Of a stretch of 64,000 bases of DNA, positions 1 to 64,000 are shown in pieces. Made by a program: the position numbers and the translations under genes. The stretch's first letter is position 1. Every line of letters starts with the position of its first letter. The notes under the pieces were generated by a model. The model was not told the origin of the DNA, did not search any database, and worked only from the letters and a program-made list of their open reading frames with translations. The DNA comes from an uncultured Clostridia bacterium (lineage in GTDB: Bacteria > Bacillota > Clostridia > Oscillospirales > Oscillospiraceae). The stretch spans positions 25,539 through 89,538 of the forward strand of contig CAMCNO010000005.1 in the NCBI GenBank assembly GCA_945876285.1. The letters are read 5' to 3'.

Positions 1-226
1 ACGCCGCCGGGACTACAAGACTGCCCTGCAGGAGCTGGTCCAGCGCCAGGCGGGCCAGGAGCTCAGCTACCGCATGGCGGGCGAGCAGGGTCCGGATCAC
101 GCCAAGACCTTCGCGGCGGAGGTGCTGCTCAACGGCACCGTGGTGGGCACCGGCTCCGGCCACAGCAAAAAAGAGGCCGAGCAGTCCGCCGCCAAAGCGG
201 CGCTGGCTGCCCTGGGCGAAAAATGA
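1..226 (+). CDS. rnc: Ribonuclease III, C-terminal part (partial)
   Basis: The frame is open from base 2 and ends at TGA 224-226, giving about 74 residues. These match a double-stranded RNA-binding domain: an N-terminal helix (DYKTALQELVQ), a beta strand around YRMAGEQGPDH, and the closing helix KKEAEQSAAKAALAAL with its typical Ala/Lys pattern. RNase III cuts dsRNA in rRNA precursors and some mRNAs. The catalytic domain lies upstream of the window. A strong terminator follows directly, so this is the last gene of its unit. The family call rests on the dsRBD plus C-terminal placement; another dsRBD protein is possible but less likely. Confidence 0.8.
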   Translation, partial: RRRDYKTALQELVQRQAGQELSYRMAGEQGPDHAKTFAAEVLLNGTVVGTGSGHSKKEAEQSAAKAALAALGEK

Positions 227-234
227 CGAAATCA

Positions 235-263
235 CGGGGAACGCATGGCGTTCCCCGTTTTCT
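235..263 (+). terminator. Rho-independent terminator after rnc
   Basis: A 10-bp perfect stem (CGGGGAACGC/GCGTTCCCCG) with a 3-nt loop is followed by TTTTCT. It lies 8 bases past the rnc stop codon. Confidence 0.85.
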
Positions 264-313
264 GTCCTGTTGACATAAAGACGTAAATATGACTGGAATT
301 TTTCTCCCGGTCA

Positions 314-322
314 TGCTATACT
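314..322 (+). promoter_or_regulatory. Extended -10 promoter for uppP
   Basis: TGCTATACT is an extended -10 (TGn plus TATACT) about 33 bases before the uppP start. The -35 region (294-299) is poor. A consensus-like TTGACA at 270-275 is too far upstream to pair with it. Confidence 0.45.
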
Positions 323-354
323 GTTTTTGTATGTAAATTTGAACGATAAGGAGC

Positions 355-1197
355 GTGAGTATATTGTCTCTGCTGTCATCCATCCTCCTGGGCCTCATCC
401 AGGGCGTGGCGGAGTTCCTGCCCATTTCCAGCTCCGGGCACCTGGCCATCGCGGAGCACCTGCTGGGCATGTCCGGCGCCTCTGACATCCCGGAATTTTT
501 CGACGTGCTGCTGCACCTGGGCACTTTGCTGGCGGTGTTCGTGGCCTACTGGGACGACATCCGGGACATGGTCCTGGAGTTTTTCCGGGGCGTCAGCGAC
601 CTGGCCCACCGCTCGACACCCACGCCCGTGCCGCCCGCCCGGCGGCTGATCCTGCTCATCATCGTGGGCACCCTGCCGCTGTTCGTCATCCTTCCTGTCA
701 AGGACATGGTGGAAGGATTTGCGGACAATATGTATTTTGTGGCGGGGGCTCTCATCGTCACAGGCTTCCTGCTGTTTGCCAGCGACCGGATGAAAAAGGG
801 CCGCAAGACAGAAAAGTCGGCTACCATGCTGGATGTGCTGCTGGTGGGCGTTGGGCAGGCCATCGCCACCTGTCCCGGCATCTCCCGCTCCGGCACCACC
901 ATCACCGCCGGCTGCTTCGTGGGCTTTGAGCGGAAGTTCGCCGTCCGGTTCTCCTTCCTGCTGTCCATCCCCGCTATCCTGGGCGCCAACATCCTCAGCA
1001 TGAAGGACGCGGTGGAGGCCGGCATCGTCTGGGGCGAGGTCCCCACATATCTGGTGGGCGTTGCGGTGGCCGCGCTTGTGGGATACGCCTGCATCCGCCT
1101 GCTGAAAATGATCGCTGACAAGGGCAAGTTTGGCTTCTTTGCTTATTACTGCTGGATCGTGGGTACGATCACCCTGGTCCTGACCATCATCCAGTAA
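355..1197 (+). CDS. uppP: Undecaprenyl-diphosphatase (UppP/BacA)
   Basis: Integral membrane phosphatase that converts undecaprenyl diphosphate to the monophosphate, recycling the lipid carrier for peptidoglycan synthesis. The protein is 280 residues, normal for the family. It carries the two signature segments: the (E/Q)xxxE region with SSSGH around residues 16-29, and PGISRSGTT at residues 174-182. Several long hydrophobic helices separate them. A GTG start at 355 is used here, but AAGGAG at 348-353 is only one base away. TTG at 364 (10 bases downstream) fits the ribosome site better, so the first three residues are uncertain. ftsK follows after 21 bases and is probably co-transcribed. Confidence 0.93.
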   Translation: MSILSLLSSILLGLIQGVAEFLPISSSGHLAIAEHLLGMSGASDIPEFFDVLLHLGTLLAVFVAYWDDIRDMVLEFFRGVSDLAHRSTPTPVPPARRLILLIIVGTLPLFVILPVKDMVEGFADNMYFVAGALIVTGFLLFASDRMKKGRKTEKSATMLDVLLVGVGQAIATCPGISRSGTTITAGCFVGFERKFAVRFSFLLSIPAILGANILSMKDAVEAGIVWGEVPTYLVGVAVAALVGYACIRLLKMIADKGKFGFFAYYCWIVGTITLVLTIIQ

Positions 1198-1218
1198 TCA
1201 CCATCGGAGGTACATACT

Positions 1219-3828
1219 GTGGCTGCCACGACACAAAAGAAAACCACAAAATCATCCGGCGCGAAAAAGAGCAACTCCAGCCGGAGCCAAAAGCCGTCCC
1301 AGCCCCAGAAGCGGCCCGTTCGCCGGGAGGTGTGGGGCATCGTCCTGCTGGTGCTGACGCTGTGCACTGCCGTCAGCTACTTCAAGGTTTCCGCCATCTT
1401 CCTCGACTGGTTCGCGGCGCTGCTGAAGGGCCTGTTCGGCTACGGCTACTGGCTGGCCGCTCCGTCCCTGCTGCTGGCTGCGCTGATCCTGCTGTTCCAC
1501 CACGGCCGTCCCGTGCGGCTGCGGACGGCCTGCGCCCTGCTGCTGCCGGTCTTATTCGGCGCCCTGGGGCATATCCTGTTTTGTAAGGAGACCTTTGAGT
1601 CCTCCCTGGGGGTCGTGCCCAAGCTCTGGACCAGCGGCAACGCCCTGGCCTCCGGCGGCGTTGTTTCCGGCGCACTGGCCATTGGCTCTTCGGCGGTATT
1701 CTCTTCGCTCGTTTCCATGATTGTCTTTATCGTTCTGTTCGTGGTGCTGCTAATGGCGGCCCTGCGGCTGACCGTGGGAGCACTCCTTGAAAAGCACCGG
1801 GAGCGTCCCCAGTACGAGGAGGAGCCGGAAGAGGCCCATATCCGCATGGTGCCTTTGGAGACGCCCAAGCGCCGGACGGAGGAGCGCCCCAAGCCCCAGA
1901 TCGACTTCCCCCTGGATGACACGCCCGCCGCCAAACCGGCGGAGAAGACTCCCGAAAAAGCCCCGGAGAAGGAGGGGAAGTTCACCAGCTTCTTCCGGCA
2001 TAAGTCCGACCAGCAGAAGACGCCCGCGCAGGTGCTGAACGAGCAGCCTGAAAAGGCGGAAAAGACTCCGGCCATCCCCAAGGGTGAGGAGCCGGCAGTA
2101 TCTGTCCCCGCTGCGCCCGCTCCTGCGCCTGCGCCCGTGCCCGCTTCCGCACCTGCGCCCGCCCCGGCCCCTGTTGCTCCGCCTGCGCCTCTGGCGGAGG
2201 AGCCGGTGTCTCCCAGAAAGGAAAAGGCCAACACCGCGAAGGAGGTGGCGGCCCAGACCGCCGCTGTCACGGCGGAAATTGAGGAGAAACTGGCCGCGGA
2301 AGAGGAGCTTTACCAGTTCCCGCCCATCACCCTCCTGCGGGCCAGCCGTGGAGAGAACCACATCGAGGCCGGGGCCGAGCTGCGGAACAACTCCCGTCGC
2401 CTGGCGGAGACCCTCACCAGCTTCGGCGTGGATGCCACCCCCGGCGACGTGATCCACGGCCCCTCCGTCACCCGGTACGAGTTCGTGCTGGACCAGGGCG
2501 TGAAGCTCTCCAAAATCACGAATCTGGCGGACGACATCGCCCTGGCGCTGGGCGCCACCGGCGTCCGTATCGCTCCCATCCCCGATAAGATTTCCGTGGT
2601 GGGCATCGAGGTGCCCAACAAGCACGTCACCCCCGTCCTCATTCGGGACGTCATCGAGTCCCGGGACTTCACCGAGCACAAGTCCAAGACGGCCTTTGCC
2701 CTGGGCCGGGACATCGCGGGCAGGAACGTCATCGGCGACATCGAAAAGCTGCCCCATGTTCTGATCGCGGGCACCACCGGCTCCGGTAAGTCCGTCTGCA
2801 CCAACTCCCTCATCATCAGTATGCTCTACAAGTCCACGCCCGACGAGGTCCGCTTCATCATGGTGGACCCCAAGATGGTGGAGCTGGCACCCTATAACGG
2901 CATCCCCCACCTGCTCATCCCAGTGGTGACGGACCCGAAGAAGGCCGCTGGCGCCCTCCAGTGGGCGGTGTTCGAGATGATGAAGCGGTACAAGACCTTC
3001 TCGGAGAACGGCGTGAAGAAGCTGGAGGAGTTCAACCGTCTGGCCCGGGCCACCGAGGGCATGGATACCCTGCCCAGCGTGGTGGTAGTCATCGACGAGC
3101 TGGCCGATCTGATGCTGGTGGCGGCGAAAGAGGTGGAGGAATCCATCTGCCGCGTGGCCCAGATGGGCCGTGCCGCGGGTGTCCACCTGGTCATCGCCAC
3201 CCAGCGGCCCTCTGCCGACGTCATCACCGGATTGATGAAGGCCAACATCCCCAGCCGCATCGCCTTCGCGGTGGCGTCCTCTCTGGAATCCCGCATCATT
3301 CTGGACAATACCGGCGCGGAAAAGCTGGTGGGCAAGGGCGATATGCTCTACGCCCCGCTGGGCGCCGGAAAGCCCACCCGCGTCCAGGGCTGCTTCATCT
3401 CCCCGGAGGAGATCGAGCAGGTGGTGGAGTTCGTCAAGCAGTCCGGCGAGGCCCAGTATTCCGACGAGGTCATCGCCAAGATCGAGGAGTCCATCCAGGA
3501 GAAGGAAAAGGGCGGCGCCAAGGGCGGCTCTGCCGCCGCTGCCGACTCCGGCGACGAGGACGGCGACGAGCTGCTGCCCGCCGCCGTGGATGTGGTGCTG
3601 GAGACAGGCCAGGCCTCCGTTTCCATGCTCCAGCGCCGGTTGAAGCTGGGCTACTCCCGTGCCGCTCGGCTGGTGGACCAGATGGAGGAGCGGGGCATCG
3701 TCGGCCCCTTCGAGGGCTCCAAGCCCCGGCAGCTCCTTATCACCCGGGCCCAGTGGCAGGAGATGCAGATGGGCGGCGCACCGGACAGTGACGATGAAGA
3801 ACCACCGTTTTCGGATGAAGGGGTATGA
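1219..3828 (+). CDS. ftsK: DNA translocase FtsK/SpoIIIE
   Basis: Hexameric ATP-driven DNA pump that moves chromosome DNA through the division or sporulation septum. The 869-residue protein has an N-terminal membrane part of several helices (about residues 38-190), a long Pro/Ala- and Glu/Lys-rich linker (about 195-365), and a C-terminal motor. Walker A GTTGSGKS is near residue 518 and Walker B VVVVIDEL near 621. A winged-helix gamma domain (about residues 785-845) follows an acidic Gly/Ala spacer. GTG start with CGGAGG just upstream. FtsK and SpoIIIE cannot be told apart from sequence alone. Confidence 0.93.
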   Translation: MAATTQKKTTKSSGAKKSNSSRSQKPSQPQKRPVRREVWGIVLLVLTLCTAVSYFKVSAIFLDWFAALLKGLFGYGYWLAAPSLLLAALILLFHHGRPVRLRTACALLLPVLFGALGHILFCKETFESSLGVVPKLWTSGNALASGGVVSGALAIGSSAVFSSLVSMIVFIVLFVVLLMAALRLTVGALLEKHRERPQYEEEPEEAHIRMVPLETPKRRTEERPKPQIDFPLDDTPAAKPAEKTPEKAPEKEGKFTSFFRHKSDQQKTPAQVLNEQPEKAEKTPAIPKGEEPAVSVPAAPAPAPAPVPASAPAPAPAPVAPPAPLAEEPVSPRKEKANTAKEVAAQTAAVTAEIEEKLAAEEELYQFPPITLLRASRGENHIEAGAELRNNSRRLAETLTSFGVDATPGDVIHGPSVTRYEFVLDQGVKLSKITNLADDIALALGATGVRIAPIPDKISVVGIEVPNKHVTPVLIRDVIESRDFTEHKSKTAFALGRDIAGRNVIGDIEKLPHVLIAGTTGSGKSVCTNSLIISMLYKSTPDEVRFIMVDPKMVELAPYNGIPHLLIPVVTDPKKAAGALQWAVFEMMKRYKTFSENGVKKLEEFNRLARATEGMDTLPSVVVVIDELADLMLVAAKEVEESICRVAQMGRAAGVHLVIATQRPSADVITGLMKANIPSRIAFAVASSLESRIILDNTGAEKLVGKGDMLYAPLGAGKPTRVQGCFISPEEIEQVVEFVKQSGEAQYSDEVIAKIEESIQEKEKGGAKGGSAAAADSGDEDGDELLPAAVDVVLETGQASVSMLQRRLKLGYSRAARLVDQMEERGIVGPFEGSKPRQLLITRAQWQEMQMGGAPDSDDEEPPFSDEGV

Positions 3829-3846
3829 AAGTTTGTACTACCGGGC

Positions 3847-3874
3847 TTGACAAAGTCCGGGAAAGCGCTATAAT
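3847..3874 (+). promoter_or_regulatory. Sigma-A type promoter for the T-box leader
   Basis: TTGACA (3847-3852), a 16-base spacer and TATAAT (3869-3874). Transcription from here would include the T-box leader that starts a few bases later. Confidence 0.75.
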
Positions 3875-3889
3875 GTTTCATACTGAAAA

Positions 3890-4109
3890 GCGATGATGAA
3901 GCCAGCTTCCTGAAACCGGCTCGCAGTGAGAGGGAGAAAGTGAAAACCCTCAGCCCACGCCGGGAAGCAGCCACTTCGGAGCAGTCCGCGAGGAGCGGAA
4001 CGACCCATCCCCGTTACCGGATGACGTGAGATGTCCCCAAAGCGGGGGACAGATCAGGGTGGTACCGCGGATACATATTCGCCCCTGACAGGTGTCAGGG
4101 GCGTTTTTT
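3890..4109 (+). promoter_or_regulatory. T-box riboswitch leader with terminator
   Basis: The leader holds the T-box core AGGGTGGTACCGCG at 4056-4069. A strong terminator follows: stem CGCCCCTGACA/TGTCAGGGGCG at 4080-4103, then TTTTTT. T-boxes bind uncharged tRNA and switch from terminator to antiterminator, so the aminotransferase downstream should respond to an amino acid shortage. The base after TGG is T, which would pair with an A discriminator on the tRNA. That argues against tRNA-Asp or tRNA-Asn, which usually carry G there. I could not place the specifier codon with confidence. Confidence 0.88.
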
Positions 4110-4140
4110 ATTTGACTTTTTGTCTCAAGGAGGCTGTTTT

Positions 4141-5343
4141 ATGAAATTTTCCAGTAAGATCGAGGCCTGCGGCCTCTCGCCCATCCGCAAATTCCGTCCC
4201 TATGTGGTGGAAGCGGAAGCAAAGGGCCGGAAGGTCCTGCACCTGAATATCGGTCAGCCGGACATTGAGACCCCCAAGGCCTTCTTTGACGCCATCCGGA
4301 GTTTCGGAGAATCCGTTCTGGCCTACGCCCCCTCTCCCGGCGTGGAGAGCTATGTGGAGGCCGTCCGGGACTATTACACGGGCATGGGCTATCCCATCTC
4401 CTGCGGCGACATTCTGGCCACCTACGGCGGCAGCGAGGCGCTGCAGATCATCTTCTCCTGCATCCTGGAGGACGGCGACGAAGTGCTGGTGCCCGAGCCC
4501 TATTACCCCAATTACGATACCTTTATCCGCATCACCGGCGCCACCATCCGACCCATTCCCACCACCCCGGAGGAGGGTTACCGCTTCGCCAGCCGGGAGC
4601 GCATCGAGCCTTTTATCAACGAGCACACCCGTGCCATCCTGATGACCAACCCCGGCAACCCCACCGGCGTGGTCCTGCGTCCCGAGGAGCGGCAGCTCAT
4701 GGCGGACATCGCCAAAGAGCATGACCTGTTCCTGATCAGCGACGAGGTCTACCGGGAGCTGGTCTACGGCGGCGAGAAGCCGTCCTCTATGCTGGAGTAT
4801 ACCGACGCGGCGGAAAACGTCATTGTGGTGGACTCCGTGTCCAAGCGGTTCTCCGCCACCGGCTCCCGGGTGGGCGTGGTGGTCTCCCGCAACAAGGAGT
4901 TGATGGCCCACGCCATGAAGATCTGCCAGGGCCGCCTGTGCGCCGCCACGCTGGATCAGGTGGGCGCCGCCGCATTGTACCGCTCCATGACCCCGGCCTA
5001 TTACGAGGACCTGCGGGCGGAGTACCAGCGCCGCCGTGACGCCGTGGTGGAGGGCCTGAGCAAAATTCCCGGCGTGAAGTTCAACTCCCCGGAGGGCGCC
5101 TTCTATCTGATGGTCACCCTGCCGGTGGACGACGCGGAAAAGCTCCAGTATTTCCTGCTGCAGGAGTTCGAGGACCACGGCGAGACCGTCATGTACGCCC
5201 CCGGTGAGGGCTTCTATGCCACCCCCGGCAAGGGCCGCAACGAGATCCGCATCGCCTACGTCACTAACCCCGCCGAGCTGCGCCGCTCCGTGGAGCTGCT
5301 GGGCCTGGGCATCGCGGCGTACAACGCCAAGTGGGAGGGCTGA
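4141..5343 (+). CDS. PLP-dependent class I/II aminotransferase
   Basis: Fold-type I aminotransferase of 400 residues, the usual length for the aspartate/aromatic aminotransferase group. Visible features are NPGNPTG, the SDEVYREL segment around the PLP-binding Asp/Tyr, and SVSKRFSATGSR with the Schiff-base lysine at about K235. The ATG at 4141 is chosen because AAGGAGG (4127-4133) sits 7 bases before it; the more upstream TTG is not served by a ribosome site. The T-box leader means it belongs to an amino acid pathway. Substrate is not fixed by sequence: aspartate, aromatic and branched-chain enzymes look alike here. Confidence 0.88.
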   Translation: MKFSSKIEACGLSPIRKFRPYVVEAEAKGRKVLHLNIGQPDIETPKAFFDAIRSFGESVLAYAPSPGVESYVEAVRDYYTGMGYPISCGDILATYGGSEALQIIFSCILEDGDEVLVPEPYYPNYDTFIRITGATIRPIPTTPEEGYRFASRERIEPFINEHTRAILMTNPGNPTGVVLRPEERQLMADIAKEHDLFLISDEVYRELVYGGEKPSSMLEYTDAAENVIVVDSVSKRFSATGSRVGVVVSRNKELMAHAMKICQGRLCAATLDQVGAAALYRSMTPAYYEDLRAEYQRRRDAVVEGLSKIPGVKFNSPEGAFYLMVTLPVDDAEKLQYFLLQEFEDHGETVMYAPGEGFYATPGKGRNEIRIAYVTNPAELRRSVELLGLGIAAYNAKWEG

Positions 5344-5344
5344 G

Positions 5345-5626
5345 ATGATCCGCCATATCGTTATGTGGAAATTCCGCCCTGGCACGGAGGCGGAGCAGAA
5401 GCAGTTTCTGGACGGCCTGCGCTCCCTCCAGGGCGTCATCCCCCAGCTTTTGAAGTCCGAGGTGGCTGTCAATGTGGGGGAGGGCAACTACGACGCCGTC
5501 CTGGTCAGTGAGTTCGAGAGCCTGGAAGCTCTGGATACATATAAGAACGACCCCCGCCACAAGGCCGTCTCTGCCCTGTGCAAGTCCATCCGGGAGGACC
5601 GGGTGGCCGTGGATTACGAGTTTTGA
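5345..5626 (+). CDS. Dabb (stress-responsive A/B barrel) domain protein
   Basis: A 93-residue single-domain protein. It begins MIRHIVMWKF, the usual opening strand of Dabb proteins, and contains the family's DAVLVSEFESLEALDTY stretch. These are small dimeric ferredoxin-like barrels of mostly unknown role. The ATG lies one base after the aminotransferase stop, so the two genes are surely one operon under the T-box. A terminator follows 4 bases after the stop. Confidence 0.8.
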   Translation: MIRHIVMWKFRPGTEAEQKQFLDGLRSLQGVIPQLLKSEVAVNVGEGNYDAVLVSEFESLEALDTYKNDPRHKAVSALCKSIREDRVAVDYEF

Positions 5627-5630
5627 GCCA

Positions 5631-5659
5631 AACACGCCGCGAAAGCGGCGTGTTTTTTA
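5631..5659 (+). terminator. Rho-independent terminator
   Basis: Ten-bp stem AACACGCCGC/GCGGCGTGTT with a GAAA loop and a T tract, ending the aminotransferase operon. Confidence 0.88.
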
Positions 5660-5676
5660 TGAAAGGAATATCCTAC

Positions 5677-5708
5677 TTGACAAATGGGAAATACTATGGT
5701 ATCTATAT
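5677..5708 (+). promoter_or_regulatory. Probable iscS promoter
   Basis: TTGACA at 5677-5682, then an AT-rich TATCTATAT stretch about 17 bases on. The -10 is a weak match. It lies 35-66 bases before iscS. Confidence 0.5.
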
Positions 5709-5742
5709 ATCACAGTAAAAAGATAGGAAATGGAGGAATACC

Positions 5743-6930
5743 ATGAACGTCTATGCGGATAACGCGGCCACCACTGCTGTCAGTGATACGGCTCTGGCCG
5801 CGATGATGCCCTGTTTTCAGGAAATATACGGCAACCCTTCCAGTCTCCATACCCCCGGACAGCGGGCGGCGGAAAGATTGGCGGCGGCCCGTGAGACCTT
5901 TGCAAAGTATTTGAACGGTGACCCCCGGGAGATCACCTTCACCTCCGGCGGCAGTGAGGCCGACAACCAGGCTCTCCGCTCCGCAGCCCTCCTGGGCGCC
6001 CGGAAGGGGAAGAAGCACATCATCTCCACCAAGTTCGAGCACCACGCCATTCTCCACACCCTCCAGGCGCTGGAGAAGGAGGGCTATGAAGTTACCCTGC
6101 TGGACATCCCGCCTGACGGCGTGGTGACGGCGGAGCAGGTGAAGGCCGCCCTCCGGCCGGACACCTGCCTGGTGACGGTGATGTTCGCCAATAATGAGAT
6201 CGGCACCATCCAACCTATCCCGGAGATCGGCGCGGTGTGCCATGAGGCGGGCGTCCTGTTCCATACCGACGCTGTTCAGGCGGTGGGCCACCTGCCCATT
6301 GATGTCCAGGCCATGCACATCGACCTGCTGTCCCTCTCCGCTCATAAGTTCCACGGCCCCAAGGGCGTGGGCGTGCTGTACGCCCGCCGGGGCATCGCCC
6401 TGACCAACGTCATCCACGGCGGTGCCCAGGAGCGGGGCAAGCGGGCCGGTACGGAGAACATCCCCGGCATTTGCGGCGCGGCGGCGGCCTTTGAGGAGGC
6501 CTGCGTGAACATCGAAAAGAACGCCGCCTACCTGACGCCCCTGCGGGACAAGCTGATCGAGGGCCTGACCGCCATTCCCCATACGGTGTTGAACGGCGAC
6601 GCCAAGCGCCGCCTGCCCGGCAACGTCAATGTCTGCTTCGAGGGCATCGAGGGCGAATCCCTGCTGCTGCTTCTGGATGCCAAGGGTATCGCGGCGTCTT
6701 CCGGCAGCGCCTGCACCTCCGGCTCCCTGGACCCCAGCCATGTGCTGCTGGCCCTGGGCCGTCCCCATGAGGTGGCCCACGGCTCCCTGCGGCTGAGCCT
6801 CAGCGAGTACAACACGGAAGCGGAAATTGACTATATACTGAAAGAATTGCCCAATATCGTGTCCTATTTGCGGGATATCTCCCCGGTGTGGGACGAACTG
6901 GAGAAGGGCCAGCGGCCCCACCTGATTTGA
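5743..6930 (+). CDS. iscS: Cysteine desulfurase (IscS/NifS type)
   Basis: PLP enzyme that takes sulfur from cysteine for Fe-S cluster building, handing the persulfide to the scaffold encoded next door. 395 residues. The N-terminus MNVYADNAATT is typical, the PLP lysine lies in SAHKFHG (K202), and the persulfide cysteine in SSGSACTSGS (C324). GGAGG precedes the ATG. The iscU gene starts 15 bases after the stop, so the pair forms a minimal ISC operon of the kind common in Clostridia. NifS and IscS cannot be separated by sequence alone. Confidence 0.93.
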   Translation: MNVYADNAATTAVSDTALAAMMPCFQEIYGNPSSLHTPGQRAAERLAAARETFAKYLNGDPREITFTSGGSEADNQALRSAALLGARKGKKHIISTKFEHHAILHTLQALEKEGYEVTLLDIPPDGVVTAEQVKAALRPDTCLVTVMFANNEIGTIQPIPEIGAVCHEAGVLFHTDAVQAVGHLPIDVQAMHIDLLSLSAHKFHGPKGVGVLYARRGIALTNVIHGGAQERGKRAGTENIPGICGAAAAFEEACVNIEKNAAYLTPLRDKLIEGLTAIPHTVLNGDAKRRLPGNVNVCFEGIEGESLLLLLDAKGIAASSGSACTSGSLDPSHVLLALGRPHEVAHGSLRLSLSEYNTEAEIDYILKELPNIVSYLRDISPVWDELEKGQRPHLI

Positions 6931-6945
6931 AAGGAGTCATTTAAA

Positions 6946-7392
6946 ATGGCATTGTATAGCGATAAAGTGATGGACCATTTCCAGCATCCCCGGAACGTGG
7001 GAAAGATGGAGGACGCCGACGGCATCGGCGAGGTGGGCAACGCCAAATGCGGCGACATCATGCGGATGTATATCAAGGTAGACCACGACACCCAGACCAT
7101 CACCGACGTGAAGTTCAACACCTTCGGCTGCGGCAGCGCCATCGCTACCAGCTCCATGGCCACGGAGTTGATCAAGGGCAAGCCCATCAGCGAGGCCCTG
7201 ACCCTCAGCAACAAAGCGGTGGTGGAGGCTCTGGACGGTCTGCCCGCCCAGAAGATCCACTGCTCCGTCCTGGCGGAGGAGGCGGTGCGGGCCGCCATCC
7301 GGGACTACTACGACAAGAACAACATCCCCTACGGCGACGAGCTGCGGGAGTGCGACGGCCACTGCGACACCTGTCATCAGGAGCACGAATAA
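6946..7392 (+). CDS. iscU: Fe-S cluster scaffold IscU/NifU N-terminal type
   Basis: 148-residue scaffold on which Fe-S clusters are assembled with sulfur from IscS. The three ligand cysteines are present: C35 (NAKCGD), C62 (FGCGSA) and C106 (KIHCS). The C-terminal tail is short and cysteine-rich (ECDGHCDTCHQE), a feature of clostridial NifU-like scaffolds. It follows iscS with a clear AAGGAG ribosome site and ends just before a terminator. Confidence 0.92.
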   Translation: MALYSDKVMDHFQHPRNVGKMEDADGIGEVGNAKCGDIMRMYIKVDHDTQTITDVKFNTFGCGSAIATSSMATELIKGKPISEALTLSNKAVVEALDGLPAQKIHCSVLAEEAVRAAIRDYYDKNNIPYGDELRECDGHCDTCHQEHE

Positions 7393-7397
7393 GAGAA

Positions 7398-7431
7398 AGT
7401 CCCCGGAACCGAAGTTCCGGGGACTATTTTC
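7398..7431 (+). terminator. Terminator between convergent iscU and phosphoesterase
   Basis: Twelve-bp stem AGTCCCCGGAAC/GTTCCGGGGACT with a CGAA loop and an ATTTTC tail. Confidence 0.82.
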
Positions 7432-7465
7432 AGATACAGTCAAGGCCTTCCGCGTCTTGCCGGAC

Positions 7466-7933
7466 TTATTCCAGCACCACGGTCCGTCCGTCCAGACGGC
7501 CCCTATCAATGGTTACTACGCCGTAAGTAGGGCGGCGGTAGTCCCCAATGCTGCCGGGATTCAGGAACAGCGTTTTTCCTCGCATGTCCACCAGGGGGGT
7601 GTGGGTGTGACCGAACAGAAAGCAGTCCAAATTCTGCTCCTCTGCGGCATACCCGGCGCTGAGGAGGGACTGCTTCACGCCGTAGGTGTGGCCGTGGCAG
7701 ATGAGGAAGCGCTTGTCCCCGATAAACAGCAGCCGCTGGCTCTCCTCCGCCGGACGGAAGTCGCAGTTGCCGGGGACCTGATAAAATTCGATGCCGGGGC
7801 AATCGTCGTGAAGCCGCTCACCGTCCCGCCAGCAGTCCCCCAGGTGAAGGATCATCCGGGGCGACTCCCGCTCCACCGCCTGCAGCATATTGGAAACATT
7901 CCCGTGAGAGTCGGACAGGACCAAAATTTTCAT
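7466..7933 (-). CDS. YfcE/MJ0936-type metallophosphoesterase
   Basis: 155-residue calcineurin-like phosphoesterase. It has the metal-binding motifs in order: SDSHGN near the N-terminus, HLGDC, PGNCD, CHGHTYG and FGHTH. It likely cleaves phosphodiesters or phosphomonoesters, but its natural substrate is unknown. The start is placed at MKILVLSDSH because AAGGGG precedes it and the upstream 21 codons do not look protein-like. It is transcribed toward iscU, sharing the intergenic terminator. Confidence 0.85.
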   Translation of the reverse strand: MKILVLSDSHGNVSNMLQAVERESPRMILHLGDCWRDGERLHDDCPGIEFYQVPGNCDFRPAEESQRLLFIGDKRFLICHGHTYGVKQSLLSAGYAAEEQNLDCFLFGHTHTPLVDMRGKTLFLNPGSIGDYRRPTYGVVTIDRGRLDGRTVVLE

Positions 7934-8023
7934 AACGGCACCCCTTTTCGTGTGCCTACAGTATACGCCGTTTTCCTGCGGGATGCAATGCCCCACGGAC
8001 AGGTGCCCGCGGGGGCGTTGTAT

Positions 8024-9457
8024 TCAGGCCAGGTCTGTCTGGGCGGGGCCGGTCAGCAGCCGGCCGTAGATGTCGAACCGGGAGCCATGGCAGGGGCAGT
8101 CCCAGCTTTTCTCGTCGGGATTCCATTCCAGCTGGCAGCCCATGTGGGGACATTTCGGGACAATGGTATGCAGCTCACCGTCCTCGTCCCGGTAGACGCC
8201 CAGCTTTTCACCGTCCACCTCCGCCACGCCGCCGTGCCCCGGCGGAATATGGTCGGCGGAAACACGCCCCGGCTCCAGAAACCGCTTGCTCAGACCTTTG
8301 AGGGAGCAGGCGGTGTCCTCCGTAAGCTGCTGGGCGGAGGCGCCGGCCTTGAAGCGGTGAGGGGCGAACACGGCGCTGTCCGCCGGAGGCGTCTGACCCA
8401 GAGCCATGGCGCTCAAAATCTCCGCTGTCACCACAGAGGAGCTCATGCCCCACTTCTGGAACCCGGTGGCCACCAGCCAGTCTGGACGGCTGTCGGCGTA
8501 CCGGCCGATGTAGGGCACACCGTCCATAGGCATACAGTCCTGGGCGGACCAGGCGGCGATTTCCCGGCACTGGGGCCAGTACCGCCGGGCCGCCTGCCGG
8601 AGCATTTCATATTTGCCGCCCTTCCGATTGTCGCCCGTGCGGTGGGCGCCGCCGCCCAGCAGCAGGTACGGCCCCCAGGAGCGAAAGGACAGCCCGTCCT
8701 CCTCCACGCCCAGATAGCAGTCTTTCATGGCTTTGGCACCCTCCAGAGCCAGTACATAGCTGCGCTCCTGGTGCTGCCGGGCGAAGAAGTACCCCGGCAC
8801 GTTCAAAAAGGGATAGTGGCAGGTGAAAATGACTGTCTGGGCGGTGATGCTGCCGCCCTCCACTATGACCCGGCCCTCCTCCACGTCCAGCACCCGGCTG
8901 TGCTCATAGATGGTCAGGCCGTCCGCCAGGGCTGCCAGCAGCTTCAAAGGGTGGAACCGGGCCTGGTTCCGCAGGCCCAGGGCCAGGGCGGAAAAGGGCA
9001 GCTCCGTGTCGTGGGTCAGGTACACGTCCATCCCCAGCGCCCGGCAGGCGCCGTATTCCTGCTCCAGCGGCCCCGGCGCTCCGGCGGTGTACAGAAAACT
9101 GTCGCAGTCCTCGAAATCGCAGTCGATGTCCCACTCCCGCACCAACCGCCGCAGCCGCTCCACGGCAGCGAGGTTGGCCCGGGCGTACTGCCCTGCCGCC
9201 TCGGGACCGAAATCCTCCGTGAGCTGGTGGTATTTCAGCCCGTGCTGGGCCGTCAACTTGGCGGTGGTCCCGGCGGTCTGGCCGCTGCCGATGCGGTTTG
9301 CCTCAATGACCGCCACCTCGGCTCCCGCCCGCCGCAGGAAGTTGGCGGTGAGCAGCCCCGCCAGCCCGCCGCCGATGACCGCAACATCCGCCTCGTAGTC
9401 GCCGTCCAGCATGGGAAATTCCGGCAGGGCGGCTGTTTTTGTCCAGATAGAGTCCAT
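8024..9457 (-). CDS. FAD-dependent oxidoreductase with C-terminal Rieske domain
   Basis: 477-residue two-domain protein. The N-terminal part is a DAO-type FAD domain with a dinucleotide-binding stretch around residue 30 (VAVIGGGLAGLLTA). The C-terminal 90 or so residues form a Rieske [2Fe-2S] domain with CPH and CPCH ligand pairs. This architecture matches the YhfW-like group in Bacillus, whose substrate is not established. AAGGAGG lies 6 bases before the ATG at 9457. The gene stands alone between the phosphoesterase and a divergent small gene. Confidence 0.87.
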   Translation of the reverse strand: MDSIWTKTAALPEFPMLDGDYEADVAVIGGGLAGLLTANFLRRAGAEVAVIEANRIGSGQTAGTTAKLTAQHGLKYHQLTEDFGPEAAGQYARANLAAVERLRRLVREWDIDCDFEDCDSFLYTAGAPGPLEQEYGACRALGMDVYLTHDTELPFSALALGLRNQARFHPLKLLAALADGLTIYEHSRVLDVEEGRVIVEGGSITAQTVIFTCHYPFLNVPGYFFARQHQERSYVLALEGAKAMKDCYLGVEEDGLSFRSWGPYLLLGGGAHRTGDNRKGGKYEMLRQAARRYWPQCREIAAWSAQDCMPMDGVPYIGRYADSRPDWLVATGFQKWGMSSSVVTAEILSAMALGQTPPADSAVFAPHRFKAGASAQQLTEDTACSLKGLSKRFLEPGRVSADHIPPGHGGVAEVDGEKLGVYRDEDGELHTIVPKCPHMGCQLEWNPDEKSWDCPCHGSRFDIYGRLLTGPAQTDLA

Positions 9458-9519
9458 TTTCCGCCTCCTTTGCTTGTTGGCGATAGTATGCCCCATCTGC
9501 GGAAAAAGCAGTCGGCGGT

Positions 9520-9548
9520 TTGACAGCCGCCGCCGGATTTGGTATGAT
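9520..9548 (+). promoter_or_regulatory. Sigma-A type promoter
   Basis: TTGACA (9520-9525), 17-base spacer, TATGAT (9543-9548), placed 24 bases before the small gene at 9573. Confidence 0.72.
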
Positions 9549-9572
9549 AGCCCCTGAAAGTGAGGGGCGGCG

Positions 9573-9866
9573 ATGAGCAGTCATTTTGATTTTTTGAATA
9601 TGAGTTTTTTTACGAAAGCGTCGGTGTACCCCGGGAGCCTCGGCACCTTCCGCTACCGCTTCCAGCGCACTGGCTGGATGGAGGACGGCAGCATCCAGGT
9701 CTGGGTCTATGAGAACACCAGCTTTGAGCTGGCTCAGGATGTGGAGACGGAGACCTTCCCCTGGACGGAGGAGGGCGTGGAGCAGGTCCGCGCCTGGCTG
9801 GAGCAGAGGCTGGCGGAGCGGGGCACGGAGCCCTACCGCATTCCCTACTCGCCGAAAAAAGGATGA
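9573..9866 (+). CDS. Hypothetical protein, 97 aa
   Basis: I do not recognise this family. The protein is soluble, acidic and rich in aromatic residues (FRYRFQRTGWM, SIQVWVYENTSF). It has its own promoter, a GAGGGG ribosome site and a terminator, so it is a real monocistronic gene. No signal peptide or membrane helix is visible. Confidence 0.72.
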   Translation: MSSHFDFLNMSFFTKASVYPGSLGTFRYRFQRTGWMEDGSIQVWVYENTSFELAQDVETETFPWTEEGVEQVRAWLEQRLAERGTEPYRIPYSPKKG

Positions 9867-9869
9867 AAA

Positions 9870-9895
9870 AACCGCCCGAAAGGGCGGTTTTTGTT
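9870..9895 (+). terminator. Rho-independent terminator
   Basis: Eight-bp stem AACCGCCC/GGGCGGTT with a GAAA loop and a T-rich tail. It touches the stop codon of the convergent phosphodiesterase gene. Confidence 0.85.
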
Positions 9896-10437
9896 TAGTG
9901 CAAGGGTTCAAACGTCTCGCCCGCCACCAGGTCATGCCAGGTGAACACACCGTCCTCCAGCGTCATGTAGCTGTGGGGCGTGCCCTCCTTGGGCAGGGAC
10001 AGGGAGCCGGGGTTCAGATAGGTGAAGGTGCCGCAGTCCCGCCGCACCGGCAGGTGGGTGTGGCCGCAGAGCAGGAAGCCGCCCTGCTTCAGGGGCGGGG
10101 GAGCGTCCGGCCCGTGGAGGTGGCCGTGGGTGGCGAAAATGGTTTTGCCGTCGGCGTACAGCAGGGCGGAATCCGCCAGAATGGGGAAGCGGAGCACCAT
10201 CTGGTCCACCTCGGAGTCGCAGTTGCCCCGGACGCAGAACAACTGGTCAGCCACGCCGTTGAGCATGGCGGTGACGGCCATGGTGTCGTATTCCTCCGGC
10301 AGGGGATTCCGGGGACCGTGGTATAGCAGGTCTCCCAGCAGTACCAGCCGCTCCGCCTCCTCCCGCCGGAAGGCGTCCAGCAGCAAGCGGCAGTAGTGGG
10401 CGGAGCCGTGGAGGTCGGATGCGATGAGCAGTTTCAT
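9895..10437 (-). CDS. YfcE-type phosphodiesterase
   Basis: 180-residue calcineurin-like phosphoesterase with the usual metal motifs: ASDLHG at the N-terminus, LLGDLLYHGPRN, VRGNCD, THGHLHG and CGHTHLP. The YHGPRN segment resembles E. coli YfcE, a phosphodiesterase tested only on artificial substrates. It is the second phosphoesterase within 3 kb but only distantly similar to the one at 7466. Its function in this organism is unknown. Confidence 0.87.
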   Translation of the reverse strand: MKLLIASDLHGSAHYCRLLLDAFRREEAERLVLLGDLLYHGPRNPLPEEYDTMAVTAMLNGVADQLFCVRGNCDSEVDQMVLRFPILADSALLYADGKTIFATHGHLHGPDAPPPLKQGGFLLCGHTHLPVRRDCGTFTYLNPGSLSLPKEGTPHSYMTLEDGVFTWHDLVAGETFEPLH

Positions 10438-10507
10438 GGGCGTTCTCCTTTGAAAATCAATTCCTTATCATTGTAGCGTTTCAGCCGGGAAAAAGCAACG
10501 CAAAATC

Positions 10508-10536
10508 TTGCAGCCGCCGCGCGGATGGTATATAAT
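10508..10536 (+). promoter_or_regulatory. Sigma-A type promoter
   Basis: TTGCAG (10508-10513), 17-base spacer, TATAAT (10531-10536), 36 bases before the gene at 10573. Confidence 0.72.
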
Positions 10537-10572
10537 GCGGTCGTTGAATATGTAAAACAGGAGTGAATGGTT

Positions 10573-11235
10573 ATGAAATTGAATATTTCTGAACTGCTGG
10601 ACCTGTCCCACACCCTGGCGGGGGACTATCTGGCGAAATTTGAATATCCCTGGCAGGCCCTGGACGGCATCAAGGACTTCATCCTGGCCCTGGGTCCCAC
10701 CCTGCCCGTCGATGAGTACGACCAGCCCGCCCCCAACGTCTGGGTGCATAAGACCGCCAAGGTGTTCCCCTCGGCCTATCTGGGCGCCCCCTGCATCATC
10801 GGACCGGAGACGGAGGTCCGCCACTGCGCCTTCATCCGCGGCAGCGCCCTGGTGGGGGCTAACTGTGTGGTGGGCAACTCCGTGGAGCTGAAAAACGTCA
10901 TTCTGTTCGATAATGTCCAGACGCCCCATTATAATTATGTGGGCGACTCCATCCTGGGCTACAAGAGCCACATGGGCGCCGGGTCCATCACCTCCAACGT
11001 GAAGTCCGACAAGACCCTGGTGGTGGTGAAAAACGGCGAGGAGCGCATCGAGACGGGCCGGAAGAAGTTCGGCGCCATCCTGGGCGACCATGTGGAGGTG
11101 GGCTGCAACAGCGTGCTGAACCCCGGCACGGTCATCGGCCGGAACACCAGCATCTATCCTACCTCCTCCGTTCGGGGCGCTATCCCGGCGGACAGCATCT
11201 TTAAGGCCCAGAACGACATCGCAGCCCGCAAATAA
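10573..11235 (+). CDS. Left-handed beta-helix (hexapeptide) transferase-like protein
   Basis: 220 residues. After an N-terminal helical part it shows the hexapeptide pattern of left-handed beta-helix proteins (VHKTAKVFPSAYLGAPCIIG, then AFIRGSALVGANCVVGNS). It resembles the C-terminal acyltransferase half of GlmU and related nucleotidyltransferase fusions, without a nucleotidyltransferase domain. An acyl- or sugar-nucleotide-related role is plausible but unproven. ATG 10573 is preferred over 10567 because CAGGAG is then 9 bases upstream. Confidence 0.78.
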   Translation: MKLNISELLDLSHTLAGDYLAKFEYPWQALDGIKDFILALGPTLPVDEYDQPAPNVWVHKTAKVFPSAYLGAPCIIGPETEVRHCAFIRGSALVGANCVVGNSVELKNVILFDNVQTPHYNYVGDSILGYKSHMGAGSITSNVKSDKTLVVVKNGEERIETGRKKFGAILGDHVEVGCNSVLNPGTVIGRNTSIYPTSSVRGAIPADSIFKAQNDIAARK

Positions 11236-11243
11236 CGAAAAAA

Positions 11244-11288
11244 CGCCAAAAGAAGGAGACAGGCACTGCCTGTCTCCTTCTTTTGGCG
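11244..11288 (+). terminator. Long bidirectional terminator hairpin
   Basis: A 22-bp perfect inverted repeat separated by one base, with A- and T-rich flanks on both sides. It ends the beta-helix gene and overlaps the 3' end of the convergent tRNA-Ser. A close relative with the same GAGACAGG/CCTGTCTC core is at 57969-58005. Confidence 0.82.
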
Positions 11289-11372
11289 CAGCGGGTGGGA
11301 TTCGAACCCACGTGCCCTTGCGGACAACTTGATTTCGAGTCAAGCTCGTTACGACCACTTCGATACCGCTGC
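11284..11372 (-). tRNA. tRNA-Ser (anticodon CGA)
   Basis: Class II tRNA with acceptor stem GCAGCGG/CCGCTGC, G discriminator and encoded CCA. It has a 3-bp D stem, anticodon loop CTCGAAA, a long variable arm (TCCGCAAGGGCA) and T arm GTGGGTTCGAATCCCAC. The anticodon CGA reads UCG. Confidence 0.96.
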
Positions 11373-11467
11373 GTATCTGCGTTCAACGGTCATTATGCCA
11401 TATTTTTATCGCCCTTGCAAGAGCTAACCGCGGCCTCCGCGCATAAAATACCGGGGGAGGGGTGCAA

Positions 11468-12073
11468 ATGGCAATGGTGTACATTCGCGGCGAGGCTTCA
11501 CAGTACGACAATTACCGGCGGGCGGTGGAGACCGCCGGTGGGAGAGTCCGCTTCGGCGGAACGCCGGAGGGGTGCGGCGCCCTGCTGCTGCCCGGCGGCG
11601 GGGACATGGAGCCCTGGCGGTACGGCCGGGACAACACAGCCTCCCGGGGCCTGGAGCCGGAGCGGGACACGGCGGAGCTGATGCTGCTGGAGCGGTTCAT
11701 TGCCGCCGGAAAGCCGGTGCTGGGTATCTGCCGGGGCATCCAGGTCATCAATGTGTTTTTCGGCGGAACGCTGCGCCAGGACCTGCCGGGACACAGTGCA
11801 GTGGACGGCTGCGATAGCTTCCACACAGTCCGCACAGCCCGTTCGCCGCTGCTGCCGGTCTGCGGGCCGGTCTGCCGGGTGAACAGTGCCCACCACCAAG
11901 CTGTTGACGCACTGGGCCGGGGGTTGCGGGCTATCCAGTGGGCGGAGGACGGTACCGTGGAGGCCCTGTGCCACGACTGCCTGCCCGTTTGGGGCGTCCA
12001 GTGGCACCCGGAACGGCTACCGGGGGAGCTGGGCGGGCGGCTGTTCCGAGCGTTTTTGTGTCTTTGCGGCTAA
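11468..12073 (+). CDS. Class I glutamine amidotransferase / gamma-glutamyl hydrolase-like (peptidase C26)
   Basis: 201 residues with the triad of class I amidotransferases: the nucleophile elbow GICRGIQ, and the late His/Glu pair in VQWHPER. LLPGGGDMEP near the N-terminus is typical of the gamma-glutamyl-GABA hydrolase (PuuD-like) group. It probably hydrolyses a gamma-glutamyl amide; the substrate is open. GGGGGAGG lies before ATG 11468, so the GTG at 11462 is not used. Confidence 0.85.
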   Translation: MAMVYIRGEASQYDNYRRAVETAGGRVRFGGTPEGCGALLLPGGGDMEPWRYGRDNTASRGLEPERDTAELMLLERFIAAGKPVLGICRGIQVINVFFGGTLRQDLPGHSAVDGCDSFHTVRTARSPLLPVCGPVCRVNSAHHQAVDALGRGLRAIQWAEDGTVEALCHDCLPVWGVQWHPERLPGELGGRLFRAFLCLCG

Positions 12074-12112
12074 AAGATTTTCGTAAAAATATAAATTAAA
12101 TCGGCTTCCTGC

Positions 12113-12141
12113 TTGACACAGCAATTTTTTCGTGCTAATAT
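12113..12141 (+). promoter_or_regulatory. Promoter of the tRNA operon
   Basis: TTGACA (12113-12118), 17-base spacer, TAATAT (12136-12141), 33 bases before tRNA-Gly. Confidence 0.82.
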
Positions 12142-12173
12142 ATCAAAGCTGACGATTTCCACGGAGGGCATAC

Positions 12174-12248
12174 GCAGGTGTAGCACAATGGTCAGGGCAC
12201 CAGCCTTCCAAGCTGGGGATGCGAGTTCGATTCTCGTCACCTGCTCCA
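12174..12248 (+). tRNA. tRNA-Gly (anticodon TCC)
   Basis: Acceptor GCAGGTG/CACCTGC, T discriminator, encoded CCA, anticodon loop CTTCCAA, T arm GCGAGTTCGATTCTCGT. First of five tRNAs in one operon. Confidence 0.96.
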
Positions 12249-12253
12249 TAAAC

Positions 12254-12330
12254 GCGCCAGTAGCTCAGCTGGATAGAGCAACTGCCTTCTAAGCAGTAGG
12301 CCAGGGGTTCGAGTCCCTTCTGGCGTACCA
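12254..12330 (+). tRNA. tRNA-Arg (anticodon TCT)
   Basis: Acceptor GCGCCAG/CTGGCGT with one G-T pair, A discriminator, encoded CCA, anticodon loop CTTCTAA. Confidence 0.96.
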
Positions 12331-12386
12331 GCTCTCCTTATGGAGCGAATGTCGGCTAACAGAATCATTCCACGTCGTTGAGATGT

Positions 12387-12463
12387 GGTGGGTGTAGTTC
12401 AATTGGCAGAGCACTGGATTGTGGTTCCAGGTGTTGTGGGTTCGAGTCCCATCACCCACCCCA
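12387..12463 (+). tRNA. tRNA-His (anticodon GTG)
   Basis: Acceptor GTGGGTG/CACCCAC with the extra 5' G at 12387 opposite a C discriminator, as histidine tRNAs require. Anticodon loop TTGTGGT, encoded CCA. Confidence 0.96.
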
Positions 12464-12512
12464 GACAAAGAAGGGGATCGGGGCTACCCCGGTCCCCTCT
12501 TTCTTTCCACAG

Positions 12513-12587
12513 TGGGGCGTCGCCAAGTGGTAAGGCAAGGGACTTTGACTCCCTCATCCGCTGGTTCGAGTCCAGCCGTCCCAGCCA
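12513..12587 (+). tRNA. tRNA-Gln (anticodon TTG)
   Basis: Acceptor TGGGGCG/CGTCCCA, G discriminator, encoded CCA, anticodon loop CTTTGAC. Confidence 0.96.
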
Positions 12588-12630
12588 AGCCAATCAACGC
12601 CGCTGGCGTTTTGCATTTGAATAAAGACAT

Positions 12631-12706
12631 GATCCGGTAGCTCAGCCGGCAGAGCAACTGCCTTTTAAGCAGTGGGTCCGGGGTTCGAATCCCCGCCGGG
12701 TCACCA
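12631..12706 (+). tRNA. tRNA-Lys (anticodon TTT), prophage integration site
   Basis: Acceptor GATCCGG/CCGGGTC, A discriminator, encoded CCA, anticodon loop CTTTTAA, T arm CGGGGTTCGAATCCCCG. The gene is complete although the prophage begins at its last base. The crossover core TCACCA is its own 3' end (12701-12706), so integration leaves the tRNA intact. The natural operon terminator seems to lie on the far side of the prophage at 57739. Confidence 0.96.
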
Positions 12707-12727
12707 TTGGAGGCAAATCCGAACCCC
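12701..12727 (+). other. attL (left prophage junction)
   Basis: Core TCACCA (12701-12706) is shared with attR at 57733-57738. The phage arm AAATCCGAACCCC (12715-12727) is the exact reverse complement of the arm at 57707-57719 beside attR. Joined through the core, the two arms make a 53-bp inverted-repeat attP, as large serine integrases use. Confidence 0.8.
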
Positions 12728-12769
12728 ATCATCGTGATGGGAATGGTATTTGCCCAAACAAGAAAACAT

Positions 12770-12800
12770 CGCCAACCCTGAATGGGCTGGCGGTGTTTTT
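12770..12800 (+). terminator. Phage-borne bidirectional terminator
   Basis: Imperfect 11-bp stem (ATCGCCAACCC with GGGCTGGCGGT) followed by a long T run on the plus strand. It can stop transcription from the tRNA operon into the prophage and also lies just past the last minus-strand phage gene. Confidence 0.72.
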
Positions 12801-12801
12801 T

Positions 12802-13008
12802 TTATTCTTCCCCGGTAAAGCCGTTGGCCTTGGCACACTTCAGGGCGCCCAGGATCATCCTGTCCTGATCCAGCACTCTCAGCTTCATACCATAAATGCC
12901 ACTGTCTGAAACCGGCTCAAACAGCTCAATCATCTTCTTGTCCTGGACCACGATGCCTTCATACAGGTTGATGAGCTTGTCCAGAGTCACTTCGGTCAGT
13001 ACCTTCAT
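12802..13008 (-). CDS. Small phage protein, 68 aa
   Basis: Unrecognised 68-residue soluble protein, mixed charge (begins MKVLTEVTLDKLINLYEGIV). It overlaps the endolysin stop by 4 bases, so it is translated with the lysis genes and is the last gene of the late operon. Confidence 0.6.
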   Translation of the reverse strand: MKVLTEVTLDKLINLYEGIVVQDKKMIELFEPVSDSGIYGMKLRVLDQDRMILGALKCAKANGFTGEE

Positions 13009-13775
13009 ACCAGGCCGAACCTTTCCGCAAACCGATGGAGGAATACCATCATCTGCTCCCGGGTGGTAAAGCTACGGTACATCTTCCTGCCGTTGGTGTC
13101 ACCGGCAATCAGACCGTTCTGCTCTGCCCATTCACGATGCTCCTTGCTCCAGTCGGCAGCGGGTTCCTCCGCCTTACGGGAAAGCCAGTTGTCCATCATC
13201 TTGTCGAACTGTTCCTGAGTCACTTCGTCTTCCTCCTTATTATAGGCCCTCGCATCCACCAGCCAATAATACTTGGCCTGGGAACGGAATGTCTGGATGT
13301 CACCGTTGATACGGGCATCCTTGGTACTGGCGGGATCGTTGATCCTCACCTTCCCGTCCTGCCACCACAGGACCACAAAATGCCCGGAGGAGGTCCACAG
13401 GCCCTTATTCATCAGGGCGATGGCATAGTACCCCTCCTTCAGCTTCTCTACCACCTTCTCATGGTTGGGGTGGTTCGGCTTTCCGTAGGTGTTCTCCCAG
13501 TTCAGCATCTTGCAGCTGATACCGAAAGCGGCAAACTGCGGTTCAAAGTAGGCATAATAGGTCCCCTGGTTCAGGGCCTTGTATCCGTGGTCCACAGACC
13601 ATTGACAGGCATCCTCCGGGGTGTAGGTCTTTCCCGTCAATGTGGAGATCAGCATGGCAGCACAGGAAGGGCCGCATCCTGCGGAGCCGATGGTGGAGTT
13701 CTCCCCGGGGACCCGGTAGGGCTTCTTCGCCCACCGGGAGTCCGTCTGGAGATAGGATACAGGCTTCTTATTCAT
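13005..13775 (-). CDS. Endolysin, peptidase C39-like with SLH-like C-terminus
   Basis: 256 residues. The catalytic part (about 1-165) has the C39-type pattern: cysteine in STIGSAGCGPSCAAM, histidine in SSGHFVVLWW and aspartate in RINDPAS. The C-terminal 50 residues (EWAEQNGLIAGDTNG ... TTREQMMVFLHRF) look like an S-layer-homology repeat, which would anchor the enzyme to secondary wall polymers. It follows the holin-like gene with an 8-base overlap, as expected for the enzyme that cleaves peptidoglycan at lysis. The start at 13775 follows from this coupling. Peptidase versus amidase activity is not settled by sequence. Confidence 0.78.
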   Translation of the reverse strand: MNKKPVSYLQTDSRWAKKPYRVPGENSTIGSAGCGPSCAAMLISTLTGKTYTPEDACQWSVDHGYKALNQGTYYAYFEPQFAAFGISCKMLNWENTYGKPNHPNHEKVVEKLKEGYYAIALMNKGLWTSSGHFVVLWWQDGKVRINDPASTKDARINGDIQTFRSQAKYYWLVDARAYNKEEDEVTQEQFDKMMDNWLSRKAEEPAADWSKEHREWAEQNGLIAGDTNGRKMYRSFTTREQMMVFLHRFAERFGLV

Positions 13776-13983
13776 GGCTGTCACCAGTCTGCTGGTCAAC
13801 CGCATCCTGGACCTTCTGGCTCTGAGTGCCGAAGTAGAAAGCGATGACCACAGCATAGATGGTCATAAAGTCCTGACTGATCTTGCCCGTCACAGCCATA
13901 AAGGCAAACACGCCGGTGAGGATGATGGTCACGATGGACTTCACGCTCAGCAGGTTCGCCAGTCTCTTTCTCATAATCTCCAT
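13768..13983 (-). CDS. Phage holin
   Basis: 71 residues with two hydrophobic segments (around VTIILTGVFAFMAV and MTIYAVVIAFYFG) and a charged tail, the layout of small clostridial phage holins. It overlaps the endolysin gene, with GGAG 8 bases before ATG 13983. It would make the membrane lesion that lets the endolysin reach the wall. Confidence 0.78.
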   Translation of the reverse strand: MEIMRKRLANLLSVKSIVTIILTGVFAFMAVTGKISQDFMTIYAVVIAFYFGTQSQKVQDAVDQQTGDSHE

Positions 13984-13997
13984 GGAACATTCTCCTT

Positions 13998-14303
13998 TCA
14001 ATCACAGTCCACACGGGGGTTCTGCTTCATAGCAGTTTCAAAGACGATGCCCCCGGCGGTATTTTCTTTTTCGGACTTCTTATAGTACATGGCCTGAGAT
14101 ACCCCGTATGCACTCCAGGCCCCCGTGAGAGTCACGGCAAGCCAGGGTAGGGAGCCAGTGTACCCATCCTTCACACAGCGGAAAGCGAGGAGGATAAAGG
14201 CCAGGGACAGAATCCAGATGAGGATGCTCTCCTGGATCAGAAGGACCTTGGAAAACTCCCTGGTCCTCCGTGTGCTTTCCCGTTCAAGCCTCTTTCCACT
14301 CAT
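13998..14303 (-). CDS. Phage membrane protein, 101 aa
   Basis: Two predicted membrane helices (SILIWILSLAFILLAF and LPWLAVTLTGAWSAYGVS) behind a basic N-terminus (SGKRLERESTRRTREF). It sits between the holin and another membrane protein. It may be an accessory holin or antiholin, but no family is recognised. Confidence 0.65.
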   Translation of the reverse strand: MSGKRLERESTRRTREFSKVLLIQESILIWILSLAFILLAFRCVKDGYTGSLPWLAVTLTGAWSAYGVSQAMYYKKSEKENTAGGIVFETAMKQNPRVDCD

Positions 14304-14304
14304 A

Positions 14305-14658
14305 TCAGGCCACCACCTCATGCGCTCTCTTGTTCAAATGCTTCTCCAGGCGGTTGATACCGTCCTTGACCGGGCCGTCACACCCTTGTTCCTCCAGCCC
14401 CCGGAGGGCAGCCAGAAGGCAATAGCACTGGAGGGTGTTCTCCTCTGCCATCGCCTGGAGCGTGGCATCCACCCGCTGATTATGCTCCAGCAAGGTGGTG
14501 ATTTTGCTCCTGGTGTCCTCCATCTTTTCAGCCTCTGCTTTCCGCCGCTCATCCCGGCGCTCAATGGTTCGCTTGATTGCCCAGAACAGCAATCCAACAA
14601 TGCCGCTTCCGCCCAGCAGGGCGGTCAGGAAAACGGCAAGGGCGTCATGCCCGTTCAT
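14305..14658 (-). CDS. Phage membrane-anchored coiled-coil protein, 117 aa
   Basis: One N-terminal membrane helix (ALAVFLTALLGGSGIVGLLFW) is followed by a long charged helical region (RRDERRKAEAEKMEDTRSK). This one-helix-plus-coil layout is common among lysis-cassette proteins of Firmicute phages, including spanin- or holin-associated ones; the exact role is not clear. Start 14658 has GGAG upstream. Confidence 0.62.
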   Translation of the reverse strand: MNGHDALAVFLTALLGGSGIVGLLFWAIKRTIERRDERRKAEAEKMEDTRSKITTLLEHNQRVDATLQAMAEENTLQCYCLLAALRGLEEQGCDGPVKDGINRLEKHLNKRAHEVVA

Positions 14659-14687
14659 AAGTACCACTCCTTCCTGACCGCCTGGGG

Positions 14688-14825
14688 TCACATCACGCTT
14701 TCCACGATCTCACGCACAACGGTACGGAGATTGAACAGGTTGGGGACCTGCTCCACGGTGAACACACCGCACAGGACCAGGCTCACCCAGGTCTTTACCA
14801 GACCGCTATCCTTGGTAAAGTTCAT
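14688..14825 (-). CDS. Small phage protein, 45 aa (tandem paralogue B)
   Basis: Begins MNFTKDSGLVKTWVSLVL and shares DSGLVKTWV and EQVP(N/A)L with the gene just upstream, so the two are tandem duplicates. ATGA overlap with that gene. It resembles the very short XkdX/CD1375-like proteins found between tail and lysis genes, whose role is unknown. Confidence 0.65.
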   Translation of the reverse strand: MNFTKDSGLVKTWVSLVLCGVFTVEQVPNLFNLRTVVREIVESVM

Positions 14826-14965
14826 TCGGACTCACCTCCCTCCGCTAGGACCTCCGCAACAACTTCCTTCAGGTTACTCAGGGCCGGGACCTGTTCGATG
14901 GTGTAGGTCCCCTGCCGGATCAGATTGACCCAGGTCTTGACCAGACCACTATCCTTGTTGAACAT
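14822..14965 (-). CDS. Small phage protein, 47 aa (tandem paralogue A)
   Basis: Begins MFNKDSGLVKTWVNLIRQ, contains YTIEQVPALSNLKEVV, and is clearly homologous to the 45-aa protein downstream. AGGAGG lies 8 bases before the start. Position between the DGR and the lysis cassette is conserved for such short tail-end proteins. Confidence 0.68.
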   Translation of the reverse strand: MFNKDSGLVKTWVNLIRQGTYTIEQVPALSNLKEVVAEVLAEGGESE

Positions 14966-14984
14966 GATGCTTTACCTCCTATTC

Positions 14985-15296
14985 TTAATTGGCACCCATC
15001 AGGGTTGCCAGCAGGATCGAGAGTTCCGCCACGGCGGTGTCGTTCTGGAGCTGACGGGCATCCTGGTCCGCCTTCTGCTCACGCTGATACTCAGTCTCCG
15101 TGATCTCGGAGAGGATAACGCTTTCGTGTCCCTCCAGATCAGGCTTGCCCAGAACATGGTAAACGGTGCCATCCACCACAATTCCGTGGGCATCCTTCTC
15201 ATTCGAGATAGCGAAGCAGCCGTTCTCCTGGAGTCTCACCCAGGTGGGAGCATTGACCGTTGCCAGGGTCTCTCCGTTCTTGATGATTTTGAGCAT
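14985..15296 (-). CDS. Phage protein, 103 aa, between DGR and lysis genes
   Basis: Unrecognised soluble protein. It begins MLKIIKNGETLATVNAPTWV and ends in a Gln/Glu-rich helix. Similar short proteins (NGE...PTWVRLQENGCF) occur downstream of tail-fibre genes in clostridial phages. Its start lies inside the RT reading frame (98-base overlap). Confidence 0.62.
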   Translation of the reverse strand: MLKIIKNGETLATVNAPTWVRLQENGCFAISNEKDAHGIVVDGTVYHVLGKPDLEGHESVILSEITETEYQREQKADQDARQLQNDTAVAELSILLATLMGAN

Positions 15297-16443
15297 ACTG
15301 TTTCCATCCTTTCTCATTCGGGTAGAACCCGAAAAGTTCCTTGAAATAGTGGTCTGTCTTCTGCACGATCTTGAAGCTGTTGCCACGCTTCATCTGACCG
15401 TGGTAGCTCTCATAGCAGGACCGTACATCCTCCATGGTAAAATTCTTGCGAGGGTCCTCCAGCCATCCGACAAAATACCGCATCTTCCTCCTGACGGACT
15501 TCGTGGACCGCTTGTTCATCTTCAGGATGATCTTGCCTGTCTCCGTCAGAATGAACCTGGTTTTGAGATAGGTGAAGCTGTTGGTCAGAGGGACGGTCCT
15601 TGTCTTCTTCTGGCTCAAAGTCAGCCCTATCTTCCCGCATACCTCGGCAATGTCATCCCGGCAGTCATCCAGATGCTTCAGGTCCTCATGGAGGAGGTGT
15701 CCGTCATCCATATACCGACCGTAGGCCCTCACACCCATCTTCTCCTGGATCGCATGGTCAAGGGAGTTGGGAAGCATGAGGGCGTTGGTCTGAGATACCT
15801 GACTGCCCAGACCCAGCCCGATGGAGCCAAACGCCCGGATGAAGTTGTTGGACAGCCTCTGGGTCCTCGGATCGTGCATCCTCCGTTCTGCCTCACGGAA
15901 AAGCGGCTCATGCGGGGCTGAGTCGAAGTATTGAGAGAAGTCGAAGAACAGCATCCCTCCCGTCCTCCCATACTTCCGGTAGTGGTGTCGGAGCTGGTCT
16001 ACCATCCTTTGCAGGGAAAAGTCCATTCCTTTACCCTTCAGGCTGGCGCCGTTGTCATAGACAAAGGACGGGGCGTACAGCGGAACCAGATAGTAGTCGC
16101 ACAGACATTTCTGAACCATGCGCTCCGTGATGTGTACGGAACGGATGTGCCGGAGTTTTCCACGCTCCATGATGACAAAGTGGATAAAGCCCTTTCCCGT
16201 GAAGATCTCATTCATCAGCTGCTTTCTGATCTCGGAAACCTCCAGCAGCAGGGTTCCCATGAACCGCTGGGTGGAGTTCTTCCACATCACATTCTTGCAG
16301 CATTTCTTACCGGACAGGTACAGATGACGGAATGAGAAGACCTCATCGAAGTCACCCAGTTCCTTACTCCGGGCCAGGATACGGGCCTCTCGCTTTGCCT
16401 TACGCCGTTGGTATCTTGATTCGTGTCTTTCTTCGCTGGTCAT
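15199..16443 (-). CDS. DGR reverse transcriptase
   Basis: 414 residues. The seven RT blocks are visible: motif A MLFFDFSQYFDS (about 164-175), the DGR-specific SQ motif LGLGSQVSQ (210-218, where group II intron and retroviral RTs have QG...SP), catalytic YMDD (244-247), and the GLTLSQKKT block (273-281). There is no maturase or endonuclease domain, as in DGR enzymes. It copies the TR transcript into cDNA with errors at adenines; the cDNA then replaces a VR. Its ATG overlaps the stop of the TR-spanning frame (ATGA). Avd and the template are immediately upstream. The last 30 or so codons overlap the next gene, so the C-terminus may have been extended. Confidence 0.96.
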   Translation of the reverse strand: MTSEERHESRYQRRKAKREARILARSKELGDFDEVFSFRHLYLSGKKCCKNVMWKNSTQRFMGTLLLEVSEIRKQLMNEIFTGKGFIHFVIMERGKLRHIRSVHITERMVQKCLCDYYLVPLYAPSFVYDNGASLKGKGMDFSLQRMVDQLRHHYRKYGRTGGMLFFDFSQYFDSAPHEPLFREAERRMHDPRTQRLSNNFIRAFGSIGLGLGSQVSQTNALMLPNSLDHAIQEKMGVRAYGRYMDDGHLLHEDLKHLDDCRDDIAEVCGKIGLTLSQKKTRTVPLTNSFTYLKTRFILTETGKIILKMNKRSTKSVRRKMRYFVGWLEDPRKNFTMEDVRSCYESYHGQMKRGNSFKIVQKTDHYFKELFGFYPNEKGWKQYAQNHQERRDPGNGQCSHLGETPGERLLRYLE

Positions 16444-16835
16444 AGAAAAGGATTGCCCTCCGTACAGTATGATTGTCGGGTGCGGGTTCTAACTGCGTAG
16501 GGCTTCAGCCATGAAACAGAGTACCGCACATTCTCCGCCATGCAAGCAGCGTCCGGCTGATCCCATCGGAGGGCATATTTTGGCATATAGCCGGGAACAG
16601 GCTCTCCTTCCGTAAAAGATACTGGGTTCACTCCCGTGGGAGCTACTGTGTCCGTTCTATTCGAGTTACGGAATCCGAAGGCCACGCCATTCGAGTTGCT
16701 GGCGTTGTTGTTGTTGGCGTTGCCGTTGCTGTTGACATTACAGAAGTTGGTGCTGTTGCTCCCATTCGGGGAACGCTCCCACCAGTTCGAGGCAGCAGGG
16801 CAACTATAACAGAACCTGACCCATGGTATCCTCAT
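16440..16835 (-). other. TR-spanning open frame (131 codons), coding status unclear
   Basis: An uninterrupted frame runs from an ATG overlapping the avd stop to a TGA overlapping the RT start; both overlaps are ATGA. It passes through the whole TR in the same frame as the VRs (SNWWERSPNGSNSTNF...). The part after the TR (about 70 codons) resembles no family I know. It may only carry ribosomes to the RT gene, or may be open by chance because the TR must have no stops. I do not claim a protein product. Confidence 0.5.
16667..16795 (-). repeat. DGR template repeat (TR)
   Basis: 129 bases, gapless match to VR1 (17358-17486), and 110 of them match VR2 (52752-52861). It is rich in AAC/AAT codons, which is where the VRs differ. 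Against VR1, 15 of 16 mismatches are at TR adenines. Against VR2, 17 of 18 are. The one non-A change (C in the TR, T in both VRs) lies in the last 10 bases. There, GGATTCCGTA replaces the GGCTTCTGTA of both VRs, which is how IMH* differs from IMH. The spacer to the RT start is 223 bases. Confidence 0.97.
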
Positions 16836-17302
16836 TCCTCCGGCGGTTCCTCATCGTCAGGGAAATGCAGGTCTCCGGTAGGCAGATGCCGGTATCTGTC
16901 GGCATCCGCTTTCTTGGTGGCCCGGATCAAGGCTTTCTCCTGCGAGATGAGGTCTGCGATCTCTGAGATAGCACCGTCACACCATTTCTGGCAATCCGGG
17001 TTCTCCAGCAGACAGTCATACAGGAGGGCCAGCTTCGGGATCAAATTCATCAGGGCGTTGTTGCCTTCTGTCAGATGATCCCGGCGAAGCTGAGCCTCAT
17101 GCCTGTTCCGGGGATAGGTGTTGTTTGCGGAGCGGACCTCATTGTGAACGGCACTCGCCAGCCGCATCACCTCACTGGTGAGGAAGAAGGTCAGCCGCTT
17201 TGGAGACCGGATGCAGAGGGAAAGGACCTTTGCCTCCAGTTTCCGTGCCACCTCCACGAACTCCATCTTGCTCTCACTTCGCTTGGATTTTAAGACCGCC
17301 AC
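16832..17302 (-). CDS. avd: DGR accessory variability determinant (Avd)
   Basis: 156 residues, almost all helical and basic in the core (ARKLEAKVLSLCIRSPKRLTFFLTSEVMRLASAVHNEVRSA in part), with an acidic tail (PDDEEPPEE). This fits the four-helix-bundle Avd that forms a pentamer, binds the RT and is needed for cDNA synthesis. The position between target gene and TR is the classical one. GTG start with AAGGAGG 8 bases upstream. The hairpin after VR1 lies just before the ribosome site. Confidence 0.87.
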   Translation of the reverse strand: MAVLKSKRSESKMEFVEVARKLEAKVLSLCIRSPKRLTFFLTSEVMRLASAVHNEVRSANNTYPRNRHEAQLRRDHLTEGNNALMNLIPKLALLYDCLLENPDCQKWCDGAISEIADLISQEKALIRATKKADADRYRHLPTGDLHFPDDEEPPEE

Positions 17303-17319
17303 AATGAGTCCCTCCTTAT

Positions 17320-17337
17320 ACGCCCCTTACGGGGCGT
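17320..17337 (-). promoter_or_regulatory. Hairpin after VR1 (DGR target-recognition structure)
   Basis: On the minus strand ACGCCCC-GTAA-GGGGCGT: a 7-bp GC-rich stem with a GNNA tetraloop, 15 bases after the stop codon that ends VR1. Hairpins or cruciforms with 7-10-bp stems and 4-base loops just downstream of VR are known to promote DGR homing in the Bordetella phage. VR2 has an equivalent; the TR does not. Confidence 0.82.
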
Positions 17338-17352
17338 GATGATAAAGATGCC

Positions 17353-18633
17353 TCAGATACAGAAGCCGAAGGCCACGCCATACGAGTTGCTGGCGACGTT
17401 GCTGCCGGCGTTGCCGTTGCCGTAGACATAACAGAAGTAGGTGCTGTCGCTCCCACACGGGGAACGCTCCCACCAGTGCGAGGCAGAACCGTTGACCTTC
17501 TTGACCTTGCTGTTTCCAGCCTTATAGTAGGCGTATTGACTTCCCTCACCAGACTTGGAATAGGTGGTAGAACCGAAGATTTCCACCTCAGACAGCAGGA
17601 ACAGCTTATCGCTGGTCGTGTTGATGGTAGCACTCTGATTACCAGCAGAAGTCAGCTTATTGACAGCCTTGATGACATTCTGAAGATCAGCGGGAAGGCT
17701 GGAGAAAATGCTATTCAGCACTGAAGTCCGCATTGCACAGCTTGTCCATCCGCCGCTGTTGGTGTTAGAACTGTTCATCTGTGCGGTAGCGTTCATGCAG
17801 TCAACCATCTGGAAAGTAATTCCAGCGGTTCCTCCTGCCGTCTTGGTATCGTGGTTGAAGCCGATGATCTGGAATTGATAATCGGTGCCATCAATATTGA
17901 TGGTCTTTTTATCACCCACGCTCCAGATAGAAGCCGCATTTCCGCTCTTGGAGATAGAGTCGATAATATCCCAACCGGCAGTTTCCAGATCGGTAGACAA
18001 AGCCAGCTCATACTGAGCGATAGCTTTGATCTCATAATCGATGGAGATGGATACACCGTTGATGGTAGCACTGACAGTCCATGTTCCGAACCCTGGAATC
18101 TTCAAAATAGCAAGACCGGAAGAATCAGCCGTTGCGCTTACTGTTTTTCCACTCAGGGATGCCTTCACAGTAACACCTGCGTTGGTGGTAACCCGAAGTT
18201 CAGCGGGTGTACCGGAATTATCCACATACTGCTTGGTAGCTGCCATGAGGTTGGAGGTGGGGTCACCCTTCAGGATCAGATTGCCGGTCATGGTGCCGCC
18301 GGACTTGGGCAGAGCGGCGTTTGCCGTGGTCTTGGCACTGTTGGCGGTGGACTGTGCCGTTGCCACAAGCTCCTTCAGCTTGGTGAAAACATCCAGGATC
18401 GTGGGATCATCCTGAGTCAGCCCCAGAGCCGTGGCAAGCTCATCCGTCAGGATGTTGCTCTTTTTCATCAGAGTACCCAGAGTCTCGATGCCTTCCTGAT
18501 TGAACCCATTGAAGTCCACCGGGAAGGTTCCGGCCCGGAGCATGGCAAGGGCCTGTTCCCAGGTGATGCCCTCCGCCAGAGAGGTCTTCAGAAACCGGGA
18601 GTTGCCGGTTCCCTTCGTCTGCAAATCTTTCAT
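17353..18633 (-). CDS. DGR target protein 1, tail-fibre-like receptor-binding protein
   Basis: 426 residues. Around 107-137 it has a tail-fibre repeat (ALPKSGGTMTGNL ... AATKQYVD). An Ig-like stretch follows at about 140-205. A C-terminal DUF6273-type domain is related to C-type-lectin-like DGR targets: WSVGDKKTINIDG, GGWTSCAMRTSVLN, TTSDKLFLLSEVEIFG. The last 43 residues are VR1, where diversified positions read H, C, D, Y, Y, Y, G, G, S, V, Y against template N or S. It ends the late tail operon, so it very likely sits on the virion tip and binds a variable bacterial surface partner. Confidence 0.92.
   Translation of the reverse strand: MKDLQTKGTGNSRFLKTSLAEGITWEQALAMLRAGTFPVDFNGFNQEGIETLGTLMKKSNILTDELATALGLTQDDPTILDVFTKLKELVATAQSTANSAKTTANAALPKSGGTMTGNLILKGDPTSNLMAATKQYVDNSGTPAELRVTTNAGVTVKASLSGKTVSATADSSGLAILKIPGFGTWTVSATINGVSISIDYEIKAIAQYELALSTDLETAGWDIIDSISKSGNAASIWSVGDKKTINIDGTDYQFQIIGFNHDTKTAGGTAGITFQMVDCMNATAQMNSSNTNSGGWTSCAMRTSVLNSIFSSLPADLQNVIKAVNKLTSAGNQSATINTTSDKLFLLSEVEIFGSTTYSKSGEGSQYAYYKAGNSKVKKVNGSASHWWERSPCGSDSTYFCYVYGNGNAGSNVASNSYGVAFGFCI
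17358..17486 (-). repeat. DGR variable repeat 1 (VR1)
   Basis: 129-base copy of the TR at the 3' end of target 1. Fifteen substitutions are at template adenines (A to T, G or C) and one at a template C. Unchanged bases include every G and T and all but one C, as expected of adenine-specific mutagenesis. Confidence 0.97.
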
Positions 18634-18685
18634 TGGTTATTTCCTCCTCTATTTGCTTGATAGCCATTGGAGAATCGTGCGCAGG

Positions 18686-19168
18686 TCAACTCTCTCCGCA
18701 GCACAGTTCTCCGCAAGCAAACCAGCCGTTCATAATATTTTTCACTACGGTTTCGACATCCTTCAGGATTTTTTCGATGGCGTTCATCTTCTCAATGGTC
18801 AGCCATCTCATAGTATCCGGGGTGTTCTCCGTGGTGACGGGAAAAGCCGCTCTCAGCTTTTCAATGTTCTGGAGGTAGGTGGTCATCTGCTCCGGGGTAG
18901 GGGTATCGGTGACGGTCCAGTCCGTCTTACCAGTCACATCCACGATGACAGCCAGCTCAGCCAGCTCATCCCTCAGGAAATTGACTGCCTCTCCCACCCG
19001 GTTCAGGTCCATGTAGTTGTAGCTGGCTTTCATTCCGCCCAGCCATGCGGTGCGTTCCGCACTTGTCAGGGAGGACAGGCCCCCGGACAGAATTTTGTTC
19101 CTGATCCGGCGGACCTCCTCCACATCAGCTTGGGTGCGGTCAACGATCAGAGTGTCAATGATACTCAT
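18686..19168 (-). CDS. Conserved phage tail/baseplate protein, 160 aa
   Basis: Contains the phrase DRTQADVEEVRRIRNKI near the N-terminus and MDLNRVGEAVNFLRDELAEL in the middle, a pair found in a family of baseplate-region proteins of Firmicute siphoviruses. It lies between the baseplate protein and target 1 and overlaps the former by 4 bases. Exact role unknown. Confidence 0.7.
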   Translation of the reverse strand: MSIIDTLIVDRTQADVEEVRRIRNKILSGGLSSLTSAERTAWLGGMKASYNYMDLNRVGEAVNFLRDELAELAVIVDVTGKTDWTVTDTPTPEQMTTYLQNIEKLRAAFPVTTENTPDTMRWLTIEKMNAIEKILKDVETVVKNIMNGWFACGELCCGES

Positions 19169-21420
19169 AAAATTCCCTTCACCTTCAGCTTTCCGCTCAG
19201 TGTTCCCTTATAGGTCAGTTCATCCACCAGGATCAGGGCGTCCATCTCACTGGTGTAGTTGGTCTGGGTCTGGATGAGGTCACCAACCTCCAGCTCCGGG
19301 TTGCCCCGGTATTCCGCATCATAGGTACTGCGGAATCCCAGATATGCGATGAAGTGGTTCGCCAGGGCCAGCCGCATTTCCTCATTGGAGATCAGCTGGT
19401 TCCGCTCCTTGTCCAGTTCGCCGTTCTGGTTCACCTGATAGGCCGCAACATCCTCGGTCTCCGTCTGCTTGATGCCGGTGATGGTCACGGTCTTGGTCCC
19501 GGAGGAGAGAATCATGTCCACAGCCTGGGCGTATGCCGTGTAGCTTACCAGCGTTCCGCCGCTCACGCTGACGGCGATGTCCGTGGCGGGTTGCCGAAGC
19601 TCCACATGGAAATTAGTCTCCGTGATGCTTCCCTCAAACAGCTTCGTTGCCTGACTGTCCGGGGTGTGGCGGTAGAGGCTCACATCGATCTCCCGAAGCT
19701 CATCCGTCTTGGTGGTCTGCTGACTCTTTTCCTTGATGGTCGTGAAGTCCAGCAGGAAGTCAGTCTCCCGGTAGCTGACCCGCTCAATGCGGGGGCGCCG
19801 GTAGGGGATCATCTCCAGGAACTGGATGTCGAAGGTATCGCAGTCTGTCACATCCGTCTGGATGCTGATTTCCTGACTGGAGATGCCCGTCACATCCTTT
19901 GTCAGTACCACGGACCCGCTCTTGTAGTACCGGACCCGGATGCTCCGGGGCCACTCTCCGCAGCGGGTGTCGAACCTGATCCGCACAATGGGCAGGTCGT
20001 GGGGGACATCGAACTTTCTGCTCACCAGAGGCGTGGTGGCGAAAGAACCGTCAGAACCTCCGACCAGAGAGGAAACATAGCCCTGCCTGGTGAAATTGTT
20101 CACGGGAGCCAGGTCCTGGCTTCCATCTCCCAGCCAGCGGTTCAACTCCAGGGTGGCATAGGTGTCACCCAGCTGGGTGTCCTTATTCACGCTGGCCCAT
20201 TCGGAGTACGGTTCCTCTCCGTTGTCCTCCCAGTCACCGGAATAGATACCCACCACGCTCACGCCGAAGGGCCGGATGTGGATGATATTGTCATCGTCCG
20301 TAAACAGGCGGCAGCGGCAAGCATGGGCGATCAGCTGGAGGCAGTTCATGTGGGTGTCGATGGGCAGGGGGTTGGAGCAATACATAGATTTGAGGGCCGT
20401 GTCGATCTCCCATGGATTGGTCCCCTGTTCCGTCAGGGTCAGCCCTGCATCCAGAAGGACATCCTCTGCCATGTCGTAGAAGCTCTTGTTCCCGAAGGTC
20501 CCCTTGTAGTAGGTCTGGCTCAGACTTCCGATCATACCGGTCCCCGTGAAGGTGGCCTGATAGTTCTTGGCCTTGGGCTTTCCGTTCAGGACATAGTGGT
20601 CTTCCTTCAGCCATTCGATGGTCCCGTCATCCATCTCATATCCATGCTGGATCGTCACGGGGGATCGGACATCAATATAGGCATAGATGCCACGGGGGTT
20701 GTCCGGGTCATACCGCAGCTCATAATCGTGGATGGTGAAACTGAAGGTCTCTTTCGGGAGTCTACGGCTCAGCGGGTCCACATCATGCTTCTGCTGAACG
20801 GAGATCAGGTCCGTGTCCGTGAACATCATCTTCACACCATAGAGGACCTGCTCCAGTCTGGCCCTGCGGTAGGGAAGCATCTCATCAAAGGAAACGCTCA
20901 CCTTGTCTACCACAAGGGCGTTGGTGGGGACCTCCACAGTCAGCTTGTCGATCCCGGTAACCACCTGGGTATCTACAAGGCTTCCGTCCTTATAGAATTT
21001 CACGGTGATAGCCCGGGGCCATTCTCCGCATCTGCTGTCGAATGTCAGCGTAACGCCCGGGAAGGTATGCTCCAGATTGAAAGGACGGGTCAGCAGCGGG
21101 ACCGTAGAAAATGCACCGTCTTCACCGCTGACCATGCTGGAGCAATAACCCTGCTTGCTGTATCCGCTGGAGGGGGCAAGGTCCTGGGACCCGTCCCCGA
21201 TCCATCGGTTCAGTTCCAAAGTGGCGTAGGCGGCAGAGGAGGAATAGTCGAAGGTGTAGTCCAGCGTATCAAATTCAGACCAGGATGCCGCTCCATTGGA
21301 CCCCCAGCTACCGTCAGAGGGGGCCGTGGTGTCCACATTCCCGAACTCGATCCGCACATGGGAGGCGTTTCGCAGGGGCCGCTTCATGCTGGCCTTGTAC
21401 GCTTCACTCACAGACTTCAT
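19165..21420 (-). CDS. Baseplate/tail-tip protein with internal duplication, 751 aa
   Basis: Large structural protein directly after the distal tail gene, where lambda-type phages encode tail-tip and host-adhesion subunits. Two segments of about 130 residues are homologous: about 65-195 and 420-550, each with YATLELNRW(I/L)GDGSQDLAP, DSRCGEWPR or DTRCGEWPR, and E(M)(L/I)PYRR. The middle and C-terminal parts (VQQKHDVDPLSRRLPKETF; FIAYLGFRSTYDAEYRGNPELEVGD) resemble tail-associated proteins of siphoviruses. GGAGGTGG precedes the ATG. The duplicated modules could be carbohydrate-binding, which is inference only. Confidence 0.75.
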   Translation of the reverse strand: MKSVSEAYKASMKRPLRNASHVRIEFGNVDTTAPSDGSWGSNGAASWSEFDTLDYTFDYSSSAAYATLELNRWIGDGSQDLAPSSGYSKQGYCSSMVSGEDGAFSTVPLLTRPFNLEHTFPGVTLTFDSRCGEWPRAITVKFYKDGSLVDTQVVTGIDKLTVEVPTNALVVDKVSVSFDEMLPYRRARLEQVLYGVKMMFTDTDLISVQQKHDVDPLSRRLPKETFSFTIHDYELRYDPDNPRGIYAYIDVRSPVTIQHGYEMDDGTIEWLKEDHYVLNGKPKAKNYQATFTGTGMIGSLSQTYYKGTFGNKSFYDMAEDVLLDAGLTLTEQGTNPWEIDTALKSMYCSNPLPIDTHMNCLQLIAHACRCRLFTDDDNIIHIRPFGVSVVGIYSGDWEDNGEEPYSEWASVNKDTQLGDTYATLELNRWLGDGSQDLAPVNNFTRQGYVSSLVGGSDGSFATTPLVSRKFDVPHDLPIVRIRFDTRCGEWPRSIRVRYYKSGSVVLTKDVTGISSQEISIQTDVTDCDTFDIQFLEMIPYRRPRIERVSYRETDFLLDFTTIKEKSQQTTKTDELREIDVSLYRHTPDSQATKLFEGSITETNFHVELRQPATDIAVSVSGGTLVSYTAYAQAVDMILSSGTKTVTITGIKQTETEDVAAYQVNQNGELDKERNQLISNEEMRLALANHFIAYLGFRSTYDAEYRGNPELEVGDLIQTQTNYTSEMDALILVDELTYKGTLSGKLKVKGIL

Positions 21421-21437
21421 GCTTGCTCCACCTCCTT

Positions 21438-21836
21438 TTAGGGTTCTCCCACATCAATGATATTGACCTTGCAGTTGATGTACTCAGTGGGAAGGCCGGT
21501 GGCCTCATCCACTTTCCACGGCTGTGCCGTGCGGTCGCCGGGGTACATCTTCAGCTTGATCCAGTCGTTGTTGACCATATCCGGGAACTGGGCGATCACA
21601 TAGAAATCCTGAAATTCCTTCAGGATGCCGCTCCATTCCTCGGCAGTCAGGTGGGGCCAGAACAGGTTGTCCACCTTGTACTGGTCCCTCCCGATCTTCT
21701 GTCCCACCACGGTTCCCTCCGTGTTTCTGGCGGAGTTGACCATGGTGGCTACCATCAGGGTGGGGTGGCGTCCCGGCATCGGGAACGCCTTCCCATTGAT
21801 CCTGATAAAGGGCTTGTTGGAATACTTACCGCTCAT
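21438..21836 (-). CDS. Phage tail protein, probably distal tail component, 132 aa
   Basis: Contains RINGKAFPMPGRHPTL and YINCKVNIIDVG and no membrane segment. Location between tape measure and baseplate genes suggests a distal-tail or tail-tip role. Family not named with certainty. Confidence 0.65.
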   Translation of the reverse strand: MSGKYSNKPFIRINGKAFPMPGRHPTLMVATMVNSARNTEGTVVGQKIGRDQYKVDNLFWPHLTAEEWSGILKEFQDFYVIAQFPDMVNNDWIKLKMYPGDRTAQPWKVDEATGLPTEYINCKVNIIDVGEP

Positions 21837-21847
21837 ACGGCACCTCC

Positions 21848-24800
21848 TTAATAGGCATCAGCGAAAGCGCCGGAGCTGACCTTGGGGCCTCTGGTCTGCT
21901 GATAGCGGTCATTGGCCCTGCCAATGGTCTCATCTCCGATGACAACATCGCCGCCATTCTCCTCAATGCTCCGAACCACCCGATCGCAGATGGTGAACAG
22001 GGCGGAGAGGAGGTCTCCGTTGCCTTCCCGGACGCCGTTGGTGATGCCGCTGACGATCTGGTCGTTGTTCGCCACAGCGGTTCTTCGACCGATCTGACCC
22101 ACCATTTCGGCTCCGCTCTCACGGGCCAGGAAGAACTGTCCCATATCGGGGAAGCCGCCGTCCTCAAAAGCGGGAACTTCCAGGTATTCCACACGATCCA
22201 GCTTGATGTGAGACACCTGCGGGATGGAGATACCCAGGAAGGCCAGGATGGCGCCCATCTTGAAGATGACATAGTTCACCATGTCGATGATGATGTTACA
22301 GGCATCCTCAACGGCGGTGACCAGTCCATTCCAGAGTCCGATGAAGAAGTTCCCGATGCCGGTCCAGAAGCTGGCCCAGCCCTGCTTGAACTCCGTCTTG
22401 AAATCCTCCCAACCCCGCATGAAGTTGGCCTTCCAGTCGGTCCACTTCTGGGCCACATTGTCCCAGAGGGTATCCCACCCGGTCTTGAAGGTGGTCTTGC
22501 ACTCCTCCCAGCTGGTCATAAAGTCGGACTTCCACTCGGTCCATCCGGTCTTGATGTCCGTCCACTTCTGGGTCCACTTCTGGGCCACATTGTCGCAGAA
22601 CACATCCCACTTGCTCTTGATGGCTCCGGTCTCACTGTCGATATACTTGGCGGTATCGCCCAGCTTCTCAGTGGTCGTGTCATAGATGGTTTGGTACTGT
22701 TCCTGTGCGGCAAGGATGGACTCATCCCGGGTAGTCTGCGCTGCCAGCAGGATGGCATCGTACTGCTCCTGGTTAATGGCTCCGACACCCAGCATACGCT
22801 GGGCCTCCAGCTCCACAGTGGCGTACTGGGTCTGGGCGGCAGCGATAGTCTCATCCCGGGTGGTCTGGGCGTTCTTGATGATCTCGCTGGCCTGTTCCAG
22901 GCTGACCCGGGTGGCATTGTCCTTCAGACGGTTCATAATCGTCTGATACTCGATCTCCGTTTCACTCAGATGCTGGATGCCGGTGTTCTGCATCTCATCC
23001 CTGATCCGGGTGATCTCATCGGCTTCTGCCTGAGTCAGGGTCCGTTCCTCCGCCCGGGCCTGTGCCACGATCTCATTGATACGGGCTTCTCCCTCCTGAA
23101 CCTTCGTGGTCACGGTGTCATAGTAGGCGGCGTTGCTGGCAAGCAGCTCATTGTATGCTTCCTCACCCAGGGCCTTCTTCAGGGGTGCGAGAGTGGACAG
23201 GGCCTGGTTCCGGTCAGCATCCAGCTCATTGACGATGGCCTCCACGATGGCGGCAGTCTGCCGCTGCACATCGGCTACCACACTGTCATCAATGATCTTT
23301 CCGGTGAAAGTGATACCTGCCAGGGTATCATCCAGGTTACGGAGCTTTTCAATGAAAGGCTCCACCTTTTCCCGGGTGGTATCGGAGATGGTCTCATCAA
23401 AGATGTCGATGGCGGGTACAGCATCCGTGTTCATCGCCACAGCCACTCCGGTGACCGCCAGGGCAACACCTGCGAGAAGTGCGGCAACGGGGCCGAAGGC
23501 GGCAGTCAGAGCGATAACAGCACCGGTGACCACGGTAAATGCCATGATGTTGTTGTCGTTGAACCCGTTTTCCAGCAGGTCCTTGAACGCCGTGGCAAAC
23601 AGGGCAATGGAACCCACAGCCGCTCCGATAGCAGCTCCCACAGGGCCAAAGGCCAGCCCCAGACCCGTCACAAGGAGGATCGTTCCCTCCATCATGGTGG
23701 TGAGATTGCTGGAGTTCAGTCCATCGGTCCAGGCATCAAAGGCCCCGGATAGAGTCAGGACGGCACCTGCCGCCGCAAGGGCAACACCCGCCAGGATACT
23801 CAGGTCCTTTGTGAAAATGGACCCGATTTTCCATGCGGCAATACCGGTTGCAATGGCAAGAACTACATCCAGGACCTTCTTCAGCTTCTGTTCCAGTTCC
23901 TCGCTGCTCTTGATGGCTCCACCCAGGAAGTCGTACTCATACTTGGAGGGGTCGAAGCCGAAGTCAGAGGCGTATCCGCCGCCCATGGGAGTAGCGGTGC
24001 TGTTGTCTCCACTGTCGGGATTGATGACATTCAGCTCATCAAAGCCCATGGTGTAGCTTTTCAGCTTCTTGGCGGCATCTGCGGCATTGCTCAGTCCGTC
24101 AGCCATGTCATCTGCGGCGGAGGCACCTGCGCTGATCCCGGAATAATCGATGTCGGGGAGTTCGTACCCCAGGAAGTTCGCCAGGGCCTGTGCGGCCTTG
24201 GTGATGATGGAGATAAACGCCTGGAAGACCGGGATGACCTTGACTGCCACCACGCTGACGATATTACCCAGCGCCCTTCGTGCCTGGGTCACCTGCTGTT
24301 CAAAGATACGCAGGGCGTTTGCGGGAGTGATGAGGGTACGGGCCAGGTCTCCCTGGACATTGGTGGTCTTTTCCATCAGGGTGATGTACCGCAGGGTTGC
24401 CTTCTGGGCCTCTGTCATCTTTGCCGTACTCAGTTCAATGCCGTGGGCAAGGGCGGTCTCCCGCAGCTGAGCAACAGACAGGTTGATGCCCCATGCCTTC
24501 AGGCCCTTGATCTGACCGGACATACCGCTCTGGAGCCGCTTCATGGCGGTGTCCACATCCACATTCCACAGGGAGGACAGGTCGTAACCCAGCTGGGTCA
24601 GCTGCTTGCTCATCTGTGCGGCCTTGTCCTCCGCCAGACCGTATCCCTCCAGCAGCTGGTTGAAAGAACCCTGTGCCTCCAGCCAGTCCTGAATGTCAAT
24701 GCCCATCAGGTCCTGTACTCTCTGAGCATATTCCAGGGCCGCATCGGAGGCATCATCCATAGATACCTCAAAGAGGTTCAGGGCCTCCACATAATCGTTG

Positions 24801-25018
24801 GACTCCTTAAACCAGGAACCCATGATCCGAAAGGTCTGCCGGAGGCCACGGGTAAAGCCGGACAGGGATGCCTGGACCTTATTCAGCCCGTTGCTGCCAT
24901 TGGCGATCCGGTCCAGCTTATTCAGGGTTTCGGTCAGCTTTTCCAGACCGGAAGTTGCGCTTTGAGACTCAGTACCGATCTCAATTTGCAGTTCGTCAAT
25001 GTTATTATCCAGTGCCAT
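21848..25018 (-). CDS. Tail tape measure protein
   Basis: 1056 residues, the longest gene of the prophage, which sets tail length. It begins with helices (LEKLTETLNKLDRIANG), has a hydrophobic alanine/glycine-rich centre (about 380-520) and ends with Trp-rich near-repeats (WTQKWTDIKTGWTEWKSDF, WDNVAQKWTDWKANFMRGW, FKQGWASFWTGIGNFF). It directly follows the frameshifted chaperone pair, as in lambda. With about 1.5 A per residue the tail would be near 150 nm, an estimate from known siphoviruses. Confidence 0.93.
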   Translation of the reverse strand: MALDNNIDELQIEIGTESQSATSGLEKLTETLNKLDRIANGSNGLNKVQASLSGFTRGLRQTFRIMGSWFKESNDYVEALNLFEVSMDDASDAALEYAQRVQDLMGIDIQDWLEAQGSFNQLLEGYGLAEDKAAQMSKQLTQLGYDLSSLWNVDVDTAMKRLQSGMSGQIKGLKAWGINLSVAQLRETALAHGIELSTAKMTEAQKATLRYITLMEKTTNVQGDLARTLITPANALRIFEQQVTQARRALGNIVSVVAVKVIPVFQAFISIITKAAQALANFLGYELPDIDYSGISAGASAADDMADGLSNAADAAKKLKSYTMGFDELNVINPDSGDNSTATPMGGGYASDFGFDPSKYEYDFLGGAIKSSEELEQKLKKVLDVVLAIATGIAAWKIGSIFTKDLSILAGVALAAAGAVLTLSGAFDAWTDGLNSSNLTTMMEGTILLVTGLGLAFGPVGAAIGAAVGSIALFATAFKDLLENGFNDNNIMAFTVVTGAVIALTAAFGPVAALLAGVALAVTGVAVAMNTDAVPAIDIFDETISDTTREKVEPFIEKLRNLDDTLAGITFTGKIIDDSVVADVQRQTAAIVEAIVNELDADRNQALSTLAPLKKALGEEAYNELLASNAAYYDTVTTKVQEGEARINEIVAQARAEERTLTQAEADEITRIRDEMQNTGIQHLSETEIEYQTIMNRLKDNATRVSLEQASEIIKNAQTTRDETIAAAQTQYATVELEAQRMLGVGAINQEQYDAILLAAQTTRDESILAAQEQYQTIYDTTTEKLGDTAKYIDSETGAIKSKWDVFCDNVAQKWTQKWTDIKTGWTEWKSDFMTSWEECKTTFKTGWDTLWDNVAQKWTDWKANFMRGWEDFKTEFKQGWASFWTGIGNFFIGLWNGLVTAVEDACNIIIDMVNYVIFKMGAILAFLGISIPQVSHIKLDRVEYLEVPAFEDGGFPDMGQFFLARESGAEMVGQIGRRTAVANNDQIVSGITNGVREGNGDLLSALFTICDRVVRSIEENGGDVVIGDETIGRANDRYQQTRGPKVSSGAFADAY

Positions 25019-25765
25019 GCTCCTTCACCTCCTGCTTTTTCGTCTTGGTCACCATGGCCTCCATCTTCTCCTTCATCTTCATAAAGCGGTTGCGCTCATC
25101 ACGCTCCTGCCGCTCACGAACCTCCTCCTGCGTGATGGCGATAGGTTCATTCAGATAGGGTTCCGCCTTCTGGGATTTGGTGCTGAAGCGGAACAGGGGA
25201 GAAGCGTCACACAGGGCATGATAGATATACAGGCCCTGAAGCCATAGGTCGTGATTTCTTTCTTTACGCCGCAGTTTGTATGCCTCCCGGTAGTATTTGA
25301 CCAGCATACAATCTTCGTTCCAATACTGGTCCCAGGTCATCCCGATTGCCAGATAGAACGGTAACTGCTGATAAAACTGCTCCGTATAAGAAAGATGGGG
25401 GACGGACCCTTTGGTAGGCCCATCCCCCTCTTGGGACAGCGAACCAGTTACCAGTTCGCCTCCCACTTCAAGTTTCCCTCGCTCTCGGTCATAGCCCGGA
25501 TGGGATCGTTATACATCTCACCCAGCTTCTGGAGCAAAGTCTCCTTGTCCGCACACTGGGAGAAGATGGCGTCCACGACCTCCTTCTTCACATACGGATG
25601 ATGAGCCAGGAAAGCACCGGCGAACAGCACCGGGAGGGTGCTGACCGGCTTGTCCTTCACATCGGAGACTTTGAAGCCACGCTGCTCCAGCTTCTCGATG
25701 GACTTCCGGGTGTACTCCAGGGTGTACTTCTCATCCTGGAAAGGAATAATGATCTGCTTGCTCAT
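25005..25765 (-). CDS. Tail assembly chaperone, -1 frameshift product (GT type)
   Basis: Joins the 105-aa upstream protein to the overlapping frame 25005-25466 by a -1 slip at GGGAAAC (25472-25478). The product would be about 253 residues: the first 98 from the upstream frame and about 155 from the downstream one, whose C-terminus is a charged helix (RERQERDERNRFMKMKEKME). The downstream frame has no proper start or ribosome site of its own. Lambda gpG/gpGT chaperones work this way, binding the tape measure during tail assembly. Confidence 0.8.
25448..25765 (-). CDS. Tail assembly chaperone (gpG-like, DUF5055-type), 105 aa
   Basis: Small acidic/helical protein with the pattern of the DUF5055 group (IIIPFQDEKYTLEYTRKSIEKLE and LFAGAFLAHH). 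It lies between tail tube and tape measure genes, the place of lambda G. It terminates at TAA 25448 unless the ribosome slips at the heptamer six codons earlier. Confidence 0.85.
   Translation of the reverse strand: MSKQIIIPFQDEKYTLEYTRKSIEKLEQRGFKVSDVKDKPVSTLPVLFAGAFLAHHPYVKKEVVDAIFSQCADKETLLQKLGEMYNDPIRAMTESEGNLKWEANW
25472..25478 (-). promoter_or_regulatory. Programmed -1 frameshift site GGGAAAC
   Basis: In the zero frame it reads GAG GGA AAC, i.e. X XXY YYZ. A -1 slip gives GGG AAA and enters the 25005-25466 frame. Lambda uses the near-identical GGGAAAG at the same gene. Confidence 0.85.
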
Positions 25766-25780
25766 TGGTTACCCCTCCTA

Positions 25781-26212
25781 TCAGGCACTGGCCTTGGTCA
25801 CAGGCGTGGAAGCGGCGAAGGTGATGGTCATGCCGACCACCTCATTCACACCGGCGCCGTTGACATAGACAGAGGGAGTACCCTTGAACTCGAACTTGCC
25901 ATCGCTGCCGGTGGGAGTCACGACACCCAGGTTCTCGGTGCCGCCGAACCACACGGCGTAGTCACCCTCCTTGCCCTCCAGGGCCTGGACCTTCTCATAG
26001 TCCGCAGAGGTGTAGTTGGCGGTAAACGCCAGGGCGTCCATCTGCTGGATGCCGGGGATGGAAGTGGTGGCCTTGTCGGAGAGGGTGGTGGTGTCCAGCA
26101 TCTCCGGGGCGCCGCCCAGATCGGGATAGTCCTTGATGTCAATCAGCTTCTCATAGCTATCGCTGCTGGAAGCCTTGTGCATCAGGAAGACCTTATAAGT
26201 GGAAATAGCCAT
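25781..26212 (-). CDS. Major tail tube protein
   Basis: 143 residues, beta-rich, begins MAISTYKVFLMHKASSSDSYEKL. The internal segments IPGIQQMDALAFTANYT and YAVWFGG are typical of Firmicute siphovirus tail tube subunits. It lies just before the tail chaperone genes. Confidence 0.87.
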   Translation of the reverse strand: MAISTYKVFLMHKASSSDSYEKLIDIKDYPDLGGAPEMLDTTTLSDKATTSIPGIQQMDALAFTANYTSADYEKVQALEGKEGDYAVWFGGTENLGVVTPTGSDGKFEFKGTPSVYVNGAGVNEVVGMTITFAASTPVTKASA

Positions 26213-26218
26213 ATCTCG

Positions 26219-26617
26219 TTACCTCCTGAAAATTTTGTGATCGGCGGAGACCGATGCCGTAAACCGGCACACCAGCCGGTAGTAGGACACGCCTCCGGGA
26301 GCCGGGGTCATGCTCAGTCTGGCAAAACCCTTGCTCTGAAAAAAATCGCTCACGGTCACGGCGATCTCCCGGCACTGGGACTTCCGTCCGCTCACCTTGT
26401 TGGAAAATACCGTGACCTCATACATCAACACAGCATGGTTCTCGGAACTTCCGCTGTCCTGGGTGGATGCTTTGGTGTAGTTGTCCGCCTCAACGATGCT
26501 CACACACGGGAACTCGGATGGGGCATTGACTTCCTCACCCGTCACAAAGATGCCTGGATAGGCGTCTTCCAACACACCGGAAAGAAGGTCGAACAGTTCC
26601 TGTTCAATGTCGATCAT
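26219..26617 (-). CDS. Tail terminator / head-tail joining protein, 132 aa
   Basis: N-terminal IDIEQELFDLLSGVLEDAYPG and the central PCVSIVEADN/YEVTVFSN beta pattern resemble tail terminator (gpU-like) or minor tail proteins encoded between gp10-like and tail tube genes. It overlaps the preceding gene by 4 bases. Confidence 0.7.
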   Translation of the reverse strand: MIDIEQELFDLLSGVLEDAYPGIFVTGEEVNAPSEFPCVSIVEADNYTKASTQDSGSSENHAVLMYEVTVFSNKVSGRKSQCREIAVTVSDFFQSKGFARLSMTPAPGGVSYYRLVCRFTASVSADHKIFRR

Positions 26618-27126
26618 GTGGAAAACACCTCCCTTGCAATCACCATGATCTGTTCCCTCATGGCCTTGCTGGCCTCATACATGGCCCGGGCGGGAGGGTT
26701 ACCGTGAGTCAGGACCACCGTGGTGTCACTCCGGGTCCTTTCCAGACCATTGGTTCCAGGCTCACCGTAGTAGCCCCATGTCCGCTGAGAACCCTTCCCT
26801 TGTCCGTAACCGCCCCGAACTGCACCCTTCTGATCCGCCAGGGGATGCTGTTCCGGGTAGTACACGCCTGTGCCGAACTCAATGAAGGTGACAGCACCAC
26901 CGGCAGCTACCACCCGAAGGTGATTATCGTCATCCCAGAAGATAGAGCATTTGACATCGTTGGTGCCGTCATACTGGGCGGAGCTGAAGCGGACATCGGC
27001 TGTCTCCAGGCCCAGTTCCGCCAGCTTCTGAAGAAAGACCCGGCAGCGGCCCGGGAGATCGTCCCGGTATTTCTCCACCACCCGGATGGCTTCCTTCAAA
27101 TTCCCCAGCTTCACCTGAATCTTCAT
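26614..27126 (-). CDS. HK97 gp10-like head-tail component
   Basis: 170 residues. Basic N-terminal helix, VTFIEFGTGVYYPEQHP and HGNPPARAMYEA are hallmarks of the HK97 gp10 family, which helps complete or join head and tail. Four-base overlaps on both sides. Confidence 0.82.
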   Translation of the reverse strand: MKIQVKLGNLKEAIRVVEKYRDDLPGRCRVFLQKLAELGLETADVRFSSAQYDGTNDVKCSIFWDDDNHLRVVAAGGAVTFIEFGTGVYYPEQHPLADQKGAVRGGYGQGKGSQRTWGYYGEPGTNGLERTRSDTTVVLTHGNPPARAMYEASKAMREQIMVIAREVFST

Positions 27127-27500
27127 CCAACCACCGCCTTGGAAATGGCGTAGCTCACAGCGTTCAGGCTCCGGGCCGCTCTTTTGACAACATAGTCGTA
27201 AAGCGGCTGACCGTCCTTGGCGTACTCCGGGTTCTTGTCCACAAACAGCACGGAGTTTTCGTCCATGGGGAACTTGGGGTCCTCCAGAACGATCACCTTG
27301 TCGTACTGTTCGAGATTTCCGAACACTTCCGCCTGAGACTGCCCAACGGCAGCAGAGATGTTTCCCTTCACAGGAATGGCATCCCCGTAGACGATCCTCT
27401 GCTCACCGGTCTTCCGACCGGACTCATTGAGGACAGGCTCCTTTCGGAGGTAGGGACAGTACCAGAAGGTGACCTTGTTCTTCTCCTGACACCGCATCAC
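27123..27500 (-). CDS. Head closure / head-tail joining protein, 125 aa
   Basis: Beta-rich protein with cysteines near the N-terminus (MRCQEKNKVTFWYCPY) and YDKVIVLEDPKFPMDENSVLF. Place and size fit the head-closure (SPP1 gp16-like) slot between adaptor and gp10-like genes. Assignment is by position. Confidence 0.68.
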   Translation of the reverse strand: MMRCQEKNKVTFWYCPYLRKEPVLNESGRKTGEQRIVYGDAIPVKGNISAAVGQSQAEVFGNLEQYDKVIVLEDPKFPMDENSVLFVDKNPEYAKDGQPLYDYVVKRAARSLNAVSYAISKAVVG

Positions 27501-27808
27501 ATCACCCCCACCATGGGAATAATGGCCCGGAGCAATTCCGGGGGAACATCGCCCCCGGAATAGGTCCGGTAGATGCCGTTCTCAGCGTGATAGGTCTCGC
27601 CCTCTGCTCCACGCTTGCTCAGCATGAAGTTGGCGATCTCCACCTGGTTCGGTGCATATCGGTCAGGGACTGCGGTCTGCTTGGGATCAAAGGGGAACGC
27701 CCTCTGAATGACCTTCGCCGCCGCTAAAGCGAGAAAGGTACGCAGCACATCCTCATCAGTCTCGCCGGACAGCACTTTCAGCTGCTTCAGCTTCTCATCT
27801 TCAGACAT
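27497..27808 (-). CDS. Head-tail connector/adaptor protein, 103 aa
   Basis: Helical: LKQLKVLSGETDEDVLRTFLALAAAKVIQRAFP is the usual opening of gp6/gp15-like adaptors that dock under the portal. It is the first gene after the capsid gene and overlaps the next by 4 bases. Confidence 0.78.
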   Translation of the reverse strand: MSEDEKLKQLKVLSGETDEDVLRTFLALAAAKVIQRAFPFDPKQTAVPDRYAPNQVEIANFMLSKRGAEGETYHAENGIYRTYSGGDVPPELLRAIIPMVGVM

Positions 27809-27826
27809 AACTGCGTACCTCCTTAC

Positions 27827-28846
27827 TTAACCCTGAGTGATGATCTTCGCCATGGGGATGGCCTTGTCATCGAACTTGCGGACCCAGTTGGCCTTCGCCG
27901 CCAGCTGAGCATCGGTGGGGCTTTCAGTCCAGCCGGAAGTGGGGACCTTGAAGCTGAAGCCATTGGGGTGAATGGCCTCACGGATACGGGTGTAAAGCGT
28001 ATCCTGACCGCCGTTCTTGGCGGGGTCACGGGCGATCTCAGCGGGGATGTCCAGCCGACCATTGCCACGCCGCAGGACGCCTTCACCCAGCAGGTAGGTG
28101 GTGTACTGTGCGGGGGCTTCAGGAGTTGCCTCAACAACGGGAACGCCGTCATCCACGATAACGGTATAGCCGTTGGCGGAACCGATCTTCATGGGCCGCT
28201 GGACACCGTTGGCATCGGTGTACTTCCAGAAGTCCAGGACCTCCAGCTTCTCCAGGGTGTTCGCCACCTTGGAGTGCATGATGGCAAGGGCAAACTTGTC
28301 CTTGTTGTCACCCAGAACATCGGTAGCCGCCTCGCCCAGCGTGGTAGCCTCGATCTTATGGGGTGCCTCCAGGGTGCCGTCAGCCAGATTGACCGTGTGC
28401 TTGGCCCACTTGTCATCACCGGTGATGGCGAACAGGCCGTCCAGCATCTGGATAATCAGCTTCTGGCGGTACTTATCCCAGTACCGGGCCACACTGGAAA
28501 CGATGTGACCGAAGGGGTCAGAGCCGGACAGCTCAGCCACAAAGTTCCGGGCGGTGAAGCCCTTGGCACGACCGTAGGCCACGCCGGTCTGGGAGCCACC
28601 GGTGGTCTCGGTGCTGGTGATGTCGGTGGCGCCGTTGTAGTTCACGGGGTCACCCTCCAGGATGTTGTAGAAGGGGATGGTAAACAGGTTACCGTCCTTC
28701 TCCAGCTGACCGGAGATCAGGGGGTCATCGACCAGCACACCGCTCTTCAGCAGGGCGGTCTTGACGGGATCGGGAGCCTCGCCCCATGCACGGATAAACA
28801 GCTCCTGGTCAAAGGGAAAATTCAGATACATACCGGGCATAATCAA
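27827..28846 (-). CDS. Major capsid protein
   Basis: 339 residues encoded directly after the scaffold. The pattern (FTIPFYNILEGDPVNYNG, RAKGFTARNFVAELSG, FALAIMHSKVANTLEKL, GYTVIVDDGVPV) is that of the phage coat protein group with an HK97 fold used by SPP1-like phages. It forms the icosahedral shell around the scaffold core. Confidence 0.9.
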   Translation of the reverse strand: MIMPGMYLNFPFDQELFIRAWGEAPDPVKTALLKSGVLVDDPLISGQLEKDGNLFTIPFYNILEGDPVNYNGATDITSTETTGGSQTGVAYGRAKGFTARNFVAELSGSDPFGHIVSSVARYWDKYRQKLIIQMLDGLFAITGDDKWAKHTVNLADGTLEAPHKIEATTLGEAATDVLGDNKDKFALAIMHSKVANTLEKLEVLDFWKYTDANGVQRPMKIGSANGYTVIVDDGVPVVEATPEAPAQYTTYLLGEGVLRRGNGRLDIPAEIARDPAKNGGQDTLYTRIREAIHPNGFSFKVPTSGWTESPTDAQLAAKANWVRKFDDKAIPMAKIITQG

Positions 28847-28851
28847 TTACC

Positions 28852-29421
28852 TCAACTTTCTTTCGTACTGTCCAGAGCCTTGAACAGTTCGGGATCAGAC
28901 AGCTTCAGCTTGGCCTTCTCGGTCAGCGTCATCTTGGCAAACGCCTCCGCAGTCACCTTGCCGTCACCGGCGGGAGGAGTGGGAGTGTGGTCCAGAGCTT
29001 CCTTCTCGAACTTCTTCTTCAGCCCTTCCAGGTGCTTCTTCTGGTTGGCAAAAACCTTGGCGGTATCGCCATCAAACATCGCCTTGGCGGTCTCGGCTGC
29101 CAGGGCCTCGTCATACCCCAGGGCGATCAGCTGGGCCGTGTTCTCGGAAACAGAGACCTTCTCTTGCAGCTCCTTGTTCTGCTTGATAAGGGCCTCCTTT
29201 TCCTCGGCTTCCTTCTGAGCCTTGGCCTCCTCATCCGTCTGCTTCTCACGCAGCTTGCGCTTATACTCGGCGGACTCGGAGCTGAGCTTGCTGTTGGCGT
29301 TCTTCAAACGCTCAACCTCTGCGGCGTTGTCCTCATACTCGAAACCCTCCAGGGCCTTGAGCTTGTCCTCGGCGGACATATCCGCATAACCGGGGATTTT
29401 ACTGGTGTCGATCTTTGCCAT
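28852..29421 (-). CDS. Capsid scaffolding protein (GP20-like)
   Basis: 189 residues. It is dominated by a long coiled coil (about 35-95; AEVERLKNANSKLSSESAEY, EEAKAQKEAEEKEALIKQNK) with a Pro/Gly hinge and a helical C-terminus. Position just before the capsid gene and composition match phage minor structural protein GP20/scaffolds. AGGAGG precedes the ATG. Confidence 0.87.
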   Translation of the reverse strand: MAKIDTSKIPGYADMSAEDKLKALEGFEYEDNAAEVERLKNANSKLSSESAEYKRKLREKQTDEEAKAQKEAEEKEALIKQNKELQEKVSVSENTAQLIALGYDEALAAETAKAMFDGDTAKVFANQKKHLEGLKKKFEKEALDHTPTPPAGDGKVTAEAFAKMTLTEKAKLKLSDPELFKALDSTKES

Positions 29422-29425
29422 GGTT

Positions 29426-29515
29426 CTACCTCCTGCGATTTAGGTCTTCTCTGACCGTGATTTCTGTTTTTGATGGGGTTGTCTCCCCGTTGCGATTTAG
29501 GTCTTCTCTGACCAT
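29426..29515 (-). CDS. Tiny ORF with a tandem VREDLNR repeat, 29 aa
   Basis: Reads MVREDLNRNGETTPSKTEI, then TVREDLNRRR and stop. The peptide contains the same VREDLNR heptapeptide twice because the DNA holds a 23-bp direct repeat. Its stop lies 5 bases before the scaffold ATG, and it provides the AGGAGG of that gene. It may be a coupling leader rather than a functional peptide. Confidence 0.4.
   Translation of the reverse strand: MVREDLNRNGETTPSKTEITVREDLNRRR
29434..29513. repeat. 23-bp direct repeat upstream of scaffold gene
   Basis: TGCGATTTAGGTCTTCTCTG plus ACC occurs at 29434-29456 and 29491-29513, 57 bases apart, with no mismatch. Confidence 0.85.
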
Positions 29516-29542
29516 TTCACGCCTTCCGGCGGTCGATCCTTA

Positions 29543-29578
29543 TAAAAAACGGGCCACGGGCATGACTGCCTGTAACCC
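29543..29578 (-). terminator. Internal terminator between portal and head genes
   Basis: Minus-strand stem GGGTTACAGGCA/TGCCCGTGGCCC (one mismatch, two G-T pairs) with a GTCA loop, then GTTTTTTAT. It could reduce read-through from the terminase-portal unit into scaffold and capsid genes unless antitermination acts. Confidence 0.68.
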
Positions 29579-29610
29579 TTTGGTCGTTTCCATCCACCCA
29601 GTTGTGGATG

Positions 29611-29748
29611 TCACTCAGTATTCACCTTTTTCCTCCGCAGTTCGATCACGACCACTTTCCCGTGTTCGATCTTCACTTCGGCGGTATTTCCTCGGCACAG
29701 AACGGCCCGGATGGCCTCCATGTCCTTGTCACTCATCAACAGGGTCAT
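29611..29748 (-). CDS. Small phage protein, 45 aa
   Basis: Reads MTLLMSDKDMEAIRAVLCRG and ends VVVIELRRKKVNTE. This KD..AI..VL.RG..AEVK....VVVIEL.RKK pattern recurs in short proteins next to phage portal genes. It overlaps the portal 3' end by 20 bases; ATG 29736 is an alternative start. Confidence 0.62.
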   Translation of the reverse strand: MTLLMSDKDMEAIRAVLCRGNTAEVKIEHGKVVVIELRRKKVNTE

Positions 29749-31225
29749 TGTTACCATCCCCTTCCTTCGTCTGTGCCAGCTTCTTGGCCTTTTCCTCTGC
29801 CTTCTTCTCCTGCTCCTCGGCGTACTCCATGCTCATTTCATACGCCGCATCGGGATCGGGGAACATACCACAATGAATGAAGGCCAGCTTCGGGTGAATT
29901 TTGGGGTTCTGGAGCATGGTGGTCAGAACCTGACTCTTTAGCTGGATGTTCTCATAGTTCCGGCGGGTGAAGCGGGTCTCCACCTCGCTGACTCTGAGAC
30001 CCAGACTGCGGTAAATCTCAGAAAACCGAAGGGCCAGTCTCAGGAAGCGGTTCTCACTTTTCTTGAAAATGATCTCCTCTTTCTTGGCCCGGGACTCGGC
30101 GGCAGACCATCCATCCCGCATGATGACGGCGGCTCCGGTATCGGATGTACTGGTTCCTCCATTGCGGTTCGGCATACCGCAGATGGTCAGGACAGCCGTG
30201 TAGAGGTCATCCTTCGTCACCTGGGTCTGACTCTGGTTCAGCTCCTGCGTCATATAGTCCACATCGGCGGTCTGGCCCTGTTCGCTCTTGATCTTGATGG
30301 CGCCCAGCTGAGCCAGCTTCAGGAAGTCATCCTCCGTGATGTCCGCATTGACGAACTTCATAATGGACTGGATGAACTGTTCGATACCGTCCATTCGGTT
30401 GGACTCCACATTGTTCATGGCGTCCAGAATGGGAAGGACGATCTCGAAGGCGCCGATCCGGGAGTTGTTGGCTGGGTACTCGATGATGGGAATGTCACCC
30501 AGGATATGAGGCTGGGCCTTGATGATCTTCCAATCCTCGATCTCGAAGTACCATCTGTCCGTATAAACGCTGAAGACGATCTTCCCGTTCTGACGGATCA
30601 CATACTTCACGCCCATCATGGGGCGGTTCCCCAGACCGTTGTAGTACACCACGAAAGTGAACCTGGGGTCCAGAGTGAAAACGGAGAAGGGGGCGTCATC
30701 CTCAAACACCGTCCGCTTCGGCAGGATCATCCGATAGGAAGTGCCGCAGGTGTGGAACCACTCAGCCAGGTCAAGGTCCTTTGCGGCCTTGTCCTCTACG
30801 ACCATGTAGCTGTTCAGAACCATGATCTTATCCGTCAGGGACTGATCCTTGGTACGACCAACATACTGGAGAGGTTCACCCAGGAGGTAGCCATCCTTGA
30901 AGGTGACGATCTCCTCTGCGTGGTTTTCCACCACCTTATTGCAGATTTCCGGGCGGATTTCCTTTTCACGGTCCAGGATCGGCTGCTTGCCCCGGCGATA
31001 CCAGTACAGATAGTTGATCTGGGCCGCATTGACGGCATGAAACTGAAACGCCTTCCGAAGCTCCTCTACCACATTGGCGGCATCGATCACTTCGGCATCC
31101 GTCATCAGCATCATTCTCCCGAACAGGGCCTTACCCCGGGGAAACTTCGGCGTCTTTTGCGTAGAAGTTGTGGTGACAGTCTCAGCCGCAGTCACACCGG
31201 TCTCAGTATTCACGGTTTCTGCCAC
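29729..31225 (-). CDS. Portal protein (SPP1 gp6-like)
   Basis: 498 residues, the normal size. Typical parts are the INYLYWYRRGKQPILDRE segment, NKVVENHAEEIVTFKDGYLLG, the FTLDPRFTFVVYYNG wing, and a C-terminal helical stem. It forms the dodecameric DNA gate at one capsid vertex and the motor dock. GTG 31225 is chosen since GGAGG is 7 bases upstream. It follows the large terminase after a 118-base gap. Confidence 0.9.
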   Translation of the reverse strand: MAETVNTETGVTAAETVTTTSTQKTPKFPRGKALFGRMMLMTDAEVIDAANVVEELRKAFQFHAVNAAQINYLYWYRRGKQPILDREKEIRPEICNKVVENHAEEIVTFKDGYLLGEPLQYVGRTKDQSLTDKIMVLNSYMVVEDKAAKDLDLAEWFHTCGTSYRMILPKRTVFEDDAPFSVFTLDPRFTFVVYYNGLGNRPMMGVKYVIRQNGKIVFSVYTDRWYFEIEDWKIIKAQPHILGDIPIIEYPANNSRIGAFEIVLPILDAMNNVESNRMDGIEQFIQSIMKFVNADITEDDFLKLAQLGAIKIKSEQGQTADVDYMTQELNQSQTQVTKDDLYTAVLTICGMPNRNGGTSTSDTGAAVIMRDGWSAAESRAKKEEIIFKKSENRFLRLALRFSEIYRSLGLRVSEVETRFTRRNYENIQLKSQVLTTMLQNPKIHPKLAFIHCGMFPDPDAAYEMSMEYAEEQEKKAEEKAKKLAQTKEGDGNNDPVDE

Positions 31226-31342
31226 ACGAACACCTCCAAACACAAAAGGGTATACTAACCCCAGTCTCTCACTTCAGTATAAATCCAGTATTTAGGTGTC
31301 ACTACTGCAATTACAACTCAAAATGCGGTAAATGCAATTATT
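31226..31342. other. Intergenic region between terminase and portal
   Basis: 117 bases, AT-rich. On the minus strand there is a TATACT with a poor -35 (GTGACA, 15 bases away), so a weak promoter is possible. No hairpin or gene is evident. Confidence 0.4.
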
Positions 31343-32974
31343 TTACACGGGCCTCTTGAAAACAGCCACCTTTCCGCCTTCCAGACTCTGTGCAAAGTCC
31401 GCCAGCATACTCATTCCATCCGGTACATCATCGTTTTTGTTCTTGCCAGCCATGGTGTAGGAGGTCAGCATCCACATCATCCTGCCATAGTCGCTGTTCC
31501 GCACATAGAGGGAGCTGTCCCGGAACAGGCAATGTTCCTTTACCCAGGGGCTGTTGACGATGATCCTGGTCTCCTTATTGGCTGTTGAGAACTTCGTGGT
31601 GATGTGCGTCCTGCCGCCCTGCTGCTTGACTTCCTTCTGAATGTTCTGTGCCACACGCCCACCTGCGGAGTTGGACTCGAACCGTGCCATGTGGACCTTG
31701 TTTCTCACCAGGCAGGAGGAGATACGGGCCTCCACCACGCCTGGGGCGCTGTTGTCGCAGATGCAGTCATCCAGATAGTAGTCCTCACCGTACTGGTACA
31801 CCACCGGCAGGAAAGCATAGTCTGTTCCCTTGTCCTTGGTGTCGCAGATGGCAAGGATGGCATCCGGGTCACCATCCGGCAGCTCAAAATACCGGCGAAG
31901 CTCATCCTCGGAGTACAGCAGACCTTCCCGCTCAATAGGCTGGTTCTGGTACAGCGCCCGGAAGGAGGCGTCATCCAGGTTCTTCTGCATATCCTCAAAA
32001 TACTCCTTGCCGAACCCCACGCCATAGGCATAGTTGAAATTGCTCTCCCCGTCATCATTCAGGGCAGGGAGGACGATGAACTTGGCCCGGTCACTTCCGC
32101 CGTACTCCTGCTCCAGCCGCCCGATGGGGTCATGGACGGACCATCGGGTTGCGATGTGCAGCTCCTTGGCCCCTTCCTTCTTTCTGGATTTGAGGTCGTT
32201 GGTGTAGGCCATCCACAGCTTGTCCATGCGCTCCCGGCTCATGGCCTCCTCGATGCCGCTCACAAGGTCATCGGCGTACAACAGCTTCTCGCATCGAGTG
32301 GCGCCGGTCAGAGATGCCCCGATGGCACGGCAGGTCAGCGTGGAAAAACGATGGAACTTCACCAGGTCAATGGTCTCCTCCTTGCTGTTGGTGGCATAGA
32401 GCTTGGACTCCGGGAACACATCGGCATACAGGTACTCCGGGTCCTGGATGATCTGGTTCACTCCGTCATAGAAGGAGCGGGTCAGCAAGCCGGAGTGGGC
32501 GGATGCCAGATTGGGGGAGTCGGGCCAGCGGCCCATGATCCAGGACAGGAAGAAGATACCCAGGGTACTTTTCCCGGTGCCGGGAGGCATGGAGATCGTT
32601 GCCAGGTCCAGCTTGTCATCCATCAGGTCCTGAAGGGTCTGCACAACAGGGTAGAGGACCTTCCGCCGGGGGAGGTAAAACCGCTTTTCCCGGTCACGGT
32701 CCCACTCCACATAGCGGAGATAGCTGTCCAGCTCCACAGGTGCGTCAAACAGCAGAGACCTTTTCTGCAAATCCAGCAGGGCCTGGATCTGACTGCGGTT
32801 TCCGTGCCTCAGGGCTTCAGCGTTGTACCGGCGGACCTCCTTGTTCAGCCGATGCCCGAACTCCTGGTCATCCACGGAGCGGCAGAGTCCGAACAGGTCC
32901 TCCATAGCTCCCAGGTCACAGGGGTTCCTTTCCAAAAATGCCCTGATTTTTTCAGCGAGAATAGAATTATCCAT
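31343..32974 (-). CDS. Terminase large subunit
   Basis: 543 residues. The N-terminal ATPase has Walker A SMPPGTGKST near residue 130 and ADDLVSGIEEA in the Walker B region. The C-terminal nuclease has ICDTKDKGTDYAFLPVVY and, later, DVPDGMSMLADF, typical RNase-H-like acidic positions. It packages DNA through the portal. An N-terminal extension of about 100 residues precedes the ATPase. Start at MDNSILAE because GGAGG is upstream. The small subunit is 3.5 kb away, separated by an island. Confidence 0.93.
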   Translation of the reverse strand: MDNSILAEKIRAFLERNPCDLGAMEDLFGLCRSVDDQEFGHRLNKEVRRYNAEALRHGNRSQIQALLDLQKRSLLFDAPVELDSYLRYVEWDRDREKRFYLPRRKVLYPVVQTLQDLMDDKLDLATISMPPGTGKSTLGIFFLSWIMGRWPDSPNLASAHSGLLTRSFYDGVNQIIQDPEYLYADVFPESKLYATNSKEETIDLVKFHRFSTLTCRAIGASLTGATRCEKLLYADDLVSGIEEAMSRERMDKLWMAYTNDLKSRKKEGAKELHIATRWSVHDPIGRLEQEYGGSDRAKFIVLPALNDDGESNFNYAYGVGFGKEYFEDMQKNLDDASFRALYQNQPIEREGLLYSEDELRRYFELPDGDPDAILAICDTKDKGTDYAFLPVVYQYGEDYYLDDCICDNSAPGVVEARISSCLVRNKVHMARFESNSAGGRVAQNIQKEVKQQGGRTHITTKFSTANKETRIIVNSPWVKEHCLFRDSSLYVRNSDYGRMMWMLTSYTMAGKNKNDDVPDGMSMLADFAQSLEGGKVAVFKRPV

Positions 32975-33008
32975 AGATACCTCCAAAATTATGCCGATTT
33001 TGAAACCG

Positions 33009-33044
33009 AAAAAAAGGAGCCACGGATCACTCCGCAGCTCCTTT
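33009..33044 (-). terminator. Terminator before the large terminase gene
   Basis: Minus-strand stem AAAGGAGC..CGGA/TCCG..GCTCCTTT with a GTGA loop and a T7 tail. It ends transcription coming from the island (33073-34495) and marks its left border. Confidence 0.8.
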
Positions 33045-33072
33045 GAGCTTCCCGCCGCCTACTGCGGCAGGT

Positions 33073-33615
33073 TCATAATTCAACTACCCGGTCATCCCCA
33101 GGCTCATTCCCTTCCGGGTGGATGGCCTTTGCCAGGTCCTTCAGACTGTCATCGCAGGTCACCACAATGGCACTGTCTGATCCGTCCTTTGCCTTGAAAC
33201 TCACCATCAGGTTGTACTTTGCGATTTCCCTCTTGTACTTGGAATGGGGCATGGCACCCACAACGGCCCCGGCTCCTCCGAAAGCCGCTCCTCCCAGCAT
33301 GGTCTGGAACAGGCTGGATTGAATATGCTGCCGCATCTCCGTGTCGGTATACATCGTGGCCTCGGTGATCCTGCTCACAGGAACCTCAAACCGCTTGCTG
33401 GCACTCAGAAACGCCACCCGGTTGGTGTAGACCTGCACAAAACAAGGAGCGCCCTCCGGCACCGGGAGTCCCACCACATGGCGGGTTTTGGTGTTCTGTG
33501 CCGCCGGGACCTCCCCGGCAGCGATCTTGGGCGCCATCTTCTTCTCCTTCCGCTTCGGGGCCACCAGGAAGAACCACAGGACCAACATCAAAATAATCAG
33601 CATCACGATTATCAT
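33073..33615 (-). CDS. Membrane-anchored phage accessory protein, 180 aa
   Basis: N-terminal membrane helix (VMLIILMLVLWFFLVAP), basic stop-transfer (KRKEKK), then a beta-rich soluble domain with a glycine-zipper stretch (MLGGAAFGGAGAVVGA). No family recognised. As the last gene of an accessory island with its own promoter and terminator, a lysogen-expressed function such as superinfection exclusion is possible, but this is only inference. Confidence 0.62.
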   Translation of the reverse strand: MIIVMLIILMLVLWFFLVAPKRKEKKMAPKIAAGEVPAAQNTKTRHVVGLPVPEGAPCFVQVYTNRVAFLSASKRFEVPVSRITEATMYTDTEMRQHIQSSLFQTMLGGAAFGGAGAVVGAMPHSKYKREIAKYNLMVSFKAKDGSDSAIVVTCDDSLKDLAKAIHPEGNEPGDDRVVEL

Positions 33616-34247
33616 ACAGCTGCCTCCATTTCACGCTTCAGGGAGTACCACTGACTCCGGCTGATACCCATTTTGGTACAGGCGGCATCCACTGAGATAA
33701 AACCGCCTTTTTGTTTCTCCAGAAATTTTTGAAAATCGGCAGGGCGCTTCTCCGGTCTCCCGGCGGGGCGTCCTGTTTTTGCGGAAACCCGCCGCCCATC
33801 CACGATAGGCATGGCGGCGATGCCCTCCTGCTGCCTCTGGTGGTTTTTGTTCCGCTCCTGTTCAGCGATGCTTCCCAGCACCTCGATCAGGATGTTGTTC
33901 ACCATCTCCAGCACCCAGGTCTGGTCCTTGAAGTCGATGAGGGTAGTGGGGATGTCCAGGATACGCACGATGACTCCGTGGTCCTTGAACCATTCCAGCT
34001 CCCGCTTCATCTCCTCCTTGTTTCTGCCGAAACGGTCAAACTCCTTCACGATGACCTCATCACCCGGCTGGACGATCTCCTTCAGGGCCTGATAACGGGG
34101 CCGGTTGAAGTTCTTGCCGCTGACCTTATCGCAGAACACATGGTCCTCATCGTCAGGGATGTCGAACTTCTCCCGGGCCACCTTCAGCTGCCGTGCCTGG
34201 TTCTGGTCCTTGGAGGACACACGCCCCAGAAAGCGAAGCTCACCCAT
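33612..34247 (-). CDS. Small serine recombinase (resolvase/invertase family)
   Basis: 211 residues. Resolvase N-terminal domain with the catalytic serine in LGRVSSKDQN (S11), then KVSGKNFNRPRYQAL and VKEFDRFGRNKEEM. A short C-terminal helix-turn-helix-like part follows (ISVDAACTKMGISRSQWY). It is distinct from the large integrase at 56131. Its target is unknown; no obvious invertible segment flanks it. It overlaps the next gene by 4 bases. Confidence 0.85.
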   Translation of the reverse strand: MGELRFLGRVSSKDQNQARQLKVAREKFDIPDDEDHVFCDKVSGKNFNRPRYQALKEIVQPGDEVIVKEFDRFGRNKEEMKRELEWFKDHGVIVRILDIPTTLIDFKDQTWVLEMVNNILIEVLGSIAEQERNKNHQRQQEGIAAMPIVDGRRVSAKTGRPAGRPEKRPADFQKFLEKQKGGFISVDAACTKMGISRSQWYSLKREMEAAV

Positions 34248-34249
34248 GA

Positions 34250-34495
34250 TTATGCCTCCTCCTGGTCAGCCATGGTGACCTCATACTCATCATCCTTCAT
34301 CCGCCGGGAGGCTGGGACGATGACGATTTTGTAGTCCATGGCGGAAAGCATCTGGTTCAGGGCGTTGACGGAGATGTTCTCCTGGTGGAGTCTCTGGTAC
34401 ACAGCGTCATGCTTCACGCCGATCCGCTTGCCCAGGACTGTGTTTCCAATGCCCTGCTCCGTCATCAGGGTCTTCAGAATGGTCGTTGCCTTCAT
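34250..34495 (-). CDS. XRE-type transcriptional regulator of the island
   Basis: 81 residues with a Cro/C1 helix-turn-helix (IGNTVLGKRIGVKHDAVYQRL) and a predicted dimer tail. It is first in the minus-strand island operon. Its own promoter and the divergent plus-strand promoter carry the same TAGAG/CTCTA palindromes, so it is the likely repressor of both. Confidence 0.8.
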   Translation of the reverse strand: MKATTILKTLMTEQGIGNTVLGKRIGVKHDAVYQRLHQENISVNALNQMLSAMDYKIVIVPASRRMKDDEYEVTMADQEEA

Positions 34496-34515
34496 GTTCC
34501 TCACCTCTTGATGAG

Positions 34516-34545
34516 AGTATAGCATAGAGATATATCTCTTGTCAA
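34516..34545 (-). promoter_or_regulatory. Promoter of XRE operon with operator in the spacer
   Basis: Minus strand: TTGACA (34540-34545), 18-base spacer, TATACT (34516-34521). The spacer holds the perfect palindrome AGAGATATATCTCT (34526-34539). Confidence 0.82.
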
Positions 34546-34852
34546 TATATTTCTCTATTTTAGGGCTTTTTATTTTTCGGGGGAATTTACCCCACTCACC
34601 CCGCCCTCTCCTCCGGCCCCATATCCCCCGCAGGGGGTCCGCTGCCGGAGCTGTTGAACCCTTGAAACGACATCACCGAAAGAACCAGGAAAGCAAAACA
34701 GCATTGAAAAAAAAGATCAACGAAAAAAAGCAAGCTGCACAGCGGCCCACCCTCCAGCCGGGGCCGGGGTCCCTGGCCCACCTGATCCAGGCAAGGCCCA
34801 CCCCGCCCCGTGTATATGTGCATAAAAGCACGCTTTTATATACACCCGTTTA
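34546..34852. other. Intergenic region of the island
   Basis: About 300 bases between the divergent promoters. AT-rich next to the XRE promoter, then GC-rich and rather featureless; no credible gene on either strand. Confidence 0.5.
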
Positions 34853-34942
34853 TATAGAGAAAAACCTCTATAAATTGCCGGAAAATCCTTGACAATAGAG
34901 GAATACCTCTATATAATAGCAGTATAGAGAAATAGCTCTATA
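34853..34942 (+). promoter_or_regulatory. Island plus-strand promoter with three operators
   Basis: Perfect consensus promoter: TTGACA (34889-34894), 17-base spacer, TATAAT (34912-34917). Operators of the form TATAGAG-n6-CTCTATA lie at 34853-34872 and 34923-34942. ATAGAGG-n4-CCTCTAT fills the spacer at 34895-34912. The set is designed for cooperative repression, most simply by the XRE protein at 34250. Confidence 0.87.
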
Positions 34943-35061
34943 AAGAAGCCCCGGCACCGTCTGGAACACGGCACCAGGGCAGGAACCACCAGAACCACAC
35001 AAAGAACCGGCGGCGCTGCTATTATACCAGCCCCGCCCACAAAAAGAAAGGGGTTTACAAC

Positions 35062-35439
35062 ATGGAAAAGTACAATTACCTGGAAGCAATCAAAGCCGAT
35101 GTCAAGACCTACATTGACGATGAAATCAACATGGATGACTTCAGCGGCCCCGCTGAAGACCGGGAGGACCTCCGGCAGGAGCTGGAAGAAAAGCTCAACG
35201 ATGATCTCTGGATCGCTGACAGCGTAACCGGGAACGCCTCCGGCTCCTACTATTGCAATGCCTGGAAAGCTGAAGAAGCCCTCTGTCATAACTGGGACCT
35301 GCTGGCGGAAGCCCTGGAGGAGTTCGGCGGGGACTTCGGGGAGGCTGTCAAGCGTGGTGCTGAATACTGTGATGTAACTATCCGCTGCTATCTCCTGGGA
35401 CAGGCAATCGCCGCCGCCCTCGATGATCTGGGAATGTGA
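35062..35439 (+). CDS. Phage accessory protein, 125 aa
   Basis: Very acidic soluble protein beginning MEKYNYLEAIKADVKTYI, with SVTGNASGSYYCNAWKAEEAL and ALEEFGGDFGEAVKRG. Similar acidic proteins are scattered through clostridial mobile elements without known function. First gene of the plus-strand island operon; AAAGGGG ribosome site. Confidence 0.7.
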   Translation: MEKYNYLEAIKADVKTYIDDEINMDDFSGPAEDREDLRQELEEKLNDDLWIADSVTGNASGSYYCNAWKAEEALCHNWDLLAEALEEFGGDFGEAVKRGAEYCDVTIRCYLLGQAIAAALDDLGM

Positions 35440-35451
35440 GGAGGTGCAGCC

Positions 35452-35529
35452 GTGACCGTTCTATATATCCTCATGGCCTCCAGTTTTGCCGCTGAGCTTT
35501 TCCGCCTGGTGGACTGGATCGAGAAATAA
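35452..35529 (+). CDS. Small hydrophobic peptide, 25 aa (paralogue 1)
   Basis: GTG start after GAGGTG; reads MTVLYILMASSFAAELFRLV then DWIEK. Resembles the 30-aa peptide at 36114 in start context and sequence (LLYI or VLYI, then hydrophobic), suggesting a duplicated gene-plus-peptide unit. Confidence 0.5.
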   Translation: MTVLYILMASSFAAELFRLVDWIEK

Positions 35530-35622
35530 GCCGAAACGCCGCCCACCCCGGGCGGCGTCATCGCCGGGACGCCCTCCGGCGGTCTGAAGATGGCAGGGCA
35601 GTAAAAGAAAGGAGTTTACACC

Positions 35623-35874
35623 GTGGAAAAAGTGAATACTTGTAAAGCCGTTTTAACGGTCATGTCTGTTTTGACTTTCCAGAGACTCACAAAGGAAGAA
35701 AGGGAAGCGGAGCATAAAAACATGGATGGACTAATTGAAGCCATGGACCGGCAGCGGATACCCTGGAAGCTCCAGAACGCCCTATTTTACATCGGGGAAC
35801 ATTATGATGTTAGGGCCTGGTATCTGGACCAGCTTTTGCACATGGCCCAACAACGGGCCGGGGTGGAGGTGTAA
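35623..35874 (+). CDS. Phage accessory protein, 83 aa
   Basis: Soluble helical protein (KEEREAEHKNMDGLIEAM; YIGEHYDVRAWYLDQLLHMA). No family recognised. AAAGGAG ribosome site; its stop is 2 bases before the next ATG. Confidence 0.65.
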   Translation: MEKVNTCKAVLTVMSVLTFQRLTKEEREAEHKNMDGLIEAMDRQRIPWKLQNALFYIGEHYDVRAWYLDQLLHMAQQRAGVEV

Positions 35875-35876
35875 CC

Positions 35877-36101
35877 ATGAAATATTATTGGATCGCTGCA
35901 CAGATCAAGGAAAACGGCAAAAACTATGCCTACGCTCTCCGGGTCTCAACTTCCGACAATCTGATATCGAAACTCAGCCGGGAAAGCATCGTAGCCGCCA
36001 ACATCTGCGAGAGTAAAAAGCAAGCTGCTGAGATCGTCACCGCCTGGAATGAAGGATACAAAGCAAACGGTTCTTATATGTTTGCTGATCCGGCGTTTTG
36101 A
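35877..36101 (+). CDS. Phage accessory protein, 74 aa
   Basis: Begins MKYYWIAAQIKENGKNYAYA and ends WNEGYKANGSYMFADPAF. Such short proteins (ESKKQAAEIVTAWNEGYKANG) occur in many clostridial plasmids and phages. Function unknown. Followed by the second small hydrophobic peptide. Confidence 0.68.
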   Translation: MKYYWIAAQIKENGKNYAYALRVSTSDNLISKLSRESIVAANICESKKQAAEIVTAWNEGYKANGSYMFADPAF

Positions 36102-36113
36102 GAGGTGCCGCCC

Positions 36114-36206
36114 GTGATCCTTCTATATATCATCCTGGCCCCGTTCTTTATTATCTGGGACGCAAGCGGCTCCAGCGTAAAAGCAAAACGCCGAAGACAT
36201 TATTAA
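36114..36206 (+). CDS. Small hydrophobic peptide, 30 aa (paralogue 2)
   Basis: GTG start after GAGGTGCC; reads MILLYIILAPFFIIWDASGS then a basic tail (KAKRRRHY). One membrane-spanning stretch with a positive end, as in small membrane peptides and type I toxins. Homologous context to 35452. Confidence 0.5.
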   Translation: MILLYIILAPFFIIWDASGSSVKAKRRRHY

Positions 36207-36211
36207 ACCAG

Positions 36212-36239
36212 GCCCCGCCCACCGTGGCGGGGCTTTTCT
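36212..36239 (+). terminator. Terminator of the plus-strand island operon
   Basis: Eight-bp stem GCCCCGCC/GGCGGGGC followed by TTTTCT. Confidence 0.8.
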
Positions 36240-36377
36240 CATGCCCTGGAGCTGCACCGGCCCCAGGGCTTTTTTTGCCTCCAGGCGGGGCCAGTCTCCC
36301 GGACTGATCCCGGCAGCGGCCCGGGACCGCCCCGGCGGCAGCTGGAGACAAAACGACCGCCCACCCGGCAGGGGTAG

Positions 36378-36445
36378 GCGGTCAAAATTTTGCGGTGGTC
36401 AAATTTTTCCTGCGGTCAAAATTTTGCCTTGCGGTCAAAATATTG
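36378..36445. repeat. Four tandem GGTCAAA(A)TTTT repeats
   Basis: GCGGTCAAAATTTTG-like units begin with GGTC at 36380, 36397, 36414 and 36433, i.e. 17, 17 and 19 bases apart. They lie just past the stop of the small terminase gene. Such phased direct repeats look like iterons or protein-binding arrays. Weaker single matches are at 36990, 37405 and 37625. Confidence 0.72.
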
Positions 36446-36450
36446 TCGGA

Positions 36451-37011
36451 TCAGGCGTCAGATTTTCCCTCAACGACCTCATCCACAATGATATCGGCGT
36501 ACTTCTCCTCCAGCTGCTCCGGCGTGACATCCTCGCCCAGTGGCTTGCCGGGGGTCAGGGTCACTTCCTGCTTGTCGGTGTACCCGAAGTGGTTCTTCCC
36601 CAGGAAGATGCCGGATACCGGGTTGACCTTGCCGTTGAGCATATAGTCCTCCCACAGCTCCTCCAGCAAATCATAGGCCCTTTTTATCAAGTCCGCACGG
36701 TCAGATTTTTCACCTCTCCGCCGACCCTTGGACCAGTCATAAAGAGTCTTTCTGGACACACCCAAAGCATTGGCAAGTCCCATCACAGTGGGCTTCATAT
36801 CATCCTCAATGCAATGCTTGAAAAACCACTGGATTCTCTCTGCAACAGCAGCATCATCATCCAGGTTCAGAGGAGGCAGATTCCAACAGGCCAGGGCATG
36901 GCCCACATACCTCGCATTGTCTCCCGGCTTCACCAGCTCCTGCCCGAACTTTTCCAGGTCAGGTCTGTTGCGGTGCTTCTTCTCCTTGGTCAAATTTTTC
37001 TCTTCCATCAT
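36451..37011 (-). CDS. Terminase small subunit
   Basis: 186 residues. N-terminal DNA-binding helices with an HTH-like stretch (MGLANALGVSRKTLYDWSKG), and a C-terminal region ending FLGKNHFGYTDKQEVTLTP, the standard ending of small terminases of this group. It recognises the packaging site. In most siphoviruses the large subunit follows directly, but here it is 3.5 kb downstream with the accessory island between them. Confidence 0.82.
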   Translation of the reverse strand: MMEEKNLTKEKKHRNRPDLEKFGQELVKPGDNARYVGHALACWNLPPLNLDDDAAVAERIQWFFKHCIEDDMKPTVMGLANALGVSRKTLYDWSKGRRRGEKSDRADLIKRAYDLLEELWEDYMLNGKVNPVSGIFLGKNHFGYTDKQEVTLTPGKPLGEDVTPEQLEEKYADIIVDEVVEGKSDA

Positions 37012-37205
37012 ACTACCTCCATTTCTTTCAAACATTCCTCAATCTTATCCCATACCTCCGGCTTGCCGTACCTGCGGTCCCATGCCTGACAATAGTTCAG
37101 AATAGACACATAGGTCAGCATCACTCCCTTATTCCACATCTTCTCTGCAAGGTCTCCGATGGTATATCCCTTCTTATGCAGAAGGTGTTTCACTACCGTC
37201 TTCAT
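37008..37205 (-). CDS. Small HTH-like phage protein, 65 aa
   Basis: Contains a possible helix-turn-helix (YTIGDLAEKMWNKGVMLTYV) and a charged C-terminus. It overlaps the small terminase start and is preceded by a GGGTGCA repeat element and AAGGAG. Confidence 0.6.
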   Translation of the reverse strand: MKTVVKHLLHKKGYTIGDLAEKMWNKGVMLTYVSILNYCQAWDRRYGKPEVWDKIEECLKEMEVV

Positions 37206-37220
37206 GCCGTTCTCCTTCCT

Positions 37221-37320
37221 TTGGGTGCAGAAGGGTGCAGAATTTTTAGGTGTCCTACTCTTGCCTATATATTTATTTTCTTATAGGACAGAAGTAGAAA
37301 ATAATTGCACCTTGCACCCA
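37221..37320 (-). promoter_or_regulatory. GGGTGCA inverted-repeat control element A
   Basis: Two GGGTGCA units in the plus orientation (about 37222-37240) face two TGCACC(C) units (about 37306-37319) across an AT-rich stretch. On the minus strand this is GGGTGCA pair - spacer - TGCACCC pair - AAGGAG - ATG of the 65-aa gene. Element B at 55119-55231 is built the same way, with shared core phrases. It may be an operator pair or a structured leader. Confidence 0.65.
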
Positions 37321-37355
37321 AAATCTCGCAATTCATTGGCGCTCAATGACTTCAG

Positions 37356-37403
37356 CAGGGTGCAAGTCCGCAATTTTGGGTGCAGATTTTTGCACCCTGC
37401 TTC
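37356..37403. promoter_or_regulatory. GGGTGCA element, third copy
   Basis: GCAGGGTGCAA and its reverse complement TTGCACCCTGC enclose another GGGTGCA. It lies just past the stop of the gene at 37413 and next to element A, so that intergenic stretch holds two such structures. Confidence 0.6.
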
Positions 37404-37412
37404 GGTCAAAAT

Positions 37413-37688
37413 TTACCCTTCATCAGACTGCACGAACACAGTCTCAGCTGCTGTCATCCATACCGGCGGCTGTGTGCCACCAGACAGAACGCCCAGCCAG
37501 ATGGTACCGTGCAGAAGGATGTTCAGCCTCTGCCTCCATGTCAGCTTCCAACAGCTCACACACTGGCATCCATCAGTAAACACCCAGAGGCTCCCGCACT
37601 CCTCATCGGTCATGTTCTGGGGCTTGGTCAAATTCCTGTTGGCTTCCGGGAACCGGACTGCCATCAGGGGAAAAGTCGGTTTCTTCAC
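37413..37688 (-). CDS. Phage protein with CxxC-Trp motif, 91 aa
   Basis: Contains GCQCVSCWKLTWRQRLNILLHGTIW (part) and SGGTQPPV, a pattern shared by a family of short proteins in early regions of Firmicute phages. GTG start overlapping the upstream stop. Function unknown. Confidence 0.7.
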   Translation of the reverse strand: MKKPTFPLMAVRFPEANRNLTKPQNMTDEECGSLWVFTDGCQCVSCWKLTWRQRLNILLHGTIWLGVLSGGTQPPVWMTAAETVFVQSDEG

Positions 37689-37837
37689 TGGTCTATCCTC
37701 CTACTATTGTTCTGCCCGTCTACTACCACTCTGGCTATCTCAGGGGTCTCGCACCTCTTATAGAAGACGGGCTTTCCGTCCACCACGATATACACCTCAC
37801 AGGGGTCTTTCTCTCCTACTGAAAAATAGAAGCTCAT
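37685..37837 (-). CDS. Small phage protein, 50 aa
   Basis: Reads MSFYFSVGEKDPCEVYIVVD, then GKPVFYKRCETPEIARVVVD and a short basic end. Likely a beta-rich single domain. Coupled to the next gene by a GTGA overlap. Confidence 0.6.
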   Translation of the reverse strand: MSFYFSVGEKDPCEVYIVVDGKPVFYKRCETPEIARVVVDGQNNSRRIDQ

Positions 37838-37843
37838 AAAAAC

Positions 37844-38059
37844 TTATCTCGATTCTCCCAGGGCCAGGAACTCGCCCCACTGATCCTCCAGCGGGTCCAG
37901 CTCATCCTTGGCATAGGGTATAAAACCGAAGGTCATAAGGTGGCGGCGGACGGTCTCACGATGTACATGGAGCCGGGAGGCCAGCTCCCGGATGGTGTAC
38001 CCTTCCTGGTATTTCTGACCAACCCACTTCCACTGTTCATCCGTAAAATCAAGACGCAT
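37844..38059 (-). CDS. HTH-domain phage protein, 71 aa
   Basis: Helix-turn-helix of the resolvase/Sigma-70 region 4 type (YTIRELASRLHVHRETVRRHL) behind FTDEQWKWVGQKYQEG. Probably a small DNA-binding regulator of the phage. Confidence 0.68.
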   Translation of the reverse strand: MRLDFTDEQWKWVGQKYQEGYTIRELASRLHVHRETVRRHLMTFGFIPYAKDELDPLEDQWGEFLALGESR

Positions 38060-38065
38060 AATTAT

Positions 38066-38317
38066 TCACTCCTCTGCATCTTCGGAATTTCCGGGCGGAT
38101 CACGGTTGATTTCACCATAGCGGTAGGCAGCGTGCATCTGAAGAATACCGGCACAGGCGGCAAGTTCCATCGGACCGGCATCATAGGCGGATACCACATC
38201 AAAGGTGTCCGGGTCATCCGTCAAGGCCACCATGCAGATGCTCCTGACCTTCAGGCCCTGTATCTCCCGGAGAAAATCCTCAACAGCTCCGAAGTATTCC
38301 CGGTGGTCAATTTCCAT
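38066..38317 (-). CDS. Phage protein, 83 aa
   Basis: Unrecognised soluble protein (MEIDHREYFGAVEDFLREIQ; VVSAYDAGPMELAACAGIL). Start at 38317 because GAGGTGG is 7 bases upstream. That site lies within the last codons of the MazF-like gene. Confidence 0.62.
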   Translation of the reverse strand: MEIDHREYFGAVEDFLREIQGLKVRSICMVALTDDPDTFDVVSAYDAGPMELAACAGILQMHAAYRYGEINRDPPGNSEDAEE

Positions 38318-38322
38318 GACGA

Positions 38323-38688
38323 TCACCACCTCGCTCTGCGGGGGGGGGTAAAGAAGAAAGCCGCCATCAGGGCCGTGTCAATATGCTCCATGATCTCGGG
38401 AGGAAGGTGGCACAGGAACTGCCACTCATCCTCACGGTTGTCCACCACCCGGACCTGCTCACACTGGATCATGCTGGGACGGATGCCCTTCCATACCAGA
38501 GGCACATGGGAGGGGATGTCCAGGCGCTGGATTTTGGTGGTCAGGGGCGCCACGATGGTGCAGGGGCTGGAGGCGTTTCCGGTATCGTTCTGCAAAACGA
38601 CCCAGGGCCGCTTGCCTCCCTGAATGTGACTGCCTCTGTCAAAGGGCAGGTCCATGATGACCACATCGCCCCGCCTGATCTTATTCAT
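38323..38688 (-). CDS. MazF/PemK-like protein
   Basis: 121 residues beginning MNKIRRGDVVIMDLPF, with RPWVVLQNDTGNA, the usual beta-barrel opening of MazF-type mRNA endonucleases, and PSMIQCEQVRVVDN. No antitoxin gene of MazE type is next to it, so it may be a phage host-takeover or solitary family member. A C9 tract near the 3' end could shift the C-terminal frame. Confidence 0.78.
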   Translation of the reverse strand: MNKIRRGDVVIMDLPFDRGSHIQGGKRPWVVLQNDTGNASSPCTIVAPLTTKIQRLDIPSHVPLVWKGIRPSMIQCEQVRVVDNREDEWQFLCHLPPEIMEHIDTALMAAFFFTPPRRARW

Positions 38689-38702
38689 GTTCAAATTCCT
38701 CC

Positions 38703-40202
38703 TCATTTGATATTCACATTGGACAGATTGCTCAGCTTGATGCCCACATACAGTCTCATGCCGTGGACGATCTTCTGCTCCCCATAGCTGTCCATTTCCT
38801 CATAAAATTTCTGGGCGCTTTTGGCATTGATGCCGTTGGAGCGGCACCAGGACTTGTATGCCGTGTAAAGGTCACTCCGGGAGACCTTGGCTCCCTCCTC
38901 ACGGACACAGCGGTCCTCGAAGAACAGGGCCACCCGGTCATTCCGCTTCTCATACCCCTTGACGGCATCCCGCACACTCTTGGGTTCCATCAGCCCGACC
39001 TTCTTATATTCCTGGTAGCCCTCCAGCAGCCACAGGAAGATTGCGGTCCTGGCCTTCTCCTCCAGGAACTTTTCCTTCAGCTTTACATCCCGCTCATCCT
39101 CACCGAAGTGCCGTTTGAACTCGATCACCTTCACACGGTCAGAGGAGAACAGGCTCTTGTCGTTCACCGTGGGGAGGGTGTTGCAGGACAGCCACATCTT
39201 AAACTGAGGCGTGAAGTCGAAGGCTTCCCCGTACAGCTGCCGGGTAGAGATCGGGTCCCCGCCGGTGTAGTTCTTGATGATGGCCTCATCCAGCTTCCCG
39301 GCATCATCAGACTCGCTCATGGTCAGAAAACGGGCGCCTTTCAGAGCGCAGACCATGGGGTTCGCCTGAGAATAGGACCTGCCGCCACGGCTCTGGCAGA
39401 TGAAGTCCACTCCGATGGTCTTGGCGTAGTCACCCAGGATCGTGTGGATGGTGTTCAGCAGCGTACCCTTTCCGTTGCGGGTGGTCTTACCGTAGGCGAT
39501 GAACATACACTCCTCATTCGCCATACCGACCAGGGAATACCCCAGCGCCCTCTGGAGGTATGCCGCCACATCCCTGTCTCCGCAGGTGATCTCATCAATG
39601 AAGCGATTCCAGCGAGGGAAGTCCGTGTCCATGGATTCCACTGGGAAGTCACAGGCTGTTTTCATGGTCAGATAATCTTCTGCCCGGTGGAAATGAAACT
39701 CCCCGGATTTCAGATTATAGGTGCCATTCTGGCAGTTGATGATGTATGGATCAGAGTCGAACCGGGTGATGCTTACCCTTGCCTCGCCTTGGGCGTCCTT
39801 CAGAATACGGTCCCGGACCCGGCGGTCGCCCAGCTTGGAGACAAACTTCCGATACTCCTTCTCATACTCCTCCGGTATCTCGCCGCAATAGAGCTGCATC
39901 AGGCGGGTAAACTCCTTCAGGTGTTCGCTGGCAAGGATGCCGCCCGTGTCCTTGACCCATACGCTGCCGTCATAGCTGTACCATTGCTTGGCTTCCGGGC
40001 AGTAGACGGTATTGTGAGCATAGCACTTGGCGAACAGCTCCGCCATTGCCATCTCATCCCACTTATAAGAGGGGTTGTTATGAGGATGCTCAGACATGAT
40101 CGTAGAGAACACCTGGGATTGCTCCTCATCCATGAGGTACTGTCCATTCTTCAGTTGAAAGAAGGAGGACTCCCCCATGCTTTTCTCATCGATCACGGTC
40201 AT
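38703..40202 (-). CDS. D5/P4-type primase-helicase
   Basis: 499 residues. The D5_N-like central part is followed by an SF3/P4-type ATPase with Walker A YGKTTRNGKGTLLN (near 240) and a downstream FLTMSESDDAGKLDEA. WLSCNTLPTV resembles helicase motif C. The C-terminal helical domain ends the protein. It probably unwinds the phage origin, working with the primase-like protein at 41073. Confidence 0.9.
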   Translation of the reverse strand: MTVIDEKSMGESSFFQLKNGQYLMDEEQSQVFSTIMSEHPHNNPSYKWDEMAMAELFAKCYAHNTVYCPEAKQWYSYDGSVWVKDTGGILASEHLKEFTRLMQLYCGEIPEEYEKEYRKFVSKLGDRRVRDRILKDAQGEARVSITRFDSDPYIINCQNGTYNLKSGEFHFHRAEDYLTMKTACDFPVESMDTDFPRWNRFIDEITCGDRDVAAYLQRALGYSLVGMANEECMFIAYGKTTRNGKGTLLNTIHTILGDYAKTIGVDFICQSRGGRSYSQANPMVCALKGARFLTMSESDDAGKLDEAIIKNYTGGDPISTRQLYGEAFDFTPQFKMWLSCNTLPTVNDKSLFSSDRVKVIEFKRHFGEDERDVKLKEKFLEEKARTAIFLWLLEGYQEYKKVGLMEPKSVRDAVKGYEKRNDRVALFFEDRCVREEGAKVSRSDLYTAYKSWCRSNGINAKSAQKFYEEMDSYGEQKIVHGMRLYVGIKLSNLSNVNIK

Positions 40203-40345
40203 TTCCTCGCTTTCTTTACAGCCCGGGCCAACACCAGCACGGCACAGCTCTGGGAGTCCTCATCCCACCACGCACACTTGCTGGAGATGCAGGGAAGGGC
40301 CGTATCCTCTGAAGGGTTCAGAGGGCAAAACTTTTTCTCATCCAT
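40199..40345 (-). CDS. Small cysteine-rich phage protein, 48 aa
   Basis: Begins MDEKKFCPLNPSEDTALPCI and has cysteines at positions 7, 19, 24 and 34, suggesting a metal-binding knuckle. Its TGA overlaps the helicase start region (4 bases). Confidence 0.6.
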   Translation of the reverse strand: MDEKKFCPLNPSEDTALPCISSKCAWWDEDSQSCAVLVLARAVKKARK

Positions 40346-40565
40346 GCTTCTTCGACACCTCCCGGTCCAGTCTCATAATGTCCTTGACTATGTGGTAACT
40401 GAGTAGAGCGCAGATGTATCCGTCCACCTTCGAGGTGTGAACGGCACCCTCAAACAGATACTCAGCTCCAACCCACACAAGGTCGATCAGAAAGAACACG
40501 CCGATGTAGGTGATCGCCAGACCTACGATGAACAGGGCGATGTCAATTTTCTTGTTCTGATCCAC
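40338..40565 (-). CDS. Small phage membrane protein, 75 aa
   Basis: One long or two short membrane helices (DIALFIVGLAITYIGVFFLI, then IDLVWVGAEYLF) with a charged C-terminus. Overlaps both neighbours. Role unknown. Confidence 0.62.
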   Translation of the reverse strand: MDQNKKIDIALFIVGLAITYIGVFFLIDLVWVGAEYLFEGAVHTSKVDGYICALLSYHIVKDIMRLDREVSKKHG

Positions 40566-40887
40566 GGTGCAACACCTCCTCTATCAGATTCTTCAGAGTG
40601 CGGATTTCCGTGCGGGATTTCTGGATTTCCTGCTTCACAATGGATCGAAGCTCATCCCGTGTGACAGAGGGCGGGAACATATTGCGGAAGGCCCGATTTG
40701 CCTCATCCCGGATAGAGAAAAGCTCACGGCGGCGCCCTTCCTCGGTGGTGTATTTGACACCGTATGAGTTCCCGCTTTTCATCTTCACGGTGAGAAGATA
40801 GGGATAGGAAGCATCCCTGGAGGGAGAACATTCTACCGCTACTACCTCCATGATGTTGATGAGATTGCCATTCAGGTTATACAGCAC
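40543..40887 (-). CDS. Phage protein, 114 aa
   Basis: Beta-rich N-terminal half (LINIMEVVAVECSPS ... PYLLTVKMKSGNSYGVKY) and coiled-coil C-terminus (VKQEIQKSRTEIRTLKNLIE). No recognised family. Confidence 0.62.
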   Translation of the reverse strand: MLYNLNGNLINIMEVVAVECSPSRDASYPYLLTVKMKSGNSYGVKYTTEEGRRRELFSIRDEANRAFRNMFPPSVTRDELRSIVKQEIQKSRTEIRTLKNLIEEVLHRGSEQEN

Positions 40888-40890
40888 AGT

Positions 40891-41070
40891 TCATCCCCTC
40901 CTGTTCTTCCTCCGGCTGGCTTTCGCCATCTTCCGGGCCTTGCGCTTCTTTTCGGAGTGATCCTTCGATTCACGGTGCCGCTCCAGAGGGCGGCACTTGG
41001 CTCTGCTGTTGTGAGAGAGATCAGCTGCGATCTCCTTCAACAGGCCGATGTCATTATAGGTCTCCAGCAT
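40891..41070 (-). CDS. Small basic phage protein, 59 aa
   Basis: Begins MLETYNDIGLLKEIAADLSH and ends in a strongly basic tail (KKRKARKMAKASRRKNRRG), consistent with nucleic acid binding. AGGAGG before the ATG. Confidence 0.58.
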   Translation of the reverse strand: MLETYNDIGLLKEIAADLSHNSRAKCRPLERHRESKDHSEKKRKARKMAKASRRKNRRG

Positions 41071-41072
41071 AC

Positions 41073-41852
41073 TTACCTCCTGTATTTGGTGATACTGTTC
41101 ACGATGGTCTGTAAATCTCTCTCGGGCAGAGGAGGAACACAGGCTTGCTCATTGGCAAAGCAAAGTTCACGATAGATGTCCTTCTTCGAGTACCCCAGGT
41201 TGTGGAGCTGACCTGCCAGAGAGGCCATTGCATTGTTCCTTCCTCCCTCAACGATAGGAGGATAGGTGGGCCTGAGAGGAATGACCCCATCCGTGGGTTT
41301 CGGATAAGTGGGGGAGTAAATGCGGCGGGAAGAACAGTCGGTATCTCCTTCGACCTCCGGGAAATAGGTTGCGATGATATAGTCGATGGCCTTCTGATTC
41401 TCAATGATCTCTGGGAAAATCAGCACATCCCCGGTCATAATGAAATACCGGCTGCTCTGATAAATCTCCACCCCAGACCCATTGTTTCTGCCCCGGAAAG
41501 GAAGACGCCCTTTGACAAGGACATGGATACCACGACCACTCCGGCTCTTTTCCGTGTAGGACTGGCACTGGGACATAACATCAATGCTCAGCGCAGACAG
41601 GAAGCCATCTTCATCAAATCCGGCATCAATGTCGATCCCTATGATGCCGTTGTTGTTGAAGACAAACCCCAGGCCGTCATACACTCCGGCATCGACCGCA
41701 ACACGGGCATCGTCAAATACCGCCCATGTTTCCGGCATGACAGAGGAAGCGGCTTTTTTCTCTCTGGCTTGCATTGGTATTTTTGACCCGTTCCAGACAC
41801 ATACCCATTGGGGAAGCTCTGTCAGCTCCGGGGGAAGTTTATCGTACCGCAT
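41073..41852 (-). CDS. PrimPol-like primase with PriCT-1-type C-terminus
   Basis: 259 residues. N-terminal archaeo-eukaryotic primase-like part with the acidic motif IGIDIDAGFDEDG and SRSGRGIHVLVKG. The C-terminal PriCT-1 pattern is GGRNNAMASLAGQLHNLGY ... PPLPERDLQTIVNSI. It would prime replication together with the D5-type helicase downstream. Confidence 0.83.
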   Translation of the reverse strand: MRYDKLPPELTELPQWVCVWNGSKIPMQAREKKAASSVMPETWAVFDDARVAVDAGVYDGLGFVFNNNGIIGIDIDAGFDEDGFLSALSIDVMSQCQSYTEKSRSGRGIHVLVKGRLPFRGRNNGSGVEIYQSSRYFIMTGDVLIFPEIIENQKAIDYIIATYFPEVEGDTDCSSRRIYSPTYPKPTDGVIPLRPTYPPIVEGGRNNAMASLAGQLHNLGYSKKDIYRELCFANEQACVPPLPERDLQTIVNSITKYRR

Positions 41853-41857
41853 GGCTC

Positions 41858-42106
41858 TTACTCCTTTACCTTCTTCTTCCGGCTGGGCTTGACCTCGGGA
41901 CCTGTCATGGTTTCGGACCCATCAACCGGGAAGAAAAATGCTCCGTCCACGCACAGGGGATACCCGGGATGCTCCTCGGTCAGCTCCTGGGAGGAGGAAT
42001 GATCCACAATTTTCTGGGCAACATCTTCACTCATAGAGGCGGAAACCATGTCCTTTCCTGCCTTGTAAAGGTAGGGGACCATCCCGCCGGATGACTGCAC
42101 TTTCAT
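41858..42106 (-). CDS. Phage protein, 82 aa
   Basis: Unrecognised; begins MKVQSSGGMVPYLYKAGKDM and ends in a lysine-rich tail (KPSRKKKVKE). AAAGGAG ribosome site; ATGA overlap with the next gene upstream. Confidence 0.6.
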   Translation of the reverse strand: MKVQSSGGMVPYLYKAGKDMVSASMSEDVAQKIVDHSSSQELTEEHPGYPLCVDGAFFFPVDGSETMTGPEVKPSRKKKVKE

Positions 42107-42438
42107 TTTGTTTCGCTCCTTTCTTTATTCCATGCCTCCACATCCACTCCGCCTCGCTTCAGCATCTCCTTGCACAGCCATTCCGGGGAGTCAGGCATTT
42201 CATAGTGCCGGATCAGTTCTTCCAGGGCAGGAGCAAAATTCTCATAGAACCTCCGCAGACGCTTGGGACCGAACCCCAGTTGAACCTTCAGCTGATACAA
42301 AACAAGGGCATCAATGTTGTCCTCATGCTGCCGGTCCGCCTCTGCAATCTGCCTGTTGATCTCAATATCAAGGGCCTTCTTCTCCTTTGAGGTCAGCGTG
42401 GCTCCGAAAACTTTCCCGAAGGCTTGTTTCACATACAT
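42103..42438 (-). CDS. Phage protein, 111 aa
   Basis: Helical (KALDIEINRQIAEADRQHED; GFGPKRLRRFYENFAPALEE). This pattern recurs in early regions of Firmicute phages near recombination genes; function unknown. Confidence 0.65.
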   Translation of the reverse strand: MYVKQAFGKVFGATLTSKEKKALDIEINRQIAEADRQHEDNIDALVLYQLKVQLGFGPKRLRRFYENFAPALEELIRHYEMPDSPEWLCKEMLKRGGVDVEAWNKERSETK

Positions 42439-42441
42439 GGC

Positions 42442-43071
42442 TCACACTACGATGTCATCGAAGACAATGGGAACGATGGACTTCAGCTCCATCAGCAGGG
42501 GGATGGCAATTTCCCTGATCTGCGGGTGTGCCGCCTTGGAGGTACGGAGCTTCAGGAAGTGGCGCCACTCTCTCAGGTTGGCGGTCATCACGATCTCCGT
42601 CTTCAGGGAGTTGGGAAGAACAGCACGGGCCTCCTGCGGGGTACAGCCAAAATCCAACAGATCAAAATAGGCATCCTCGCAAGCACTCATGGCCTTTTCC
42701 CAGATTTGAAAGTCCTTCATACCGGGCTGCATATATGAAGGCTGGATCACTGTGATCTCGCTGTCAAAACACTCCTTGCTGTAATTGCAATAGCGGGTGG
42801 ACTCCTGGCAGTAGGATGCCAGACGGTGGCGAACGATCTCATGGGAGACACCACGGTCGCATACGAACTTGACGGAGAAGGAATAATGCTCCAGCACGGC
42901 CTCATGGCCCCGGGCGATGATCTTCTTCACAAAGTCGTAGCAGCTGGTGTCCGTGATCTTGCTCTCGGACTTGTAGCACACCCGACCTGCGGCCTCGATG
43001 TGCTGGAGGATAGATTTCCCGTTCAGGGGAGTCAGGATTTCAAAACCGGGCTTGATAATTTTCATGTTCAT
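42442..43071 (-). CDS. thyX: Flavin-dependent thymidylate synthase
   Basis: 209 residues with the ThyX signature RHRLASYCQESTRY (the RHRxxSxxxxSxR motif) near residue 82. Also present are FSVKFVCDRGVSHEIV and the C-terminal TANLREWRHFLKLR. It methylates dUMP to dTMP with methylenetetrahydrofolate and FAD, raising the dTTP supply for phage replication. Confidence 0.95.
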   Translation of the reverse strand: MNMKIIKPGFEILTPLNGKSILQHIEAAGRVCYKSESKITDTSCYDFVKKIIARGHEAVLEHYSFSVKFVCDRGVSHEIVRHRLASYCQESTRYCNYSKECFDSEITVIQPSYMQPGMKDFQIWEKAMSACEDAYFDLLDFGCTPQEARAVLPNSLKTEIVMTANLREWRHFLKLRTSKAAHPQIREIAIPLLMELKSIVPIVFDDIVV

Positions 43072-43080
43072 ACTCCTTTC

Positions 43081-43665
43081 TCAGATACCGGCAACATGGC
43101 TTGCCAGCATATCAGCCTGGTGGGTCCACAGGACATTGGGATAGGCGTGGATGGCTCCCGTGTAGTCGTTCCACTCCTCCTTCGGCGTAAACGCTCCCAT
43201 GTGGTAGCGGATGCACAGGATTTCTTCCTCCGTCAGGGTATAGAACTGGGACAACAGCATGACGGACTTTTCACCATGCCCCTTCAAAAGGGTGTGAGGG
43301 TTGTATTCCCACTCACGAGGATTGTGGAGGGGCTGACCGTCAAGGGTGAGTCCGTAGGAGGCGTTGCGGTACTGGTCGATCTTGCAGAGGTCGTGGAACA
43401 TACCCACGATGTACGGAGACCTCTCGTTCTGCCATTCCAGATGACAGGATTCCGTGAGACCTACAAGGGACTTCATAACTGCGGCGGAGTGCTGGAAAAG
43501 ACCACCCTCATGCGCTCCGTGATACTTGGTAGAAGCAGGAGCCGTAAAGAAGCCCTTGCTTACCAGCCAGTCCAGCATATCAACGGGGATCAGAGGAGTG
43601 CCGTTGGGCAGAGTCATCATCTTGCAAAAGTCCGTGAGTTCTGACTTGGAAAAGCAGTCAGCCAT
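43081..43665 (-). CDS. HD-domain phosphohydrolase
   Basis: 194 residues. HD pattern: GAHEGGLFQHS, then GMFHDLCKIDQY (HD pair), then LLKGHGEKS. It likely acts on nucleotides or a nucleotide second messenger. It lies with MazG and ThyX in a nucleotide-pool cluster. Start at 43665, overlapping the MazG gene by 8 bases. Confidence 0.83.
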   Translation of the reverse strand: MADCFSKSELTDFCKMMTLPNGTPLIPVDMLDWLVSKGFFTAPASTKYHGAHEGGLFQHSAAVMKSLVGLTESCHLEWQNERSPYIVGMFHDLCKIDQYRNASYGLTLDGQPLHNPREWEYNPHTLLKGHGEKSVMLLSQFYTLTEEEILCIRYHMGAFTPKEEWNDYTGAIHAYPNVLWTHQADMLASHVAGI

Positions 43666-43999
43666 TGGCGTACTCCTTTCTATGGATGCTCTTGTCCGCA
43701 TCGAAACCGTCAGGGTATCTGGCTTTCAGCTTGGCAACATTGGCCTCCAGAATTTCATCCAGGTTCTTGCCGATTGCGGCAGCTGTGATAGCCAGATACC
43801 AGGCCACATCTCCCAGTTCCTCGGCAATATGCTCTTTGTCCAGCTGGTGCCCCTGGAAGGTGGCCTTCTTGATGATGTCAGCAACTTCGCCGGACTCACC
43901 ACACAGTCCCAGAGCGCCGTTGATAATCATGCCGTGGTGGTCATAGTTCATGCCGCTTGCCGTTCTAAGAGCGGCACCCTGATATTCATTTCCGGTCAT
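43658..43999 (-). CDS. MazG-like nucleotide pyrophosphohydrolase
   Basis: 113 residues with the MazG EExxE-like helices: LGLCGESGEVADIIKKA and EELGDVAWYLAITAAAIG. It converts NTPs or dNTPs to monophosphates; phage MazGs can lower (p)ppGpp or feed nucleotides. ATGA overlap with the upstream gene. Confidence 0.88.
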   Translation of the reverse strand: MTGNEYQGAALRTASGMNYDHHGMIINGALGLCGESGEVADIIKKATFQGHQLDKEHIAEELGDVAWYLAITAAAIGKNLDEILEANVAKLKARYPDGFDADKSIHRKEYANG

Positions 44000-44277
44000 T
44001 CTTTCTCTCCCTCCATCTCCAGAACGGTCATAATGGCGTAGTTCGCCAGATCGATGAGGGTGTCCCGGATGCTCTCATCCGTCACCTTCTGCTCCCCACC
44101 ACGGGTCAGGGCCTTTAGGCGATTGAACTTATCTCCCAGCCGGATACGGACCATCGCCATGCCTTCCTCCCGGAAGGACTGGGCAAAGCTGTCACCATAA
44201 TCGTGATTCTTCTTGGCGTACAGCTCATTGATCTCATCACAAATCATGCGATGATGGGCTACCTTTGTCATAGCCAT
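43996..44277 (-). CDS. DUF1599/Nmad-like protein, 93 aa
   Basis: Contains YAKKNHDYGDSFAQSFREEG and IRLGDKFNRLKAL, then DTLIDLANYAIM, as in DUF1599-type proteins linked to nucleotide modification. Grouped with MazG, HD and ThyX genes. Confidence 0.75.
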   Translation of the reverse strand: MAMTKVAHHRMICDEINELYAKKNHDYGDSFAQSFREEGMAMVRIRLGDKFNRLKALTRGGEQKVTDESIRDTLIDLANYAIMTVLEMEGEKE

Positions 44278-44360
44278 GATTCTCCACTCCTATCTGTTCG
44301 AAGAATATTGAGATAGGCATTGGAGAGGGCAGGGCGTACCCCGCCCTCTCTTTGCCAGGA

Positions 44361-44831
44361 TCAGCCCAGAAGGGTGCTCAGATCGACCTTTTTCTTGGGT
44401 GCCGCCGCAGTCTTGGGAGCTTCCTTATGCTCAGCAGCAGCAGGGGCATCCTTGAAGCCGTCAGCAGGAGTCTTATCACCCAGCCGTACGAACTTCAGCA
44501 TCTTGCCGGGAGTCTTGCTGGACTCGATCTCATCGTGCGTTACCTCGCACTCGAAGTAGTGACCGATCAGGTCCTTGTGGTCGATCTCCGTCAGGTCGAA
44601 GTCACCCAGAGCCGTCTTTGCGAGATAGCTGAAGGCAGACATGGCGCCGTCATTGGTGGTGCCGTCCTTATTCAACAGGGAGAACCGCTCAATGTGCTTG
44701 GTGCCGTTGGCAGTCTCCATGTAAATCTCCATCTTGCCGAAGGCTTCCTTGTACTTCACATCCGTGATCTTGAAGACATGGGTCCCTTCGGGAACCAGGG
44801 AATAGCCGCTGGAAAGTGCAATTTTAGCCAT
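44361..44831 (-). CDS. Single-stranded DNA-binding-like protein (DUF669 type)
   Basis: 156 residues. Beta-rich N-terminal 110 residues (YSLVPEGTHVFKITDVKYKE; FECEVTHDEI), an Ala/Pro/Lys linker and a short hydrophobic end (DLSTLLG). Such proteins sit beside ERF/exonuclease genes and serve as phage SSBs. The AAGGAGGAAAAA site precedes the ATG. Confidence 0.68.
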   Translation of the reverse strand: MAKIALSSGYSLVPEGTHVFKITDVKYKEAFGKMEIYMETANGTKHIERFSLLNKDGTTNDGAMSAFSYLAKTALGDFDLTEIDHKDLIGHYFECEVTHDEIESSKTPGKMLKFVRLGDKTPADGFKDAPAAAEHKEAPKTAAAPKKKVDLSTLLG

Positions 44832-44845
44832 GATCTTTTTCCTCC

Positions 44846-45331
44846 TTAAATATTGTCAACATAGTCCGCCATGGGGAAGATAACGCCGATCAGCTCCGCA
44901 TCGTCATTGATGTAGGGCCGCTTGACCAGGAGTGCCACCACGCTCATCTCCTTGGTCTCCAGGTCATAGTTGGTCAGCATCTCCACCTGGTCATGGCGGA
45001 AGTCGATGAGACCGTAGTCATCGTTGGAGATGGGCAGCTTCAGCTTGTTGGGGTTCTCATTTGCAGCAAACACCCGGATGCAGTCCTTGATGGAGCTGTC
45101 ACCGCAGGGAAGGATCGCCTTGCTGAGAAAAGCGGGGGTCCCGGTAGGCTCACGCCGCAGGATGGCTTCGATGTTGGTGGGCATCGGAACGATGTTCTCA
45201 GCGATGATACCGCCCATCTGATCCGGGATTTTCAGCATGGAGGTGGCGGAAGCAAGCCACTTCTCGCCATTTTCACGGGTCTGGATCACACCGGAGCCGC
45301 CCAGCTGCTTGACAAATTTCTCGAACTTCAT
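44846..45331 (-). CDS. Phage protein in recombination cluster, 161 aa
   Basis: Unrecognised. Begins MKFEKFVKQLGGSGVIQTRE and has YGLIDFRHDQVEMLTNYDLE. It lies between SSB-like and exonuclease genes with a 4-base overlap, so it may help recombination or replication. Confidence 0.6.
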   Translation of the reverse strand: MKFEKFVKQLGGSGVIQTRENGEKWLASATSMLKIPDQMGGIIAENIVPMPTNIEAILRREPTGTPAFLSKAILPCGDSSIKDCIRVFAANENPNKLKLPISNDDYGLIDFRHDQVEMLTNYDLETKEMSVVALLVKRPYINDDAELIGVIFPMADYVDNI

Positions 45332-46377
45332 TTTGTTTCTTCCTCCTTCATTTTGACTCTCAGGGTATAGGTGGTTTTGGGGACCGCATACTGGTCAAAG
45401 AGTCCTGCCTTTTTCAAGGCGGTTTCATCAACCTTCATGCTGTCCGTGCGGGACATCACGAAACTGTACTTGCTGCCGCCCAGATCGACCTGCTTGTCCC
45501 CGTCCCGGAACTGACCCTGTGCATACTTCTTCAGCATATCGGTCAGAGTCTTATACCGCTTTTCATCGGCAGCGATGTCGGCGGCAGCTTTGTCCAGCTT
45601 TTCCTTCAGCTCCTCCGCCTCTTTGACGATGGCGGTGATGTCGGACTCCGGGGACAGGTTGTTGGTCCGAAGGGCCTTCAGGATGTCAGCATCCTTTTTC
45701 TCGTCATATACGGGAGAAATGCCGGTCTCCACATGGTCCTTCCACCATTTCAAAGCAGGTTTCACATACTTCTTCTCGAAGTCGGGATACCGCTCAGATA
45801 CCAGGAAGGGCCGGGTGATGGTGTTCTTTCCGGTGCAGACAAACTTCTCGGGATTGTCATAATCACCGGGTTCCAGGAAGGAAGCCACCATGATAACGCT
45901 GTCCACACCCAGGAGGTAGGCATACAGAGCTGCCTGGAGGGCATAGTATTCGGGGATGTCATCCTTCCAGTCCTCGGACCGCTGGGATGTCTTCATCTCC
46001 AGAACGGTGGTGGGCTTTCCGTCCTTGCCGATAAGCAGGTAGTCCCACATACCTCCGAACACAGGGGTTTCCCGGAAGAAGTCACCGTAGGTCTTGTGGA
46101 AATAGTCCTCACCCCAGATGTCGGTGGGAGTGACCAGATTCCGCATGAAGTAGGCATCCTTCATGTACTGGGCCTGTTTCGGTTCGATGGCCTTACCGGC
46201 AATGGTGAACTTCGTGTCCTCGAAAGGTTCCTCATAAGTACGGGTACAGGCACACCAGATTTCAAAGGGAGTGGACCAGCGGTTCAGCCCCAGAACGGAA
46301 GCAAACCGGGTGCCGGTCAGCTTCTTCGGCTTCTTGGGTGGAACGACCTGGATTCTCTGACCGTCAAGCCATTCCAT
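45328..46377 (-). CDS. YqaJ-type viral recombinase / exonuclease
   Basis: 349 residues. TGTRFASVLGLNRWSTPFEIW, then GGMWDYLLIGKDG and VLEMKTSQRSEDW (the D...ExK nuclease core) mark the lambda-exonuclease-like YqaJ family. It would produce single strands for the ERF annealing protein encoded 2 bases upstream. ATG 46377 has GGAGG 7 bases away. The C-terminal part contains a coiled coil (EEAEELKEKLDKAAADIA region). Confidence 0.87.
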   Translation of the reverse strand: MEWLDGQRIQVVPPKKPKKLTGTRFASVLGLNRWSTPFEIWCACTRTYEEPFEDTKFTIAGKAIEPKQAQYMKDAYFMRNLVTPTDIWGEDYFHKTYGDFFRETPVFGGMWDYLLIGKDGKPTTVLEMKTSQRSEDWKDDIPEYYALQAALYAYLLGVDSVIMVASFLEPGDYDNPEKFVCTGKNTITRPFLVSERYPDFEKKYVKPALKWWKDHVETGISPVYDEKKDADILKALRTNNLSPESDITAIVKEAEELKEKLDKAAADIAADEKRYKTLTDMLKKYAQGQFRDGDKQVDLGGSKYSFVMSRTDSMKVDETALKKAGLFDQYAVPKTTYTLRVKMKEEETK

Positions 46378-46379
46378 AA

Positions 46380-47135
46380 TCAACCCTCCTGGCTGGTATA
46401 GCCATCAAGCATATCAGCCACATTCTCAGTCAGGGCCAGACAGGCAACACGCTTGATCTCCTGGAAGCTATTGGTCTTCAGGGCGATTTCCTGGATAAAG
46501 GACTCCTGCTCCGGGTCCAGCTCCAGCAACAGTTTCAGCTTTTCCTTCAGTTCGGAAATTTCCTCCTCAGAGGCCATCTCCTCGGAACCGGTCAGCTGCT
46601 CAGTGATCTCCTTGCGCTCAGCGGGAGTAACGGGGCGGCTGGCCTTGGGAGTCTCCGTTGCCTTGGGGGAGGGAGTATCCTGGCCCTCGTCTTCCTCGGG
46701 AACAGGAAGACCGTCAAAGCCATCGCTCTCCACCAGGTCCAGAACCAGCATATAGAGATACCGGCGGTAGTAGGTGACCACGGCGCCCACGCCCTGGACC
46801 TCATTCATACGGAATTTGGCGGGTTCTGCGATAAAGCGGATGGGGATGGTGAAGGGAATGTGCTGCTGGGGGTCATCCATGTTCACGACATCCGCCACAG
46901 CGATCTCATCCGTAAATGCGGGGATCAGAGACAGATGGTACTTCGTGAACAGGGCCTCCGCCTGGGGAACAATGTCCACCAACTCAAAATAGGTGAACTC
47001 TGCGTGAAGGTTTTTGCCGGACTTCTTGCTTCCTGCCACCAGGAACTCCATGCGAACCGCCTGAAGTTTCTGCCAGACATTCATGTCCTTGATCTCGATT
47101 GTGCGGGCAGCGTTCTCAGTTTTCTTGGGTGCCAT
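46380..47135 (-). CDS. ERF-type single-strand annealing protein
   Basis: 251 residues. The ERF signature GVGAVVTYYRRYLYMLVL (G-x-A-x-x-Y-x-R-R) is near residue 122, and the N-terminal part has EFTYFELVDIVPQAEALF. An acidic linker and helical C-terminus follow. It anneals complementary strands, partner of the YqaJ exonuclease. Confidence 0.88.
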   Translation of the reverse strand: MAPKKTENAARTIEIKDMNVWQKLQAVRMEFLVAGSKKSGKNLHAEFTYFELVDIVPQAEALFTKYHLSLIPAFTDEIAVADVVNMDDPQQHIPFTIPIRFIAEPAKFRMNEVQGVGAVVTYYRRYLYMLVLDLVESDGFDGLPVPEEDEGQDTPSPKATETPKASRPVTPAERKEITEQLTGSEEMASEEEISELKEKLKLLLELDPEQESFIQEIALKTNSFQEIKRVACLALTENVADMLDGYTSQEG

Positions 47136-47149
47136 TTTTAATTTCCTCC

Positions 47150-49006
47150 TTATTTTTCGATGTCCAGCATAGCCAGACTTTTCTTCTTCAGATTGTTGAC
47201 TCTGCGGGTATTTCGCTTCAGAGGCTTGTACCCCAGAAAGTCACCAACCTTTTCCTGGGCCTGACGGATGTACCACATACGATCCACAACATCAATGGTC
47301 ATGTGATTGTCGTTGTCGATGACACAATGCTCCGGCATACCTGCCACCTTCATAACTGACCCGGTGGAGGCATGAGCCTTATACAGGGTCCCGTACCGGC
47401 ATCCGTACTCAATAGAGAAGGGAGTCGCATAAACCCGGTTCACCTTCTGGACCGGGACCATGGTTCCGTCTACCATGTGATATGCACCGCTGTACTTGCC
47501 TCCGGCCTTTGCAATCAGCTGGAAGTCCAGAATACGGTCACATTCCATGATGGTCTTCTCAACAGGTACTCCGTATGCCAGGTAGTCCTTGACCGCCCGG
47601 GCGATCACGGTAGCGTTGTTGTTGATGTTGAAGGCACCGGCAGGGGATATGCCACGGACCAGGACTCCGCCCTTGATCTTCGGCTCACCCTCAATGGGGA
47701 CCTCCACATAATTGTTGACATCCTTCTGAACGATCTTGCGGATGAAGTCCTCCTCCAACTCAAAGCCTGTACGATCCTGCCATTCCTGGCAGATGTCGTT
47801 GTAGGTCTCCACATCGCAGTTGTCCAGGCTCACCATGATGCCATCGGTGTTGAGCTGGATGATTCTCAGAGAGGGGCAATCCTGTACCAGATGCTCAGCC
47901 AGCTCCAGCAGCTGAAGCTGACCGGAGATGCACACGGAGCGGCCCATCAGGGGATCAAACAGATCGTTGTACTGGTTGAGCATGGCCCCGTAGGTGGTAT
48001 TGAGGACCAGCTTCAGGGCATTGGCAGTGGCCTTGTCACCGCTCCTTTTGGCCTGGACACGCCGCTCAATGGTATCTGCGTAGGTCTTCGGTGACGGCAT
48101 ATTCCTGCTGCAATACCCATTCAGGGTCATCTGGTGTGGATAGTAGCTTGTCACATCCCGGTTTCGGATCGACCGATCCTCCGTAGCTTCCTCCCGATAG
48201 CATGGAATGGCTCCGTGGATTCCTCCGTATGCCAGGGTGCAGGGGCATCCTCCGACCATGATCTCCAGCTTTTCGGAGAACACCACATCATCCGGGATGG
48301 ACATATCGTGGACTCTCTCGAAGAAGGCAAAGACCTCCGGGGGAATGTACTCCGTCATCAGAGTGGCGGGGTAACGGTATTCCCGCTCATCGTAGTGGGG
48401 CTGAGCTTTGGCGTCCAGATAGGCAGCGGTCAGCTTTGCATTGGTCATATACAGCGCCCGGGCGTCCGGGATGTTCTTCTCTCTGCCCAGCGTGATCTTG
48501 TTCTTCAGATAGTCCTTCCGCAGCGTGAACAGCTCATTGGTGGCGAACACATCATGCTTGCAATAGAAGACCACCTCATCAAGTTCCTCCCGGGAAAGAG
48601 GATGATCGATGTTGAAGTCAACCGTTGTCTCCCGGATGTCCATACCCAGGTGAGCTTCGATGGCCTTCAGACTCAGGCCCATCTGGCAATCATCCATCAG
48701 GTCAAAGCTGTCAAAAAACACCTTGTACTGCTGGAGGAAGGGGTTCTCCCATCCGTTGTGACCGTGAACGATGATAAAGTCATTGATGGACTTGACCATC
48801 ACCGGGTCCGCATCACACAGGATAGCCTTCAGGATATGGTTGTCGTAGTGCTTGTTGTTGAAGCCACAGAGGATAGGCTCCTGATCCATGAACTGCTTGA
48901 TGGCATCGTTGTCGTTATGGATGACCGTGTACTCTCCGGTCTCCCGGTTCATAAACACGAACAGCCAGTCATAAGCGAAAACCTCACAGTCGAAAATGTA
49001 GATCAT
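47150..49006 (-). CDS. Phage family-B-like DNA polymerase
   Basis: 618 residues. N-terminal 3'-5' exonuclease (IYIFDCEVFAYDW; later YCKHDVFAT). The polymerase has a motif A equivalent VTSYYPHQMTLNGY, motif B KLVLNTTYGAMLNQYND and motif C QLNTDGIMVSL. Motif C is NTD rather than the usual DTD, so one catalytic Asp is changed, as in several related phage polymerases. Start at MIYIFD since GGAGGA is 8 bases upstream. Confidence 0.85.
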   Translation of the reverse strand: MIYIFDCEVFAYDWLFVFMNRETGEYTVIHNDNDAIKQFMDQEPILCGFNNKHYDNHILKAILCDADPVMVKSINDFIIVHGHNGWENPFLQQYKVFFDSFDLMDDCQMGLSLKAIEAHLGMDIRETTVDFNIDHPLSREELDEVVFYCKHDVFATNELFTLRKDYLKNKITLGREKNIPDARALYMTNAKLTAAYLDAKAQPHYDEREYRYPATLMTEYIPPEVFAFFERVHDMSIPDDVVFSEKLEIMVGGCPCTLAYGGIHGAIPCYREEATEDRSIRNRDVTSYYPHQMTLNGYCSRNMPSPKTYADTIERRVQAKRSGDKATANALKLVLNTTYGAMLNQYNDLFDPLMGRSVCISGQLQLLELAEHLVQDCPSLRIIQLNTDGIMVSLDNCDVETYNDICQEWQDRTGFELEEDFIRKIVQKDVNNYVEVPIEGEPKIKGGVLVRGISPAGAFNINNNATVIARAVKDYLAYGVPVEKTIMECDRILDFQLIAKAGGKYSGAYHMVDGTMVPVQKVNRVYATPFSIEYGCRYGTLYKAHASTGSVMKVAGMPEHCVIDNDNHMTIDVVDRMWYIRQAQEKVGDFLGYKPLKRNTRRVNNLKKKSLAMLDIEK

Positions 49007-49010
49007 AGGC

Positions 49011-50729
49011 TCATCCTCCCAGCAGCCGTTCCAGCTGCCTTCTCTGAAGGACTTCCGCCACACCCTCCATGATGTAAAGCATGCACGGGAACGCCATTCC
49101 GTTCCCCCACATCTTGTATTCCGCCGAATCCGTATGGAGCTTGTTGTACCAGGTCAGCATCTGCGCTTTGGTGTAATCCTTCTGCGGTTTACCGTTGATA
49201 GCAGCGTGTGTATTCCGCACATTCAGCCAGAAACGGTATTCCTCGTCTGTGAAGTCCTCCTTCGGGTCAGGATGGCCCCAGTCATCCGGGAAGCCCTGTA
49301 ACCTGGCGCACTCGGTCGGAGTGAGGCGGCGGACGATGTATTGGACACGAACAACTTGATTACAATTCAGGCTAAATCCACCGTTTGGCTTTGCTTGTAA
49401 TGTCCCAGACATCTCCGGGTATTCCGTTCCGTTTCGGCAGTCCACGCCCGCCACGATGGGCTGTTCGTGATTGCAGTTCAGACACGGGCAGACATCTTCG
49501 AGGATTTCCGCATTGGCTTGTCCGTGGGCCATGCAAACCACAGGCTGATTGTTCCCGCTCATTCCGGCACTGGCTGTAATGGTTGGGCAGAGGTTTTCCA
49601 TGATCTCCGCTCCTCCCTGCTGTGTAGCCATGCAGTAACAGACCCCGTGGCGGTCAACAGCATTCAGTGTGTGGGCTACATCCTCGCAAATCCCGCTCCC
49701 GTTTTGCTGGGCGTTTCGGTCGATGGTATTCCCCTGAAGGCTGTATGCGTGGGATTTCTCCACCACAAACGGCTGATTATTCCCTCCCGTTCCAAGCTGG
49801 GCCGGAAGCATCGGACAGACGTCAAGCGGGCCTCTATACCGGGAATCCTGGCTGTGATTCTCGAAAAGGTATTTATCCTTAACAATTACACCATTGCAGA
49901 ATCCAGGTCTTGTTCCGTTACATATCGTTGTTGCCACTTCATCATAAAGACGAACGTTTTCCGGTCTGAATCCAAGAGGAAACCCTACGCATTCTCCCTC
50001 GCAATCGTCTGCTCCAGTGCGATTCGCAGCATCTCCGGCAGTTCCTTGCCCCGCCGTTTTGAACGTCTCAAAATCCCTTCGCAAGCTCTCGCGCTCAAAT
50101 AATACTTCTCTGGCACATTGACCTCTAAGATCGAGGACAAGGTAGATTCTACGGCGTCTTTGGGGGACTCCCCAGTATTGAGCGTCAAGAACTCTGTAAG
50201 AAAGGCTCCATCCGTCACCGCAATAACTGTCGGCGTAGGGCCATCCGTTCTTCGGAACCGCAGGCATAACGGCTGTCGGCTCGACGATTTTGATGAGTTC
50301 TTCGAGGACGGTTCGGAAATCCTCTCCTTTGTTGCTGCTGAACGCTCCGGGGACGTTTTCCCAAACAGCGAAAGTTGGGTATTCTCCATTGGTCGCTTCC
50401 CTCATTTCCTTGATGATTCTCACGGCCTCCATAAACAGGCCGCTTCGTGTGGTTTCATCGTCACCGTTGGCTTCGTGCTTCAGGCCAGCGCGTTTTCCTG
50501 CCACGGATAAGTCCTGGCATGGGCTTCCGAAGGTAATGATGTCCACAGGCTCGATGTCTCCGCCGTGAACGTCTGTCACGCTTCCAAGATGCTTCATGTT
50601 CGGGAAGCGGCTTCTTGTCACAGCGACAGGGTACGGTTCGACCTCACTCGCCCATGCGGGTATGATACCAACCGAAGAAGCAGCAAGTGGACAAGTACCG
50701 CTACCGTCAAACAGACTTCCCAATTTCAC
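49011..50729 (-). CDS. DNA cytosine-5 methyltransferase with large insert
   Basis: 572 residues. Motif I LFDGSGTCPLAA, catalytic PC in GSPCQDLSVAGKRAGL (motif IV), ENV in motif VI, and C-terminal RRLTPTECARLQGFPDDW with GNGMAFP (motifs IX-X). Between about 235 and 440 there is a low-complexity insert of repeated units (GNNQPFVVEKSHA, GNNQPVVCMAHGQA, AHTLNAVD, CPTITASAG). Inserts of this sort are known in phage Dcm-like enzymes and may hold several recognition modules. It probably shields phage DNA from restriction. GTG start overlapping the helicase stop. Confidence 0.9.
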   Translation of the reverse strand: MKLGSLFDGSGTCPLAASSVGIIPAWASEVEPYPVAVTRSRFPNMKHLGSVTDVHGGDIEPVDIITFGSPCQDLSVAGKRAGLKHEANGDDETTRSGLFMEAVRIIKEMREATNGEYPTFAVWENVPGAFSSNKGEDFRTVLEELIKIVEPTAVMPAVPKNGWPYADSYCGDGWSLSYRVLDAQYWGVPQRRRRIYLVLDLRGQCAREVLFERESLRRDFETFKTAGQGTAGDAANRTGADDCEGECVGFPLGFRPENVRLYDEVATTICNGTRPGFCNGVIVKDKYLFENHSQDSRYRGPLDVCPMLPAQLGTGGNNQPFVVEKSHAYSLQGNTIDRNAQQNGSGICEDVAHTLNAVDRHGVCYCMATQQGGAEIMENLCPTITASAGMSGNNQPVVCMAHGQANAEILEDVCPCLNCNHEQPIVAGVDCRNGTEYPEMSGTLQAKPNGGFSLNCNQVVRVQYIVRRLTPTECARLQGFPDDWGHPDPKEDFTDEEYRFWLNVRNTHAAINGKPQKDYTKAQMLTWYNKLHTDSAEYKMWGNGMAFPCMLYIMEGVAEVLQRRQLERLLGG

Positions 50730-52138
50730 TTTGTTACCTCCTCAATGAACCGACACCCAGCCTTACGGTAGCTGGTACACCGCCGCTTGTATGCCTTGAC
50801 CAGGCTCTTGATGTTGTCCACATAGTCAAAGCAGACAGGCTCACCCTTGCCCTCGCAGGTCCTGGCAATACGGCCTATACTCTGAGTAATCACAGCGTAG
50901 TCCTTCTGCGGTGTGGTCAGATACAGACGGTCCAGGCGGGGAATATCCAGACCTTCCTTCGCCAGGGCATAGGTGGCAAACAGGAACCGCAGGTCACCGG
51001 ACCTCATTCTCTGCATGATCTGTTCCCGGTCTCCTCTGGCTTTCTTGCTGGTCATCTTACCGGAAACCATTGCAGACTTCGCCCGAAGATGAGGCGGAAG
51101 CAGGTGCATCAATTCCTCCAGATGGTCCAGTCGGTCAGAGAGGATCAGATGAGAGTGGTCATCCGTGGACTTGGAAATGATGTCGTTCACGATCATCTGG
51201 TTTCGCTGCCGATGACCGGAAAGATAGGTCAGCAGCTTGGAATAAATGATGGTGCCATCGGTATCAAGACAATCCTTGGATATAACCACGCCCGTTTCCC
51301 GGGGAAGAACGGATACCTTCATAATGCGGTCTGAGACAGCCGTGTCAGGAACCGTATGAGCTACGGGGCCAATAAGGGCATAGGTGGCGCTGATGAGACC
51401 ATCAGCCCGATGTACCGTTGCGGAGAGTCCATATTTGTGCCGTGCTGCCAGGTTGTTCAGGACACGGGAGAACTGGGTGACAGCCGTAGGGGTCCCGGCA
51501 ACATGGTGGCACTCGTCCACGATGATGACATCCCATTCATTCCGAAGGGATTGCAGGTCCAGGCAGCTCATGGTCTGCACCGTTGCAAAGGTGATGCCCC
51601 TGCCGATATTGACCTTCCCGTCCGTGATAGTCCCAGTCAGAGAAGGGTCCATATACTGCTCCGCCCTCTGTTTGCTCTGGCTCAGAAGGTCCTTTGTGTG
51701 GGTCAGCCACAGGGTCTTGCGGCCCAGCCTTGCCGCCAGAGCAATACCCATCTGTGTCTTTCCACTTCCGGCGGCACTCTGGAGGATGCCGCAGTACACT
51801 TTCTCCATCCCGTCAACAGCCTCTGCCTGGTAGTCATAGAGAGGGACCTCACAGTGGAAGTCCACCTTCTTTGGGGCCAGGAACTCGCTCTCAACACGGT
51901 CACAGTAGGGATCGATGAACATATCCTCCAGGACTTTCAGGCACCCGTAGGGGAGGATCAGAGTGTCACCGTTCTTCTCATAGAGGTACAGATACTCCGG
52001 GGTGTTCCCGGTGTAGAACCCCATCCGCTTTTTCTTGACAAACTCAGGATTGCGGAAGCGTAGGTTCTTATAGCAGTAGTTCATCAGGGTGTCGGATGGT
52101 TCCCGGACTCTGATCTTATTGCCGATACTCAGTTCCAT
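50726..52138 (-). CDS. SF2 DEAD/DEAH-box helicase
   Basis: 470 residues. Q-like LYDYQAEAVDG, Walker A SAAGSGKTQM near 129, DECHH box (VIIVDECHHVAGT), SAT motif (GLSATVHRADG), and the C-terminal FATYALAKEGLDIPRL and QSIGRIART. It resembles phage ATP-dependent helicases that act in replication or recombination. Start at MELSIGN; overlaps the nuclease gene. Confidence 0.92.
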   Translation of the reverse strand: MELSIGNKIRVREPSDTLMNYCYKNLRFRNPEFVKKKRMGFYTGNTPEYLYLYEKNGDTLILPYGCLKVLEDMFIDPYCDRVESEFLAPKKVDFHCEVPLYDYQAEAVDGMEKVYCGILQSAAGSGKTQMGIALAARLGRKTLWLTHTKDLLSQSKQRAEQYMDPSLTGTITDGKVNIGRGITFATVQTMSCLDLQSLRNEWDVIIVDECHHVAGTPTAVTQFSRVLNNLAARHKYGLSATVHRADGLISATYALIGPVAHTVPDTAVSDRIMKVSVLPRETGVVISKDCLDTDGTIIYSKLLTYLSGHRQRNQMIVNDIISKSTDDHSHLILSDRLDHLEELMHLLPPHLRAKSAMVSGKMTSKKARGDREQIMQRMRSGDLRFLFATYALAKEGLDIPRLDRLYLTTPQKDYAVITQSIGRIARTCEGKGEPVCFDYVDNIKSLVKAYKRRCTSYRKAGCRFIEEVTK

Positions 52139-52530
52139 GCATTCACCCACTCCTCAACGGTCATCCCCTGCAAGATTTTCTCCCGGGGGATAATGGTGTG
52201 AAGACAGGACAGGTCCTTCAGCTGCTGAAGGGAGAACATCCTCACCTGCCCGATGGGAAGCTCCAGAGCGAACCAGCCGGGACCGTTCTTGCACTCCTCC
52301 CATAGGCTCATGGCCTGGATTTGGTTGTCCTCCACACGGTCCAGCCGGAAGTACCCCTTCTCACAGACCTTGCAGTCTATCAAAGCGGCCTTCCCGTCCT
52401 TGGATGCAATGAGGTCAGCCGGTTGTCCGGCACTGTTCTGAGTCAAAAGATGGACCCAGAAACCCAGCTTGGAAAGCTCTTGGGCGAACCGACCCTCGAA
52501 GTCAGACCCCAGCTTTTTGTTGCTTGCCAT
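52129..52530 (-). CDS. RecU/VRR-NUC-type Holliday junction resolvase
   Basis: 133 residues. GSDFEGRFAQELSKLGFWVHLL, then QPADLIASKDGKAALIDCKV, a PD-(D/E)xK nuclease core (E, D, D-x-K). Such small nucleases resolve Holliday junctions or process flaps during phage replication. Sits next to the SF2 helicase. Confidence 0.82.
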   Translation of the reverse strand: MASNKKLGSDFEGRFAQELSKLGFWVHLLTQNSAGQPADLIASKDGKAALIDCKVCEKGYFRLDRVEDNQIQAMSLWEECKNGPGWFALELPIGQVRMFSLQQLKDLSCLHTIIPREKILQGMTVEEWVNAWN

Positions 52531-52687
52531 TGTGATCTCCTTTCTTCAGGAGGGCGTCATAACAGCTCCGATGAAAGAACGATGTCTTTCCGCCCCTCCT
52601 TGATTTCGCATACTCATAGGGACTTCCGTCAAGGAGAGGTTTTCCGCAGAGTAGGCATTTTTCTTCTATCATGGGTGAAGGAGTCAT
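52502..52687 (-). CDS. Small zinc-finger phage protein, 61 aa
   Basis: CLLCGKPLLDG and FFHRSCYDALLKKG give a CxxC...HxxC metal site. The chosen start MTPSPMIEEKC has a G-rich ribosome site that is part of a G9 run (plus-strand C9, 52695-52703). Length changes in that run could change translation. MIEEKC at 52672 is the alternative start. Confidence 0.6.
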   Translation of the reverse strand: MTPSPMIEEKCLLCGKPLLDGSPYEYAKSRRGGKTSFFHRSCYDALLKKGDHNGKQQKAGV

Positions 52688-52707
52688 CGAAACTCCCCCC
52701 CCCATTG

Positions 52708-52725
52708 TGCCGCCTTTCGGCGGCA
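52708..52725 (-). promoter_or_regulatory. Hairpin after VR2 (DGR target-recognition structure)
   Basis: On the minus strand TGCCGCC-GAAA-GGCGGCA: a 7-bp stem with a GAAA tetraloop, 21 bases after the stop that ends VR2. Same length and loop class as the hairpin after VR1 (17320-17337), although the stem sequences differ. Confidence 0.85.
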
Positions 52726-52746
52726 TGATGTTTCTGATCCATGAGA

Positions 52747-53649
52747 TCACATACAGAAGCCGAAGGCCACGCCACGCGAGTTGCTGGCGCTGCTGCTGTT
52801 GGCGTTGCCGTCGCCGGCGACAGCACAGAAGCCGGTGCTGTAGCTCCCAAGCGGGGAACGCATCCAACCCCACCCGGAGTCACCGTTGGGATACTTCTTG
52901 GCATAGGACACGCCCTCACGGCGATACCACTGATACCAGCGGCCCTCATCACCTGCGGAATAGAACTTCCGACCATACCGCTCATGCTCAGACAGCAGGA
53001 ACAGCTTGTCCACGGTACTGACCTTTCCGGTCTTATTTCCACCGCAGGAAGTGGTCTTGATGACCGGGCAGATGACATCCTGAACTTCATCAGGCAGCAG
53101 GGCGAAGACATCCTCATTCAGATACCGCCGCATCTCGCTGGAGGCCCATCCGCCCTCATTGGTGCAGGACTTGTTCATCGCATGGCGGTCCTTCATAAAA
53201 TCGACCATCTCCCAGGTCAGGGCAGCTTTACGACCGTCATGGGTAGTGTCATGGCGGATGCCGATGATCCGCATAGTGATCTGCTCACCGTTCTTCAGGA
53301 TGATGTCCTTGGTATCACCCACACTGAAGAACTGGCTGTAACCGGTACGACCGCACAGGTACTTGATCCTGCTCCAGCTCATGCCGTTCAGATTGTGGCG
53401 GCAGTCAATTTGTTCCTCAACGGTGATCCCCATGGGATGTAACATGGAGAAAGGAGTAAAAGGGCATCCTGTGAAGAAGTCCGCAGGAACCTCAAAGGGC
53501 TTGTTATTCTGGGCCATCTCCATGCTCTTACGGGCCATCTCCTGGTGCTTGATGTGGTCCTTCAGTTCCTTGTTCTCCGATCTCAGGTATCTGGCTTCCT
53601 CCTGGTATTTCTCCAGGACTTCGTTCAACTTAACCAACAGTTCGTTCAC
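52747..53649 (-). CDS. DGR target protein 2, encoded in the early region
   Basis: 300 residues. N-terminal coiled coil (about 1-48; LNEVLEKYQEEARYLRSENK), no signal peptide, then a DUF6273-type domain shared with target 1 (FSVGDTKDIILKNGEQ, GGWASSEMRRYLNED, STVDKLFLLSEHERYG). The C-terminal VR2 has diversified positions L, Y, G, A, A, G, D, S, S, S, R against template N or S. It lies between nuclease genes about 35 kb from the RT, not in the late operon. Whether it is a virion, cytoplasmic or surface protein is unclear; no tail-fibre repeat is present. Confidence 0.9.
   Translation of the reverse strand: MNELLVKLNEVLEKYQEEARYLRSENKELKDHIKHQEMARKSMEMAQNNKPFEVPADFFTGCPFTPFSMLHPMGITVEEQIDCRHNLNGMSWSRIKYLCGRTGYSQFFSVGDTKDIILKNGEQITMRIIGIRHDTTHDGRKAALTWEMVDFMKDRHAMNKSCTNEGGWASSEMRRYLNEDVFALLPDEVQDVICPVIKTTSCGGNKTGKVSTVDKLFLLSEHERYGRKFYSAGDEGRWYQWYRREGVSYAKKYPNGDSGWGWMRSPLGSYSTGFCAVAGDGNANSSSASNSRGVAFGFCM
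52752..52861 (-). repeat. DGR variable repeat 2 (VR2)
   Basis: 110-base gapless match to TR positions 16667-16776. Seventeen substitutions are at template adenines and one is the TR C to T change also found in VR1. Similarity stops sharply at the 5' end, 6 codons earlier than for VR1. Confidence 0.96.
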
Positions 53650-53662
53650 ATTGAACCTCCAT

Positions 53663-53968
53663 TCATTTCATGGGAGGGTCGTATCTCATACCCTCCGGCG
53701 TTGTGAAGCAGTTTAGCTTCGGATTGCAGACCGGGCAAAACCTACGGTCGTTCTTCTTGTTCTTCAAGTCCCGCTCCAGGCCACGGTCTCCGTTTGCCCA
53801 GACATTGACCACCTGGAACCCAATACCTGCGTCCCTGACAGCGTGTAGGAGCTTGGCCCCATCATTCGTGCAGGAATGAGCGTGAAACCGCTGATCCAGG
53901 TCATGGGTATATCCAATGTAGTGCTGGGCGTGTTTAAGAGGTTTATCGAAGTGAATCAAATAAACCAT
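53663..53968 (-). CDS. GIY-YIG domain protein, 101 aa
   Basis: MVYLIHFDKPLKHAQHYIGYT with YLIH...YIGYT (GIY-YIG-like), RFHAHSCTNDGAKLL and GLERDLKNKKNDRRFCPVC. This matches small stand-alone GIY-YIG nucleases frequent in phages. It ends 13 bases before target 2. Confidence 0.8.
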   Translation of the reverse strand: MVYLIHFDKPLKHAQHYIGYTHDLDQRFHAHSCTNDGAKLLHAVRDAGIGFQVVNVWANGDRGLERDLKNKKNDRRFCPVCNPKLNCFTTPEGMRYDPPMK

Positions 53969-54007
53969 CTTGCAAACCTCCGTTCTGAGGTGTAGAATAA
54001 GTACGGA

Positions 54008-54700
54008 TCAATTTTCCATGCCGTCCTCGGGAGTGCCAGCTTCCAGGGCGGCTTCTCTTTTCAGCTGCTCATAGCGGGTCATCACCCTCTCGCTGTACTC
54101 GGTGCTTTCCACACCTTCAGCAAAGAGTCTCCGGGCGCCGGTGGGGCCACGGTTGTAGGCGATGACTGTTTCCTCCAGGGTGTCAAACAGGCTACGGTAC
54201 TTACTCAGGATAGTCACACCACCCTTGATGTTCTGATAAGGGTCCATGATGTCGGTGATACCATAGTCCTCTCTCAGCCACTCATGGTTGATGGTATTGA
54301 TCTGCATGAGTCCGTAGTCTCCGCTTTTACTGACAGCGGAAGGGTCATAGTTGCTCTCTGTGCCGATGATCGCCAGGATCAATTCCATGGGAAGGTCTTC
54401 CTCGGAGGCCAGCTCCCGGATATAGTCCTGGATGTCTTCATCCAGAGGCACATCATAGTAGAAAACCTCCATAGGCTTTTCCTCCTGGATCACAAACACG
54501 GTTTCCTGCACCACGCAGGTATGCTCCGGCTCATAGGCTTTCGCCTCCGGGGTAGAGAAAAGACCCCGGCAAAACCATCCCAGCATGAAACCGAAAGAGA
54601 TGATGACGAACACCACGATCTGGATACAATGTCTCTCCCACCACCGCAGGATACGCTTTCTCCGCTGCACACGCTGGCGGAAGGTCGTTTGCTCAGCCAT
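54008..54700 (-). CDS. Membrane-anchored lytic transglycosylase
   Basis: 230 residues. Basic N-terminus, membrane helix (IQIVVFVIISFGFMLGWF), then an SLT domain with ILAIIGTESNYDP (catalytic Glu), SKSGDYGLMQIN and AYNRGP. It cleaves peptidoglycan. Its early-region place, away from the late lysis genes, suggests a lysogenic or DNA-entry role rather than final lysis. Start 54700 has GGAG 8 bases upstream. Confidence 0.85.
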   Translation of the reverse strand: MAEQTTFRQRVQRRKRILRWWERHCIQIVVFVIISFGFMLGWFCRGLFSTPEAKAYEPEHTCVVQETVFVIQEEKPMEVFYYDVPLDEDIQDYIRELASEEDLPMELILAIIGTESNYDPSAVSKSGDYGLMQINTINHEWLREDYGITDIMDPYQNIKGGVTILSKYRSLFDTLEETVIAYNRGPTGARRLFAEGVESTEYSERVMTRYEQLKREAALEAGTPEDGMEN

Positions 54701-54705
54701 CTTCA

Positions 54706-54870
54706 TCACTCCTTTTTCCAAACATAGGGTTTTCCGTAGGTCTTCTTGTACCAGGTCTCGAACTCCTTACGGTGCTGCTTGTCCTGGTAGTATTCGGTGA
54801 CGATCCGGGCCAGCGAGGCTCCCAAACACGCCTCTTGACTCTGAACCGCCGGGGTAAACAGGGAACTCAT
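54706..54870 (-). CDS. Small phage protein, 54 aa
   Basis: Begins MSSLFTPAVQSQEACLGASL and ends KKTYGKPYVWKKE; YYQDKQHRKEFETWYKK is a charged helix. Its last codons contain the ribosome site of the transglycosylase gene. Function unknown. Confidence 0.58.
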   Translation of the reverse strand: MSSLFTPAVQSQEACLGASLARIVTEYYQDKQHRKEFETWYKKTYGKPYVWKKE

Positions 54871-55091
54871 TTTCTCACCTGGTTCATGGCCTTCTCATAG
54901 ACCTCCAGGATGGAGAGGGAAGTGGTGATGATCGTCTTCGCCTTGGGGCCAACCCGGGTGCCGTTGATGACGGAGGAGAACTCAGTCTTGTCCGTGTTGA
55001 CCCCGGCATCAGCCAGCCGATTGATGAGCCACACAGCAGTCAGGTTGTTCTTTTCCAGCTTCCGCCGGATCACCTCCCGATCTTCGCTCAT
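54867..55091 (-). CDS. Small HTH (XRE/Cro-like) protein, 74 aa
   Basis: REVIRRKLEKNNLTAVWLINRL, then TEFSSVINGTRVGPKAKTI: a Cro-type HTH with recognition helix around SVINGTR. It is the first gene of the long minus-strand early operon and faces the CI repressor, so it is a candidate Cro. GGGTGCA element B and AAGGAGG precede it. Confidence 0.7.
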   Translation of the reverse strand: MSEDREVIRRKLEKNNLTAVWLINRLADAGVNTDKTEFSSVINGTRVGPKAKTIITTSLSILEVYEKAMNQVRK

Positions 55092-55118
55092 GGAACAGGA
55101 CCTCCTTTCTGTAAAGTC

Positions 55119-55231
55119 TGGGTGCAGGTTGGGTGCAGGTTTTCAAGGTGTACTACTTCTACCCTTATGAGGACAAAATATATAAGAGAGGAAGTGGGAA
55201 AGGTGAAAATTCTGCACCCTGTTGCACCCTA
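55119..55231 (-). promoter_or_regulatory. GGGTGCA inverted-repeat control element B
   Basis: Two GGGTGCAG units (about 55120-55138) face TGCACCCTGT and TGCACCCT (about 55213-55230) around an AT-rich core with a TATATA stretch. Same design as element A at 37221: repeat pair, AT-rich core with a TAGAAGTA/ACACCT-like phrase, repeat pair, ribosome site, ATG. Confidence 0.65.
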
Positions 55232-55367
55232 TGTAAACAACAATAGTTGACAATCAGAATCCTACAATGGTATAATCAGCTTGCAGACTTGAATAAGCCA
55301 TTGGAGAACCGCTGGCGGAATGGGATCGCCAGGGGGGTGTGTTTCGTGTTGCCAGTTGTTGTTTACA
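55232..55367. repeat. 12-bp inverted repeat flanking a plus-strand promoter
   Basis: TGTAAACAACAA (55232-55243) and its exact reverse complement TTGTTGTTTACA (55356-55367) enclose the promoter at 55247. As the left arm is upstream of the start site, they act more likely as paired operators than as an RNA stem. Confidence 0.7.
55247..55276 (+). promoter_or_regulatory. Plus-strand promoter toward the CI repressor
   Basis: TTGACA (55247-55252), 18-base spacer, TATAAT (55271-55276). It would give a leader of about 175 bases before the repressor start. Confidence 0.75.
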
Positions 55368-55369
55368 GT

Positions 55370-55400
55370 CCATAATATACTACCGATTTTGCGTACTGTC
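55370..55400 (-). promoter_or_regulatory. Early lytic (PR-like) promoter with repressor sites
   Basis: Minus strand: TTGACA (55395-55400), 17-base spacer, TATATT (55372-55377). The spacer contains GTACGCAAAAT; the same word occurs inverted at 55453-55462, with related half-sites (AATACGAAAAT, GGCGTATTTTG) at 55400-55431. These look like CI operators controlling the early operon and the repressor gene. Confidence 0.7.
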
Positions 55401-55460
55401 AATACGAAAATACCTAAAAGGCGTATTTTGTGAAAGGTGCATAATATGGAGGTACGCAAA

Positions 55461-56129
55461 ATGAGTAGTATGACCATACAATTAACCAGGATACTTGAAC
55501 AGATGGAAAAGAGAGGAATATCCAAAAAGGAAATGTGTGCAAAATTAGGTTATAAGGGTCAGCAAGCGTTTGCGAGTTGGATGAAAGATGACGGTAAAAA
55601 TACATCTTACATCAAGAAAATACCTCAAATGGCTGAAATTCTCGGAGTTTCCGCTGACTATCTGCTTGGAAAAACGGATGATCCCCGACCTATGCTGGAA
55701 AGAGCCGGGATCAACCCCATACCTATGGAAGAACAGGCCATGAGACCCATCATCGGTATGGCCTCCGCCGGATCAGGCGTCCTTGCACAGGAGCAAATAT
55801 TGGGATGGGAGAGTGTGGACATCAAATACAACACAGATGAATATTTTTATCTGCAAATCTCCGGGGACAGCATGGCACCGAAGATCGATGACGGTGACCT
55901 GGTTCTGGTCCACAGGCAGGATGAAGTATCCTCCGGGGATGTTGCAGTTGTCCTGGTTACAGACCATGATGAGGAGGCGGAGGGTTTTGTAAAGAAGGTG
56001 GAGATCGATGGTGACAGCGTTACCTTGGTCTCTTTCAATCCGTACTATCCGCCTCGGGTCTTTTCCGGGAAAAGCATACAGCAGCTGTCCTTTGTTGGAA
56101 AAGTCGTTGAGCTGAAAAGGAAGTTCTGA
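55461..56129 (+). CDS. CI/LexA-like phage repressor (HTH + S24 peptidase)
   Basis: 222 residues. N-terminal HTH (ISKKEMCAKLGYKGQQAFASW), a hinge with the self-cleavage Ala-Gly in GMASAGSGVL, then an S24 catalytic domain with Ser in ISGDSMAPKI and Lys in SGDVAVVLV...EEAEGFVKKVE. Such repressors keep the prophage silent and cut themselves when RecA is activated by DNA damage. Start 55461 has GGAGG 8 bases upstream. Confidence 0.92.
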   Translation: MSSMTIQLTRILEQMEKRGISKKEMCAKLGYKGQQAFASWMKDDGKNTSYIKKIPQMAEILGVSADYLLGKTDDPRPMLERAGINPIPMEEQAMRPIIGMASAGSGVLAQEQILGWESVDIKYNTDEYFYLQISGDSMAPKIDDGDLVLVHRQDEVSSGDVAVVLVTDHDEEAEGFVKKVEIDGDSVTLVSFNPYYPPRVFSGKSIQQLSFVGKVVELKRKF

Positions 56130-56130
56130 T

Positions 56131-57957
56131 ATGAAGAAAGCGGCATTTCCCATTGATCTCTCCATGCTCACGGAGCTGGAGATCAAACAGTTCCGGGATG
56201 ATCCATCCACCCTGTTTGAGGGTGACACGGATGTAGCCCTATATCTGCGCTTCAGCAGCGAGAAGCAAAAGGAACAGTCCATTGAAGGACAGCTCCGGGA
56301 CTGTATCTCCTACTGCAAACTCAATCGGTACAGGATCGTTGCCATCTATGTGGACCGCTCAAAAACAGCCAGCAAGCGGGTGGCAAAGAGAGTCTATTTC
56401 CAACAGATGATCCAGGACAGCTCACGGAGAGAGTGGGAGTATGTGGTGGTGTGGAAGCTGGACAGGTTCGCCAGAAACAGGCAGGACAGCGCCATCTACA
56501 AATCCCGTCTGCGGAAGAACGGGGTCCGGGTTTTGTCAGCCACTGAGGTCATATCTGAACAGCCGGAGGGTATTATCCTGGAAGCCGTGCTGGAGGGAAT
56601 GGCGGAGTTCTATTCTGCGGAGCTGAGCCAGAAGGTGTCCCGGGGAATGAGGGAGTCCGCCATCAAGGGCATGAGCGTTGGCGGTACGCTGCCACTTGGC
56701 TACAAGGTGGAGAACAAGAAGTATGTCATCGACCCCGTGACCGGGCCTATCGCACAGGAAGCCTTCAAGCGGTATGCAGCTGGAGAGACCGTGGCTGAGA
56801 TTTGTGCCAGGTTCAACGACCTCGGGTATAAGACGGTCAAGGGTGGGCCGTTCAATAAGAACAGCTTCCATCGGATGTTCCGAAACGAAAGGTACATCGG
56901 CGTCTATAAGCACGGGGACATCCGCCATGAGTCCGGTATGATCCCGGCATTGATCGACCGACATACCTGGGATGAGGTACAGGCCAGACTGGAAAAGAAT
57001 GACCTTGCTCCGGCAAAGAGCAAGGCCAAAGAGGAATATATGCTGACTGGAAAACTGTTCTGCGGACATTGCGGCTCCATGATGGTTGGAGAAAGCGGCA
57101 CCGGTCGCCGGGGGAAGACCTACTTTTACTATTCCTGCACGGGCCGGAAGAAACGCCGTGACTGTGACAAAAAGCCCGTCAAGAAAGAATGGATCGAGAG
57201 AGTGGTGGCGGAGGATGCCCTTGCTCTGCTTACGGATGATGTCATTGGGGAGCTGGCAGAGGTAGCTGTCCGGCAGACCCAGGAGGACATCCAGAAGAAT
57301 ACCGTCATCCCTGCCTTGGAGGAACAGCTCCGGGAGACAGAAAGCAGTATCGACAACATCATCTCCATGATCGAGAAGGGCGTGGCATCAGACCGCCTCG
57401 CAAAGCGTCTGAGCCAGCTGGAAAAGGACCAGAAAGACTTGCAGAAAAGACTGGACCGGGAAAGAAAATCTGTCGTGATCCTGGAGAAGCCTATTGTCAT
57501 CCACTGGCTCAAACAGTTCTCCAGAGGTGACATCGAGGAGGACAGCTTCCGGCGGCAGCTGATAGACCTCCTGGTCAATTCCGTGACCGTATGGGATGAG
57601 CCGGATGGGTGGTTCAAGATCACAACGGTTTATAATTTACTCCAGAACAACAGGAAGACGATCAAGGTCAAAATGCCTCCAACCCCTTCAGCCCCAACGG
57701 GTTCCGGGGGTTCGGATTTAGGCCCCGTTGGTTCACCAACTCGTCGCAAGCGTCATATCGCTTGCGACGAGTTTTTTATGCTCCGCATCAAAACTCATCT
57801 CGCGCTCATTCTGCTGCTCCTCCTTTCCAACCGCGATCCGCTGCGCAGCCGTTGGCGGCTTTGCCGCCTTACGGATGCGGCGTGCCCCTTGTGGGTGCTG
57901 CGCTGGGTTCGCGGTTGGTTTTGGGTGCAGACCCGAAAGCATGTGCCTCGGAAGTGA
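56131..57957 (+). CDS. int: Large serine integrase, frame running through attR
   Basis: 608 residues as integrated. Catalytic domain: ALYLRFSSEKQ (Ser42), RDSA and LDRFARN. Recombinase domain around 170-300; zinc-ribbon KLFCGHCGSMM ... CDKKP near 310-345; coiled coil about 400-455. The frame crosses attR at codon 536. Codons 537-608 (TRRKRHIACDEFF ...) are host sequence, hydrophobic then basic, and unlike the rest. In the excised circle the gene would instead end after 24 other codons (about 560 residues). The ATG follows the repressor TGA by one base, so the two are co-transcribed. Confidence 0.92.
   Translation: MKKAAFPIDLSMLTELEIKQFRDDPSTLFEGDTDVALYLRFSSEKQKEQSIEGQLRDCISYCKLNRYRIVAIYVDRSKTASKRVAKRVYFQQMIQDSSRREWEYVVVWKLDRFARNRQDSAIYKSRLRKNGVRVLSATEVISEQPEGIILEAVLEGMAEFYSAELSQKVSRGMRESAIKGMSVGGTLPLGYKVENKKYVIDPVTGPIAQEAFKRYAAGETVAEICARFNDLGYKTVKGGPFNKNSFHRMFRNERYIGVYKHGDIRHESGMIPALIDRHTWDEVQARLEKNDLAPAKSKAKEEYMLTGKLFCGHCGSMMVGESGTGRRGKTYFYYSCTGRKKRRDCDKKPVKKEWIERVVAEDALALLTDDVIGELAEVAVRQTQEDIQKNTVIPALEEQLRETESSIDNIISMIEKGVASDRLAKRLSQLEKDQKDLQKRLDRERKSVVILEKPIVIHWLKQFSRGDIEEDSFRRQLIDLLVNSVTVWDEPDGWFKITTVYNLLQNNRKTIKVKMPPTPSAPTGSGGSDLGPVGSPTRRKRHIACDEFFMLRIKTHLALILLLLLSNRDPLRSRWRLCRLTDAACPLWVLRWVRGWFWVQTRKHVPRK
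57707..57738 (+). other. attR (right prophage junction)
   Basis: Phage arm GGGGTTCGGATTT (57707-57719), 13 bases of spacer, then core TCACCA (57733-57738) followed by host DNA. The arm and T-stem-like CGGGG/CCCCG resemble the 3' end of tRNA-Lys, but no whole tRNA is present. Confidence 0.8.
57739..57777 (+). terminator. Probable native terminator of the tRNA operon
   Basis: Fourteen-bp perfect stem ACTCGTCGCAAGCG/CGCTTGCGACGAGT plus six Ts, starting right after the core. If the prophage were removed it would follow the CCA of tRNA-Lys directly. Confidence 0.85.
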
Positions 57958-58068
57958 GCGCACCGTCCAAAAGAGGGAGACAGGCATAGCCTGTCTCCCT
58001 CTTTTCATGCGTTTAAGTGCTCGTTCCTGCGAACAAGAGACCGGCAGGAAGCTGAGACGCTATGAAGT
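57958..58068. other. Host intergenic region
   Basis: Only the terminator at 57969-58005 stands out; nothing else is evident. Confidence 0.5.
57969..58005 (-). terminator. Terminator of the hydrogenase-rubrerythrin gene
   Basis: Seventeen-bp stem AAAAGAGGGAGACAGGC/GCCTGTCTCCCTCTTTT with an ATA loop. It is a near copy of the hairpin at 11244-11288, i.e. a terminator type repeated in this genome. Confidence 0.78.
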
Positions 58069-58731
58069 TCAGATCTTGTGTACCTCAAAGTACGCCTGGC
58101 TGTACTTGCACACGGGGCACACCTCGGGGGCCTTGGTGCCCACCACGATGTGGCCGCAGACACGGCACTCCCACATGGTCTGGCCGCTCTTTTCAAAGAC
58201 CTGCTTCATCTTCACGTCGTTCAGGAGCTTGCGGTAGCGCTCCTCATGGCGCTTCTCAATGGCGCCCACCATGCGGAACCGATCCGCCAGGTCGTGGAAG
58301 CCCTCCTCGTCGGCCTCCCGGGCCATGCGGTCGTACATGTCGGTCCACTCGTAATTCTCGCCCTCGGCGGCGGCAAGCAGGTTCTCGGCGGAGGTACCGA
58401 TGTGGCCCAGCTCCTGATACCAGACGCGGGCGTGCTCCTGCTCGTTGCGGGCGGTTTTCAGGAACAGCTCCGCCAGCTCCTCATAGCCCTCCCGCTGGGC
58501 CACCAGGGCGAAGAAGGTGTACTTGTTCCGGGCCTGGCTCTCACCGGCGAAGGCCTCCTCCAGATTCTTCTCCGTCTTGGTGCCGGCGTAGGGAGAGGCC
58601 CCGGCCGCGGGAGTCTCCTCTACCTTCTCGAAAGCAGACGCGGGCTGCTTGCAGATGGGGCACTTGAAGTCAGCGGGCAGCTCCTCACCCTCATAGATGT
58701 AACCGCATACCTTGCATTTCCACTTTGCCAT
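58069..58731 (-). CDS. Rubrerythrin-like protein from an internal start
   Basis: Reading from ATG 58731 ([18 protein letters not shown]) gives 220 residues: rubredoxin, diiron domain, rubredoxin. AAGGAGG lies 10 bases upstream, inside the hydrogenase frame. Rubrerythrins reduce hydrogen peroxide to water in anaerobes. A PerR-like regulator lies 2 kb away, which fits an oxidative stress role. Confidence 0.72.
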
Positions 58732-60117
58732 GTTCTTGGTTCCTCCTTGTTTTAAGTCGCCGCTCCGGTCCAGATAGGCCGTGTGCAGCATTTTTTCCGC
58801 AAGCTCGCTCAAAGGCTGGCCGTAGAATTCCTCATAAATCTGCTTGATCTCCTGGTTTTCGTGGCTCAGACGCTGCTGCATAGCGGCGTCCCGCTGGTAC
58901 AGGCTGCCGATGCGGGCCTTGCGGGTCTCGTCCGCGTCCGCCATGATGTCCCGGGGCTGACCGCCGCCGCCGATGCAGCCGCCGGGGCAGGTCATGACCT
59001 CAATAAAGTGGTACTGCTTTTCGCCGGACTTCACCCGCTCGATCATCTTCCGGGCGTTGGCCGTGCCGTAGACCACAGCCACGTTCACCGTAATGCCATT
59101 GATGTCCAGGCTGGCCTCCCGGATGCCGTCGTAGCCCCGGACGGGCTGGAGGTCCAGCAGAGCCTCGGGGGGCTGCTGGCCGGTGATGAAGGCGTAAGCC
59201 GTCCGCAGGGCGGCCTCCATGACGCCGCCGGTATTGCCGAAGATGACACCAGCGCCGGAGGCCTCGCCCAGCAGCCGGTCGTAGTCGCTGTCAGGCAGGG
59301 AGGCGAAGTCAATTCCCTCCTCCTTGGCCCACAAGGCCAGCTCTCGGGTGGTGATGACCTGATCCATATCCCGCATGGTGGGGATGCCCAGCTCTTTGCC
59401 CGCCGCGTTCATCTCGGAGCGGCGGATCTCGAACTTCTTGGCCGCGCAGGGGGTCAGGGCCACGTTGACGATCTTCTCCGGGTCGATGCCCATCTTCTTA
59501 GCAAAGTAGGTCTTGATGGTGGGGCCCTGCATCCCAATGGGGCTCTTGGCGCTGGAGATGTTGGGCAGCAGCTCCGGGTAATAGGTCTCCGCGAACTTGA
59601 CCCAGGCGGGGCAGCAGCTGGTAAACTGGGGCAGAGGCTTGTCCCCGGTGGTGATGCGCTGGATCAGCTCACTGGCCTCTTCCATAATGGTGAGGTCGGC
59701 TGCAAAGCTGGTGTCCAGCACGTAGTCGGCGCCCAGGGCCCGCAGCAGGGCCACCATTTTTCCCTGGACGAAAGCGCCCTTGGGCATCCCGAATTCCTCA
59801 CCCAGCGCCGCGCGGACGGAGGGAGAGGTGCTGACGATGACCACCTTGTCGGGGTCCTTCACGGCGGCCCGGACAGCCGGGTACTCATATACTTCCGTAA
59901 TGCTGGCGGGCGGGCAGACGTTGGCGCACTGGCCGCAGTGGATGCAGATGGCCTTTCCGCCGGTTTCCTCCAGAGTGTATGTACCATGTACGCCGATCTG
60001 CTGCGTGCAAACCTCCTTGCACATGCCGCACTTGATGCAGAGGGCTTCGTTCCGGCAGATGCTGGGGTTGTCCTCCTCAATGGGGACGCGAACTGACAAT
60101 GGCAAATGCTGAGCCAT
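58069..60117 (-). CDS. [FeFe]-hydrogenase fused to rubredoxin-rubrerythrin
   Basis: 682 residues. Two 4Fe-4S motifs at the N-terminus ([22 protein letters not shown]). The H-cluster motifs are L1 FTSCCPAW, L2 [10 protein letters not shown] and L3 [13 protein letters not shown]. After about residue 462 the frame goes on into a rubredoxin domain (CKVCGY ... CPICKQ), a ferritin-like diiron domain ([22 protein letters not shown]) and a second rubredoxin (CRVCGH ... CPVCKY). Electrons from H2 or ferredoxin could thus feed peroxide reduction. An internal AAGGAGG and ATG suggest that the second half is also made alone. An in-frame fusion of two old genes is the simplest explanation; a missed stop through a sequencing error is the alternative. 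Confidence 0.85.
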
Positions 60118-60198
60118 GATGATCTCCTCCTAACCAAATCATATCTGAATCAACGGTTTCACAGGCTGCTGACCTGCTCAATTTCCGATTATCCATCC

Positions 60199-60238
60199 CA
60201 AAAAAGGGAAGCGCCAGGACGTTTGCCCTGGCGCTTCC
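60199..60238 (-). terminator. Terminator after the QueD-like gene
   Basis: Minus-strand stem GGAAGCGCCAGG/CCTGGCGCTTCC with an 8-base loop and a T-rich tail (CCTTTTTTGGG). Confidence 0.8.
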
Positions 60239-60255
60239 GCAGGCAATTCCCCAAA

Positions 60256-60822
60256 TCAGCCTTTCTTATACCCGCACTTCGGGCAGACACCCTTTTCATT
60301 CAGGGCGATGCCGCACAGCGGGCAGCGGTCGATGTTGTTCTTCGTCTCAAATTCCGCGGAGGCCGCGTTGACGCCGCTGGTGAAGGTGAGCTTGGCGATG
60401 TTCAGCTTGTCCTTCAGCAGGTCGTACACGATTTTGATCATGCCTTCCACCGTCATGGTCTCCTTGGTCACCACCAAACGGCAATCGGGATAGGCGGTGG
60501 CAAGCTCCGTCTTGAACGCGGGGCCCTTCATCTTGTTGGCCGGCGTGCCGTCCTTGATCCCCTGCTTTTCGTAGACGTCAAGGATGGCGGGCAGGAGGGG
60601 GTCATCCTCTCTCAAAATCAGCGCATGGTCAAAGTTCTTCAGAACCTCCCAGGCGGTCTTCTGGATCTCGTTGCAGGGAAAGACCATGTTCACGCCGGGC
60701 TCGATGGAATCCTCCACCTCGATGGTCAGGACGCCGGTGTGGCCGTGGAGATACTGGGCCTCACCCTTGAAGCCGTAAAATCTGTGCGCGTACTGCAGAT
60801 CCAATGTCGTAATGCTTCTCAT
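60256..60822 (-). CDS. QueD/6-pyruvoyl-tetrahydropterin synthase-like protein
   Basis: 188 residues. Zinc-binding histidines in YAHRFYG and LHGHTG, and CNEIQKTAWEVLKNFDHALIL, match the T-fold PTPS/QueD family. A C-terminal zinc ribbon (CPLCG ... CPKCG) is extra to the usual enzyme. QueD makes a queuosine precursor; the added ribbon and a missing standard catalytic cysteine region leave the true substrate open. It lies 72 bases after the PerR-like gene and is probably in its operon. Confidence 0.78.
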   Translation of the reverse strand: MRSITTLDLQYAHRFYGFKGEAQYLHGHTGVLTIEVEDSIEPGVNMVFPCNEIQKTAWEVLKNFDHALILREDDPLLPAILDVYEKQGIKDGTPANKMKGPAFKTELATAYPDCRLVVTKETMTVEGMIKIVYDLLKDKLNIAKLTFTSGVNAASAEFETKNNIDRCPLCGIALNEKGVCPKCGYKKG

Positions 60823-60894
60823 CTTAAAATCCTCCTGCTTTATTTATTTGCGGACGCTTTGACACGTCCGTATGTGGACTGCTCCATGCGTTGC

Positions 60895-61272
60895 TTATTT
60901 CGCCTTTTGTCCCTTCGCCGCCCTGCATTCCGGGCAGAGATAGTACACCTTCAGGTCGTAGAACAAAAAGTCCTCGCCCAGTTGGCTGCGCAGGGGCGCG
61001 GTCAGGTCTTCAAAGGAAATATCCATGATTTTCCCGCAATGCCTGCAGACCAGATGGTCATGCTTCTGTGCCAGATCGTACCGGTCCGGCATCCCCTCAA
61101 TGGAGACCTTGCGGATCAAACCGGAGTCCCACAGCTTGTTCAGATTGTTGTATACCGTTGCGGGGACCACCTTGGGGCAGCTCTCTTTCAGCCGCTCATA
61201 AATCTGGCTGACGGTCAGATGCTCATGGCTTGTCGCGACGATGTCGTAGATCGCCTTCTCGTACTTTGTCAT
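60895..61272 (-). CDS. perR: Fur-family regulator, PerR-like
   Basis: 125 residues. Winged helix (LTVSQIYERLKESCPKVVPATVYNNLNKL), the HDHLVCRHCGKIMD metal-binding segment with CxxC, and a second CPEC. The two CxxC pairs make the structural zinc site, and the HDHLVC pattern is typical of PerR and Fur. A perfect 15-base Per/Fur box lies over its own promoter, so it represses itself. PerR is favoured by the linked rubrerythrin and hydrogenase genes. MTKYEK is used as start; ATG 61278 is also possible. Confidence 0.85.
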   Translation of the reverse strand: MTKYEKAIYDIVATSHEHLTVSQIYERLKESCPKVVPATVYNNLNKLWDSGLIRKVSIEGMPDRYDLAQKHDHLVCRHCGKIMDISFEDLTAPLRSQLGEDFLFYDLKVYYLCPECRAAKGQKAK

Positions 61273-61296
61273 ATACACATCATACCTGTCTCAAAA

Positions 61297-61343
61297 TTAG
61301 AATTATTCTAATAATATTATATTCGTTCTAAAGAAAATGTCAA
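61297..61343 (-). promoter_or_regulatory. perR promoter and Per box
   Basis: Minus strand: TTGACA (61338-61343), 16-base spacer, TATAAT (61316-61321). The box TTAGAATTATTCTAA (61297-61311), a perfect 7-1-7 palindrome close to the Per/Fur consensus, covers the transcription start. Confidence 0.87.
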
Positions 61344-61513
61344 GCCTATTTTTTGCCGCCCATGATGACAGGCTTTCCGGCGGCCCTGCCTGCTTGACGG
61401 CCTTGCCCCTGCGGTATAGGATATCGGTAGAAAAGACGGGGCGGCCGCCTCGCCAGAAGAGACCGGGTGCGTGACAGAGTGCCGGACCATCTCAAAACCG
61501 GAGCAGGGAGGAC
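61344..61513. other. Intergenic region before the hydrolase gene
   Basis: 170 bases, GC-rich, with a weak TTGACG/TATAGG pair around 61393-61420. No hairpin with a T tail and no gene visible. Confidence 0.4.
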
Positions 61514-62251
61514 ATGATGAAGACCGAATATCAGAATATCGCGGGCGTTCCCGCCCTCGTCATCGGGGAAGCGTCCGAAAGAGCCTGGCTGTTTGTCCAC
61601 GGCAAACTGGGCTGCAAGGAAGAAGCCCTGGCCTTTGGGGAGCTGGCCTGTCCCATGGGCTGGCAGGTGGTGGGCGTGGACCTGCCGGAGCACGGCAGCC
61701 GCAAGGACGCCCCGGAAAAGCTGCTGCCCTGGACGGCTGTGCCGGAACTGCAGGCCGTGTACCGTGCCATGGGGCGGCGCTGGCGGCAAATCAGTCTGCG
61801 GGCCACCAGTATCGGCGCATGGCTGTCCATGCAGGCGTTACAGGAGCAAAAGCTCGACCGAGCTCTGTTCGTATCCCCCGTCGTCGACATGGTAAACCTG
61901 ATTGAAACCATGATGACATGGGCCGGCGTCACGGAGGAGGAACTGCGGCAGAAGGGAGAGATCCCCACCCAGTTCGGGGAGACCTTGTCCTGGGAATACC
62001 TCTGCTGGGCCCGGGAACATCCCGTCCGGTGGAACACGCCCACGGAGATTTTATACGCGGGTGGGGATACCCTCACCGCCCGCCCCGTGATCGACAATTT
62101 TGCCGCGACAAGCGGCATCGGCCTGACCGTTATGGAGAACGGCGAGCACTGGTTCCATACAGAGGAACAGCTGCAGGTTCTGCGGGAATGGGAACGCCGC
62201 TGTCTGGCCCGCGAGGGGGCATTTCCTGTCGAAAACAGTCTTTCCAAATAG
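61514..62251 (+). CDS. Alpha/beta hydrolase
   Basis: 245 residues. WLFVHGKLGCKEEA (oxyanion region), a nucleophile elbow-like ATSIGAWLSM with serine, FVSPVVDMVN, a late Asp in LYAGGDTLTA and His in ENGEHWFHT. Belongs to the serine hydrolase superfamily; the substrate cannot be told. GGGAGG before the ATG pair at 61514/61517. Confidence 0.82.
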   Translation: MMKTEYQNIAGVPALVIGEASERAWLFVHGKLGCKEEALAFGELACPMGWQVVGVDLPEHGSRKDAPEKLLPWTAVPELQAVYRAMGRRWRQISLRATSIGAWLSMQALQEQKLDRALFVSPVVDMVNLIETMMTWAGVTEEELRQKGEIPTQFGETLSWEYLCWAREHPVRWNTPTEILYAGGDTLTARPVIDNFAATSGIGLTVMENGEHWFHTEEQLQVLREWERRCLAREGAFPVENSLSK

Positions 62252-62309
62252 AACCGGATGTGATATACTTTCTGTGTTTGATATTCTGTCAAAGAGGGGA
62301 AGATGCACT

Positions 62310-63794
62310 ATGGGAGCGATTGGATTTGATAATCAAAAGTACCTGACCACCCAGTCGGAGCAGATCAAAAAGAGAATTGCCCAGTTCGGCGGCAAGCTGT
62401 ACCTGGAGTTCGGCGGCAAGCTGTTCGACGACTATCATGCCTCCCGGGTCCTGCCGGGCTTTGAGCCGGACAGCAAGATCCGGATGCTCCAGCAGCTCAA
62501 GGAGGATGTGGAGATCGTCATTGCCATCAACGCGGCGGACATTGAGAAGAACAAGGTCCGGGGCGACCTGGGCATCACCTATGACGACGATGTCCTCCGT
62601 CTCATCGACATTTTCCGCGGTCTGGGCCTGTTCGTAGGCAGCGTGGTGCTGACCCGGTATAACGGCCAGGCCGCCGCCGACGCCTTTTTGAAGCGCCTCA
62701 CCGCCCTGGGCATCCGCTGCTACCGCCACTATCCCATCGCGGGCTATCCCTCCGACGTGCCCCACATCGTCAGCGACGAGGGCCTGGGGAAGAACGATTA
62801 CATCGAGACCAGCCACTCCCTGGTGGTGGTGACAGCTCCCGGCCCCGGCAGCGGCAAGATGGCTACCTGCCTGAGCCAGCTCTACCATGAGCATAAGCGG
62901 GGCGTCACCGCCGGCTACGCGAAATTCGAGACGTTCCCCATCTGGAACCTGCCCTTAAAGCACCCGGTAAACCTGGCCTACGAGGCCGCCACGGCGGACC
63001 TGGATGACGTGAATATGATCGATCCCTTCCACCTGGAAGCCTACGGCAAGACGGCGGTGAACTACAACCGGGACGTGGAGATCTTCCCGGTGCTCAACGC
63101 CATTTTTGAAAAAATCCAGGGCAAATCTCCCTACCAGTCCCCCACAGACATGGGTGTCAACATGGCAGGGAACTGCATCGTGGACGATGAGGTCTGCAGC
63201 ACCGCCTCACGGCAGGAGATCCTGCGCCGCTATTACACCGCCTGCGTGGAAAAGCTTCAGGGCAAGTGCGATGACGAGCCGGTGCGGAAGCTGGAGCTGG
63301 TGATGCAGCAGGCGGGCGTGACGGCGGACATCTGCCCGGCGGTGTCTGCCGCCCTGGTGAAGGCGGAAGCCACCAACGGCCCCGCTGGAGCCATGGTCCT
63401 GCCCGACGGCCGGGTGGTGACCGGCAAGACCTCCAATACTCTGGGCGCCGCCTCGGCGCTGCTGCTGAACGCCCTGAAAGCCATGGGAGGCATCGGCGAC
63501 CAGTTTGAGCTGATCTCTGCCCAGGTGCTGGAGCCTGTCTGCCGCCTGAAAACGGACTACCTGGGCCATAAGAACCCCCGCCTCCACACCGACGAGGTGT
63601 TGATGGCCCTCGCCATTTCCGCCCTGACCAACCCCCTGGCGGACCTGGCCCAGCAGCAGCTCCCGCTGCTTCGTGGCTGTGACGCCCACTTCACGGTGGT
63701 CCTCTCCGACGTGGATGAGAAGCTGCTGAAACGGCTGGGCATCAATGTCAGCTGCGAGGCAAAGTATGAGACAAAGAAGCTGTACCATAAATAA
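62310..63794 (+). CDS. DUF1846 family protein
   Basis: 494 residues, the normal size for this conserved Firmicute family of unknown function. Typical text is IGFDNQKYLTTQSEQI, YLEFGGKLFDDYHASRVLPG, VVTAPGPGSGKMATCLSQLY (a P-loop-like stretch) and DMGVNMAGNCIVDD. The family's crystal structures suggest a nucleotide- or metal-binding fold. The start is placed at MGAIGF; TATACT with an extended TG at 62264-62272 may be its promoter. Confidence 0.88.
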   Translation: MGAIGFDNQKYLTTQSEQIKKRIAQFGGKLYLEFGGKLFDDYHASRVLPGFEPDSKIRMLQQLKEDVEIVIAINAADIEKNKVRGDLGITYDDDVLRLIDIFRGLGLFVGSVVLTRYNGQAAADAFLKRLTALGIRCYRHYPIAGYPSDVPHIVSDEGLGKNDYIETSHSLVVVTAPGPGSGKMATCLSQLYHEHKRGVTAGYAKFETFPIWNLPLKHPVNLAYEAATADLDDVNMIDPFHLEAYGKTAVNYNRDVEIFPVLNAIFEKIQGKSPYQSPTDMGVNMAGNCIVDDEVCSTASRQEILRRYYTACVEKLQGKCDDEPVRKLELVMQQAGVTADICPAVSAALVKAEATNGPAGAMVLPDGRVVTGKTSNTLGAASALLLNALKAMGGIGDQFELISAQVLEPVCRLKTDYLGHKNPRLHTDEVLMALAISALTNPLADLAQQQLPLLRGCDAHFTVVLSDVDEKLLKRLGINVSCEAKYETKKLYHK

Positions 63795-63799
63795 AGGAA

Positions 63800-63836
63800 A
63801 AACAGGGCAGGGGCCGCCCCTTGCCCTGTTTTTTTG
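63800..63836 (+). terminator. Rho-independent terminator
   Basis: AAACAGGGCA...TGCCCTGTTT stem with an inner GGGGC/GCCCC extension and a long T run. Confidence 0.85.
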
Positions 63837-63855
63837 AACTGGAAAGGAAGAAGTT

Positions 63856-64000
63856 ATGGACCCCATCATCGAACAACTGGCAGAAGAACTGGACAAGCAG
63901 CCCCAGCATGTGGAGAACGTGGTGCGGCTGCTGGACGAGGGCAATACCATCCCCTTCATCGCCCGCTACCGCAAGGAGCTCCACGGCGCCATGGACGACA
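63856..64000 (+). CDS. tex: Tex-like transcription accessory protein, N-terminus (partial)
   Basis: The first 48 codons read [20 protein letters not shown], then [20 protein letters not shown], the conserved opening of Tex (S1 RNA-binding) proteins. AAGGAAGAAG ribosome site. The gene continues beyond the window. Confidence 0.85.

Follow-up and report, generated by a model that had tools for sequence, protein, structure and literature searches.

The gene at positions 52,747 to 53,649 of the window (here the whole stretch of 64,000 nucleotides from an uncultured Clostridia bacterium, contig CAMCNO010000005.1) is a true second target of the DGR carried by the same window, as comparison of the repeats confirms. 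A single template repeat (TR) is matched by two variable repeats, VR1 in target 1 and VR2 in target 2, which differ from it specifically at adenines and in independent patterns, and the TR-adenine codons are hypervariable among relatives of target 2 (coordinates in Table 1). It is fairly probable that VR2 is rewritten from 36 kb away and that target 2, a predicted soluble protein with a lectin fold which would be made early, is a changeable binder inside the cell. Phage DGRs are accounted for by receptor switching; if second targets recur in the early operon, targeted hypermutation would have a further use, in the fight within the cell.

Table 1. Features of the DGR, its two targets and the early region in the window
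Feature	Positions	Strand	Remarks
DGR reverse transcriptase (RT)	15199..16443	-	LGSQVSQ at 212, YMDD at 244; phrog_1423, E 2.6e-70
Template repeat (TR)	16664..16795	-	
Avd-like accessory protein	16832..17302	-	relatives near the RT in at least 19 other surveyed records
Hairpin 3' of VR1	17320..17337	-	ACGCCCC-GTAA-GGGGCGT
VR1, variable repeat of target 1	17355..17486	-	16 of 17 substitutions at TR adenines
DGR target 1	17353..18633	-	426 aa; tail-fibre-like stretch and DUF6273
Early genes after target 2	45328..52150	-	helicase, C5 methylase, DNA polymerase, ERF, YqaJ
Holliday-junction-resolvase-like gene	52129..52530	-	phrog_843, E 4.6e-8
Hairpin 3' of VR2	52708..52725	-	TGCCGCC-GAAA-GGCGGCA; not followed by a T run on the coding strand
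VR2, variable repeat of target 2	52752..52869	-	17 of 19 substitutions at TR adenines
DGR target 2	52747..53649	-	300 aa, GTG start; ends in VR2
Parts of target 2			predicted N-terminal helix (2-48), linker, C-type-lectin-like DUF6273 domain (about 85-300)
GIY-YIG-like gene	53663..53968	-	13 nt upstream of target 2
SLT transglycosylase gene	54008..54721	-	hydrophobic segment; same run as target 2
Early promoter-like site	55374..55402	-	TTGACA-17-TATATT, 11/12; consensus match only
S24 repressor-like gene	55437..56129	+	followed by large serine integrase, 56131-57957

In RTs of the DGR type the motif LGxxxSQ replaces QGxxxSP. The window has this motif together with an Avd-like gene, so named after the annotation of Roseburia phage Shimadzu, and TR/VR pairs with adenine mismatches. 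A search of the window aligned VR2 (52752-52869) with the TR (16667-16783) over 118 columns (E 9e-30), with 19 substitutions and one 1-nt gap at the 5' edge. The initial annotation had counted 17 of 18 mismatches at template adenines; the 17 stand, and the total rises to 19 once the 5' edge is included. VR2 is changed at 17 of 34 TR adenines versus 2 of 83 other bases (Fisher p = 2.3e-9). Among the 34 adenines, 14 are unchanged in both VRs, 11 are changed in both, 6 in VR2 only and 3 in VR1 only, and the same new base appears in just 3 of the 11 that are altered in VR1 and VR2 alike, in agreement with the earlier view that the two were diversified separately. At their 3' ends, by contrast with the TR, VR1 and VR2 have changes in common: both end GGCTTCTGTAT, where the TR has GGATTCCGTAA, the distinction between IMH and IMH*. 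The distance from TR to VR2 is 36,085 nt, and when target 2 was queried against its own genome (85.5% complete) the three matches were itself, target 1 and the TR. The claim of a second, remote target of the same TR in the early region thus holds, and adenine-biased copies of one TR in both genes indicate, as had been proposed, that one RT would serve two targets in trans.

Both targets possess the DUF6273 domain that had been ascribed to them (Pfam, E 3.5e-16 and 7.9e-19), and in target 2 the VR lies inside a predicted C-type-lectin fold. The coiled coil suggested for its N-terminus finds a counterpart in the helix predicted for residues 2-48, where 71% of the a/d positions are hydrophobic, versus 38% overall, in the best of seven registers. 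Beyond DUF6273 no Pfam domain was found in target 2, neither Mtd_N nor a tail domain, and no tail-category family in PHROGs; the gene lies 36 kb from the tail genes, and by these searches target 2 shows neither the virion-attachment part nor the place among tail genes that mark tail-fibre or Mtd-type targets. TvpA of Treponema denticola, a DGR variable protein, is a surface lipoprotein. Unlike TvpA, target 2 is without a membrane-like segment (highest 19-residue hydropathy 0.98), and judged by hydropathy it shows no signal peptide or membrane anchor. Those lectin-fold proteins of DGRs whose role is known, Mtd and TvpA, are exposed to the outside, which speaks against a place within the cell for target 2.

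The window holds a prophage, the late genes of which lie on the minus strand and include terminase, portal, tape measure and the tail-fibre-like gene with VR1, followed by the Avd-like gene, the TR and the RT. A row of five tRNA genes (Gly, Arg, His, Gln, Lys; 12174-12706) is situated about 2.5 kb past the RT end of the DGR. The early run, likewise on the minus strand, begins beside the S24 repressor gene and the large serine integrase gene, and target 2 is part of it, in a same-strand series with replication genes and with a promoter-like site upstream. Its placement between a nuclease and a GIY-YIG gene, as first described, is upheld by the resolvase-like gene on one side and by a GIY-YIG-like match on the other (E 2.8e-4, 21.5 bits) which falls just below the Pfam cut-off of 22.6. 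The C5 methylase of this region (49011-50729) is long (572 aa), and its Pfam match is divided into three stretches, as if a segment had been inserted between motifs. On the minus strand from 52.4 to 55.5 kb, promoter-like sites, which are consensus matches and weak evidence as such, occur solely at 55.2-55.43 kb. Because of gene position and of the promoter-like site beside the repressor gene, early, repressor-controlled expression of target 2 is likely and expression in the lysogen, which the initial annotation had considered, is unlikely; early neighbours do not prove early expression. The suggestion that target 2 may not be a part of the virion is favoured by its early-region place here and in most other records and by its want of a membrane-like segment and of an attachment domain. 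The same promoter bears on whether the early protein could instead bind a variable protein of rival phages, in superinfection exclusion or competition. Diversified proteins are found in rival phages too, and encounters between temperate gut phages are presumably frequent, but with its early promoter-like site adjoining the repressor gene target 2 would not be expressed in the lysogen, the state in which exclusion counts most, and we regard this role as quite improbable.

To see target 2 in a wider context we turned to other DGRs. RT matches were obtained at 44 distinct places in genomes and in 21 phage records, from which 33 RT loci were surveyed (the window, 22 genome contigs and 10 phage records), picked mostly on how long the contig was. 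A VR more than 10 kb from its TR was called remote; G116 (3 kb) and G464 (6 kb) were excluded as too short. Remote VRs are present in 13 of the 33 loci, namely the window, Shimadzu, Dulem virus 34, Lelie, nd12, nd4, MT835491, G368, G048, G038 (in ORF L025:8920-9555), G463, G494 and G063, and were not found in 20, some of whose contigs end early. Eight of the 13 were not chosen blind: the window itself, four loci with a distant DUF6273 (G048, G038, Shimadzu, Dulem 34) and three phages with two known VRs (Lelie, nd4, nd12). Among loci taken on the RT alone, some of which already showed DUF6273 near the RT, a remote VR occurs in at least 5 of 25, a lower bound because several contigs end early. 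A search of named genomes with five early targets yielded 10 loci, two of them G463 and G368 again; of the other eight genomes with a Dulem-type early relative, five have an RT at E 1e-8 and three do not. Five of seven RT places were examined, and a remote adenine-biased VR was recovered in G555, G559 and G561 (Lacrimispora defluvii), while in G557, compared over partial sequence, neither of two TRs matched the early gene. Separately, G006 yielded no TR/VR pair although RT and DUF6273 are present. In total, 16 of 38 DGR loci, that is, the window and 15 other phages or prophages, have a remote adenine-marked VR, 11.7 to 96 kb from the TR; the 96 kb belong to G048, in which no near VR was found and whose two places may not lie in one prophage. 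Compared at E 1e-4 with the ORFs of the other 32 records, some of them partial, the window terminase found no relative, so the surveyed phages are not closely related. Where a record has both VRs, the TR match of the remote one starts 12-26 nt later at the 5' side in 11 of 12 cases, the exception being G063.

A replication, recombination or methylase gene lies within 3 kb of 14 of the 16 remote targets, as judged among same-strand ORFs from deposited annotation and Pfam, and by eye in G555, G559 and G561. Methylase genes are common in phages generally. DNA methylase and Erf adjoin the Shimadzu target; a methyltransferase is near that of Dulem 34, Dam near those of nd12 and G494, and exonuclease, C5 methylase and ERF near that of nd4. 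Other neighbours are SSB (MT835491), an N6/N4 methylase (G368), RusA-like, MT-A70 and an ATPase (G063), MT-A70 (G038), C5 methylases (G463), and a PD-(D/E)XK nuclease with a primase-helicase (G048). G561 resembles Shimadzu, with Erf and SSB after the gene, and in G559 a methylase-like gene precedes it; the three scanned neighbours in Lelie have no Pfam match, and by eye none could be assigned in G555. By mechanical ORF calls, 7 of 13 remote targets overlap a same-strand neighbour, and overlaps are also found in the deposited annotation of Shimadzu, nd4 and nd12. Relatives of the SLT transglycosylase occur in 7 of the 33 DGR records (window, Dulem 34, G038, G463, G428, G084, MT835543); a specific link between this early gene and remote VRs was rejected, as four of the seven have a remote VR and three do not.

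These surroundings have to be weighed against the reading that target 2 belongs to the virion, as a second protein for receptor binding or as a decoration protein, and that its location among early genes is fortuitous. Where the role of a phage DGR target has been established, it is that of a tail protein; the near targets in these phages have DUF6273 too, and the target 2 domain matches the end of phrog_37900 (633 residues), which also matches target 1. Moreover, in one relative, P0015, DUF6273 is joined to PF18454, the N-terminal domain of Mtd, and the authors who described nd4 and nd12 suppose, in the cited passage, an Mtd-like function for the second target (PMC10743442). Yet the 16 remote genes keep their distance from the TR and mostly stand by the genes just listed, one of them is fused to DUF3310, and no tail or Mtd_N domain was detected in target 2 itself; a place in the virion is thus unlikely, if by no means negligible.

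Downstream of both VRs, the window has GC-rich hairpins with 7-bp stems and 4-nt loops, GTAA after VR1 and GAAA after VR2; GTAA conforms to GNRA but not to the GRNA consensus. According to the passages cited from PMC3240598, a sequence in BPP-1 acts as recipient only with such a hairpin, and phage DGRs have a GRNA loop in common, 4-34 bp from the VR. For the survey, a GNRA loop on a perfect stem of 5 or more, located 10-60 nt beyond the VR, was counted as a hairpin. TR/VR pairs with fewer than 70 columns or less than 80% at A were left out of the hairpin and substitution tallies (among them the 53-nt G463 pair, 6/8 at A), and G033C20 and G434C7 were assigned by hand to the class with the VR at the gene end. 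In this class, hairpins follow 17 of 24 near VRs (one of the 24 is the TR of MT835569 taken for a VR, which counts as a miss) and 6 of 8 remote VRs; in the class that has the VR inside the gene they follow 0 of 13 VRs, and of random pieces 18 of 9895. Raising the minimum stem to 6 gives 16/24, 3/8, 0/13 and 6/9895. After the TR, no GRNA hairpin was found in any of 32 TRs. The absence from the inside-gene class (nd4, nd12, Lelie, G494, G063 and others) means that the GNRA hairpin is not universal. These five named members have remote targets too, which suggests independent origins. The VR2 hairpin was also considered as an intrinsic terminator and dismissed, since the coding strand is without a T run and only the other strand is terminator-like.

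Variation among relatives was assessed in two families. A protein search with target 2 returned 56 relatives, whereas searches of viral contigs, both by the single protein and by two alignments, were empty, as was that of genome contigs by the single protein; the relatives came from the protein search and from other genomes. Of the 56, P0006 is without a VR; six are full-length, have an N-terminal helix as well and were used for a codon test, in which the TR of the window was applied to all six and an A codon is a TR codon with A in position 1 or 2. Compared with target 2, the residue differs in 81 of 108 A-codon comparisons but in 0 of 120 at other VR codons, and in 235 of 1545 in the rest of the protein. 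That VR2 might be a frozen copy had been named beforehand as the outcome to count against diversification, and at the level of the family this fails: the target 2 family is not frozen. For the second family, an alignment of the five early targets gave 411 protein relatives, wherever encoded, with clusters of up to 3125 members among the 120 listed of these 411. In 48 of them (those above 60% identity within the first 53 of 411), entropy is 2.32 bits at the 16 A codons of the Dulem 34 TR versus 0.49 bits at the 21 other VR codons and 0.75 in the body. A fossil VR2, copied long ago from the end of the DGR cassette and since then unchanging, would fit the shorter 5' TR match of remote as against near VRs (11 of 12 records), a difference that would follow if the TR derived from the near gene. 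Against it, whole-protein relatives vary at TR-adenine codons and not at other VR codons, and the 3' sequence and the hairpin are retained; by these comparisons the idea is refuted at family level and only the faintest chance is left to it.

Several known systems resemble the window in part. The DGR of Bordetella phage BPP-1, which diversifies Mtd, likewise has RT, Avd, TR and adenine-specific VR changes; its target is a tail protein within the DGR cassette, whereas the window has a second target 36 kb off among early genes. BPP-1 also shares the GC-rich hairpin with a 4-nt loop after the VR, as the cited part of PMC3240598 describes. Closest in layout is Shimadzu, which has a tail target and a remote one, orf43, between DNA methylase and Erf, and in whose orf43 VR 15 of 15 mismatches fall at TR adenines; unlike target 2, orf43 has 209 aa and no N-terminal helix, and no GNRA hairpin was found at either Shimadzu VR. 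PMC11792537 credits Cornuault 2020 with the report of both diversified proteins in Shimadzu. From the same source, in the passages cited, Faecalibacterium phages Lelie and CP11 have a large and a small DUF6273 target, variation occurs at both VRs in 37 CP11-like genomes, and the authors leave the function of the targets open. By our computation the small Lelie target is 15.9 kb from the TR, remote as in the window, from which Lelie and CP11 differ in having the VR inside the gene and no hairpin. Tentaclin phages nd4 and nd12 have one TR and two DUF6273 targets (cited passage of PMC10743442); their second targets, located here, are 11.7 and 14.1 kb from the TR, respectively. Unlike in the window, their near target has its VR close to the 5' end, and the nd12 second target, unlike target 2, begins with DUF3310. 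Finally, for four gut prophage species (Nature 2025), a second VR distal to the RT has been described near genes such as DNA methyltransferase, which the authors relate to an arms race (cited passage of PMC12629997); these we liken to the window by the published description and not by sequence. As distal second targets had already been published for a few gut phages, including all of the above except BPP-1, the phenomenon is not new, and the biological idea is less unusual than the initial annotation had held. In the cited passages and in searches of open-licence papers we found no statement of an early-operon class or of this coiled-coil family; our addition consists of this class, of its hairpin and of the family with the coiled coil. 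One large metagenome survey notes, in the passage cited, that its own approach would miss remote targets (PMC8144416), so that the class is probably undercounted.

By analogy with BPP-1, the TR RNA would be copied by the RT with Avd, adenines would be misread, and the cDNA would replace VR2, guided by the shared 3' sequence and by the GNRA-loop hairpin that follows both VRs. The predicted helix (2-48) may render target 2 multimeric, and the predicted lectin-fold domain would display about 18 diversifiable residues. Expression would begin early, at the promoter-like site next to the repressor gene, and the product would therefore be intracellular. There, it could bind a variable host factor, most likely a component of defence, each infection carrying a sampled binding surface. 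Nothing in the sequence of target 2 names a ligand; that the protein binds changing host factors inside the cell early on, perhaps in counter-defence, is our best guess, tentatively held, and the least certain step. More generally, phages with a remote adenine-marked gene likely make a changeable binding protein that acts in the host cell and not on the virus particle. It is conceivable, if rather doubtful, that gut Bacillota phages commonly arm the early operon with a DGR-evolved intracellular binder that tracks host defence proteins, in which a lectin-fold module is combined with interchangeable N-terminal parts, such as coiled coils, DUF3310 or a peptide like a polymerase motif, and is hypermutated in trans by the tail-fibre retroelement. 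If true, a single machine would drive the evolution of entry into the cell and of survival once inside. The 16 remote targets, one of them in a Lacrimispora defluvii strain record and others in Roseburia and Faecalibacterium phages, offer a testable class for the role of second DGR targets.

Target 2 of the window is without one peptide that marks five of its relatives (P0008-P0012), K...LN..YG in the N-terminal part (residues about 38-79), which no other of 176 proteins compared possesses and which resembles motif B of family-B DNA polymerases. When a profile of this 22-residue peptide was run against 10,963 ORFs, the window DNA polymerase (47150-49063) ranked second and its sole survey relative first, with weak E values of 0.21 and 0.097, respectively.
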